A stretch of 47,252 nucleotides of DNA from Syntrophomonadaceae bacterium. GTDB lineage: Bacteria > Bacillota > DSM-12270 > Thermacetogeniales > Thermacetogeniaceae. Shown here piece by piece: positions 1 through 47,252 of this stretch. Each line of letters starts with the position of its first letter. The stretch's first letter is position 1. Location: the NCBI GenBank assembly GCA_012516535.1, contig JAAYWP010000037.1:1-47252 (forward strand), in the 5' to 3' direction. The translations under genes and the position numbers were made by a program. Under the pieces are notes generated by a model. It searched no databases. It was not told the DNA's origin and worked only from the letters and a program-made list of their open reading frames with translations.

Positions 1-42
1 CTGGCACGTCAGCGTGCTGCTGAAGCAGCATCGAAGCAGTAA
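1..42 (+). CDS. C-terminal end of an unidentified CDS (LARQRAAEAASKQ*)
   Basis: Frame 1 is open from the window edge to TAA at 40-42 and is followed by a rho-independent terminator. Confidence 0.5.
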   Translation: MARQRAAEAASKQ

Positions 43-79
43 GAAGGGATTCCGCCCGACTGTTATAGTGGCTGATTAA

Positions 80-108
80 AACCTGGGAGCTATCCCAGGT
101 TTTTTTTA
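80..108 (+). terminator. Rho-independent terminator
   Basis: ACCTGGGA-GCTA-TCCCAGGT hairpin followed by a T run. Confidence 0.85.
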
Positions 109-147
109 TCATGACAATCCTATCCACATTAAAAAAGCCATTCCCAG

Positions 148-175
148 GGTGCGGAAAGTATTGACTTTCCGCACC
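148..175 (-). terminator. 12-bp perfect hairpin downstream of fdhA (probable terminator)
   Basis: GGTGCGGAAAGT-ATTG-ACTTTCCGCACC. On the minus strand a T6 tract follows about 13 nt after the stem. Confidence 0.5.
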
Positions 176-214
176 GGTCAGGGTATGGCAATTTGCTAAT
201 GGCTGTTTTTGGTT

Positions 215-2896
215 TTATGTCAGCTTTTCCACCTTGACAGCGCAGACCTTGTATTCACCTGTTTTAGTGACGGGGTCCAGCGCGTCACTGGTCAGCACAT
301 TGGTCGGAGTTTTTGTGTAATGGAAAGACATCCAGATCATTCCAGGTGGCACCCGGTCCGTTACCTGAACCTTTGTTGTCACTTCTCCTCGCCGGGAGGT
401 TACCTTAACCTTGTCACCTGTTGTAACTCCCAGCCGTGATGCATCATCAGGGTTGACCTCTGCATATTCCTCATTCCACATGCTGTGTATCCCTGCAGAA
501 TAGGGTGTTGTCACATTGTAATGGAACAGGATCCTGCCGGTAGAGAGCAGATATGGGTATTGATCATCAGGTAATTCTGCAGGTGGTACGTGGTCGATAC
601 CCTGGAACAATCCCTTACCCCTGGTAAATGCAGTAGCGTGCAGGTATTTGGTACCCGGGTGATCCGGTGTGGGGCACGGCCACTGCAGCCCTTCCTTATC
701 AATGCGGGCATAGCTCATCCCCTGATAAGAAGGTGTCAAAGAAGCCATTTCATTGAAAATTTCCTCTGTAGTGTTGTAGTTCATCTGATAACCCATCCTG
801 TTGCTTATCTCCATGATGGGCTGCCAGTTGTTACGGCCTGCGAGCGGTTCGATGGCTTTGCGAACCCGCTGGACACGCCGCTCTGTGTTGGTGAATGTTC
901 CATCGACTTCAGCGAAGCTGGCCCCAGGGAGTACCACATCAGCATATTGAGCGGTTTCGGTCAGGAATAGCTCCTGCACCACCAGAAACTCCAATTTTTC
1001 CAAACCGGCTTTGATGTGGTTGGCATTGGGATCGGTCAACACCGGGTTTTCACCCAAAATATACATGGCTTTGATTTCTCCGGCGTTGGCAGCATCAAAC
1101 ATCTCAGGGATCATCAAGCCAACATCGCCAGGCAGAGAGACTCCCCAGGCTTTTTCGAATTTTTCCCTCACAGCCGGATCTGTGACCTTCTGGTAGCCAG
1201 GGAAGACATTGGGGAGAGCGCCCATATCACAGGCACCCTGGACATTGTTCTGACCGCGCAGGGGGTTAACTCCTGTGCTTTCCCGGCCGATATGTCCAGT
1301 CAGCATAGCCAGGTTGGCGATGCTCATTACATTTTTGGTTCCACATACGTGCTCTGTGATCCCCAGGGTATAGAATATTCCGGCCTTATCGGTTGTGGCA
1401 TAGAGCCTGGCTACAGCATAGATGTCTTCAGCAGGCACACCGCAGAGTTCTGAGGCGTATTCAGGTGTGTATTTTTCTACGGCTTGTTTCAATTCTTCAA
1501 AGTTCTCTGTGCGCTCTTCGATAAACTTCTTATCGTAGAGCCCCTCTTTGATAATAACATGCATAATGCCGTTCAGGAGCGGGATATCTGTGCCCGGTTT
1601 GATCTGCAGCCAATAATCGGCTTCTTCAGCCAGTTCGGTACGCCGCGGGTCAACAACTATCAGTTTTGCTCCTTTTCGCCTAGCCTGCTTCATTTTATAA
1701 CCGATCACCGGATGGGCCTCAGTTGTGTTAGTTCCGATCAGGAATAAGAGTTCGGCCCCAAGTATTTCATTGATGGAGTTTGTCATTGCGCCACTGCCGA
1801 ATGATGTGGCCAGACCGGCCACTGTGGGCGCGTGTCAGGTACGGGCACAGTGGTCGACGTTGTTTGTGCCCATCACCGCCCTCACAAATTTTTGCATCAG
1901 GTAATTATCTTCATTGGTACACCTAGCAGAACTCAAAGCTGCAAAAGCTTTGCCCCCGTATTTATCTTTTATTTCCCCCAAACGCTTTGCTATGGTGTCT
2001 AAGGCCTCATCCCAGGAAACCGGGACAAATTTGCCATCCACTTTAACCAGAGGAGTTGTCAGCCTTTTGTCGCTGTGTACATAATCCCAGCCAAAACGGC
2101 CCTTAATGCAGAGCTGTTTGCCGTTGACTGGACTCTCCGGGTTGGAGGCAACACCTGCGATCTTGCCATCCTTCACCAGCAGGTCGAAGTTGCATCCAGT
2201 ACCACAGAAGGGGCAGGTGGTTCTGACCCTTTTATACTCCCATCTGCGTCCTTTGCCCACCATCTGTTTTTCTGTCAGAGCTCCGGTGGGGCACACCGCC
2301 ACACAGTTGCCGCAATAAACACAGTCTGATTCCGCTAAACTGGTGTCTCCAAAGGGCCCCACTTTGGTTTTGAATCCGCGGTAAGCGAAGTCAATAATGT
2401 CCTTGCAGGTCATTTCTGCGCAGGCTCTGATACACCGTCCGCAGAGGATGCATTTGTTGAGGTCCCGGACGATAAAGGGGTTATTGTCTTCCAGTTCATA
2501 GCTGTGTTTTTCGGGATTGATGAAAGGACTCTCTTTAACCCCATACTCATAGCAGTATTCTGCCAGCTTGCAATCGCCCATTTTTTCACAGGATAGGCAG
2601 TCCAGCGGGTGGTTGGCGATCAGCAGCTCTAATATAGTTTTGCGGGCCTCAATAATTTGAGGTGTATTAGTGCGCACAACCATACCATCAGTTGCCATTG
2701 TTACACAGGATGCGGGAAGATTGCGCATGCCCTCAATTTCCACAATACAAAGTCTGCAGGCTCCTACTGCAGTCAGGTCCGGGTCATGGCAGAGCCTAGG
2801 TATATGGATTCCCAGCTGTTCTGCTGCCTCAAGGACAGTTGTCCCAGCAGGAACCTGAACTTCTTGTCCATCAATCGTCAGCTTGACAAGTTCCAT
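215..2896 (-). CDS. fdhA: Selenocysteine-containing formate dehydrogenase alpha subunit (molybdopterin oxidoreductase with N-terminal 2Fe-2S/4Fe-4S ferredoxin domains), read through a TGA at 1835-1837
   Basis: The two track ORFs (1835-2896 and 215-1822) are in the same frame, joined as ...[31 protein letters not shown]..., the FDH active-site region. RBS AAGGAGGG precedes ATG at 2896. Confidence 0.92.
1806..1822 (-). promoter_or_regulatory. Bacterial SECIS-like hairpin just 3' of the Sec UGA
   Basis: Minus strand: TGA CACGCGCCCACA GTGGCC-GGTCT-GGCCAC, a 6-bp perfect stem with GGUCU apical loop, as in E. coli fdhF. Confidence 0.85.
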
Positions 2897-3082
2897 TTTT
2901 CATCCCTCCTTAATGCATTATTGGAATATTCAAACTTAATTGATGGCTCACCTAAAAATTGGTTTACCCTTTTCCCCGCTGGATATCTTTTGTGCAATGG
3001 TTTCGATCTGGTAGGTTATTGTGTAATAGGGTTTCATGGCATGATTCTTGGTATGATTATTCAAAGGAATATCTGTTAGAGC

Positions 3083-3133
3083 AAAAAAAAGACCTTCGGT
3101 TGTCTTTCCTCCCGCCCAAGAGGAAAGACAACC
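3083..3133 (-). terminator. Terminator-like hairpin in the fdhA 5' leader
   Basis: Minus strand: GGTTGTCTTTCCTC-(8 nt loop)-GAGGAAAGACAACC, then GAAGGTC and T8. Located between the structured leader and the fdhA start. Confidence 0.7.
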
Positions 3134-3199
3134 CAAATTTATAGGGAAAAGGAATGTGAGCAAAGTTAATACTACTCCCGGGCACCACCTCCTGTAATA

Positions 3200-3350
3200 A
3201 ATTAAGCAGCCGGAGTGGGAGAACACCTCGGCTGGTAAGTTCGGCCATTAGTCCTTTCCGCACTGGGAGGCGCACCCGTTTCTAGGCATACCCTATTGAT
3301 CCGATCCCCATAGCAGCTAAGGCCCCAGGAAATTGGATGCGGAGTATATT
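3200..3350 (-). ncRNA. Structured 5' leader of fdhA; candidate molybdenum/tungsten-cofactor (Moco RNA-like) riboswitch
   Basis: Minus strand contains GTATGCCTAGAAACGGGTGCGCCTCCCAGTGCGGAAAGGACTAATGGC and AGCCGAGGTG...CACTCCGGCT stem-loops, followed by a terminator and then a Moco-enzyme gene. GCCUCCC/GGAAA motifs match my recollection of the Moco motif; no covariance search run. Confidence 0.5.
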
Positions 3351-3598
3351 CAATTATGTTTGAATATATACTTATTTATGTTTGTTACGATAGTAATTCT
3401 CCAAATAGCCAGAAATTCCTTCCCGATTTTAAAAAAACATAAAAACTGTAAATAACATTTCGTCTTTCTTAATATCTGAGGAAATAATGAAAAAGGAACC
3501 GTGAATACTAGAAAATTCCGGAAGGATTCAGGTCAGGAAAACAGAACTTATTAAGAGCATGCAAGAAACAGTAAAAGATCACGCAGCAGTAATAATAA

Positions 3599-4888
3599 TT
3601 GAAAGTAGGAGAAGTATTGGAGGATAAGTATTTAATCGAAGGTGGTACAACACTTCATGGGAGTGTTTGCATCAGCGGCTCTAAAAACGCCAGCCTACCG
3701 CTGCTTGCAGCCTCTCTTCTCACAGCAGATAAATGTGTATTCAAAGGTGTTCCACAGCTATTAGATATCAGAAATATGGTAAAGATGCTTTCTGGCTTAG
3801 GTGCCCAGGTAAACCATCAGGGCGGTCAGATGGTAATCCAGGCCCGTGAATTGCGGGAGACAGAAAAGCTCCATCTTTATGCCAGGAAAATGAGGGCATC
3901 CTTTTTATTGTTGGGCCCGCTATTGGTGCGGCTTGGTGAAGTCTGCCTTCCTTTGCCAGGAGGCTGTGCCATCGGCTCAAGGCCGGTTGACCTGCATTTA
4001 AAAGGGCTGAGCGCCTTAGGTGCTCGTTTTCAGATGGAAAAGGGCTATATCAGGGCATCAGCAGGGGAGCTGCGGGGATGTGATGTTACTCTCAGCTATC
4101 CCAGTGTAGGGGCAACGGAAAACATCATGATGGCAGCAGCTGCTGCTCAAGGAAAAACCAGGATAATCAATGCCGCTATGGAGCCGGAAATAGTTGATCT
4201 GGCTGATTTTTTGAATAAAATGGGGGCCCGGGTGACCGGTGCCGGGACCAGGGTCATCGAGGTGGAGGGAAAACCGGAACTGCATGGTGCAGCACATACT
4301 GTGATCCCCGACCGGATTGAAGCAGGTACCTATATGATCGCCGCTGCTGCAACCGGTGGACAGGTCCATCTGCAGAGGGTGGCCCCTGAACACCTGCGGG
4401 CAGTGATCGATAAGTTGCGTGAGGCAGGGGTTACCATTGAAGAAGGGAATAATGAACTGCTGATAAAAGCTGGGCGCAAGATGCATTCCCTTAAGATCAC
4501 TACAGGCCCTTACCCTTCTTTTCCAACAGATCTGCAGCCCCAATTTGCTGTTCTTTTATCAGTTGTGCCAGGTGAGAGCACCATTACAGAGACAGTTTTC
4601 GAAAACCGGTTTTTGTACACAAGGGGCCTGCAGCAGATGGGGGCACAGATCAGGGTTGATGGCTGTACTGCCCGCATACGGGGGACAAAAAGCCTTATTC
4701 CCGCACAGGTTGAGGCTACCGATTTGAGGGCTGGCGCAGCATTGGTGATCGCGGGATTAATAGCACCCGGGAGAACGGAAATAAGCGGTGTTTATCACCT
4801 GGACCGGGGTTATGAAAAGCTGGAGGTCAAATTGGCATCTTTGGGGGCGAAGATCAGCCGGGTAGCTGATCAGGCAGCAAACCTCTAA
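3599..4888 (+). CDS. murA: UDP-N-acetylglucosamine 1-carboxyvinyltransferase
   Basis: ISGSKNASLPLLAASLLT N-terminal motif and EPSP-synthase-like fold. TTG start in the track; start uncertain. Confidence 0.9.
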   Translation: MKVGEVLEDKYLIEGGTTLHGSVCISGSKNASLPLLAASLLTADKCVFKGVPQLLDIRNMVKMLSGLGAQVNHQGGQMVIQARELRETEKLHLYARKMRASFLLLGPLLVRLGEVCLPLPGGCAIGSRPVDLHLKGLSALGARFQMEKGYIRASAGELRGCDVTLSYPSVGATENIMMAAAAAQGKTRIINAAMEPEIVDLADFLNKMGARVTGAGTRVIEVEGKPELHGAAHTVIPDRIEAGTYMIAAAATGGQVHLQRVAPEHLRAVIDKLREAGVTIEEGNNELLIKAGRKMHSLKITTGPYPSFPTDLQPQFAVLLSVVPGESTITETVFENRFLYTRGLQQMGAQIRVDGCTARIRGTKSLIPAQVEATDLRAGAALVIAGLIAPGRTEISGVYHLDRGYEKLEVKLASLGAKISRVADQAANL

Positions 4889-5412
4889 TCCTGTATTGCA
4901 AGGCTTTTCCAATTGGGTGTCCTGGAATCTGTGGTGTTTTTTATTGTTTGCGTCTTTTTGAATTGTTCAAATTGTTCCCTTACATAGGGGTTTTCTATCA
5001 GGAATTGATTAAAGATATCCAGCAGCTGCAGAGTGTGCAGGCTGATATTGTGCTCGATCAGCTCGGTTTCCACCAGGAGGTTTTCTCCTACCCCTAGGAA
5101 TTTAAGAAAGGTTTCCACTGTGTTGTGCCTTTCCAGTAAGAATTTACCTATTTCTTTTCCGCTCTCTGTAAGGAAGATGATTCCGTATTTTTTATAGTGA
5201 AGCAGATCAAGTGCTGTCAGTTTCTGCACCATTTTGGTTGCTGAGGGTGCCCGCACATTAAGCAGAGCGGAAAGGGTTGAAATGCGGACATAGCCGTCTT
5301 TAAGGCTTGACCGGTAGATCATCTCCAGATAATCTTCCATAGCCGGTGTCAGTGTCCTTTTCTTTTGTTCGAGCAGTTGATAGCCGCGCACTGTATGAAA
5401 GTTTTTTTTCAT
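4885..5412 (-). CDS. DtxR/MntR-family metal-dependent transcriptional regulator
   Basis: LTPAMEDYLEMIYRSS...RISTLSALLNVRAPSATKMVQKL...GLL winged-helix and E-x-HN..H metal-site pattern. Convergent with murA; stop codons overlap. Confidence 0.8.
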   Translation of the reverse strand: MKKNFHTVRGYQLLEQKKRTLTPAMEDYLEMIYRSSLKDGYVRISTLSALLNVRAPSATKMVQKLTALDLLHYKKYGIIFLTESGKEIGKFLLERHNTVETFLKFLGVGENLLVETELIEHNISLHTLQLLDIFNQFLIENPYVREQFEQFKKTQTIKNTTDSRTPNWKSLAIQD

Positions 5413-6313
5413 TTTACCACCACCCTTTGTTTAATCTTATTAATCCGCTTTTTCTATCTATACCAAAGAAGGCTTCCAGATCTTGGTTGTCTTATCGCTT
5501 TTTTGTTCGTTTACCCAGTATGTCATGAGAGCAGTGGGTTTAAAAGAAATAGATGCAAGCTAATTAGCTGGAAGAAAACACATCAAGGGCGTCAATGGTG
5601 ATTCTCGGCTTTGAAAAGCTGGGAGGAACTTGAAACAAATGCCTTTAGGAGTGATTGAAGTAAAGTCTGTTTCCAAAAGAGGAAAAAGGGGTTAAAGAAT
5701 AGAAGATAAATAAAAAGGTATTATCTTTTTTCTAAACCCTCTTTCTAAATGATATAGATATTCCTTCCCCAGTAGGGTCCGCTTTGTTTTAAAATTATGA
5801 TATCAGCTATAAGAGAAATAGCACGTCAATTAATATTAAGAATTATTTAGAAACCGCGTTCACTTCATTTGCTTAAGGAGTACATCAAGGAAGGGTATTC
5901 TCATCTTTAGGGAACTGTATGGTGGCTGTGGAAAAACAGAATGCAGCTGTCAAATAGGTTAAGCAACAGTCAAGTGCTCAACAACCATAAATACTGTTTC
6001 GTCATTATACACTCCTCATCCCTGGACAAGAAAAACATAAATATCAATAAAATATCGATAAAATATATAAACCCTGTGATAATCTGCGGTATACCATATT
6101 GTAATAATTATCAAATCTAAGAGAGTGATAAAAATGGACGAGTAGTAAAAATAAGACATTGGTTTGATCAAGGGACCTCAATATGTTGTTCAATTCCTGA
6201 AATATTGACCACTATTATATTCAGGATGGAAATATTAAGGGAGCTAATCTCAGATAGTAAAACAGTTGTAATATTGATTACCATAGGCTTCTGAATAGGG
6301 GGTCTGTTTTATA

Positions 6314-8206
6314 ATGGTGATCTGTGGAAATATAGGAGTAGTTGCCCGTGACAGAATGGTTAACCTCGTTCGCAAAGTTGCCACCGAAATACCACGTTTT
6401 AATAACTTTAAATTCACATATTTTGAGGGAAAGTTTGCGCACTCTTTTGAAGTAATCAATAAGGTAGTTGATGATATTGATCTTTTTTTATGCGGACATG
6501 GACATAGCAGGCTGATAGAGGAGTGGTTTCCAAATAAGCCGGTTGTTGTGATAGATCCTTTACCTTTTGATATTTTGTCAGCGATTTTGGAAGCTGCAAA
6601 AATAGATCATATAGTAAATATAATAAACACATATGAGTTTATAGAACTAGAAGATGTGAAAGAAATACTGAGGAGCGATATTAATATTTCTCAATATAGA
6701 TTTAAAGATGATAGTGAGCTAAAAGAGCTATTGGAATTTATTAGAAGGAAAGGTGGAAAAGCGGTTGTAGGAGGTACCTCAGTAAATGAACTGGCCCCGG
6801 CTTATGGGCTAAAACCCTTTTATTATTACTCAGAGAAGGCTGTTAAGGATGCAATTGTGGATGCAACCAACTTAGTGCTTTTAAAGTTCGAACAAAAGTT
6901 GCGTCAAGAAAATATTAATAAACTGATTGATTTAAGTAATGTTGGCTTAATGGTAGTCGATGAAAATCAAAAAGTTCAATATATCAATAATAGTGCGCTC
7001 AAGATGTTAAACCGCACTAGTGCAAATACCGTAGGTATTGATATAAAAAGGATTTTACCAGATATAGAACTCAGTGAACTGGAAGAACACGGCAAGATAT
7101 TAGATATAAATAATAAACAGTTGCTTTGCGATGCTAATATTTTCGATCCCGAGAATTCTGTTTATCGTTTTCAAGAGGTAAATCAGGTAGAAAGCGCAAG
7201 CTACAAGATAAGACGCCAAATGTTAACCAAGCCTGCAACAGCAAAGTATCATTTTTATGATATAGTTGGTAGCAAGCTGGAGCCTACTAAAGAAATAGCC
7301 CGTTCCTATGCCATATCATCTGATGCTAATATCTTAATTGTTGGGCCAACAGGCATCGGTAAAGAGTTATTCGCTTCTAGTATTCATAATTGCAGCAAAA
7401 GAGCTAATGAACCCTTTGTACCGATTAATTGTGCGGCATTACCTGAAAACCTGTTGGAGAGTGAATTGTTCGGTTATGAGGGTGGAGCTTTTACCGGTGC
7501 AAAAAAACATGGGAAAAAAGGGTTAATAGAACTGGCGCATAAAGGTACGCTTTTTTTAGATGAGATTGGAGAAATGCCTGTTTCAGTGCAGGCTAAGCTC
7601 TTGAGAGTATTGCAGGAAAAAGAAGTTTTACATGTGGGTGGAGAGGAACTTATTCCTGTTGATATCCGAGTTATTGCAGCTACCAACCGTGATCTCGAGG
7701 AATGTATCAAAAATAAGACCTTTAGACCTGACCTATATTATCGCTTATCAACACTTATACTTGAGATCCCCCCCCTGTCGGCTAGACCTGAAGATGTCCC
7801 AGAACTGATAGATTATTATACCAAATCTGAGCCTATCTCTGAGATCAGTAAGCAAATTATAAAGGATGTTCTTTGTCAGGTATATAGAAACTATAATTGG
7901 CCAGGAAATGTCAGGGAATTACAAAATATTGTGGAACGAGTTATTACTTATCTAAGATATACTTCAAAAGAAAACATGCCTGCTAAAGATTTGGTGAAAG
8001 ATTTGACTGTATTTTTGAAAGGGGCCAAAAATAATATAGAGATATCCTATGATACTGATTTTACTACATTGGAAAGAACAACAAGCAATAAAATCAGCAA
8101 AGATATGATTAAAAAAGCCTTGAATTCTGTAGGTGGGAATAAAACTAAAGCAGCGAAGTTATTGGGGATTAGCAGATCAACATTATGGAGATATCTAAAA
8201 AATTAA
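6314..8206 (+). CDS. Sigma54-dependent activator with PrpR-like N-terminal sensor domain, PAS-like region, AAA+ domain and Fis-type HTH
   Basis: GPTGIGKELFASSIH (Walker A), GYEGGAFTGAKK (GAFTGA loop), GTLFLDEIGEMP (Walker B), C-terminal NKTKAAKLLGISRSTLWRYLKN. Confidence 0.9.
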   Translation: MVICGNIGVVARDRMVNLVRKVATEIPRFNNFKFTYFEGKFAHSFEVINKVVDDIDLFLCGHGHSRLIEEWFPNKPVVVIDPLPFDILSAILEAAKIDHIVNIINTYEFIELEDVKEILRSDINISQYRFKDDSELKELLEFIRRKGGKAVVGGTSVNELAPAYGLKPFYYYSEKAVKDAIVDATNLVLLKFEQKLRQENINKLIDLSNVGLMVVDENQKVQYINNSALKMLNRTSANTVGIDIKRILPDIELSELEEHGKILDINNKQLLCDANIFDPENSVYRFQEVNQVESASYKIRRQMLTKPATAKYHFYDIVGSKLEPTKEIARSYAISSDANILIVGPTGIGKELFASSIHNCSKRANEPFVPINCAALPENLLESELFGYEGGAFTGAKKHGKKGLIELAHKGTLFLDEIGEMPVSVQAKLLRVLQEKEVLHVGGEELIPVDIRVIAATNRDLEECIKNKTFRPDLYYRLSTLILEIPPLSARPEDVPELIDYYTKSEPISEISKQIIKDVLCQVYRNYNWPGNVRELQNIVERVITYLRYTSKENMPAKDLVKDLTVFLKGAKNNIEISYDTDFTTLERTTSNKISKDMIKKALNSVGGNKTKAAKLLGISRSTLWRYLKN

Positions 8207-8256
8207 GGAGTTTCTTAAAGCAAATCATTATATAAATTGCCAATTAAAATGAGCCA

Positions 8257-8308
8257 CCCGGAGTGTACATCTCGCTGACTAGATAATCGGCGCGATTATG
8301 CCTCCGGG
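8257..8308 (+). other. Nested inverted repeat downstream of the activator gene
   Basis: Outer CCCGGAG(8257-8263)/CTCCGGG(8302-8308) encloses ATAATCG-GCG-CGATTAT (8283-8299). Confidence 0.5.
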
Positions 8309-8539
8309 AAAGTGTTTTATTTGGGTTCTTTAACAGTCTTTTTGGAAGCTCATACCCTATGTCTTAAACCGGTGATCTTTTTAGCCTCATTTTATGGGAG
8401 TCCACTGCCCGGTAACACAGACCCTTCATTGTTTCTGTTTCTTTCATCCCTCCATCTATCCGCATATGGTATGTATATTTTTCGGCAATCCCGCAAAACA
8501 GATCATCAATCGTTTCAATGTATTATAAGTAAAACGATA

Positions 8540-8557
8540 CTGTTTTATATAAAACAG
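8540..8557. promoter_or_regulatory. Candidate upstream activator site for the PrpR-like regulator
   Basis: 18-bp perfect palindrome CTGTTTTATATAAAACAG about 80 bp upstream of a -24/-12 promoter. Same TGTTTY-N4-RAAACA architecture recurs at 15448 and 15478. Confidence 0.6.
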
Positions 8558-8633
8558 GTGTTGAAACAGTTATTATGCCTTCAAATTTTGGGATAATACA
8601 GTGTTATATGCAATTGAACATAAGTAAAATTGT

Positions 8634-8650
8634 TGGCATGGATCTTGCGT
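8634..8650 (+). promoter_or_regulatory. Sigma54 (-24/-12) promoter of the GRE operon
   Basis: TGGCATGGATCTTGCGT: GG (8635-8636) and GC (8647-8648) at 12-nt spacing, about 105 bp upstream of the GRE start. Confidence 0.8.
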
Positions 8651-8753
8651 AACTAATAAGATGACTGGTATTAAAGAGATTTCGTTGAAAACAGCGGAAA
8701 AATTCTTTTTAATACCAGGATTAATAAAATAACAAGGAGGTATTCTTAAAACC

Positions 8754-11153
8754 GTGGCACTCTCACCAAGGATTGAGTCGTTTAAGAAAAATCATAAGGT
8801 CAAACATTTTTGGAAGGAGGGTTATGTAGAGCCGGTTTACATTTCAATCTGGCGTTCTCGTATTTTCACCAGAGTATGGAAGGAAACAGAAGGCGAACCG
8901 ACTTCGGTCAGAAAGGCAAAATGTGTTGCAGCCTATCTACGAGAAGTTCCGATCTTTATCAGAGATGACGAAATCATCGTAGGGTTTTATGCCGAAGATC
9001 CTTTAGCTTTGCCAGTTTGTATAGAAGCAGTGGATCAAAGCATTGTCAGAAAAATGATTGCTCAAGGCCATGTGAAAGAAGATGAAATTGAAGAATGGGA
9101 AGAAATTCTCGATTACTGGAAAGACAGGGGAGTCCAAAAATTATTAACCGCTCGTTTGACAGATGAAGAATTAAAAATAGCCTCAGCTGACCATGCATTT
9201 ATGGAAGTTTTGCCTACACAGTATACTTCTCGTTCCCAGGCAGAATATGATCTTCCATTAGGGAAAGGGCTTCTCGGAATTAAAAAGATTTTAGAAGAAA
9301 AATATGCAAATTTAATTGAAGAAAGGGAAGCCTCTGTTGGTGGTACAGAGTATCTTGAAATCAATGACAAGTTGAACGATCTCAAAGCCATGATGATAAC
9401 AATAGATGCAGTTATCGACTGGGCTAATCGTTATGCTGACTTAGCAGAACAGAAGGCTAAGGAAGAGAAGAACGAGCAGAGGAAAAAAGAGCTTCTAGCG
9501 ATAGCTGAAAGGTGCCGTCATGTTCCCGCAAATCCGGCCAGGAACTTTGCTGAAGCAGTGCAAAGCCAGTGGTTCTGCTTCCTTGTTGTACAGATGATTG
9601 AACACTTATCTCATGGTACTTCTGTGAGGATAGACCAGATATTCTGGCCTTGGTATGAAAAAGATGTCCTTATCGACAAGACTTTGTCAAGACAGGAAGC
9701 TCTGGAAATAATGGAAGAGCATATCCTAAAAATTGATGAATTGGGACGCCCGCTGCCAGATGCTTGGAGAAAGAGTATCCAGGGCAATAACTTCCTGGGC
9801 ACTTATACCATTGGCGGGACTAAACCCGATGGTACCGATGCCTGCAATGACTTGACCCTTCTTATCTGTGAAGCGATGGATGAGCTGTGGCTTAACCATC
9901 CTGACTTCAAATTCAGATGGCATCCAGATGCAGATCCAAAATGTGTAGAAAAAGTACTGGACCTGCAGAGAAGAGGTTTGGGACAGCCCTCTATTAAAAA
10001 TGAAAGAGTAACAATTGAAAGCTTACAGAAACACTATGGGTTTACTGAAGAAGAAGCCAGAAGCTGGGCGGTTGTTGGTTGTATTTCTCCTGCACCGACT
10101 CTCAACTGGGGTAGAGCGCGTAGAGATGCTTGGACAGTCTATCCGGCAAAAGTCCTCGAATTAACTCTCTTTAACGGTATTAACCCGACTACTGATGAGG
10201 ATATCGGTATTAAAACAGGTGATGCTACAGAATTTAAGTCTTTTGATGAACTTTTTGAAGCCTACAGAAAACAGTTTGAGTGGGTTATGAAGCTGTCTGC
10301 ACGCATTAAGACAATTGGCGAAGACTGCATGAACAAATTATGTAAGCGGCCATTCCTGTCTACATTATTCAGGCGCTCCATCGAGGCTTGCAGGGATATT
10401 ATGGATGCTCCGGATAAGGGTATGCCATGGGTTAATATACCTGGAGCTGTAGACTCTGTTGATTCATTAATCGCTTTGAAGAAATTAGTATTTGAAGAAA
10501 AGAAATATACCATGGAAGAGGTGCTAAAAGCACTGAAAGCCGACTGGGAAGGCTATGAAGAAATGAGACAGGATTTCATCAATGCTCCCAAATACGGCAA
10601 TAATGATCCCTACGCCGATGAAATCGCCAGAGATACATATAATATGTATGCTGACGAGATGAAAAAAGTAAAAGATATTAATAATCAGGCGCCACAGCCG
10701 TCTGGCCTTATCATCACCTGGATGTTCTCTACAGCAGATAAGGTTGGGGCTTTGCCAAACGGGCGTAAAAAAGGCGACTACCTGACTGATGGTGGCTGCA
10801 GCCCGCATGCTGGCTATGACAAGAACGGGCCTATGGCAGCAATATTATCAGCATCTAAGCTTGACTTCTCAAAGCAAAAGGCACAGATCTTCAACCAGAA
10901 GTTATCACCTTCCTGTGTTGAAGGCGAAGTCGGCATGAAAAAGTTCAATGATTATGTAAAATCAATCATGGATCTGGGCTTGGAAATGGTGCAGTTTAAT
11001 GTAGTGGATGCTGCAACCCTCAGAGATGCCCAAGCCCATCCAGAGAAATACCCGAATCTCGTTGTTAGGATCTCAGGATATAACGCGAACTTTGTAGAAC
11101 TAGACAAATTTGTGCAGGATGCTGTTATTGAACGGACAGAGCATATTCTGTAA
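8754..11153 (+). CDS. Glycyl radical enzyme (pyruvate formate-lyase-like superfamily), substrate unknown; GCIS active-site loop
   Basis: C-terminal glycyl loop VVRISGYNANFVEL (Gly about residue 775, codon 11076-11078) and active-site Cys about residue 443 (codon 10080-10082) in WAVVGCISPAP. GTG start. Confidence 0.92.
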   Translation: MALSPRIESFKKNHKVKHFWKEGYVEPVYISIWRSRIFTRVWKETEGEPTSVRKAKCVAAYLREVPIFIRDDEIIVGFYAEDPLALPVCIEAVDQSIVRKMIAQGHVKEDEIEEWEEILDYWKDRGVQKLLTARLTDEELKIASADHAFMEVLPTQYTSRSQAEYDLPLGKGLLGIKKILEEKYANLIEEREASVGGTEYLEINDKLNDLKAMMITIDAVIDWANRYADLAEQKAKEEKNEQRKKELLAIAERCRHVPANPARNFAEAVQSQWFCFLVVQMIEHLSHGTSVRIDQIFWPWYEKDVLIDKTLSRQEALEIMEEHILKIDELGRPLPDAWRKSIQGNNFLGTYTIGGTKPDGTDACNDLTLLICEAMDELWLNHPDFKFRWHPDADPKCVEKVLDLQRRGLGQPSIKNERVTIESLQKHYGFTEEEARSWAVVGCISPAPTLNWGRARRDAWTVYPAKVLELTLFNGINPTTDEDIGIKTGDATEFKSFDELFEAYRKQFEWVMKLSARIKTIGEDCMNKLCKRPFLSTLFRRSIEACRDIMDAPDKGMPWVNIPGAVDSVDSLIALKKLVFEEKKYTMEEVLKALKADWEGYEEMRQDFINAPKYGNNDPYADEIARDTYNMYADEMKKVKDINNQAPQPSGLIITWMFSTADKVGALPNGRKKGDYLTDGGCSPHAGYDKNGPMAAILSASKLDFSKQKAQIFNQKLSPSCVEGEVGMKKFNDYVKSIMDLGLEMVQFNVVDAATLRDAQAHPEKYPNLVVRISGYNANFVELDKFVQDAVIERTEHIL

Positions 11154-11173
11154 AATACCCCCGAAATACAGCT

Positions 11174-11207
11174 GTAGAGTCTTGGGGAAATATCCCCAAG
11201 ACTCTAC
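11174..11207 (+). other. 15-bp perfect intergenic hairpin without U-tract
   Basis: GTAGAGTCTTGGGGA-AATA-TCCCCAAGACTCTAC between GRE and activase genes. Confidence 0.8.
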
Positions 11208-11255
11208 TAAAAGCTGTAATCGGCTAAAGCTGTCCTGCACAGTGAGGAGGCTATA

Positions 11256-12173
11256 ATGAGTAAACATGGCTTTATTACGAATTTTCAAGACTTTGCGGTC
11301 CACGATGGTTTTGGACTGCGGGTACTATTATTTCTAAAGGGATGCCCTTTAAGGTGTACTTGGTGCCAGAATCCTGAAGCAATATCTACTGAATATGAAC
11401 TTATGTTTCATCCAAAGCTATGCAAAGGTTGTGGCAAATGCCTCGAGGTTTGTGAGGTAAAAGCTATTAACAATGATGGAACGGAAAAAGTTGATAGAAG
11501 CAAGTGTAATAAATGTATGAAATGTACCTATGTTTGCCCGACAGGAGCGTTGGCCCGCAAGGGTAAATGGATATCCTCTGATGAGGTGGTTCAAACTTTT
11601 ATTGATTACAAACCCTTTTTCGATAACTCAGATAAAGGTGGCATTACTTTATCTGGCGGAGAACCTCTTTTTCAGCCAGAGTTTGCAATTGATATACTGC
11701 AGAAATGCCGCGAAAAGGGTATTCATACAGCTATGGAAACATGCGGTTACGCAAATTATTCAGTTGTATCGGAAGTAGTTAAGCATCTGGATCTGTTAAT
11801 GTACGACATTAAACATATGGATGAGATAAAGCATAAAAAGGGAACCGGAGTGTCTAATAAAAAGATACTTGAAAATCTCGCTAATATAAGGCGCGACTTC
11901 CCTGACCTTGAGATATTTATCAGAATTCCGTTAATTCCGGGATTTAATGATGATGAGGAGAATATAACTCAAACTGCGAAATTCTTGGCATCGATCGGTA
12001 TTGATAAGTTAGACATACTGCCTTTTAATTTTTTAGCAGACGCCAAATACAACGCTTTGGGGATAGAATGGAGACATAAGCGAGATGAGCGCCAGGATGA
12101 TGAGCACCTACAAAAATTAGCGGAAAAAGCGAAGTTATATGTGCCTGATGTGACCATCGGTGGATTGCGTTAG
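11256..12173 (+). CDS. Glycyl radical enzyme activating enzyme (radical SAM with 2x4Fe-4S ferredoxin insert)
   Basis: KGCPLRCTWCQNPE (CxxxCxxC), CKGCGKCLEVC and CNKCMKCTYVCPTGA, TLSGGEPLFQ. Confidence 0.93.
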   Translation: MSKHGFITNFQDFAVHDGFGLRVLLFLKGCPLRCTWCQNPEAISTEYELMFHPKLCKGCGKCLEVCEVKAINNDGTEKVDRSKCNKCMKCTYVCPTGALARKGKWISSDEVVQTFIDYKPFFDNSDKGGITLSGGEPLFQPEFAIDILQKCREKGIHTAMETCGYANYSVVSEVVKHLDLLMYDIKHMDEIKHKKGTGVSNKKILENLANIRRDFPDLEIFIRIPLIPGFNDDEENITQTAKFLASIGIDKLDILPFNFLADAKYNALGIEWRHKRDERQDDEHLQKLAEKAKLYVPDVTIGGLR

Positions 12174-12252
12174 CTTTGGGTATAGAAGTTTTGGCCACTC
12201 ACCTATTTAGGCGATACGCAGCTTGTATAGCTATATTAGGAGGCGAATTTCC

Positions 12253-13098
12253 ATGAGGGAAATCAGTACGGAGGTTATTAAAGAAACTGTAAAGGATCTG
12301 TTTATCAAAATTAACTATGACATTGGTGAAGATGTTCTTGCAGCTCTGAAAGAAGGCCTTGAAAAAGAGGAATCGGAAACAGGTCGGGCCATCCTGGAAC
12401 AGATTCTTGAGAATGACAAAATAGCCGCCACAGAACGGATCGCAATGTGTCAAGACACAGGATTTTCTATTATCTTTGTCAAACTGGGCCAAGATGTGCG
12501 TATAACAGGTGGGGATTTCAATGAGGCAATTAATCAGGGAGTTCGTGAAGCGTATCAAGAGGGATATTTAAGAAAATCGGTGGTTGATGACCCGCTCTTT
12601 GATCGTAAGAACACCAAGGATAACACACCTGCGATAATATATGTGGAAATGGTCCCAGGCGACAAAATTCATATAGAGGTTACTGCCAAGGGCGGCGGAA
12701 GCGAAAATATGAGTGCTATGAAGATGCTTACACCCTCGCAGGGTGAACAGGGTGTTCGGGATTTTGTAATAGGCACAGTAAGTAACGCAGGACCTAATCC
12801 CTGCCCGCCAATTATAGTAGGTGTTGGAATCGGTGGAACCATTGAGAAGTGTGCACTGCTCGCTAAAAAAGCCACACTGCGCAAGTTGGGAGAACATAAT
12901 CCAGACCCGCGTTATGCCCAATTAGAAAAGGATTTGCTGGAGGAAATAAACAAACTGGGGATCGGCCCTGGTGGCCTTGGGGGGAGAGTAACCGCACTAG
13001 CGGTCAACATAGAACATTTCCCGGCTCACATTGCTTCTTTGCCTGTTGTAGTAAATATTTGCTGTCACGCCGCTCGGCATGGCGAAGCAGTGATATGA
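12253..13098 (+). CDS. Class I fumarate hydratase / tartrate dehydratase-type, alpha subunit
   Basis: AMCQDTGFSIIFVKLG, KGGGSENMSAMKMLTPSQG, CPPIIVGVGIGGT. AGGAGG RBS precedes ATG 12253 (the track ORF extends to 12223). Confidence 0.88.
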   Translation: MREISTEVIKETVKDLFIKINYDIGEDVLAALKEGLEKEESETGRAILEQILENDKIAATERIAMCQDTGFSIIFVKLGQDVRITGGDFNEAINQGVREAYQEGYLRKSVVDDPLFDRKNTKDNTPAIIYVEMVPGDKIHIEVTAKGGGSENMSAMKMLTPSQGEQGVRDFVIGTVSNAGPNPCPPIIVGVGIGGTIEKCALLAKKATLRKLGEHNPDPRYAQLEKDLLEEINKLGIGPGGLGGRVTALAVNIEHFPAHIASLPVVVNICCHAARHGEAVI

Positions 13099-13112
13099 GG
13101 GGAGGGAGCAAT

Positions 13113-13670
13113 ATGACAAAACAATATAAAAAAATAACTACACCATTAACTGATGAAGTGGTAAAGAGCCTGAAGGCGGGAGATAATGTTCTGATCAGCG
13201 GTGAAGTTTATACGGCACGTGATGCTGCACATAAAAGGTTTATTAGCTGTATTAAGGAAGGAAAAGAACTGCCCATCGACTTAAACGGCAAGGTTATTTA
13301 TTATGTAGGCCCAGCACCAGCTAAGCCAGGTTATGTATGTGGTTCTGCAGGCCCCACAACCAGTGGGCGTATGGATAGCAACACACCACCGCTGTTGGAT
13401 AGAGGACTAAAAGGAATGATCGGCAAGGGTCTGCGTTCTCCTGAAGTGGTAGAGTCCATGAAAAAGAATAAAGCTGTCTATTTTGCTGCAACCGGTGGAG
13501 CTGCTGCCTTGATAGCGAAAAGTATTAAAAAAGTAGAGTTGGTCGCTTACGAGGATCTGGGAACAGAAGCAGTGCGGAAAATGGTAGTGGAAGATCTCCC
13601 GGTAACAGTTGTAATAGACTCTGAAGGCAACAATCTTTATGAAACCGGTCCTGTTAAATATAAAAGATAA
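13113..13670 (+). CDS. Class I fumarate hydratase / tartrate dehydratase-type, beta subunit
   Basis: KAGDNVLISGEVYTARDAAHKR, YVGPAPAKPGYVCGSAGPTTSGRMD. GGAGGGAG RBS precedes ATG 13113. Confidence 0.88.
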   Translation: MTKQYKKITTPLTDEVVKSLKAGDNVLISGEVYTARDAAHKRFISCIKEGKELPIDLNGKVIYYVGPAPAKPGYVCGSAGPTTSGRMDSNTPPLLDRGLKGMIGKGLRSPEVVESMKKNKAVYFAATGGAAALIAKSIKKVELVAYEDLGTEAVRKMVVEDLPVTVVIDSEGNNLYETGPVKYKR

Positions 13671-13832
13671 TTTAATATTGGATATATAAAACTGAGAAGT
13701 ATAAACTCTTTCAGTAACTGTTGTTAAGCGATTGCTATGCAGTCTATTTGGAACGCTGAAACTATGGTCAAATACAGTGTGTTTAATTATTGAAATCAAA
13801 TAAAAACTCTTTGATGAGGAGGATAATGAAGA

Positions 13833-15167
13833 ATGCCTTCTAATGATGAGCGTCTATCCAAAGCAAATAAACCAGCAGAGGATGCCTTGAAACTCCATCC
13901 ATTTTACCGTGGTAAAATGCAAACATTGCCACGATGTGCAGTTAGAAGTATGGACGACTTTGCTATCTGGTATACACCTGGAGTTGCTGCACCTTGTAAG
14001 GAGATCAATAAAAATAAGGATCTTGTTTATGACTATACCTGTAAGTGGAATACAGTGGCTGTTATTTCTGATGGTACTAGAGTATTGGGCCTGGGAGATA
14101 TTGGCCCGGAAGCCGCTATGCCTGTTATGGAAGGTAAGGCCCTGCTCTTCAAATATCTGGGCGGTGTAGATGCTGTGCCAATTTGTCTGGATACCAAGGA
14201 TCCGGACGAGTTTATTCAGACGGTGAAATATCTTCAGCCTTCCTTTGGCGGTGTTAATCTGGAGGACATTTCTTCCCCTAAATGCTTTTATATCCTTGAG
14301 CGTCTGCGCAATGAGATGGAAATACCTGTCTGGCATGATGACCAGCAAGGAACAGCAGCAGTTACTTTAGCTGGTTTGATTAATGCCCTTAAACAAGTCG
14401 GCAAAAAATTGGATGAAGTTAAAATAGCTATGATCGGAGCAGGAGCTGCTAACATTCGTATTGCAAAAGTGTTGATTAAAGCTGGCGTTACTCCAGGTAA
14501 CATATATATGACTGATGTTAACGGAATCCTCAATCCTGAGCGCACCGACTTAAAAGATAATAAAGAGACTTGGGAGTTATGTACAATAACTAACGCTGAA
14601 GGCCGTACAGGTGGGAATGCAGAAGCGATTAAGGGAACAGATGTGGTTATCGCGTTATCTGCACCAGGTCCGGGTATTATCAAAAAGGAATGGATAAGTA
14701 CTATGGCTGACGAAGCCGTTGTCTTCGCTTGCGCTAATCCTATTCCAGAAATCTGGCCATGGGAAGCCAAAGAAGCCGGAGCCAGGATTGTAGTCACTGG
14801 ACGCTCCGACTTCCCCAACCAGGTTAATAATTCTCTGGGTTTCCCTGCTATCTTCCGTGGTGCCCTGGATGTCAGAGCGAAAACCATCACCGATGAGATG
14901 TGCATAGCTGCTGCTTATGCATTAGCTAATTTCGCAGAAGAAAAAGGATTGCTTAAAGATGATTACCTCTTACCGACAATGGAAGATTGGGAAGCCTTCC
15001 CCATGGAGGCGGCTGCTGTTGGAGTAAAAGCAGTTGAGCAGGGAGTGGCGAGGATTGAACGAAGTTATGACGAGTTATACAATATGGCGTTAAATTCTAT
15101 TAAAGAGGCTCAAGAGATGACTCGATTATTAATGAGAGAAGGGCATATAGCAAAGGCACCGAAATAA
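13833..15167 (+). CDS. NAD(P)-dependent malic enzyme
   Basis: [73 protein letters not shown]. Confidence 0.92.
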
Positions 15168-15285
15168 GTAGAGCTCTTACATACGCTACATAAAATAATG
15201 GATCATTGAAAGGAAAATGTGTCACAATAATGGTCAATATAAGAAACAAAGAAGTTTTTTATAATCTAATTTGAATAGTATGTAA

Positions 15286-15327
15286 GCGTCGAAAACAGTG
15301 ATTTAAACTGTTTTCGACGCATTTTTG
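15286..15327 (+). terminator. Rho-independent terminator ending the GRE-malic enzyme operon
   Basis: GCGTCGAAAACAGT-GATTTAA-ACTGTTTTCGACGC followed by ATTTTTG. Confidence 0.85.
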
Positions 15328-15447
15328 TTTGCATTTGGGCTGTTTCGTTCAATAGGAATGGGTAAATTTTAAAAATCTTTCTTAATTGGAGATTGTCTAA
15401 ATATAACAGCTGCAATTAAGTCAGTTAATTGTTATTGTTTCATTAGA

Positions 15448-15463
15448 TGTTTCATCTAAAACA
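15448..15463. promoter_or_regulatory. Candidate activator site
   Basis: TGTTTC-ATCT-AAAACA, matches TGTTTY-N4-RAAACA. Confidence 0.55.
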
Positions 15464-15477
15464 GTATTATACAAAAT

Positions 15478-15493
15478 AGTTTTAAACGAAACA
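15478..15493. promoter_or_regulatory. Candidate activator site (one mismatch)
   Basis: AGTTTT-AAAC-GAAACA, 30 bp centre-to-centre from the previous site. Confidence 0.5.
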
Positions 15494-15556
15494 GTTGTTT
15501 ATCACAGGTTTGCTTAGTTTTGTGCTAAATTCCCGAAATAAACGTGTTTAGAGGAA

Positions 15557-15573
15557 TGGCACGGTATTTGCGT
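15557..15573 (+). promoter_or_regulatory. Sigma54 (-24/-12) promoter of the amidohydrolase operon
   Basis: TGGCACGGTATTTGCGT: near-perfect consensus; GG (15558-15559) and GC (15570-15571) at 12-nt spacing. Confidence 0.9.
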
Positions 15574-15733
15574 ATTAAATATTGTGAAAAAATTCATCAC
15601 GATGAGAAGATATGCAAGCTTCTAATGAAATGGCCCTAAGGATTTGGGTGAAAGGTTGTTGAAGGGGGTGCTTAATAGTAGTTATTGCTTCTTTACGCAG
15701 CTAATACCAGTAAAAAAGTAAGGAGGTTATGCC

Positions 15734-17173
15734 ATGAAGTATGATCTAGTAATCAAAAATGGGATTGTATGCACTGAAAAAGGCATGTTCCACGGTGGTT
15801 TGGCTATTAAAGATGGTATTATTCAATCCTATGTTATTGATGCGGATCTGACGAAAGCAGAGAGGTACTATGATGCAAAGGGAAACCTTATTTTCCCTGG
15901 TGTTGTGGAATGCCATGCACATTTAGGTAACCGCACGCGGACAAATGAGAGTGTGAACGAAGACCTCTATACAGAAACAAGAGCTGCTGCTCAAGGTGGT
16001 ATTACTACATGCAATTCAACAACTCTAAAAGGTACTTTGCCTCTACATACTTATTACGAACTTGCACAAGAAAATATCGCAAATATATATACCAATTTTA
16101 AGTTCACTGTAGCCCCCGCTAGTGATGCTCAATTTGCGGAAATGGAGGATCTGGTAAAAACCGGTGGCCCATGTGCGTTTAAGTTATATTTGGGCTATAG
16201 AGGCGAGAGCGCAAGAATGTTTGGCATGGATGAAACCGGCTTTGACACCGGAAAAATGTATTGGGCATTTTCACAGATTGCCAAAATCGGGCCTCCTGCT
16301 TTTGCCATAATCCATGCTGAGGACCCCAGTATATTCGAACTAGTGACAGCAGAAGTAAAAAAAGAGCTAAAGGAAAAACCAACTGACAATTTAATTGCTG
16401 CTTACAACAAAGCAAGACCTAGCCTTTGTGAAGTAGTTGATATTTGCAAAGCTGCCATAATTGCCAATGAGGTTGGATGCCCCCTTTATATAGCACATAT
16501 CTCCGCAAAAGAATCCGTAGATCAAGTCGCTTACTTCCTAAAACGCGGTTTTGATATAACTGTTGAAACATGTCTCCACTATTTACTGCTTTCTTGTGAT
16601 GATGATGTCTTTGTTAATAATGAGGATTACTGCAAATTTGCAAAAGTTAACCCGCCTATCCGTGGAGACGCAGATAGAGAAAGATTATGGCAGGCTATCA
16701 GAGAAGGAATCATCACTTGCGTCGGAACAGACAGTGTTGCTTACACAAGAAAACAAAAACTGGAGCCGGATTTCTGGGATACTATTTGCGGATGTGGAGA
16801 TGCCTATTATTGCTTGCTGCCATTGATGTTCAGTGAAGGAGTTAACAAAAATAGGATCTCACTCGATACGCTAAGAAAAATACTGTGCGAAAACCCAGCA
16901 AAAAGATATGGGATCTATCCTCAGAAAGGTACATTAAACATAGGATCAGATGCTGATATCACGATCATTGATCCGAACAAAGAAATGGTAATCGACTATC
17001 AGGAGAGTGAAAGCTCAAACGAATTCAGTCTCTATCAGGGTTGGAAAGTCAAGGGTGTTCCTGTAGCTACATTTGTCAATGGTTATTTGGTAGCGGAAAA
17101 CATGAAGATTGTTGATGAAACACCACATGGCAAACTAGTTCATCATAACCTTAAGACCTCTAAAATCGTTTAA
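15734..17173 (+). CDS. Dihydropyrimidinase/hydantoinase/allantoinase-like cyclic amidohydrolase
   Basis: VVECHAHLG (HxH), GGITTCNSTTLKG, FKLYLGYRG (carboxylated-Lys motif), YIAHISAKES, GTDSVAYT. Confidence 0.85.
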   Translation: MKYDLVIKNGIVCTEKGMFHGGLAIKDGIIQSYVIDADLTKAERYYDAKGNLIFPGVVECHAHLGNRTRTNESVNEDLYTETRAAAQGGITTCNSTTLKGTLPLHTYYELAQENIANIYTNFKFTVAPASDAQFAEMEDLVKTGGPCAFKLYLGYRGESARMFGMDETGFDTGKMYWAFSQIAKIGPPAFAIIHAEDPSIFELVTAEVKKELKEKPTDNLIAAYNKARPSLCEVVDICKAAIIANEVGCPLYIAHISAKESVDQVAYFLKRGFDITVETCLHYLLLSCDDDVFVNNEDYCKFAKVNPPIRGDADRERLWQAIREGIITCVGTDSVAYTRKQKLEPDFWDTICGCGDAYYCLLPLMFSEGVNKNRISLDTLRKILCENPAKRYGIYPQKGTLNIGSDADITIIDPNKEMVIDYQESESSNEFSLYQGWKVKGVPVATFVNGYLVAENMKIVDETPHGKLVHHNLKTSKIV

Positions 17174-17184
17174 TAGCAAAAAAA

Positions 17185-17209
17185 CCCGGCTAAACAAAGT
17201 TTAGCCGGG
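17185..17209. other. Hairpin CCCGGCTAAAC-AAA-GTTTAGCCGGG
   Basis: 11-bp perfect stem 12 nt after the amidohydrolase stop. No U-tract on plus; the minus-strand reading has T7 after the stem. Confidence 0.75.
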
Positions 17210-17387
17210 GCTACATAGTAAATAGGAATGATGTCTCTGTACCATCACTTGAATGTTTGTTGTTCGGAAGTGCTCATTAGTAACAATCGTCTCAAAACTA
17301 AATTGTACCATTTAATTACTGAAAATGCAATTCCGCATTATTGCTGATTCCTGAAATTAATCAGAGCTCGACAGGAGGGAAGAGCGA

Positions 17388-18464
17388 ATGTCTACTGGTT
17401 TTCCGAAATTTGTTGTCTCCGGTAATAGCTACCAAAAAGGGGTTATGTACGGAGAGCAAGCTAAAGATAGAATTGAAAAAAGCGTTGCTTTTTACAATTC
17501 AACATTTAAAAAACGGAATATCAGTGATGAGATGTTAGCCAAACTGGTAGAGAAATTTAGAAAGATTATTGAAAGGGAGTACCCTGAACAGTATCAACAA
17601 ATAAAGGGTATTGCTGAAGGAAGCGGCATTCCTGTTGAACAGATAATCGCCCTCAATTGCAGGAGCGAAATATTACAAACTGCCAGGTTGATGGCTCCGG
17701 AATGTACAGTTTTTGCTGCGATGCCTGAAGCCACTGCGAACGGACACGCCTACTGCGGCCAGAACTGGGACTGGTATCCGGAATGTGCGGAATTTGCCAT
17801 CGTTCTGGAAGCACAAAATGATGATGGTCCAGATTGCCTCATCTTCGTAGAGGCAGGAATGCTGTGCAGAAATGGTATGAACAGCGTAGGTATCGGTGTT
17901 TGTGGCAACGGGCTGACTGCCAAAGGGGATGCACAACAGGAGGGTATACCTATTCCCCTTGTACGCCGCAGCATCCTCGAGAGCAAATCTTATGGCTATG
18001 CCGTTGAAATATTATTATGCTCTCAGAGGGCTTCTTCTGCCAATTACATTTTAGCCGATAAAGCAGGGGTTGCAATTAATTTTGAGCTGACACCGAATGA
18101 TTTCTTCCAAATGTACCCGGAAAATGGAATCCTTGCACATGCTAATCATTTTATCGCTGGCAGGGGTTTTGTAGAAGATGTTTTTGTCAAAGTATTCCCC
18201 GATTCTGTCTATCGATACCTAAGAGCTAAAGAAATTCTAAATGCGGCAGCCCCCAAAATCACTCTTGATGATATTAAAGCAATGTTTTCAGATCATTTTG
18301 GATATCCAAGGTCTATCTGCAGGCACTTTGAGGAAAAAGGCGGAGTTGGCCAGTATGAAACAGTTGCTTCCATTATCATGGATTTAACAGCAGGCATTCT
18401 GTACGTCAGCAATGGCCCACCCTGTGAGAATGAATATCATGAATATACATTCTCTAAAAAGTAA
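17388..18464 (+). CDS. Peptidase C45 / acyl-CoA:6-aminopenicillanate acyltransferase-like Ntn amidohydrolase
   Basis: PECTVFAAMPEATANGHAYCGQNWDWYPE (candidate autoprocessing Cys followed by GxNWDW) and VNFEL/ANHF-type motifs. Confidence 0.8.
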   Translation: MSTGFPKFVVSGNSYQKGVMYGEQAKDRIEKSVAFYNSTFKKRNISDEMLAKLVEKFRKIIEREYPEQYQQIKGIAEGSGIPVEQIIALNCRSEILQTARLMAPECTVFAAMPEATANGHAYCGQNWDWYPECAEFAIVLEAQNDDGPDCLIFVEAGMLCRNGMNSVGIGVCGNGLTAKGDAQQEGIPIPLVRRSILESKSYGYAVEILLCSQRASSANYILADKAGVAINFELTPNDFFQMYPENGILAHANHFIAGRGFVEDVFVKVFPDSVYRYLRAKEILNAAAPKITLDDIKAMFSDHFGYPRSICRHFEEKGGVGQYETVASIIMDLTAGILYVSNGPPCENEYHEYTFSKK

Positions 18465-18600
18465 ACAGTTGCGTAACATCAATATCGGATCAGATCTGAA
18501 TGGCTGTTAGATAATGATTTAGCACAGCTCAGATAGTTATTAAGCTATATGGTCTTGAAAATTGTTATAAAAGCAAAAGGAAAAGAACAGGAGGATAGAA

Positions 18601-19926
18601 ATGGCTGCTACAGCTACAGACAAAAGCGGAAACTCAATGTGGAGAGTTGGTTTATCCAGCTTACTCGGTACAACTATGGAGTTTTATGATTTCCTAGTTT
18701 ATGGTACAATGGCTGCCCTTGTTTTCGGTGATATTTTCTTCCCCGAGGCTGGCAGTAGTATTGTTGCCTTGCTGTATTCCTACGCAACCTTTGCGATCGG
18801 TTTTTTTGGTCGTCCTATTGGTGGAATGATCTTTGGACACTATGGAGATAAATTAGGGCGTAAATTGATGTTGGTTGTCACCATGACGGTCATGGGTGTG
18901 GCGACTATAGCGATCGGTTGCTTGCCAACTTATGCCCAAGTAGGAGTATTGTCTCCCATTTTACTGATTGTTTGTCGCTTAGTCCAAGGCCTTGCCCTGG
19001 GTGGTGAATGGGGCGGTGCAGCATTAATGGTTATGGAATCCGCTCCTGACGGAAAACGCGGCATGTGGAGCAGCTTGACACAGATGGGTGCTTCTTTCGG
19101 CATGATCTTATCAACAGGTATGGTTGCCCTGGTAACGCAGTTGCCAAATGAGGCCTTTATGGCTTGGGGTTGGCGTGTCCCGTTTTTGTTTAGTGTAGTG
19201 CTGATTGTTTTAGCTCTTTATGTCCGCTCTACCCTTAAAGAATCAAGAGTATTTGAGCAGATGAAAGAGGATAAAAAAGAAGCTAAAATGCCTCTTATCG
19301 AAGTATTCAAAAAACAACCAGGGGCTGTTATTAAGACCGCAGGCATTGGTGCCACAAACAACGTGTCCTATTATTTCGTAGCTACTATTGCGCTTTCATA
19401 TGGTACTACACAACTCGGTTTCCCAAGATCTACCATGGTTAATGCTCTGCTTGTAGTATCAATTGTCTACTTATTTACACTACCTCTCTTTGCAACTTTG
19501 ACAGACACATTCGGGAGAAAGAAGATCATTGGGTTGGGTATCATCTTGGTGGGTCTTTTTGCCTTCCCGTATTTCAAAATGCTTGAGACCGGCAATTTCT
19601 TCCTCATTGGCTTAGCCATGACCCTGATGCTGGCTGTATTTCAATCCATGGTCTATTCGTCTCAGGCGGCTTTCTTCCCGGAACAGTATGATCCTCGGTA
19701 TCGCTACACCGGTGCCTCGCTATCCACTAACTTAGCTACATCAATATTTGGCGGAACATGCCCCTTTATTGCCACTGCATTGTCAGGAGCAGCCGGTGGG
19801 GCTAGCTGGCCGATGTCCTTGTATTTGGTCTGTATATGCATTATGAGCTTTATTTGCCTGTACTTTACTAAAGAAACTTATAAAGCTGATGTCACTGAGT
19901 ATCAGGCAGATAAACTTGAGGCTTAA
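18601..19926 (+). CDS. MFS transporter, metabolite:H+ symporter (MHS)-like
   Basis: GTTMEFYDFLVYGTMAALVF, FFGRPIGGMIFGHYGDKLGRK, RLVQGLALGGEWGGAALM. Confidence 0.88.
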   Translation: MAATATDKSGNSMWRVGLSSLLGTTMEFYDFLVYGTMAALVFGDIFFPEAGSSIVALLYSYATFAIGFFGRPIGGMIFGHYGDKLGRKLMLVVTMTVMGVATIAIGCLPTYAQVGVLSPILLIVCRLVQGLALGGEWGGAALMVMESAPDGKRGMWSSLTQMGASFGMILSTGMVALVTQLPNEAFMAWGWRVPFLFSVVLIVLALYVRSTLKESRVFEQMKEDKKEAKMPLIEVFKKQPGAVIKTAGIGATNNVSYYFVATIALSYGTTQLGFPRSTMVNALLVVSIVYLFTLPLFATLTDTFGRKKIIGLGIILVGLFAFPYFKMLETGNFFLIGLAMTLMLAVFQSMVYSSQAAFFPEQYDPRYRYTGASLSTNLATSIFGGTCPFIATALSGAAGGASWPMSLYLVCICIMSFICLYFTKETYKADVTEYQADKLEA

Positions 19927-19982
19927 ATACAAACAGTTACATAACTGAATAAGTGTAACAGTTCCAGAAACTAAAGAAGGCT

Positions 19983-20007
19983 CCCGGCTGAACTCAGTTC
20001 AGCCGGG
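19983..20007. other. Hairpin CCCGGCTGAAC-TCA-GTTCAGCCGGG
   Basis: 11-bp perfect stem, same as that at 17185 apart from one covarying A-T to G-C pair and the loop. Confidence 0.75.
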
Positions 20008-20069
20008 ATATCCTCTTCGACATTAATACCGACTATGAAGAGCGAATCATAATTAAGGAGGAACAGCTC

Positions 20070-21446
20070 ATGACACAGGTTAATAACACTGTCAGGAAGA
20101 GTTCTCCCCATTTAGATAAACTTGCGGAGTTCATTGCAGAGGCAAAGTATGAAGACCTGGATCAAAAAACAATAGACCATACAATTAAGGTGCTTTATGA
20201 CACTACAGGAGTTCAATTTCGCGGTTCTATTGAGCCGGAGGTCAGCAAATTTATCGAATCATTGCCTAAAACAACTGATCAGCCGGCTTCATTAATAGCT
20301 CCTAATTTTCCTAAGACCGATTATCTTTGGGCAGCAATGGCTAATGGCACAGAGGGTATTTTCATGGAATTAGATGAGGGCCACCGCCCTACAGGCCATC
20401 CTGGTATTCATGTTATCCCGGCTGCATTAGCAGTCGCTGAAAAACTGAATGCTTCCGGCAAAGACCTAATATTAGCTGTGGTTCTCGGCTATGAAGTGGC
20501 TGCCAGAATCAGCAATGGCTTAAAACTGAAGCCGGGCATTCATCCCCATGGACATATCGGTACGGTTGGAGCCGCGGCTGCCTGCGGAAAACTTATGGGA
20601 TTTAATGCGGAACAGATTAAAGAAGCGATGAATTGTGCGGCGTCACTGCCGATAGCTACTTCCTTTGAAGCTTGTTATGAAGGGGCAACGATCCGCAATT
20701 CATATACCGGAGTTTCTAATGCCATTGGGCTTCTCTCTGCACAATTAGTTGCAAGCGGCTTTACTGGAACAGATGCCGGTGTGGAACACACATTTGGCAC
20801 GATGCTAGGAAAAACTTTTGCACCGGCTTGCTTGTCTGTTGATCTCGGAGAGGAATTCCAAATAACTACTAACTACTTTAAATTTCATGCTTGCTGTGCC
20901 GCAAACCACCCTGCTCTTGATGCCTTACAACAGATTCAGAAAGAGAATAAATCATTAGATCTTAATGATATTAAAAAAATTGATGTTTATATAACTGATT
21001 ATTCGATGATGGTTAATAGATACCCGGCAAGAAACCAATTATCAGCCAAGTTTTCACTTCCATTCGCAGTAGCAACAACACTATTTCATGGCAAGGCTAC
21101 TACTGAAGCTTTCCAAGATGATAAGGTCAAATTGCCGATTCTTGATACTATTGCCCGGAAAGTAGAAGTGATTGCCTCTCCGGAACTTACAAAGCGCTGG
21201 CCAGCAGAGGTAAGTGCGAGGGTTAAAATAAGTTTAACAGATGGCCAGGTTTTAGAAGGATATTGCAAAAACGCCTATGGTTATTGGCAGAATCCCTGCA
21301 CAACTCAAGATCTGATTGATAAGTTCAGAGATTTAACAAAAACTCATTATCAAGAACAGGCAGCAGAGCAAATATATGATCTATTTGTCAAACTCCCGGA
21401 ATATAGTTCTTTCGTAGCTTTTATGGATGATTTACGGAAGATATAA
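20070..21446 (+). CDS. MmgE/PrpD-family protein (paralog 1)
   Basis: AAMANGTEGIFMELDEGHRPTGHPGIHVIPAALAVAEKL, ILAVVLGYEVAARI, FKFHACCAANHPALDAL. Confidence 0.85.
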   Translation: MTQVNNTVRKSSPHLDKLAEFIAEAKYEDLDQKTIDHTIKVLYDTTGVQFRGSIEPEVSKFIESLPKTTDQPASLIAPNFPKTDYLWAAMANGTEGIFMELDEGHRPTGHPGIHVIPAALAVAEKLNASGKDLILAVVLGYEVAARISNGLKLKPGIHPHGHIGTVGAAAACGKLMGFNAEQIKEAMNCAASLPIATSFEACYEGATIRNSYTGVSNAIGLLSAQLVASGFTGTDAGVEHTFGTMLGKTFAPACLSVDLGEEFQITTNYFKFHACCAANHPALDALQQIQKENKSLDLNDIKKIDVYITDYSMMVNRYPARNQLSAKFSLPFAVATTLFHGKATTEAFQDDKVKLPILDTIARKVEVIASPELTKRWPAEVSARVKISLTDGQVLEGYCKNAYGYWQNPCTTQDLIDKFRDLTKTHYQEQAAEQIYDLFVKLPEYSSFVAFMDDLRKI

Positions 21447-21499
21447 TATCACGCTTTCTATAGGTGATATGCATAGAAATAGAAAAAGGAGGAGTTTTG

Positions 21500-22879
21500 A
21501 TGGCAGAGAAAACCTTAGCTGAGATTATTGCTGATTTTACAATGGATTTGTCATTGGACTCTGTACCGAATGATGTCCTTGAACACGCAAAAAGACTAAT
21601 ATTGGATACCTTAGGTGTCGCATTGGTTGCTTGTGAAACAGAACCTGCAACTATTGTGCGTGATGTAGTTGTTAGAATGGATAGTAAACCTGAAAGTACA
21701 TTATGGGGTACAGATAAGAAGGCCTCTATGGCCGATGCGGTATTAGCAAATGGAACCTTGATTCATGGAATGGAATTCGATGATACCCATGTGGGCGGGA
21801 TAGTGCATCCAAGTGGTGTTGTAGTTAACACAGCTATCACTGTAGGTGAGGCGGTTGGGGCTTCTGGAAAGGATATTTTGGCTGCAGCCATTTGCGGCTA
21901 TGAAATTTTGATTAGATTGGGTTTGGCGACCAAGGGCCGTTTCCACATGCGCGGTTTTCAAACAACAGGAGTGATGGGCTCTTTTGTGGCATCCTGTATT
22001 GCCGCGAGGCTTTTAAAGCTGCCTAAAAAGGATCTGGTTAATGCATTGGGTATTTGCGGAAGCCAGGCTGCTGCCTTGATGGAGTTTTCGCGCGATGGCA
22101 CCTGGCCTAAGAAACTCCATGCAGGTTGGCCGTCCCATTGCGGTATTTATTCAGTGCTGCTAGCTGAAAAGGGCTTTACAGGGCCTCGGACAATATTTGA
22201 AGGGGAAACAGGCATATGGAAAAGCCATGTTGGTGATACAGAGGGTCTGATGGAGGCCTTTGAGGATTTAGGCGAAGTGTGGCTGACTACAGAGGTCATT
22301 TCAAAGATGTACCCGGTTTGCCATTACATCGCTTCGTTTATTGATATTACTCTTGCTTTAAGGGAAGAGTATGGATTAACCGCTGATATGATTGATAGGA
22401 TAGAATGCCGTGTTGATCCGCTAGAAGCGCTTACTATTGTCCAGCCCATCGAGGCTAAGAGAAGACCACCCAGTGACAATGCAATGCGTTACAGCCTCCC
22501 TTATTGTATTGCTATGGCAATTGAAAAAGGTAAAGTGGGACACCAGGAAATAAGTCCGAACTATCTTAACAACCCGGTTTTGGAAGGTTTGATGGATAGA
22601 GTAGATTGTATAATTGATGAAAATGCAGCAGTTCCAGGACATTTCCCAGGTGATGTAAAAATAATTCTGAAAAACGGCAAAGAATACCATAGGGTTCAAA
22701 GAACTGAAACTGGATCAGCCGAAAACCCGCTCGATCCAAACAAGGTTATTGAAAAATTCAGAGACAATGCCGGGCTTTTCTTTAGCGAAGATAAGGTTGA
22801 GAAGCTTGTACAAACTCTGTCCAAATTTGAAGAGCTCACTAAAGTTGACGATTTAATTGCAGATTTGAAAATTATATAA
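21500..22879 (+). CDS. MmgE/PrpD-family protein (paralog 2)
   Basis: LILDTLGVAL, VLANGTLIHGMEFDDTHVGGIVHPSGVVVNTA, ICGYEILIRLG, KMYPVCHYIASFID. AAAGGAGG RBS precedes ATG 21500. Confidence 0.88.
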   Translation: MAEKTLAEIIADFTMDLSLDSVPNDVLEHAKRLILDTLGVALVACETEPATIVRDVVVRMDSKPESTLWGTDKKASMADAVLANGTLIHGMEFDDTHVGGIVHPSGVVVNTAITVGEAVGASGKDILAAAICGYEILIRLGLATKGRFHMRGFQTTGVMGSFVASCIAARLLKLPKKDLVNALGICGSQAAALMEFSRDGTWPKKLHAGWPSHCGIYSVLLAEKGFTGPRTIFEGETGIWKSHVGDTEGLMEAFEDLGEVWLTTEVISKMYPVCHYIASFIDITLALREEYGLTADMIDRIECRVDPLEALTIVQPIEAKRRPPSDNAMRYSLPYCIAMAIEKGKVGHQEISPNYLNNPVLEGLMDRVDCIIDENAAVPGHFPGDVKIILKNGKEYHRVQRTETGSAENPLDPNKVIEKFRDNAGLFFSEDKVEKLVQTLSKFEELTKVDDLIADLKII

Positions 22880-22900
22880 GATAAAACAAAAGGTGAATGA

Positions 22901-22935
22901 AAAGATAGCAGAGGCGCGCAGCCTCTGTTATCTTT
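22901..22935 (+). other. Stem-loop after the MmgE/PrpD pair
   Basis: AAAGATAGCAGAGGC-GCGCA-GCCTCTGTTATCTTT, 15 bp with one G-U pair; weak or no U-tract. Confidence 0.65.
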
Positions 22936-23123
22936 CAAGCCTTAATAAGAGAGCAAGTAATTTTTTTTACCATAATGTCTGAGGATATTAATTTACGTGA
23001 AACTTTAGGATTATCAAATAAAGATCACGATCAGTATATTTACATGAATCGCGTTGATTGAAGAGCACATGAGGTAACAAGGCAGGGAGCTCAGTTTATA
23101 AACAGATCGAGGAGATTAAATAT

Positions 23124-24437
23124 ATGCTCATTAAGAGCTATAGTGTTTTGTTAATTCTTGCTATTGCCATTTTTTTATGGGCAACTGAAAAGATTCCTTC
23201 TGCTGTAACCGGATTGTTAATAATCGTATTATTACCGCTGTTTAATGTTATTAATTTCTCGCAAACTGTATCCGGTTTTGTGGATGGCTCTGTTTGGCTT
23301 TTAATAGGCGTTTTTATCCTGTCAGCAGCGATGAATAAAACTGGACTGGATAGGCGTATCGCTTATTCTTTAGTCATCCGAGGGCGAGCCAATGCTAAAA
23401 ATTTGGTTTATATGTCAGTCATGGCAGCGATCATACTAACTTTTATCCTTCCTTCTGCGGCTGCACGGACTGCATTATTGGTACCGATTTTAGCGGGCGT
23501 CATCAGAACGATGTCTTTGGAAAAAAGCAATTTGGCAATAGTATTGTTGCTGAGTGTGACCTTTGCATCTCATACTATTGCGCCATCACTGTTAACAAGT
23601 TCTCTTGTTACCGTGTATGCCAGCAGTGTATTAGAAAAAACTTTGAACTATTCTTTTAGCTATTTAGATTGGTTTGTTTTAATGTTTCCTGCGGCTTTTT
23701 TATCGTCTATTTTAGTAGCTCCTATCCTTATGAAAATGTTCCCCATTGAAAAAGTATCGATACAAGAGGGGATGAATACGGTAGAGTCAGAGCTTTTGAA
23801 ATTGGGCAGGATTACAAAGCAAGAGATAAAATTGATCATTTTGTTTTGCCTGATGTTTTTATTATGGGTGACTAATTCTGTTACTCATATACCATTAGGG
23901 TTATCAGCTTTAACAGCAGGTGTGCTTGTATTTATGCCAGGCATTGAGTTGATCGAATGGAAGGAAGCAGTTAAAAAAGTTGATTGGGGATCTATCATTA
24001 TTTTTGGTTCCAGTATTGGATTAGCTGTGGCATTACAGGAAACGGGCACTATCAAACAATTGGCAACTCTGGCTTTTGGCGTGATGGGTAAATTGCCTTT
24101 TCAATTCATAACAGCAGTCATTTTGGTTTTTTTTATGTCAATAAGATTTGTTTTTGGAAGTGGGCTTGGCTATATAACAGTTGTGATTCCGTTAGCTATT
24201 GCCATAGCCACAGTAAATGATATGAACCCGGTCTGGATAATAATGGTGTCAGTGGCGGCAAGCTGTACTAGTTTTTTTCTTCCTTTTCAGTCCCCAACCA
24301 ATTTGCCTGCGTACTCAACAGGTTTTTTTAAAGTCAGCGATATGATGAAAGCCGGGATAGCAGTTGTCGCAGTGTATATTATCATGACAACACTTGCTGC
24401 GAATTTCTACTGGCCATTATTAGGGCTAAATCCTTGA
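23124..24437 (+). CDS. SLC13/DASS-like anion (dicarboxylate) permease, copy 1
   Basis: Multi-TM; FLWATEKIPSAVTGLLIIVLLPL, SVWLLIGVFILSAAMNKTGLDRRIA, PFQSPTNLPAYSTGFF. Confidence 0.8.
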   Translation: MLIKSYSVLLILAIAIFLWATEKIPSAVTGLLIIVLLPLFNVINFSQTVSGFVDGSVWLLIGVFILSAAMNKTGLDRRIAYSLVIRGRANAKNLVYMSVMAAIILTFILPSAAARTALLVPILAGVIRTMSLEKSNLAIVLLLSVTFASHTIAPSLLTSSLVTVYASSVLEKTLNYSFSYLDWFVLMFPAAFLSSILVAPILMKMFPIEKVSIQEGMNTVESELLKLGRITKQEIKLIILFCLMFLLWVTNSVTHIPLGLSALTAGVLVFMPGIELIEWKEAVKKVDWGSIIIFGSSIGLAVALQETGTIKQLATLAFGVMGKLPFQFITAVILVFFMSIRFVFGSGLGYITVVIPLAIAIATVNDMNPVWIIMVSVAASCTSFFLPFQSPTNLPAYSTGFFKVSDMMKAGIAVVAVYIIMTTLAANFYWPLLGLNP

Positions 24438-24464
24438 GATAAGATTTGGGGGAGAGGACAAATT

Positions 24465-25778
24465 ATGCCTGTTGAAAGTTATGCCGTTTTAATTATTCTT
24501 TGTATCGCTATTTTTCTATGGGTAACAGAGAAACTACATCCTGCTGTAACCGGATTGTTAATAATTGTTTTATTGCCTTTATTTAATGTTGTTGAGTTTT
24601 CACAAGCAGTATCCGGTTTTATGAATAGCTCTATTTGGCTTTTAATAGGTGTTTTTATTCTTTCGGCAGCGATGAATAAAACCGGTCTTGATAAGCGTAT
24701 CGCATATTCTTTGGTGATCGGGGGAAAAGCCAATACGAAAAGTTTGGTTTATGTATCTGTAGCGGCAGTAATTATATTATCTTTTATTATTCCTTCTGCA
24801 GCCGGGCGATCTGCTTTATTAATACCGATTTTAGCAGGCTTTATAAGAACAATGTCCTTGGAAAAAAGCAATTTAGCAATAGTTTTAATGTTGTCTGTAA
24901 CCTATACTTCCCATACTATTGCAGCAGCGTTGTTAACAAGTTCTCTTTCAACTGTGTATACCAGCAGTATACTGGAAAAAACCATAAACTATTCTTTTGG
25001 TTATTTGGAATGGTTCATTATCATGTTTCCTCCATCTTTATTAATGTCTCTGTTAGTAGCTCCGATCCTTATGAAAATATTTCCCATTGAAAAAATATCG
25101 CTACAGGATGGGATGAAAATCGTAGAGTCTGAGCTTTTGAAAATGGGCAAGATTACAAAACAAGAGACTAAACTGGTCGTTTTATTTTGCCTGATGTTTC
25201 TATTATGGGTGACAAACTCTATTACTCATATACCATTAGGATTATCAGCTTTGGCAGTCAGTGTGCTTGTGTTTATGCCAGGCATCGGGTTGATCGAATG
25301 GCGGGAAGCAGTTCAAAAAGTGGACTGGGGTTCTATTATTATTTTTGGTTCCAGTATCGGATTAGCGTTTGCATTACAGGAAACCGGCACAATTAATTGG
25401 TTGGCAAGCTTGGCTTTTGGTTTTACGAATAAGTTGCCTATTGAACTTACAGTAACAGCGATATACGTTCTATTTATGATAATAAGATTCGGTTTCGGCA
25501 GTGTGCTTGGCTTTGTAACAATCGTGATTCCGTTAGCTATCGCTACTGCCACAGTAAATAATGGCAACCCAATCTGGTTAACAATGGTGGCTCTCTTAGG
25601 AAGCAGTCTTTGTTTTTTTCTTCCTTCTCAGTCTCCAGCTAATTTGCCGGCATACTCTACAGGCTTTTTTAAGACAAAGGATATGTTGAAGGCAGGGGTG
25701 GCTATTTCCGCAATGTATATTATCATGTCAACACTTGCTGCCAATGTATACTGGCCGTTAGTGGGACTGACACCTTAA
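24465..25778 (+). CDS. SLC13/DASS-like anion (dicarboxylate) permease, copy 2
   Basis: Collinear, highly similar to copy 1 over the full 437 aa. Confidence 0.8.
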   Translation: MPVESYAVLIILCIAIFLWVTEKLHPAVTGLLIIVLLPLFNVVEFSQAVSGFMNSSIWLLIGVFILSAAMNKTGLDKRIAYSLVIGGKANTKSLVYVSVAAVIILSFIIPSAAGRSALLIPILAGFIRTMSLEKSNLAIVLMLSVTYTSHTIAAALLTSSLSTVYTSSILEKTINYSFGYLEWFIIMFPPSLLMSLLVAPILMKIFPIEKISLQDGMKIVESELLKMGKITKQETKLVVLFCLMFLLWVTNSITHIPLGLSALAVSVLVFMPGIGLIEWREAVQKVDWGSIIIFGSSIGLAFALQETGTINWLASLAFGFTNKLPIELTVTAIYVLFMIIRFGFGSVLGFVTIVIPLAIATATVNNGNPIWLTMVALLGSSLCFFLPSQSPANLPAYSTGFFKTKDMLKAGVAISAMYIIMSTLAANVYWPLVGLTP

Positions 25779-25949
25779 TCTTAATGAAGAGTTTATATCA
25801 ATATGATAATATAAAGGTGTTATTCATATTAAAGATATCTGCTGTCAAAAGACAATTGCGCTGATTACAATCAACAGCAGTTTAGGCAAATGAAGAATAG
25901 ATATAAAAATTAAAACAGCAAATGTTAAATTAATTTATAAATACTATAG

Positions 25950-29471
<3,522 letters not shown>

Positions 29472-29526
29472 ACAGTGATATATTAGTTTGGAGGTATAAG
29501 GTTATATTTAGTTAAAAGGTAATAAA

Positions 29527-29563
29527 AAAGCACCACCGGATTAAGGGCCTGGTGGTGCTTTTT
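29527..29563 (+). terminator. Rho-independent terminator after PFOR
   Basis: GCACCACC-(13 nt)-GGTGGTGC-TTTTT. Confidence 0.85.
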
Positions 29564-29659
29564 GATCGCCCAGCATGTCTGCTGAGCCGGTGGGTTAAAA
29601 AACTCTATTGCCTAGCCAGCGGGAAGGAAGGGGGTTACTGGTTCTAACCCTGCCATTAA

Positions 29660-30694
29660 TTGCATAAAATTGGGAATAGGTTAAATAAGCTTAGTGAAAG
29701 GGTAGGCAGGGGAATGGCAGTAAAATTTGGGCGTTACCGCTGGTTAGGCTATATGATAGTTGTGCTGACCCTGGTGGTGATCGGTATTCCCGCCCTTTTA
29801 GTTCGGGGCTGCAGCTGGGAGAGCAGAGAACCGGTCAAAGAGGAGGGGGTGCAGGTGAAGCTGCAGATCTCAGAGGAGGAGATCATTTCCCTGCCTTTGG
29901 AGCAGTATTTGATCGGTGTTGTGGCTGCAGAGATGCCGGTCTCTTTTCATGAGGAGGCTTTAAAGGCACAGGCGGTGGCTGCCCGCACCTATTGCTTGCT
30001 GCGCATGGTCAGGGAAGAAGAGGATGATCAGCACCCTGAAGCTCACCTTTGTGCAGATCCCGGCCACTGCCAGGCCTGGATCAGCAATGAGGAGATGAGG
30101 AAGCGGTGGGGCTGGAATTACCGTCCCAACTATCAAAAGATCAGATCAGCTGTACTGGCAACAGTTGGCGAGTTATTAACCTATGAAGGCCAATTAATAG
30201 ATCCGGTTTATCATTCCAGCTGTGGAGGGAGGGGCACTGAGGATGCCAGGGAGGTGTGGGGCCATGAAGTGCCCTATTTGAAGAGAGCTGTTTGCAGCTA
30301 TGATGCTCCTGAAAAGCAGAAGCCGGTCAATACTCAAATATCTTTGCAAGAGTTGTTCACAAAGCTGAAGATCAGTGATCAAGCGATACCTGCTGCTGGT
30401 TTCGAGCTGATAAAGATCCAGGAGCGGACAGAAAGTGGTCGAGTGAAAAAAGTAAAAGTGGGCTCTCAGGTCTTCTCAGGGGTTGAGCTGCGCAAAAGAT
30501 TGGGATTGCGATCTACCGATTTTAAGGTGGCCTGCACTAAAGAGAAGGTCCTTTTCTCTACCCGGGGATATGGTCATGCTGTCGGCATGTGCCAGTATGG
30601 GGCAAACGGGCTGGCTCAGAGTGGGGCAAAGTATGATGAAATCCTCAGCCACTATTATCAAGGGACCAAACTGAAAACCATTCCAGAGAAATGA
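29660..30694 (+). CDS. spoIID: Stage II sporulation protein D
   Basis: LPLEQYLIGVVAAEMPVSFHEEALKAQAVAARTY, YHSSCGGRGTEDAREVWG, GYGHAVGMCQYGANGLA. Start codon uncertain. Confidence 0.93.
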   Translation: MHKIGNRLNKLSERVGRGMAVKFGRYRWLGYMIVVLTLVVIGIPALLVRGCSWESREPVKEEGVQVKLQISEEEIISLPLEQYLIGVVAAEMPVSFHEEALKAQAVAARTYCLLRMVREEEDDQHPEAHLCADPGHCQAWISNEEMRKRWGWNYRPNYQKIRSAVLATVGELLTYEGQLIDPVYHSSCGGRGTEDAREVWGHEVPYLKRAVCSYDAPEKQKPVNTQISLQELFTKLKISDQAIPAAGFELIKIQERTESGRVKKVKVGSQVFSGVELRKRLGLRSTDFKVACTKEKVLFSTRGYGHAVGMCQYGANGLAQSGAKYDEILSHYYQGTKLKTIPEK

Positions 30695-30703
30695 TCTCGG
30701 GAG

Positions 30704-30737
30704 AACTGCCTGGCTGTTTCAGCTGGGCAGTTTTTTT
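30704..30737 (+). terminator. Rho-independent terminator after spoIID
   Basis: AACTGCC...GGGCAGTTTTTTTG hairpin with T7. Confidence 0.8.
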
Positions 30738-30889
30738 GTTTTGCCCAACCCTTTGCTGAAATAAGAAAGCAGCAAAGCTGACTTGTTAATTATGCAAATT
30801 GATCCTCAAGTTACCGGCTGCTCCTCTTAGTCTTTTTCCTTTTTCCTCTGGATATATTGTACTGATAGCTGAAAACGGGGGGAGCCATA

Positions 30890-31138
30890 GTGCAGGAGTA
30901 TATCCGCCGCCGGGTCATTAAGATCAGCAAATATATTTTGGAAACTTCAGCAACTGTTCGGCAGGCAGCCAAAGTTTTTGGAGTAAGCAAAAGCACTGTT
31001 CATAAAGATTTGGCTGAGCGGTTGCCCAGAATTAATCCGCAATTGGCCAAAAAGGTGCGGGTTATTCTCGACCGCAATAAGGCTGAGCGCCATCTGCGGG
31101 GTGGGGAAGCAACCAGAAGGAAGTACAGGGGAGAATAA
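30890..31138 (+). CDS. spoIIID: Sporulation transcriptional regulator SpoIIID
   Basis: RRRVIKISKYILETSATVRQAAKVFGVSKSTVHKDLAERLP; GTG start. Confidence 0.95.
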   Translation: MQEYIRRRVIKISKYILETSATVRQAAKVFGVSKSTVHKDLAERLPRINPQLAKKVRVILDRNKAERHLRGGEATRRKYRGE

Positions 31139-31262
31139 AATATTAGAGAAAAAATTGGTAACATCAGCAGGTTAACCTGTATTTTCGTCGAAATCATAAC
31201 AAAAGTGCTAATATAATCCAAAATAAGATAGCTAATCCAATTTCGAAAGGGATGTAAATAAA

Positions 31263-32276
31263 ATGTTTTGGAAAGAAGATATCGGGGTTGACCTGGGAAC
31301 AGCAACTGTGCTTGTTTATTTAAAAAGTGCTGGCATTGTACTCAATGAACCTACTGTTGTTGCTATCGATACCAGAAAAGGGGAAATGATCGCTGTGGGG
31401 GATGAGGCACGGCAGATGCTGGGGCGCACCCCCGGCAATATCGTAGCAGTGCGCCCGCTAAGGAAAGGAGTTATCGCTGATTATAATGTTACAGAATATA
31501 TTCTGCGCTACTTTGTGCGTAAAGCGATACGACAGCGCTTTCTTATTCGACCGCGGGTGATGGTGTGCATACCCTCTGGCGCTACCAGTATAGAGCAGCG
31601 AGCAGCCAAACAGGCTATCATCCAGGCAGGAGCTGGCCAGGCATATCTTATTGAAGAACCGGTAGCAGCTGCCCTGGGAGCCGGGATTCGGATCGATGAA
31701 GCCAGAGGCAATATGGTTGTGGATGTGGGTGGAGGCACTACAGATGTAGCTGTTTTGAGCCTGGGTGGGATTGTTTGTACCAAATCCATTCGGGTAGCGG
31801 GAAATGATTTCGATGAAGCGATCATCAGACATGTGCGCAAGGTGTACAACCTTATGATCGGAGAATGCACTGCAGAAGAACTGAAAATCGGAATTGGAAC
31901 CGCCTACCTTGAAGCCAAAGATGCCGGGGCAAGTATGCAGATTCGCGGCCGTGATCTTGTGACAGGCCTTCCCAAGACCGTTGAGGTTACTTCAGATGAG
32001 GTTGCTGTAGCCCTTCAGGAGCCGGTATCCCAGATAGTTGATGCGGTAAAAGAGGTGTTAGAGCAGACACCACCTGAGCTGGCTGCTGATATAGTTGACC
32101 GGGGGATTGTGATGACCGGTGGAGGAGCCCTTCTGCACGGGCTGGATATGCTGATCAGTGAAAAAACAGGATTAGCTGTGCATGTTGCAGAGGATGCTAT
32201 TTCCTGTGTGGCCAAAGGAACAGGGAAGGCTTTGGATATGCTACACGTTCTACAAAGACAGAATGGCCGGCCATAG
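31263..32276 (+). CDS. mbl: MreB/Mbl-type rod shape-determining actin homolog
   Basis: IGVDLGTATVLVYLKSAGIVLNEPTVVAID, GNMVVDVGGGTTDVAVLSLGGIV, synteny with spoIIID. Confidence 0.93.
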   Translation: MFWKEDIGVDLGTATVLVYLKSAGIVLNEPTVVAIDTRKGEMIAVGDEARQMLGRTPGNIVAVRPLRKGVIADYNVTEYILRYFVRKAIRQRFLIRPRVMVCIPSGATSIEQRAAKQAIIQAGAGQAYLIEEPVAAALGAGIRIDEARGNMVVDVGGGTTDVAVLSLGGIVCTKSIRVAGNDFDEAIIRHVRKVYNLMIGECTAEELKIGIGTAYLEAKDAGASMQIRGRDLVTGLPKTVEVTSDEVAVALQEPVSQIVDAVKEVLEQTPPELAADIVDRGIVMTGGGALLHGLDMLISEKTGLAVHVAEDAISCVAKGTGKALDMLHVLQRQNGRP

Positions 32277-32385
32277 TACAAGCTTTGCTATAAGCTGTGC
32301 CCCAAACAGATGGGAAGATAGAGGGTCTAATTGCTCCTTTCACCACATATTATGGAAGAGGAATGTATGAAAGGAGGGACCCCAA

Positions 32386-32664
32386 TTGCCGCAGCAGGAC
32401 CAAGAACTGACTTTGACTAACAGAGAAAGCTTGAGGACAACCGGGGTGCAGCAGGTGGTCAGCTTTGATGAACAGGAAATCGTCCTGGAAACTGGGATCG
32501 GCAACTTGGTTCTCAAGGGGGATGGGATGCACATCACCCATTTAGACTTGGCTTCCGGGGAATTGATAGTCGAGGGTCTGATCACCTCCCTGGGATTTAG
32601 TGAACAGCGCGGCAAAAAAATCAAAGCCAAAGGCAAAAATATTCTTCAACGATTGATCAAATGA
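32386..32664 (+). CDS. yabP: Spore coat/cortex protein YabP
   Basis: LTNRESLRTTGVQQVVSFDEQEIVLETGIGNLVLKGDGMHITHLDLASGELIVEG. Confidence 0.9.
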   Translation: MPQQDQELTLTNRESLRTTGVQQVVSFDEQEIVLETGIGNLVLKGDGMHITHLDLASGELIVEGLITSLGFSEQRGKKIKAKGKNILQRLIK

Positions 32665-33170
32665 CACAAACGGTGGCGCAGGAGTTTTTGCTGATTCTGA
32701 TCGTCACCGGTTTAGGAGCCGGTAATGGCCTTCTTTTTGACTGCTACCGCTTACTGCGCAGGCAGATCAGGCAGGGATATTTATCCACACAGTTCAGTGA
32801 CCTTTTTTTCTGGGTTATATGTGCAGCTATAGATTTTTATGTCTTTTTCCAGTTCACAGGAGGGGTGATGCGCTTTTTACCCATCCTCTTCCTGCCTGTC
32901 GGTATGGTGGCTTATCTCAAATTTGTCAGCCGCTATGTGAGAGAGCCGCTCTACTATTGTTTTCTTCAGATCGGGCGCTTCTTTCGCCTGCTGTTAAAAA
33001 TTTTAATCATCTGCAGCCAGATCATTCTTTTTCCTTTCCGTTTGGTCGTTTGGGTGCTAAATTTTGCTATGCAGTTTATCTGCGGGGTTTTTCGCCTTAT
33101 TTTGCTTCCCTTCTCTTACTGCTGGCGTTTGATCAGACGCCGGATTTGGGAATGGCGGAGAAAGGGGTAA
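32661..33170 (+). CDS. yabQ: Spore cortex biosynthesis membrane protein YabQ
   Basis: GAGNGLLFDCYRLLRR and following TM segments; overlaps the yabP stop. Confidence 0.85.
   Translation: MTQTVAQEFLLILIVTGLGAGNGLLFDCYRLLRRQIRQGYLSTQFSDLFFWVICAAIDFYVFFQFTGGVMRFLPILFLPVGMVAYLKFVSRYVREPLYYCFLQIGRFFRLLLKILIICSQIILFPFRLVVWVLNFAMQFICGVFRLILLPFSYCWRLIRRRIWEWRRKG
32781..32789 (+). promoter_or_regulatory. Perfect DnaA box inside yabQ
   Basis: TTATCCACA. Confidence 0.5.
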
Positions 33171-33395
33171 TCCCCCCTTGTTGGTAATGTGGAAAACCCT
33201 ATTTTGATGCAGCATTTCCTTGTGGATTTGTTCGCTAACCCCTTTGTTCAACCGGATGAGCAGGGTTTGTTCAAAATATTTCACGAAGAAATAAACAGTG
33301 AGTTGTTAATAAATTATTAGGCTGGCCTCAAAATTTTTTTTGTTGGAGAAGGGATTCTATAATGAATATAGAAAGTATAGAAATATGTAATAAAA

Positions 33396-33427
33396 TTATC
33401 CACAATTTGTCCACAATTTGTGGATAA
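33396..33427. promoter_or_regulatory. DnaA-box cluster
   Basis: TTATCCACA (33396-33404, +), TTGTCCACA (33407-33415, +), TGTGGATAA (33419-33427, perfect box on -), spaced 11-12 bp. Confidence 0.75.
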
Positions 33428-33454
33428 GTTAAATAGCCAGTACGGTGGGGCCTC

Positions 33455-33682
33455 ATGCATATAGAAATTCGCGGCGCGGAAAAACTCAGTTTTCGAGAAA
33501 AACAAGCAGTAGTTCTCAAAGAAACAGGCCTGGGAAATGAGGAGATCGCCAAGAGATTGGGTGTTAATTCTGCTACAGTGGCAACCCTTTTGAGCCGGGC
33601 ACGCAGCAAGGGTTATGAGGTGGTCATTGTGATCCCCACAGACCTTGGTTTATTCGGAGCAGAGAGTGAAGAGGAGGGTTAG
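33455..33682 (+). CDS. Small HTH protein (sigma70 region 4/LuxR-like helix-turn-helix), 75 aa
   Basis: LSFREKQAVVLKETGLGNEEIAKRLGVNSATVATLLSRARSKG. Confidence 0.75.
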   Translation: MHIEIRGAEKLSFREKQAVVLKETGLGNEEIAKRLGVNSATVATLLSRARSKGYEVVIVIPTDLGLFGAESEEEG

Positions 33683-33689
33683 TTGTTAG

Positions 33690-34043
33690 GTGAGTTGGAA
33701 AAAGAATAAAAATTTCAACAGCAGGCAAAAAAAGGCGGTATGGAAGCGGCGTTTCATCTGTTTAGCCTTGATTTTTTGCGGAGTATGTCTGCTCCTGCTC
33801 CCTGTTCAACTCAAGATTTGGAAGTTGAAGGGTGATTTAAAAGACTACCAGCTCCAGGAAAAAGAGTTGATGGCGAAAAGAAAAGAAATAATAAAACAGA
33901 TCGAGTACTACTCCAGTGATGCCTATGTTGAGGAGCGGGCACGGGAGGAGTTGGGGCTTGTTAAGCCTGGTGAAGTGCCGATCCGTGATGCTGTGCCGGG
34001 TAGGGTCCAGATCCCTGATGAGAATGCTGTAATCGGTGACTAA
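33690..34043 (+). CDS. DivIC/FtsB-family septum formation initiator
   Basis: Single TM followed by coiled coil and YVEERAREELGLVKPGEVPI. Confidence 0.88.
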   Translation: MSWKKNKNFNSRQKKAVWKRRFICLALIFCGVCLLLLPVQLKIWKLKGDLKDYQLQEKELMAKRKEIIKQIEYYSSDAYVEERAREELGLVKPGEVPIRDAVPGRVQIPDENAVIGD

Positions 34044-34060
34044 ACGGGGTGTGATACAAT

Positions 34061-34954
34061 TTGACTGACAGGCTGGCTGCGATCGATATCGGAAGCAATT
34101 CATGCCGTTTATTGATCGCTGATCTGCAGGGAGGGCGGATTAAACCGGTTTTTACCGCGTTGAGAACCAGCAGAATTGGGGAAGGGCTGACCGGTAAGGG
34201 AATCCTTGGGAAGGGCCCTATAGAGCGGACCATTAATGTTCTGCAGGAATACCATAAGTTGATCAAGCAATTTAATGTTGATCGCTACCGAGTAGTCGCT
34301 ACCAGTGCTGTGCGTGAGGCAGCAAACGCGGCTTTTTTTCTTGATCAAGCCTACAGGAGTACAGGGATGGATATAGAGATCATCAGCGGGAGCGAGGAAG
34401 CCCGCCTCAATTACCTGGGTGTCTGCCATTCCGTTTTTCCTCAGGGAACAGGGCTGATCATCGATATCGGTGGTGGGAGCACTGAGTTTACCTATCTCCC
34501 TCAAAAAGGGAGCCTCGACGAACTGCGCTGCCACAGCATACCCCTTGGTGCTGTTCGCTTGACCGAGCAACCCCGTCTCCTTTCAGAACTACTCCTTCCT
34601 ATGAAAGATGTCCTAGATGAAATTAAGCTCTTGCCTGCTCCCTTTTTTATCGGTGTAGGGGGAACCATCACAACTATAGCTGCGGTTTGTCAGGAGCTGG
34701 AGCTGTATGATCCTCAATTGGTCCATGGTTATACTCTCAGCAAGGATGATGTGGAGAGAATAATGTTTTTTCTTGCTGCAAAGAATAATGAGGAACGAAA
34801 AAAGGTCCCTGGGTTGCAGCCTGAAAGAGCAGATATTATTGTTGCTGGGGTTACTATTCTCTGGGCAATTATGGGTTATCTAGAGGCCAGGACCCTTGTG
34901 GTGAGCGAGGCAGATCTCCTCTATGGAATTGTTTTAGAAATGGCATCATTTTAA
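34061..34954 (+). CDS. Ppx/GppA-family exopolyphosphatase/phosphatase
   Basis: AAIDIGSNSCRLLIAD, VATSAVREAANAAFF, IIDIGGGSTEFTYL. TTG start. Confidence 0.92.
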   Translation: MTDRLAAIDIGSNSCRLLIADLQGGRIKPVFTALRTSRIGEGLTGKGILGKGPIERTINVLQEYHKLIKQFNVDRYRVVATSAVREAANAAFFLDQAYRSTGMDIEIISGSEEARLNYLGVCHSVFPQGTGLIIDIGGGSTEFTYLPQKGSLDELRCHSIPLGAVRLTEQPRLLSELLLPMKDVLDEIKLLPAPFFIGVGGTITTIAAVCQELELYDPQLVHGYTLSKDDVERIMFFLAAKNNEERKKVPGLQPERADIIVAGVTILWAIMGYLEARTLVVSEADLLYGIVLEMASF

Positions 34955-34994
34955 AGGACCCAGTTGGACAACTAATCATGGAAGGAGTTTATTT

Positions 34995-35435
34995 ATGAAA
35001 TTTGCTTTCCTCCCCTTCCTTAGTGCTGCGATTGCTGGCGTTTCTATGGCATTGCAGGGTTCCTTCAATACAGCATTAAGTAAAGTGATCGGTCTGATGG
35101 AGGCGAATTTTGTTGTGCATGTTATCGGCACAGCTGCACTCTTTGTGATACTGTGCCTTGGCCTGGGGCAGGGCAATTTGGCCGGGCTGGGGGATGCTCC
35201 TTGGTTTGCCTACCTAGGTGGTATACTCTCCATTGTTATTATCTATACGGTCATGGCCAGCATTTCTAAACTGGGTGTTGCCGTAGCCACTACTGTGATC
35301 ATTGTGGGCCAGGTTTCTGCAGCCCTGATCATCGATCACTTTGGCCTGTTCGGCCTGCGCGCCATTCCCTTCACCTGGTGGAAACTATTAGGGATTGTTC
35401 TGCTGGCTGCGGGAGCAAAACTGATGCTTAACTAA
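34995..35435 (+). CDS. DMT-superfamily (DUF606/YdcZ-like) membrane protein
   Basis: AAIAGVSMALQGSFNTALSKVIG...FVVHVIGT; 146 aa, hydrophobic. Confidence 0.75.
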   Translation: MKFAFLPFLSAAIAGVSMALQGSFNTALSKVIGLMEANFVVHVIGTAALFVILCLGLGQGNLAGLGDAPWFAYLGGILSIVIIYTVMASISKLGVAVATTVIIVGQVSAALIIDHFGLFGLRAIPFTWWKLLGIVLLAAGAKLMLN

Positions 35436-35478
35436 CCACTGCTTTTACTCGCCTTTCCCCTCTTTTTCGCCACATTTC

Positions 35479-35519
35479 AACAAAAACGGGTTGGAATAAC
35501 TCGTTTTTGTTTTATTTTT
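35479..35519 (+). terminator. Rho-independent terminator
   Basis: AACAAAAACG-(13 nt)-CGTTTTTGTT followed by TTATTTTTG. Confidence 0.65.
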
Positions 35520-35744
35520 GTCGTTATATTAGCTTAAATTAATTACTGATTGAGTTTGTCACCCTTTTTCCGAGGGAAAAAACTAATTTTATAGAAGGAA
35601 ATAACCTGTCGATGTAGAAATAATCTTTCTACAGTACAATGCTGACATGGATAAATAAATCCAAGGGGGTGGCAATTGCTTAGATAGAATACTATTTTCG
35701 AGTGTCAATTAAAACTGTATATTTGTAGGAGGTGTATTAAGCCA

Positions 35745-37643
35745 GTGGAAGCTTATATACTCCCGAAAGCGGAATTGGGTAACTTTGTGGCCGCGTTAAA
35801 GAAAGATAATGAGGTATTAGGGCCAGTTGCCAAAGGGGATGAGTATGTCTTCGCGCCCATTGAGGACGTAGAGGCACTGTGCCTTGATTATGATACCACT
35901 ATTCTGCCTCCGGCTAAAAAGTTTATCCACATGCCAGGGGAAGTTCTTTATGAGTTTGAAGGTGTTGTTGAGGGGAAAACTCCGGAAAAAGTAGGGAAAC
36001 GTGTTCTTTTCGGAGTGCATGCTTGTGACTTGAATGGTTTGTTGAGCCTTGATAAGGTATTTTTGGAGACATATCCAGACCCGTATTACAAAGCACGCCG
36101 TGAAAATACCGCCATTGTCGCTCTGAACTGTGTTTCACCATGCTCCGATGGGTTCTGTGCTTCCTTTAATACTGGTCCTTCTGCTGATATAGGCTTTGAC
36201 CTCTGCCTCACCGATCTAGGGGATAGATATATGGTTGAGGTGGGCAGTAACAAAGGCAGAGAAATGGTCAAAGGGCTTAATGCAGCTTCCAATGAAGACT
36301 TTATTGCCAGGAACAGGAGTTTGAGAGTTGCACAGCAGCAGATCACCAGGCGTATTGATGCTGATAATCTTGGTGTTCTGCTTCATCAAAACTATGACCA
36401 TCCGGTGTGGCGGGAGGTCAAGGAAGAGTGCCTGGCTTGCGGTTCCTGTACCAGTGTTTGTCCTACCTGTTACTGCTTTGGTGTGAAGGACTATGTGGAC
36501 CTGACCCTGGAGAAGGGTGAACGGCAGCGTTTCTGGGATTCCTGTATGTTTTATGAATTTTCCCGGGTTGCCATGGACCACATCTTTGTGCCTGATAGAG
36601 AAACCCGTATTAAACAGAGAATGTACCATAAGCTGACCTATTACCAGCAGCAGTTTGAGGCTCCTGGTTGTGTTGGCTGTGGCCGCTGTGTGACCACTTG
36701 CATCAAGCGGATCGATCCGGTGGAAATTGTGGCCAAGATTCAGGCTGATCCCAAGCCGGAAAAAGAGGTCAAACTGTATACACCACCGGAAAAGAAAGTT
36801 AAACCTGAGCTTGATCCTTGGGAACCCCAGAAGGCTGTGATCAAGTCCATCAAACAGCAAACACCGGATGTCCGCACCTATACCTTTGCCTTTGTAGATC
36901 CCGAAGTACAGGAAGCATATACTTATGACCCAGGTGTATTCAACATGATCAGTGTCTTTGGAGTTGGCGAATCAGCTATTTCCATTAGTTCCTGTGCGGA
37001 TCTGAAAGGGGTCTTCCAGCATACGATACGGGCAGTCGGTAATGTGACCAATGCTCTTGCTGAGCTCAAAGAGGGGGATATTGTCGGTATCCGGGGGCCA
37101 TTTGGTTTCGGCTGGCCTGTAGAAGAAATGAAAGGTAAAGATGTGCTCCTGGTTGCCGGGGGTATCGGTCTTGCTCCCCTCCGTCCGGTGATCAAGTATA
37201 TTCAAGCACGCCGGAACGAGTACGGTAAGTTTGAGATCTTGTATGGTTGCAGGACACCTGAGGGCATGCTTTTCACAGATGAGTATGATGAATGGAGAAA
37301 AATCCCTGACACCAGACTGCATCTGACAGTTGATTTGGTGCCGCCGGGCTGTGAATGGGGTCATTGTATCGGAGTTGTCACAACTTTATTTAATAAAATA
37401 TCTGTGGACAAAGCTAATACAGTAGTTCTTACCTGCGGCCCAGATATTATGATGAAGTTCGTTGTGCTTGATCTTTTGAAGCGCGGCTGGAGTCCTGAAC
37501 AGATCTATGTTTCTCTGGAACGGCGCATGAGCTGCGGGATCAAGAAGTGTGGTAACTGCCAGATGGGTCCGGTTTTTGTCTGTCAAGATGGACCTGTATT
37601 CCGTTATGCTGATATCATGGACCTTCCTGGCGGGGTCTTTTAA
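35745..37643 (+). CDS. [NiFe] hydrogenase/sulfhydrogenase-like beta-gamma fusion: 4Fe-4S subunit plus FAD/NAD(P)-binding subunit
   Basis: N-terminal half has CLACGSCTSVCPTC and CVGCGRCVTTC. C-terminal half is ferredoxin-reductase-like (FGFGWPV, VAGGIGLAPLRPVIKY, RRMSCGIKKCGNCQMG). GTG start. Confidence 0.85.
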   Translation: MEAYILPKAELGNFVAALKKDNEVLGPVAKGDEYVFAPIEDVEALCLDYDTTILPPAKKFIHMPGEVLYEFEGVVEGKTPEKVGKRVLFGVHACDLNGLLSLDKVFLETYPDPYYKARRENTAIVALNCVSPCSDGFCASFNTGPSADIGFDLCLTDLGDRYMVEVGSNKGREMVKGLNAASNEDFIARNRSLRVAQQQITRRIDADNLGVLLHQNYDHPVWREVKEECLACGSCTSVCPTCYCFGVKDYVDLTLEKGERQRFWDSCMFYEFSRVAMDHIFVPDRETRIKQRMYHKLTYYQQQFEAPGCVGCGRCVTTCIKRIDPVEIVAKIQADPKPEKEVKLYTPPEKKVKPELDPWEPQKAVIKSIKQQTPDVRTYTFAFVDPEVQEAYTYDPGVFNMISVFGVGESAISISSCADLKGVFQHTIRAVGNVTNALAELKEGDIVGIRGPFGFGWPVEEMKGKDVLLVAGGIGLAPLRPVIKYIQARRNEYGKFEILYGCRTPEGMLFTDEYDEWRKIPDTRLHLTVDLVPPGCEWGHCIGVVTTLFNKISVDKANTVVLTCGPDIMMKFVVLDLLKRGWSPEQIYVSLERRMSCGIKKCGNCQMGPVFVCQDGPVFRYADIMDLPGGVF

Positions 37644-37656
37644 GGAGGTGTGCTAG

Positions 37657-38424
37657 TTGGCGAAACCGACAATTGCTTTTTTCAAGTTCAGTTCTTGCGC
37701 TGGATGCCAGCTCAATGTGCTTAACCTGGAACCTGTTTTGCTTGATATCGTTGGTGCAGTTGATATTCGCTATTTTGTAATGGCAAAGCGGGAGAACTTT
37801 GAGGGGCCATATGATATAGGTTTTGTTGAAGGTGCTGTTACCTCACCCAGAGAGCTGATGGAGCTCAAAAAGATCCGTGAGGAGTGCAAAATCCTGGTAG
37901 CACAGGGCGCTTGTGCCTGTCACGGCGGTATCCCATCAGTTAAGAATTTCTCCGGTATGACCCAAAGAGAGATGGAAGAGAAGGTCTACACCGAGCTGTG
38001 GGACCTGAAATCTTTCCCTGCCCACGGTATCGACTACTATGTAAAAGTTGATGCCTACCTGAAGGGTTGCCCGATGGATAAAGATGAATTCGTGATGCTG
38101 GTTAAAAGCGCTCTTAAAGGGCTTAACCCGCTGTTCCGTTACCACAGTGTCTGCAATGAATGCAAGCTGAAAGAGAACAACTGCCTGGTACTGACCAAGG
38201 GGATACCCTGCATGGGAACTGTGACTGCAGCCGGATGTGGAGCTCAGTGCCCCAGCCTCGGACGGGCCTGTGAGGGATGCCGTGGCCCTGCCAGTGACTG
38301 CAATGCTGCATCTTTGGCCAGGACCTTTATTGATCTTGGTCTTTCCAGGGATGATGTGGTGCGCAAGTTCCGCAAGTATGCAGGGAACACACCGGAGTTT
38401 AGCAAAGGAGCTGAGGCAGTATGA
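37657..38424 (+). CDS. [NiFe] hydrogenase small subunit (delta, group 3-like)
   Basis: FKFSSCAGCQLNVLNLEP, GCPMDKDEFV, CxxCxxxxNxC cluster motif. Confidence 0.9.
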   Translation: MAKPTIAFFKFSSCAGCQLNVLNLEPVLLDIVGAVDIRYFVMAKRENFEGPYDIGFVEGAVTSPRELMELKKIREECKILVAQGACACHGGIPSVKNFSGMTQREMEEKVYTELWDLKSFPAHGIDYYVKVDAYLKGCPMDKDEFVMLVKSALKGLNPLFRYHSVCNECKLKENNCLVLTKGIPCMGTVTAAGCGAQCPSLGRACEGCRGPASDCNAASLARTFIDLGLSRDDVVRKFRKYAGNTPEFSKGAEAV

Positions 38425-39734
38425 GCGACAGGAGAATATTTGTTGACTATATAGCCCGGACAGAGGGCGATGGTGCCATTGATATCGTAATTGGCCCCAA
38501 TGGTGAGATCAAAAAAGCCCGCTGGGAGGTGTGGGAGCCCCCGCGGTTCTTTGAGGCCTTCTTGATCGGGAGAAAATATGATGAGATCCCTGAAATGGTG
38601 CAGCGGATCTGCGGTATCTGCCCCCATGGTCACCATTTGGCTGCAGTAAGAGCGGTAGAGAGAGCCATGGGTGTAAAGGTCAGCCGGCAGACTACCTTAT
38701 TGAGGGAACTGCTGCACTATGGGGACTGGCTCCAGAGCCATACTCTGCATGTCTACTGCCTGGCAGTACCTGACTACCTGGGCTATGAGAGCGTTTTGGC
38801 TATGGCCGGGAATGAGGAACTGCTGCCTGTGGTCAAACAGGCTTTGTCTCTCAAGAGATTGGGCAATGACATCAGTGTATTGATCCAGGGCAATGAGATC
38901 CAGAATAGGACCTCTGTAGTGGGAGGCTTTACTTCTGTCCCTGACGGTTCAGAGCTGAGGAAAATTAAGGAGAGGCTCAAGGAAGCAAAGGATTTCGCAC
39001 TGGCTACTGTACGGTTGGCTGCAAAGGTTGCCTCTCAGGATCCCTATCCTGAGTTGGTTCGGAAGTGTGAACACGTGTCTCTCCGTGGTGAGGACAGATA
39101 CCCCATCAATGAGGGACGGCTTGTCTCCACTGAGGGTCTTGATGTGCCTGATTGGGAGTATCCGGAGTGGCTCATTGAAAAACATGTGCCCGGCTGCAAC
39201 TGCCTGCATGCAATAGTCAAAGGACGGGATTCATTCATGGTAGGCCCCCTTGCCCGGGTCAACAACAATTTTGATCTGCTTTCCAAAGATGCCCAGGCGA
39301 TCGCCAGAGAAGTCGGATTTAGTGCTCCTAGCTTCAACCCCTTCCATAGCATTATTGCTAGGGGAGTGGAAATCACTAATGCCATCGATAGAGCTATTGA
39401 GCTGATCGATGAAATCGGAGATCCTGTCTATGAGGAGCCTAAGTACGAGATCAAAGCCGGAGAGGGCTACGCGGTTACTGAGGCTGCCCGGGGTATCTGC
39501 TGCCACGGCGGCAAAATTGATAAAGATGGAGTTTGCCAGGCATGGGATATTGTTGCACCTACCTCTAGAAATGTTTATAACCTGGAAAAAGATTTCGAAT
39601 ACTTTGTACCAAAACTGCTCAACCTATCTGATGAGGAATTGACTTTAAAATGTGAAATGATGATTCGCAACTATGACCCCTGCCAGTCATGTGCAACCCA
39701 CTCCATCAAGGTCAATCTACGCCGGGAGGGCTAA
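38421..39734 (+). CDS. [NiFe] hydrogenase large subunit (alpha, group 3-like)
   Basis: L1 motif RICGICPHGHH and L2 motif DPCQSCATH with 10-residue C-terminal extension SIKVNLRREG. Confidence 0.95.
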   Translation: MSDRRIFVDYIARTEGDGAIDIVIGPNGEIKKARWEVWEPPRFFEAFLIGRKYDEIPEMVQRICGICPHGHHLAAVRAVERAMGVKVSRQTTLLRELLHYGDWLQSHTLHVYCLAVPDYLGYESVLAMAGNEELLPVVKQALSLKRLGNDISVLIQGNEIQNRTSVVGGFTSVPDGSELRKIKERLKEAKDFALATVRLAAKVASQDPYPELVRKCEHVSLRGEDRYPINEGRLVSTEGLDVPDWEYPEWLIEKHVPGCNCLHAIVKGRDSFMVGPLARVNNNFDLLSKDAQAIAREVGFSAPSFNPFHSIIARGVEITNAIDRAIELIDEIGDPVYEEPKYEIKAGEGYAVTEAARGICCHGGKIDKDGVCQAWDIVAPTSRNVYNLEKDFEYFVPKLLNLSDEELTLKCEMMIRNYDPCQSCATHSIKVNLRREG

Positions 39735-40208
39735 ATGAAACCGGACCTGTTGATCATCTGCTGTGGCAATCTCTACTCATCAGATGATGCTGTAGGTTTG
39801 CATATAGCATGGAGATTAAAAAAATCAAATCTCCCGGACAGGGTTCAAGTGATTGAGGCCGGAACACCCGGCCTCAATCTCCTTGATCTATGGGAGGGAA
39901 TAGAGAAAGTGGTCATCGTTGATGCTGTGATGAGCGGGTCAGGGCCGGGAACCATCCATGTTTTTGATGGGGGATCCCTGCCACCCCGGGATTTTCTACC
40001 TCTCTGCCTCCATGGCTTCAATGTGATCGATGCCATCGATATGGCCCGAAAACTGGGCAGGCTCCCGGCAGAACTGCGGATCATAGGTGTTGAAATTCTG
40101 AGCGAAGAAGCCTTTTATGAGGGCTTATCCCCACAGGTAGCCGCTGCTGTACCAACTGCCTGTGAAAAGGTATTGGAGGAAGCGGAGAAGATGCTTGCTG
40201 CCCCTTAG
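39735..40208 (+). CDS. Hydrogenase maturation endopeptidase (HyaD/HycI family)
   Basis: CCGNLYSSDDAVGLHIAWRL, VIEAGTPGLNLLDLWEG, VDAVMSG; immediately follows the large-subunit gene. Confidence 0.9.
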   Translation: MKPDLLIICCGNLYSSDDAVGLHIAWRLKKSNLPDRVQVIEAGTPGLNLLDLWEGIEKVVIVDAVMSGSGPGTIHVFDGGSLPPRDFLPLCLHGFNVIDAIDMARKLGRLPAELRIIGVEILSEEAFYEGLSPQVAAAVPTACEKVLEEAEKMLAAP

Positions 40209-40309
40209 ACCGAAAAAGGTGAGGGGCAGGGTGTGGCGGTTGTCATATATAGAGAAGTGGCTTAAAATGAAGAAAAGGGGATAATATAACAGGAAAATGG
40301 TGGGGGCTT

Positions 40310-40651
40310 ATGCATGAAATGTCGCTGATGATGGGTATTGTCGATCAACTGCGCAAAAGCGCTGCTGAGAACCATATCAAGAAAATCTCCAAAGTGATGC
40401 TGGTGGTAGGGGAGATGACCATGGCGGTGCCTGATGCTCTTCAGCTTGCCTTTGAAGCCTTTAAGGAGGAAGAGCTGTTTCAAAACGCTGTTTTGGAGAT
40501 ACGGAAGGAACCGGTGCGTGGGGAATGCAAAGACTGCCACCACAACTTCGGTGTTGAAGATTTTGCTTTTGTCTGCCCTAACTGTTCCAGTCCCAACGTA
40601 AGAATAGCCTCTGGAAGAGAGCTTTATATAGATTATTATGAAGGAGATTAA
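40310..40651 (+). CDS. hypA: Hydrogenase nickel-insertion protein HypA
   Basis: MHEMSLMMGIVDQL and Zn motif CKDCHHNF...CPNCSS. Confidence 0.95.
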   Translation: MHEMSLMMGIVDQLRKSAAENHIKKISKVMLVVGEMTMAVPDALQLAFEAFKEEELFQNAVLEIRKEPVRGECKDCHHNFGVEDFAFVCPNCSSPNVRIASGRELYIDYYEGD

Positions 40652-41331
40652 TGGAAATGGTTAAAGTGCGGATGGCAACTCCGGTGTTGCAGCAAAATGA
40701 TGAAGTGGCCAGAGAAAATCGGGAGCTTTTTCGCAAGAAAGGCCTTTTTGTGCTTAATTTAATGAGCTCCCCCGGTTCTGGTAAGACCAGCATATTGGAG
40801 AGGACAATCGAAAAACTTTCCAATCGCTTGAAATTGGGGGTTATTGAGGGGGATATTTATACCACCAAAGATGCAGAGCGGATTGAAAAATTTGGGATCC
40901 CTGTTGTCCAAATCAACACAGCAGGTGCCTGCCACCTAGACGCCAGGATGTTGCAACCTGCTCTTGATGATCTGGACCTGAATGGCCTGGATTTTTTGAT
41001 TGTGGAGAATGTGGGGAACCTGGTCTGCCCTGCTGAGTTTGATCTAGGAGAGGATGCCCGGGCTGCGGTTTTAAGTGTTGCCGAGGGAAATGACAAACCT
41101 GCTAAATACCCCCTGGTTTTTCGGGAGTCTCAGGTGGTATTGATCAATAAGATTGATCTCCTTCCCTATACAGATTGTGATATCGATCAATTGGAAAAGG
41201 ATTTGAAATTGATCAATCATGAGCTTAAGCTTTTCCGGGTATCTGCTCGTCTTGGCCAGGGATTTGAGCCCTGGGTACAGTGGCTAGAGGAACAGGTAAA
41301 TTTAAAGAAAAAATTATCAGCAAGTCAATAA
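40651..41331 (+). CDS. hypB: Hydrogenase maturation GTPase HypB
   Basis: NLMSSPGSGKTSILERTI, EGDIYTTKDAERI, VENVGNLVCPAEFDLGED, INKIDLLPY. Confidence 0.95.
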   Translation: MEMVKVRMATPVLQQNDEVARENRELFRKKGLFVLNLMSSPGSGKTSILERTIEKLSNRLKLGVIEGDIYTTKDAERIEKFGIPVVQINTAGACHLDARMLQPALDDLDLNGLDFLIVENVGNLVCPAEFDLGEDARAAVLSVAEGNDKPAKYPLVFRESQVVLINKIDLLPYTDCDIDQLEKDLKLINHELKLFRVSARLGQGFEPWVQWLEEQVNLKKKLSASQ

Positions 41332-41382
41332 GTTCACCCCCTTGACAGATCTGAAATGATCATGCATAATGTTAAATGTCAG

Positions 41383-41458
41383 TGCGGGGTGGAGCAGCGG
41401 TCAGCTCGTCGGGCTCATAACCCGAAGGTCGCTGGTTCGAATCCAGCCCCCGCTACCA
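41383..41458 (+). tRNA. Initiator tRNA-fMet (CAU) with CCA encoded; U1-U72 mismatch
   Basis: TGCGGGGTGGAGCAG...GTCGGGCTCATAACCCGAAGG...CTGGTTCGAATCCAGCCCCCGCTACCA; three G:C pairs in anticodon stem and unpaired 1-72. Confidence 0.92.
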
Positions 41459-41465
41459 AATGTTC

Positions 41466-41542
41466 GGCGGCGTAGCTCAGCTGGTTAGAGCATACGGTTC
41501 ATACCCGTAGTGTCGCAGGTTCGAGTCCTGCCGCCGCTACCA
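41466..41542 (+). tRNA. tRNA-Met (CAU), elongator (or Ile2 if CAU is modified)
   Basis: GGCGGCGTAGCTCAGCTGGTTAGAGCATACGGTTCATACCCGTAG...GCAGGTTCGAGTCCTGCCGCCGCTACCA. Confidence 0.92.
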
Positions 41543-41545
41543 TGT

Positions 41546-41621
41546 GGCCCGTTAGTCAAGTGGTCTAAGACACCGGCCTTTCACGCCGGCAACAGGGGTT
41601 CGAATCCCCTACGGGTCACCA
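41546..41621 (+). tRNA. tRNA-Glu (UUC)
   Basis: GGCCCGTTAGTCAAGTGGTCTAAGACACCGGCCTTTCACGCCGGCAACAGGGGTTCGAATCCCCTACGGGTCACCA. Confidence 0.93.
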
Positions 41622-41629
41622 AATATAAG

Positions 41630-41654
41630 CCCACCTTTATGCGGTGGGTTTTTT
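41630..41654 (+). terminator. Rho-independent terminator after the tRNA cluster
   Basis: CCCACC-TTTATGC-GGTGGG-TTTTTT. Confidence 0.85.
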
Positions 41655-41764
41655 GTTTGCATATTTGCTTATTATGTCGTTACCCTTCCTGCAGGAAAAC
41701 AGCAAATTTTGCGCAAAGAATCGCTTATAATGTACTGGAATATTGTGGCAGGAAAGGAAACGAT

Positions 41765-43369
41765 ATGGCTGTAGTATTCAGCAAGCTTCGGTATTTAACC
41801 CTGGGTATACAGGCAATAAAAACTGAACCGGTCTGGCACATTTGCCTGTTTTTGATGGGTTTGGCCGCTGGGAGGGGGGTTTTAGGCGGGCTGGCACCCT
41901 TTGCCCCTCCCCTGGCATTAACAGGGGCCCTTTGCTGTGGAAGATTGTTTTTGCTTTCACTGATAGGAATTTTTGCCGGCATTGCTTTCAGGCCCCCTGT
42001 TTTCACCGACATAGCGATAGCAGTGGATTATTTAGTGGTGATCACTGCGGTGTTTGCTGGGCGCAAGCTTAAGAAACAGCTTAAAGAATACTGGTATACC
42101 GCTGTTTTGTTAACAGGGGGTATTAATTTTGGCATTAAATATATCTATCTTTTGATCAGCGGAGCTCAAACCGGCTTTTTACCAGGACTGCTCAGTGAGT
42201 CAATGCTTGCCGGTATATTTACTGTTCCCCTTTATTACCTTTTCAGTGACTATAAAAAACAAAAAGGGCTTTTTTTTATTTTGGTTTTTGTTTTGGTTTA
42301 CTGCGGCCTGGGTGACCTCCGGCTTGGGCCTGCAAAAATTGAGGATATAATGAGCAGGAGTGTTCTGCTGATGGCAGCAGGGGGTTGGGGAAGCGGTTCT
42401 GCTGCTGCAGTAGGGGTCCTGCTGGGGATGCTGTCCGGAAACCCTGCTGTGGCACTGCCGCGGACAGGTTTTTTTGCAGCCACCGGTTTTTTTTCCGGCT
42501 TATTGAGGAACTGGGGACCAGCCGGGGTAATTCTGGGATTTTTTTTATCGGTTTTGCTGTTTTCCGCCAGTTTCAATCGACAGATCCATTTCCAGGAGCA
42601 TTTTCTGTCGAGCATGATGGCGGTTGTGGTCTATTTGGCAGCATGGAGGCATCTGCCCTTTTTCCCCAAAAGAGAAGGGCAGGATTCCTACAGCTGTGAA
42701 CCGATCCACGCAGAGGTGGGCTTTGCCCAGCGCTCGAAACCGGGTGAAGCCCTTTGTGGGGACAGCATGGGTGTAGCACACCTCAGCGATCGCCGCATGC
42801 TGTTATCTGTGAGTGATGGGATGGGGGCGGGGGTGAATGCAGCCAGAGAAAGCAGGATTGTAGTAAAATTAATCGAACAATTAGTGGAGAGCGGTGTAAG
42901 TCCGCAAAAGGCAGCCGGCATTGTCAATACCGCCCTTTACCTGCGGGGTGGGGAGGAGAGTGCTGCCACTATTGATGCAGCAATTATTGACCTTAATGCC
43001 GGCCATGCGGAGTTTTTGAAGGTGGGAGCGCCTCCTAGCTATTTGAAACGGGGAGAGGCTGTTGAGGTTATCAGGTCCAGCTGTTGGCCTGCAGGGATTT
43101 TAGATGAGCTGGATGCTCAAGTTTTGGCAAGGGAGATCCAGTCCGGAGACATACTTATTATGGCAACTGATGGTGTTACAGAAGCGAATTTTGATGGGAA
43201 GGAAGCTGATGATTGGCTCTATTCATATCTGCAGGAACTGCCTATGGAGGAGGCACAGCTGATAGCAGACCTTATTTTGAAATATGCGCTGAAAACGGCT
43301 GGTTTTAAGAACAGGGATGATATGACAGTGCTGGTTGCGCGTTTTGAACGGGAGCAGGGATTGGAGTGA
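41765..43369 (+). CDS. spoIIE: Short SpoIIE-like protein: membrane domain plus PP2C phosphatase domain (535 aa)
   Basis: N-terminal TM helices, C-terminal GDSMGVAHLSDRRMLLSVSDGMGAGVNAARES...GDILIMATDGVTEA. The track start at 41510 lies inside tRNA genes, so ATG 41765 is preferred. Confidence 0.85.
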   Translation: MAVVFSKLRYLTLGIQAIKTEPVWHICLFLMGLAAGRGVLGGLAPFAPPLALTGALCCGRLFLLSLIGIFAGIAFRPPVFTDIAIAVDYLVVITAVFAGRKLKKQLKEYWYTAVLLTGGINFGIKYIYLLISGAQTGFLPGLLSESMLAGIFTVPLYYLFSDYKKQKGLFFILVFVLVYCGLGDLRLGPAKIEDIMSRSVLLMAAGGWGSGSAAAVGVLLGMLSGNPAVALPRTGFFAATGFFSGLLRNWGPAGVILGFFLSVLLFSASFNRQIHFQEHFLSSMMAVVVYLAAWRHLPFFPKREGQDSYSCEPIHAEVGFAQRSKPGEALCGDSMGVAHLSDRRMLLSVSDGMGAGVNAARESRIVVKLIEQLVESGVSPQKAAGIVNTALYLRGGEESAATIDAAIIDLNAGHAEFLKVGAPPSYLKRGEAVEVIRSSCWPAGILDELDAQVLAREIQSGDILIMATDGVTEANFDGKEADDWLYSYLQELPMEEAQLIADLILKYALKTAGFKNRDDMTVLVARFEREQGLE

Positions 43370-43375
43370 GGGTTG

Positions 43376-44788
43376 ATGCCTGCTTTTACTGAAAAGGTGG
43401 AGCAACTGATTAAAAAGAAGAACTTGATCTCCCCTGAGATGAGGATCGTTGTCGGTGTTTCCGGAGGGGCTGATTCAGTTGCTCTGCTGTCAGTTTTAAA
43501 TGATTTGGCCCCTAAATATGCTTTGAAACTCTATGCGGCGCATCTGAACCACCTATTGCGCAGAGAGGCTGGGGAGGACGCCGCTTTTGTACAAAAGTTT
43601 GCCCGTTCTCTGGGAATTCCGACCTTTGTTGGTTATGCAAGGGTGTCAAAGCTTTCCCGTATTTATAAGCTGAGCATCGAGGAGGCGGGAAGGAGAGCCC
43701 GCTATCAGTTTTTAAGGCATGTAGCCAAAAAGGTGGGTGCCCAGAGGATCGCTGTGGGTCATCATGCAGGAGATCAGGTGGAAACTGTGATTTTCAATTT
43801 TCTGCGGGGAACGGGCCCGGCGGGGATTGCCGGGATACCGCTGCAAAACAAAGAGATTATTCGTCCACTGCTGGGGGTTACCAAGGAAGAGATTGAGGAA
43901 TTTTGTTGTGAGCGGGGTTTAAAATGGCGCACAGATGCCACAAACTTGACTACAGAGTATATGCGCAACCGGATCAGGGTGGAGCTACTGCCCTATCTGC
44001 GCCGGTTTTTTAACCCTCAGGTGGAGCGGGTGGTGCTCCAGCTGGCTGATATCATCTCAGAAGAGGACAGATTTTTGGAGGAGCAGGCACGATATCTGCT
44101 GAGAAAAATGGGGCAGAAGGGGGGGGAGGGGGAGATCCGGCTCCCTCTTACAGATTTTTTATCCCTTCCCCTGGCAGTCCAGCGGCGTTTGCTGCGTTTG
44201 TTGATAAGAAAGTCTGGTGCTGGGTTGAAAGATGTGGGCTACCAGCATTTTGACAGCTGTATTTCCTTTTTACGAGAAGCCCGAACGGAAGGGGAAATGC
44301 ATCTGCCCCACGGCAATAGGATGTTCAAAGGAAGTGGTCATTTCTGGGTCAGTACCGCTGGCAAACAGGATAAACCGGCAGCTATGCAGGAGATCAAGCG
44401 GGATTTAAAGATCCCAGGAATAACAGAGATCCCAGAATTGGGTGTTACTATTCAAGCGGAGATTAAACCATATCAGGAAAACTTTTATTTTCCGCCAGAG
44501 AACTACCAGGTATGCTTTGATTATGATAAAATAAAATTACCTTTGTGTGTCCGTACACGGCAAAAAGGTGACAGAATTCGCACCTTTGGCCTAAAGGGTA
44601 AAAAAAAGCTGAAAAAACTTTTTGCTGAATTAAAGATTCCCCCCAGTGAGCGGGATCTTGTTCCTCTGGTAATATCAGATGGGGAGATCTGCTGGGTGGT
44701 GGGTTATAAGAGAGGGGCGGCGGCACCGGTTACTGAAGATACCAGGCGGGTTCTTTTGCTGACCGCATCAAAAAGCTTTAAGGACTGA
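43376..44788 (+). CDS. tilS: tRNA(Ile)-lysidine synthase
   Basis: VVGVSGGADSVALLSVL PP-loop, AHLNHLLRR, GHHAGDQVETVIFNFLRGTG. Confidence 0.95.
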   Translation: MPAFTEKVEQLIKKKNLISPEMRIVVGVSGGADSVALLSVLNDLAPKYALKLYAAHLNHLLRREAGEDAAFVQKFARSLGIPTFVGYARVSKLSRIYKLSIEEAGRRARYQFLRHVAKKVGAQRIAVGHHAGDQVETVIFNFLRGTGPAGIAGIPLQNKEIIRPLLGVTKEEIEEFCCERGLKWRTDATNLTTEYMRNRIRVELLPYLRRFFNPQVERVVLQLADIISEEDRFLEEQARYLLRKMGQKGGEGEIRLPLTDFLSLPLAVQRRLLRLLIRKSGAGLKDVGYQHFDSCISFLREARTEGEMHLPHGNRMFKGSGHFWVSTAGKQDKPAAMQEIKRDLKIPGITEIPELGVTIQAEIKPYQENFYFPPENYQVCFDYDKIKLPLCVRTRQKGDRIRTFGLKGKKKLKKLFAELKIPPSERDLVPLVISDGEICWVVGYKRGAAAPVTEDTRRVLLLTASKSFKD

Positions 44789-44906
44789 CCTCTTTTAAAG
44801 CTTTTGGAGCTTGGGTGCTGCCTGTTATGAGGGATGAAATTACCAAGGTATCAGATGGGGCCTGATACTGATTTGCTGTATAAGAGATGTTAACTAGATA
44901 AGGAGG

Positions 44907-46724
44907 ATGATGGTGAAGAATAATCATCTGTTTAGAAACATATCAATTTACCTTATTATGCTGGTAGTAGTTGCTATGGGATTGAAGATGACCATGCCCC
45001 AGGACACCAAACCTGCAGAGTGGACTTATTCTTACTTTAATGAGAGATTAGCAGCAGGACAGATCGAAAGTGTTACCTTAAAATCAGTTGGTGATGATAA
45101 TTATAAGGTCGAGGGGGAAACCAAAAAGGGAGATAAATTTACCCTTTATGCCCCAGCTTCTGATCAAAGCCTGCATAATCAGCTGCAGGAAAAGGGAGTG
45201 ACTGTCAAATATCAGCCTAGTGAGGGAACTCCCTGGTGGGCAGGGTTGTTCTCTACGCTGCTGCCGGTTCTGCTGATCGGAGGTTTCCTTTTTTTTATGC
45301 TGCAGCAAACCCAGGGCAGCGGCAACAAGGTGATGCAGTTTAGTAAAACTAGGGCCAGGATGTTGGATCCAGAGAAGCAAAAGGTTACTTTCAAAGATGT
45401 GGCAGGTGTGGATGAGGCTAAGGAAGAACTGCAAGAGGTAGTGGAGTTTCTCAAAGAACCCAAGCGCTATAATGAGATCGGGGCCAGGATCCCCAAAGGG
45501 GTGCTTCTTTACGGGCCTCCCGGCACAGGTAAAACTCTTTTGGCTAGGGCTGTGGCTGGGGAGGCGGGGGTGCCCTTTTTCAGCATCAGCGGTTCTGATT
45601 TTGTTGAGATGTTTGTGGGGGTTGGTGCAGCACGGGTGCGGGATCTTTTCGATCAGGCCAAAAAGAACGCCCCTTGTATTGTATTTGTTGATGAAATTGA
45701 TGCAGTGGGAAGACAGCGGGGAGCAGGTCTTGGGGGCGGCCATGATGAGCGGGAACAGACCCTTAATCAGCTGCTGGTGGAGATGGATGGTTTTGATGCC
45801 AATGAAGGGATTATCATCCTTGCAGCCACCAACCGTCCGGATATTTTAGATCCGGCCCTGCTGCGTCCGGGACGCTTTGACCGCCACGTTGTAGTTGACA
45901 GTCCTGACCTGAATGGAAGAAGGGATATACTTGAGGTGCATATGCGTGGCAAGAAATTAGAAGATGATGTTGATGTGGATGTCTTGGCACGGCGCACACC
46001 GGGTTTCACCGGAGCTGATCTTGCTAATGTGGTCAATGAGGCTGCACTCCTTGCCGCCAGGAGGGGAAGAAAGAAGATCAGCATGCAGGATCTTGAGGAC
46101 GCAGTAGAGAGAGTAATTGCGGGCCCTGAGAAAAAGTCCAGGATCATGAGTGAGGAAGAAAAGAGATTGGTGGCCTACCATGAGGCAGGGCATGCGGTTG
46201 TGGGGAGTATGTTGCCCAATACAGACCCCATACACAAGATCTCCATTATCCCCAGGGGGAGAGCAGGAGGCTACACCTTGATGCTGCCCACTGAGGACCG
46301 CCATTATCTGACTAAATCCCGCCTGCTGGATGAGATCACAACTCTCCTGGGGGGGCGAGTATCAGAGGATCTGGTCCTTAAAGATATTAGCACAGGTGCA
46401 CAAAATGACCTGGAGCGGGCAACAACACTGGTGCGCAAAATGATCACCGAATATGGGATGTCTGAGGAGTTGGGGCCCCTTACTTTCGGCAGGCCGCAGG
46501 AACAGGTTTTCCTGGGGCGGGATATATCACGGGATAGAAATTACAGTGAAGAGATCGCTTATTCTATAGATAAGGAAGCCCGGCGCATTATAGAAAACTG
46601 TTATCAAAGAGCAAAGGAAATCCTTGAAAACAACATCCATAAACTCCATCTGGTTGCCACCACTTTGATGGAAAAGGAAACTATAGAAGCCAGCGAATTT
46701 CAGGCACTGATGCAGGGAGCTTAA
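44907..46724 (+). CDS. ftsH: ATP-dependent zinc metalloprotease FtsH
   Basis: [46 protein letters not shown] zinc motif. Confidence 0.98.
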
Positions 46725-46740
46725 AAGCTCCCCCTTTTTT
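46715..46740 (+). terminator. Rho-independent terminator overlapping the ftsH stop codon
   Basis: GGGAGCTT-AA-AAGCTCCC-CC-TTTTTT. Confidence 0.8.
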
Positions 46741-46859
46741 GGTCAGTATTTACCGCAGTGATACTTATGCATAGGGCACAAGGGATGAGTGGTATAATTA
46801 TAGATATAGGATTTGGTATAATTGGTAATATAGAAATTGATGAAAGGGGAAATATACAA

Positions 46860-47252
46860 GTGGAGCGCACCTTTGTGATGGTCAAGCCCGATGGTGTCCA
46901 GCGGGGATTAATAGGAGAAATTATCAAAAGGTTTGAGCAGAAGGGTCTGAAAATAGTAGGCTTGAAAATGCTACAGATCACACCTGAATTGGCTTCCAAA
47001 CACTATGGTGAACACAAGGGCAAACCCTTTTTTGAGGGGCTGGTAAAATTCATCACCTCCTCCCCTGTTGTAGCCATGGTCCTGGAAGGAAAGGACTGCA
47101 TCAGCTTAGTCAGGGGGATGATGGGAGCAACCGATCCGAAAAAGGCCGCACCAGGAACTATCAGGGAAGCTTTTGGTATCGATATCGGCAGAAATGTGGT
47201 CCATGGTTCTGACTCTCCGGAAAGTGCAGCCAGAGAGATATCACTCTTTTTC
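46860..47252 (+). CDS. ndk: Nucleoside-diphosphate kinase (3' truncated by window end)
   Basis: GTG start; [36 protein letters not shown]...[35 protein letters not shown]. Confidence 0.95.

Follow-up and report, generated by a model that had tools for sequence, protein, structure and literature searches.

The oxygen-sensitive glycyl radical enzyme (GRE) encoded in the window, that is, the whole 47,252-nucleotide stretch of DNA analyzed here, belongs to a lineage that is, as far as the openly licensed literature goes, an undescribed sister of the X-succinate synthases (XSS; the benzylsuccinate and alkylsuccinate synthases, BSS and MASS), with an ordinary fold but not an ordinary family. No description of the clade was found in the openly licensed papers searched on GRE together with tricarballylate, MmgE PrpD, reverse fumarate lyase, or a novel fumarate-adding clade.

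Identity and phylogenetic placement of the enzyme

The GTG start codon of the reading frame is preceded by AAGGAGG, and the product was matched with near full-length domain coverage by PF02901 (506 bits) and PF01228 (98 bits) in the domain search. The PFL-like domain, the radical glycine (Gly775 in RISGYNANF), the active-site cysteine (Cys443 in GCISPAP), and the dedicated radical-SAM activase encoded by the adjoining gene place the protein in the GRE superfamily, within which it reached the cut-off of no NCBIfam GRE equivalog (its best score was 470 bits, vs a cut-off of 1000). A preceding sequence-only reading had given the reading frame (8754–11153), the loop WAVVGCISPAPTLNWGRARRDAW, and a Cys at about residue 443, all of which proved exact; it had also called the loop atypical, with Ser in place of Glu two residues after Cys, and had argued against a standard eliminase. 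Indeed, PDH and HypD carry Glu at this position in the alignment (C-x-E), where the GRE has Ser445, and the loop is atypical in comparison with the eliminases; C-x-S-P is, however, the normal loop of XSS (LCMSP in TutD and ACMSP in MasD), and the Ser, singled out earlier as a feature of interest, is the norm there. In the homologue L004 (55% identical), GCVAP replaces C-x-S-P, and the residue is Ala or Ser across the clade; because of the Ala in L004, Ser445 was ruled out as a catalytic residue.

The resemblance to XSS suggested by the sequence-only reading was borne out by sequence, tree, and fold. The best solved relatives in the sequence search were MasD (505 bits) and TutD (461 bits), followed by CutC (410 bits). 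In a maximum-likelihood tree, the GRE clustered at 100/100 with five other close homologues (53–72% identity) from Bacillota, Chloroflexota, and a deltaproteobacterial MAG, namely those of G226 (72%), the deltaproteobacterial MAG (L007; 60%), and three paralogues within one Chloroflexi MAG (L004–L006; 53–55%). L020 and L042 formed the sister of this clade (100/100), and the two clades united with XSS (BSS, MASS, and the L041-type group) at 100/100, the XSS branch without the GRE clade being itself supported at 93/92. Thus, the GRE clade is the sister of XSS and not a member: it fell neither inside the BSS and MASS clade nor with PDH and HypD, the only named eliminases included in the tree, and nesting inside a family of known function, which would have counted against the sequence-only reading, did not occur. 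The AlphaFold model (pLDDT 86, pTM 0.89, with residues 442–455 of the Cys loop below pLDDT 50) was closest to BSS and MASS (TM 0.95–0.96), the others, including glycerol dehydratase, giving 0.90. The clade is rare: among 399 sampled genomes of the phylum, a single close homologue (72%) was found outside the genome of the window itself. A close GRE was missing from 19 sampled members of the same family, and the plasmid collection yielded only relatives of about 30% identity.

Active-site residues and accessory subunits

In MASS and BSS, one fumarate carboxylate lies in the oxyanion hole of the Cys loop and the other on Arg492/Arg508, and Gln707 (BSS) or Glu690 (MASS) and Ser199/Tyr194 lie beside fumarate (PMC12358834). 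Within the Arg-rich stretch to which the sequence-only reading had rightly drawn attention, R456 of the GRE aligned with this Arg492 and is invariant in 14 sequences; BSS Arg508 fell in a local gap in the MAFFT alignment and was paired with R456 in the HMMER alignment. The GRE thus has both the CxSP loop (C443-I-S-P) and the fumarate-binding Arg of XSS; the Gln/Glu at BSS 707/MASS 690 is absent, the residue being Leu652 in the GRE and Gly in L006. The column of BSS Ser199/MASS Tyr194 is occupied by R160, which is Arg in all six clade members and in the sister clade; it is also the column of PDH His166 and lies near, with a one-column offset in the alignment, HypD His160, which is essential (PMC7077986). 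R160 and H287 are conserved in the GRE clade and its sister clade and are missing from XSS. H287 aligned with Ser284 and D458 with Asp452 of PDH, two residues that we take to contact the substrate. Judged from the sequence, the active site would have no eliminase base, would keep the fumarate site, and would have a second pocket that is polar rather than greasy. Neither R160 and H287, nor the loss of the Gln707/Glu690 partner, nor the fumarase, malic enzyme, and PrpD context described below had been covered by the sequence-only reading.

That reading was right in seeing no BSS-like accessory subunits, and the absence extends genome-wide. The small Cys-rich Fe–S subunits of the BssB/BssC type, which adjoin the XSS genes used as controls (G378 and G107), were found nowhere in G000, G226, G404, and G405 (completeness, 82% for G000 and 100% for G226).

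Two other lineages lie on or next to the XSS branch. L020 and L042 constitute a second undescribed clade, in which the loop reads GCNTP and is followed by RRE, and Arg occupies the column of R160; a GRE of this type in G754 is followed by its activase, fumarase, and malic enzyme. The XSS branch itself includes a third lineage (L035, L038, and L041), whose loop reads LCKSP and which has Gln at column 707; L041 has one BssC-like subunit upstream. Outside XSS in the tree, a GRE clade of Bacillota MAGs, several from gut or rumen (L009, L012, L014, L018, and L019), carries Asp for Glu after Cys (GCVD/GCLD).

The gene island, its regulation, and its recurrence

The island (Table 1), which probably serves the breakdown of organic acids, comprises operon 1, with the genes for the GRE, activase, both fumarase subunits, and malic enzyme followed by a putative terminator, and operon 2, with those for the dihydropyrimidinase-like protein (no PDB match at E 1e-60), C45 hydrolase, MFS transporter, PrpD1, PrpD2, two DASS symporters, and pyruvate:ferredoxin oxidoreductase (PFOR).

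Table 1 Features of the GRE locus in the window
Feature	Position	Strand	Remarks
PrpR-type sigma-54 activator, 630 aa, probable island regulator	6314–8206	+	PrpR_N, Sigma54_activat, HTH_8; below PrpR equivalog cut-off
Palindromic putative activator site TGTTTTATATAAAACAG	8541–8557		Motif also at 15448
Putative sigma-54 promoter TTGGCATGGATCTTGC	8633–8648	+	105 bp upstream of GRE
GRE, 799 aa	8754–11153	+	GTG start; PF02901 and PF01228; alignment, tree, fold
GRE key codons	R160, 9231–9233; H287, 9612–9614; Cys443, 10080–10082; R456, 10119–10121; Gly775, 11076–11078		
Hairpin between GRE and activase	11174–11207		Perfect 15-bp stem
GRE-activating radical-SAM enzyme	11256–12173	+	TIGR02494 over cut-off; below all specific activase equivalog cut-offs
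Class I fumarate hydratase alpha subunit	12223–13098	+	NF004885, 415 bits (cut-off 276)
Class I fumarate hydratase beta subunit	13059–13670	+	NF005310, 300 bits (cut-off 238)
Malic enzyme	13833–15167	+	PF00390/PF03949
Putative terminator of operon 1	15286–15320	+	14-bp stem, T-rich tail
Palindrome, second copy TGTTTCATCTAAAACAG	15448–15464		Putative activator site
Palindrome, third copy GTTTTAAACGAAAC	15479–15492		Partly conserved
Putative sigma-54 promoter ATGGCACGGTATTTGC	15556–15571	+	Ahead of operon 2
Dihydropyrimidinase-like amidohydrolase	15734–17173	+	TIGR02033, 250 bits (below cut-off 393)
C45-family autoproteolytic acyltransferase/hydrolase	17388–18464	+	NF040521, 279 bits (cut-off 85)
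Metabolite/H+ symporter family MFS transporter	18601–19926	+	TIGR00883, 410 bits (just under cut-off 443)
MmgE/PrpD family protein 1 (PrpD1)	20070–21446	+	PF03972/PF19305; nearest solved, cis-aconitate decarboxylase
MmgE/PrpD family protein 2 (PrpD2)	21464–22879	+	Nearest solved, iminodisuccinate epimerase 2hp0 (E 1.6e-38)
DASS sodium-coupled anion symporter 1	23124–24437	+	TIGR00785 over cut-off
DASS sodium-coupled anion symporter 2	24465–25778	+	TIGR00785 over cut-off
PFOR	25962–29471	+	TIGR02176, 1937 bits

Matches to TTGGCAYGNNNNTTGC with ≤1 mismatch numbered two in the 47-kb window, one upstream of each operon; this count is not rare by chance (shuffle mean, 0.79; at least two in 16 of 100 shuffles), and it is the positions that are telling. 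The palindrome TGTTTYATNTAAAACAG lies about 75–95 bp upstream of both sigma-54 sites and nowhere else in the window, and no match with ≤1 mismatch is expected by chance, a flattering figure in that the motif was derived from these same sites. Moreover, a perfect sigma-54 site precedes the GRE gene in G226, and a PrpR-type activator gene adjoins the GRE gene in both the window and G226 (54% identity between the two activators). Presumably, operons 1 and 2 form one regulon; the hairpin downstream of the GRE gene is possibly an mRNA processing or attenuation element.

PrpD1 and PrpD2 failed the NCBIfam equivalogs for the 2-methylcitrate dehydratase PrpD (best, 50 and 56 bits vs 458–950), and their identification as methylcitrate dehydratase, cis-aconitate decarboxylase (CAD), or iminodisuccinate epimerase was rejected as unsupported by profile scores and alignment. 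No CoA-transferase, CoA ligase, or beta-oxidation genes were recognized in the island or in the G226 cluster, in contrast to a hydrocarbon pathway. Elsewhere in the window (215–2896, minus strand), adjacent ORFs of 353 and 535 aa correspond by motif to a single formate dehydrogenase-like protein interrupted by an in-frame TGA at DHCART-U-HAPTVAGLA, the usual selenocysteine site, and followed by a GGCC hairpin; the same split pair occurs in G008 (L079).

In G008, which is of the same genus, the genes for MurA, MntR, malic enzyme, SpoIID, and MreB occur in order without the island. The island therefore flanks a pre-existing malic enzyme gene on both sides, and the idea that this gene arrived as part of a transferred island was ruled out. 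The G226 cluster consists of genes for PrpR, GRE, activase, a TRAP solute-binding protein and permease, two PrpD proteins (the first 51% identical to PrpD2), fumarase alpha and beta, malic enzyme, and DASS; that of L007 consists of activase, GRE, and two PrpD genes, and one to three PrpD genes lie near each GRE gene of L004–L006. In the window and in G226, fumarase and malic enzyme follow the GRE, as they do the sister-clade GRE of G754, and organic-acid transporters are represented by the two DASS symporters in the island and by TRAP and DASS in G226. For the proximity of PrpD to the GRE, seen in four genomes, a simple Poisson model allowing for PrpD-rich genomes gives a combined P of 2e-7 to 3e-9; taken singly, two of the three Chloroflexi loci do not reach significance. 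The link between GRE and PrpD is a statistical one, since the PrpD proteins, one orthologous pair apart, are mutually divergent (22–35%) and both G404 and G405 are rich in PrpD. These 5-Mb genomes (those of L004–L007) show a large expansion, with 19 MmgE/PrpD genes in G404 and 49 in G405, against 0–5 in the other genomes searched.

The malic enzyme subfamily (at least 80% identity) occurs in 4 of 22 genomes of the class of G226, and adjoins a GRE of the clade, of its sister, or of XSS in G226, G754, and G378, the fumarase–malic enzyme pair in G378 adjoining a true fumarate-adding XSS. On a short contig of G755, the malic enzyme gene lies beside an ORF (L083, 3580–6183) that starts as a BSS-type GRE and ends as fumarase alpha, probably an assembly chimera or a deletion, which yet puts both genes side by side. 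In G752, the module closes an apparent methylmalonyl-CoA operon, named by eye from the sequences, where it would oxidize fumarate. Near the Chloroflexi homologues, both methylaspartate (glutamate) mutase subunits, scoring over the NCBIfam cut-offs, are encoded directly upstream of one GRE (L004, 8062–9950), and an aconitase-family pair lies near that of L006; a neighboring flavoprotein was rejected as the tricarballylate dehydrogenase TcuA (132–134 bits vs the cut-off of 369).

Proposed reaction and comparison with known systems

The explanation that we favor, tentatively, is that the GRE is a fumarate-linked radical lyase running XSS chemistry in the fumarate-releasing direction. On account of the kinship with XSS, R456, and the fumarase–malic enzyme context, there is a moderately strong case for fumarate as its reactant, product, or co-substrate. 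The extra cationic R160 and H287 suggest, with moderate strength, that the X group is polar or carries a carboxylate or other anion, and the lack of recognized CoA genes, together with the presence of importers and PFOR, makes us lean, weakly to moderately, toward release. The fumarase–malic enzyme module does not fix the direction, because it also lies beside the true XSS in G378 and could supply fumarate. The substrate may, speculatively, be a tricarballylate- or isocitrate-type acid, a tricarboxylate being the simplest guess because it fits PrpD and the aconitase-family pair in L006. In its fuller form, a possible but more tentative proposition, the subunit-free GRE would split carboxylated succinates (e.g., a 1,2,3-tricarboxylate), releasing fumarate together with another acid and acting as a radical, CoA-independent C–C lyase in a new anaerobic route for polycarboxylic acids.

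In such a mechanism, the activase would generate the Gly775 radical and thereby the Cys443 thiyl radical, which would attack an imported carboxylated succinate, X-CH(COO-)-CH2-COO-, and remove H from its CH2 group; beta-scission of the C–X bond would then give fumarate and a carboxylated X radical that regains H. Both fumarate carboxylates would be gripped by R456 and the oxyanion hole of the Cys loop, and the polar or anionic X group by R160 and H287. The substrate would be readied by one or both PrpD proteins (by epimerization, hydration, or dehydration), and fumarate would pass through fumarase, malic enzyme, and PFOR. Against this explanation, C–C cleavage to fumarate would be uphill, by about +30 kJ/mol in our own estimate for tricarballylate to acetate and fumarate, and would need a strong pull; furthermore, malic enzyme predates the island, and the partner Gln707 of BSS/Glu690 of MASS is Leu or Gly.

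Forward addition of a polar organic acid to fumarate, with malic enzyme and fumarase making fumarate from pyruvate, would also suit the XSS kinship, the fumarate Arg, and the same module beside the true XSS in G378. Addition to fumarate is the downhill direction; nevertheless, the adduct-processing genes expected of this route (CoA ligase, CoA-transferase, or beta-oxidation) were not recognized in the island or G226, the importers suggest uptake of a ready-made acid, and we consider it somewhat unlikely. A radical elimination reaction on a succinate that bears an N-, S-, or O-substituent, giving fumarate and an amine, thiol, sulfite, or alcohol with D458/H287 as acid/base replacing Glu, would account for the alignment of these residues with PDH Asp452 and Ser284, for the nearness of PrpD2 to iminodisuccinate epimerase, whose substrates are N-substituted aspartates, and for the dihydropyrimidinase-like and C45 hydrolases in operon 2. 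Yet C-x-E is missing, the tree groups the GRE with XSS and not with eliminases, many such substrates are cleaved by non-radical lyases, and the G226 cluster lacks the hydantoinase and C45 genes, making elimination unlikely.

Slightly less probable still is a fumarate-free radical reaction in which a hydroxy-tricarboxylate would be decarboxylated, dehydrated, or rearranged, with general catabolism as the role of fumarase and malic enzyme. The glutamate mutase genes and aconitase-family pair beside Chloroflexi homologues, the positions of R160 and D458 at eliminase substrate sites, and the lost Gln/Glu fumarate partner speak for it; the invariant fumarate Arg and the recurrence of fumarase–malic enzyme beside the GRE clade and its sister speak against it. 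Highly improbable, and already disfavored, is an XSS for hydrocarbon activation whose accessory subunits have been lost or replaced; this reading has the XSS kinship in its favor but conflicts with the polar substitutions at pocket positions, the genome-wide absence of BssB/BssC homologues from the four genomes despite positive controls, and the lack of a recognized downstream hydrocarbon pathway.

To our knowledge, XSS are known only as hydrocarbon activators requiring extra Fe–S subunits. The existence of a sister clade that keeps the fumarate Arg but has a pocket predicted to be polar, lacks the subunits, and is associated with an operon that drains fumarate suggests that fumarate chemistry either predates hydrocarbon activation or extends beyond it, and the GRE would offer a simpler, subunit-free enzyme for studying this chemistry. 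When hydrocarbon degradation is surveyed in the environment, genes of the clade and its sister are at risk of being misleadingly annotated as alkyl- or benzylsuccinate synthases.

Among known systems, MasD (PDB 9o8u) is the best sequence match, sharing the CxSP loop, Arg492 (R456), and the fold (TM 0.96), but it needs beta, gamma, and delta subunits and has a hydrophobic alkane pocket, whereas that of the GRE is predicted to be polar, Tyr194, Thr598, and Glu690 being replaced by Arg160, Asn561, and Leu652. TutD/BssA (PDB 4pkc and 5bwd), which gave the best fold E-value, likewise has the CxSP loop, and its Trp613 and Asn615 are kept as W559 and N561; it differs in that BssB/BssC are absent from the GRE genome, Ser199 and Gln707 are replaced by Arg and Leu, and the GRE neighborhood contains no bbs-type pathway. 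The GRE eliminases (glycerol/propanediol dehydratase, CutC, HypD, and IslA) share the fold, the polar pocket positions, D458 (PDH Asp452), and the lack of accessory subunits, but have Glu at Cys+2, and PDH and HypD lie outside the clade in the tree. Iminodisuccinate epimerase and CAD belong to the same MmgE/PrpD superfamily as PrpD1 and PrpD2, with only about 24–26% identity, and H159 and H277 of CAD, presumably catalytic positions, are Q and A in PrpD2 in the alignment. Finally, the propionate/methylmalonyl-CoA-type operon of G752 has no GRE but shares fumarase and the same malic enzyme subfamily, a fumarate-to-pyruvate module, with a PrpR-type regulator nearby.
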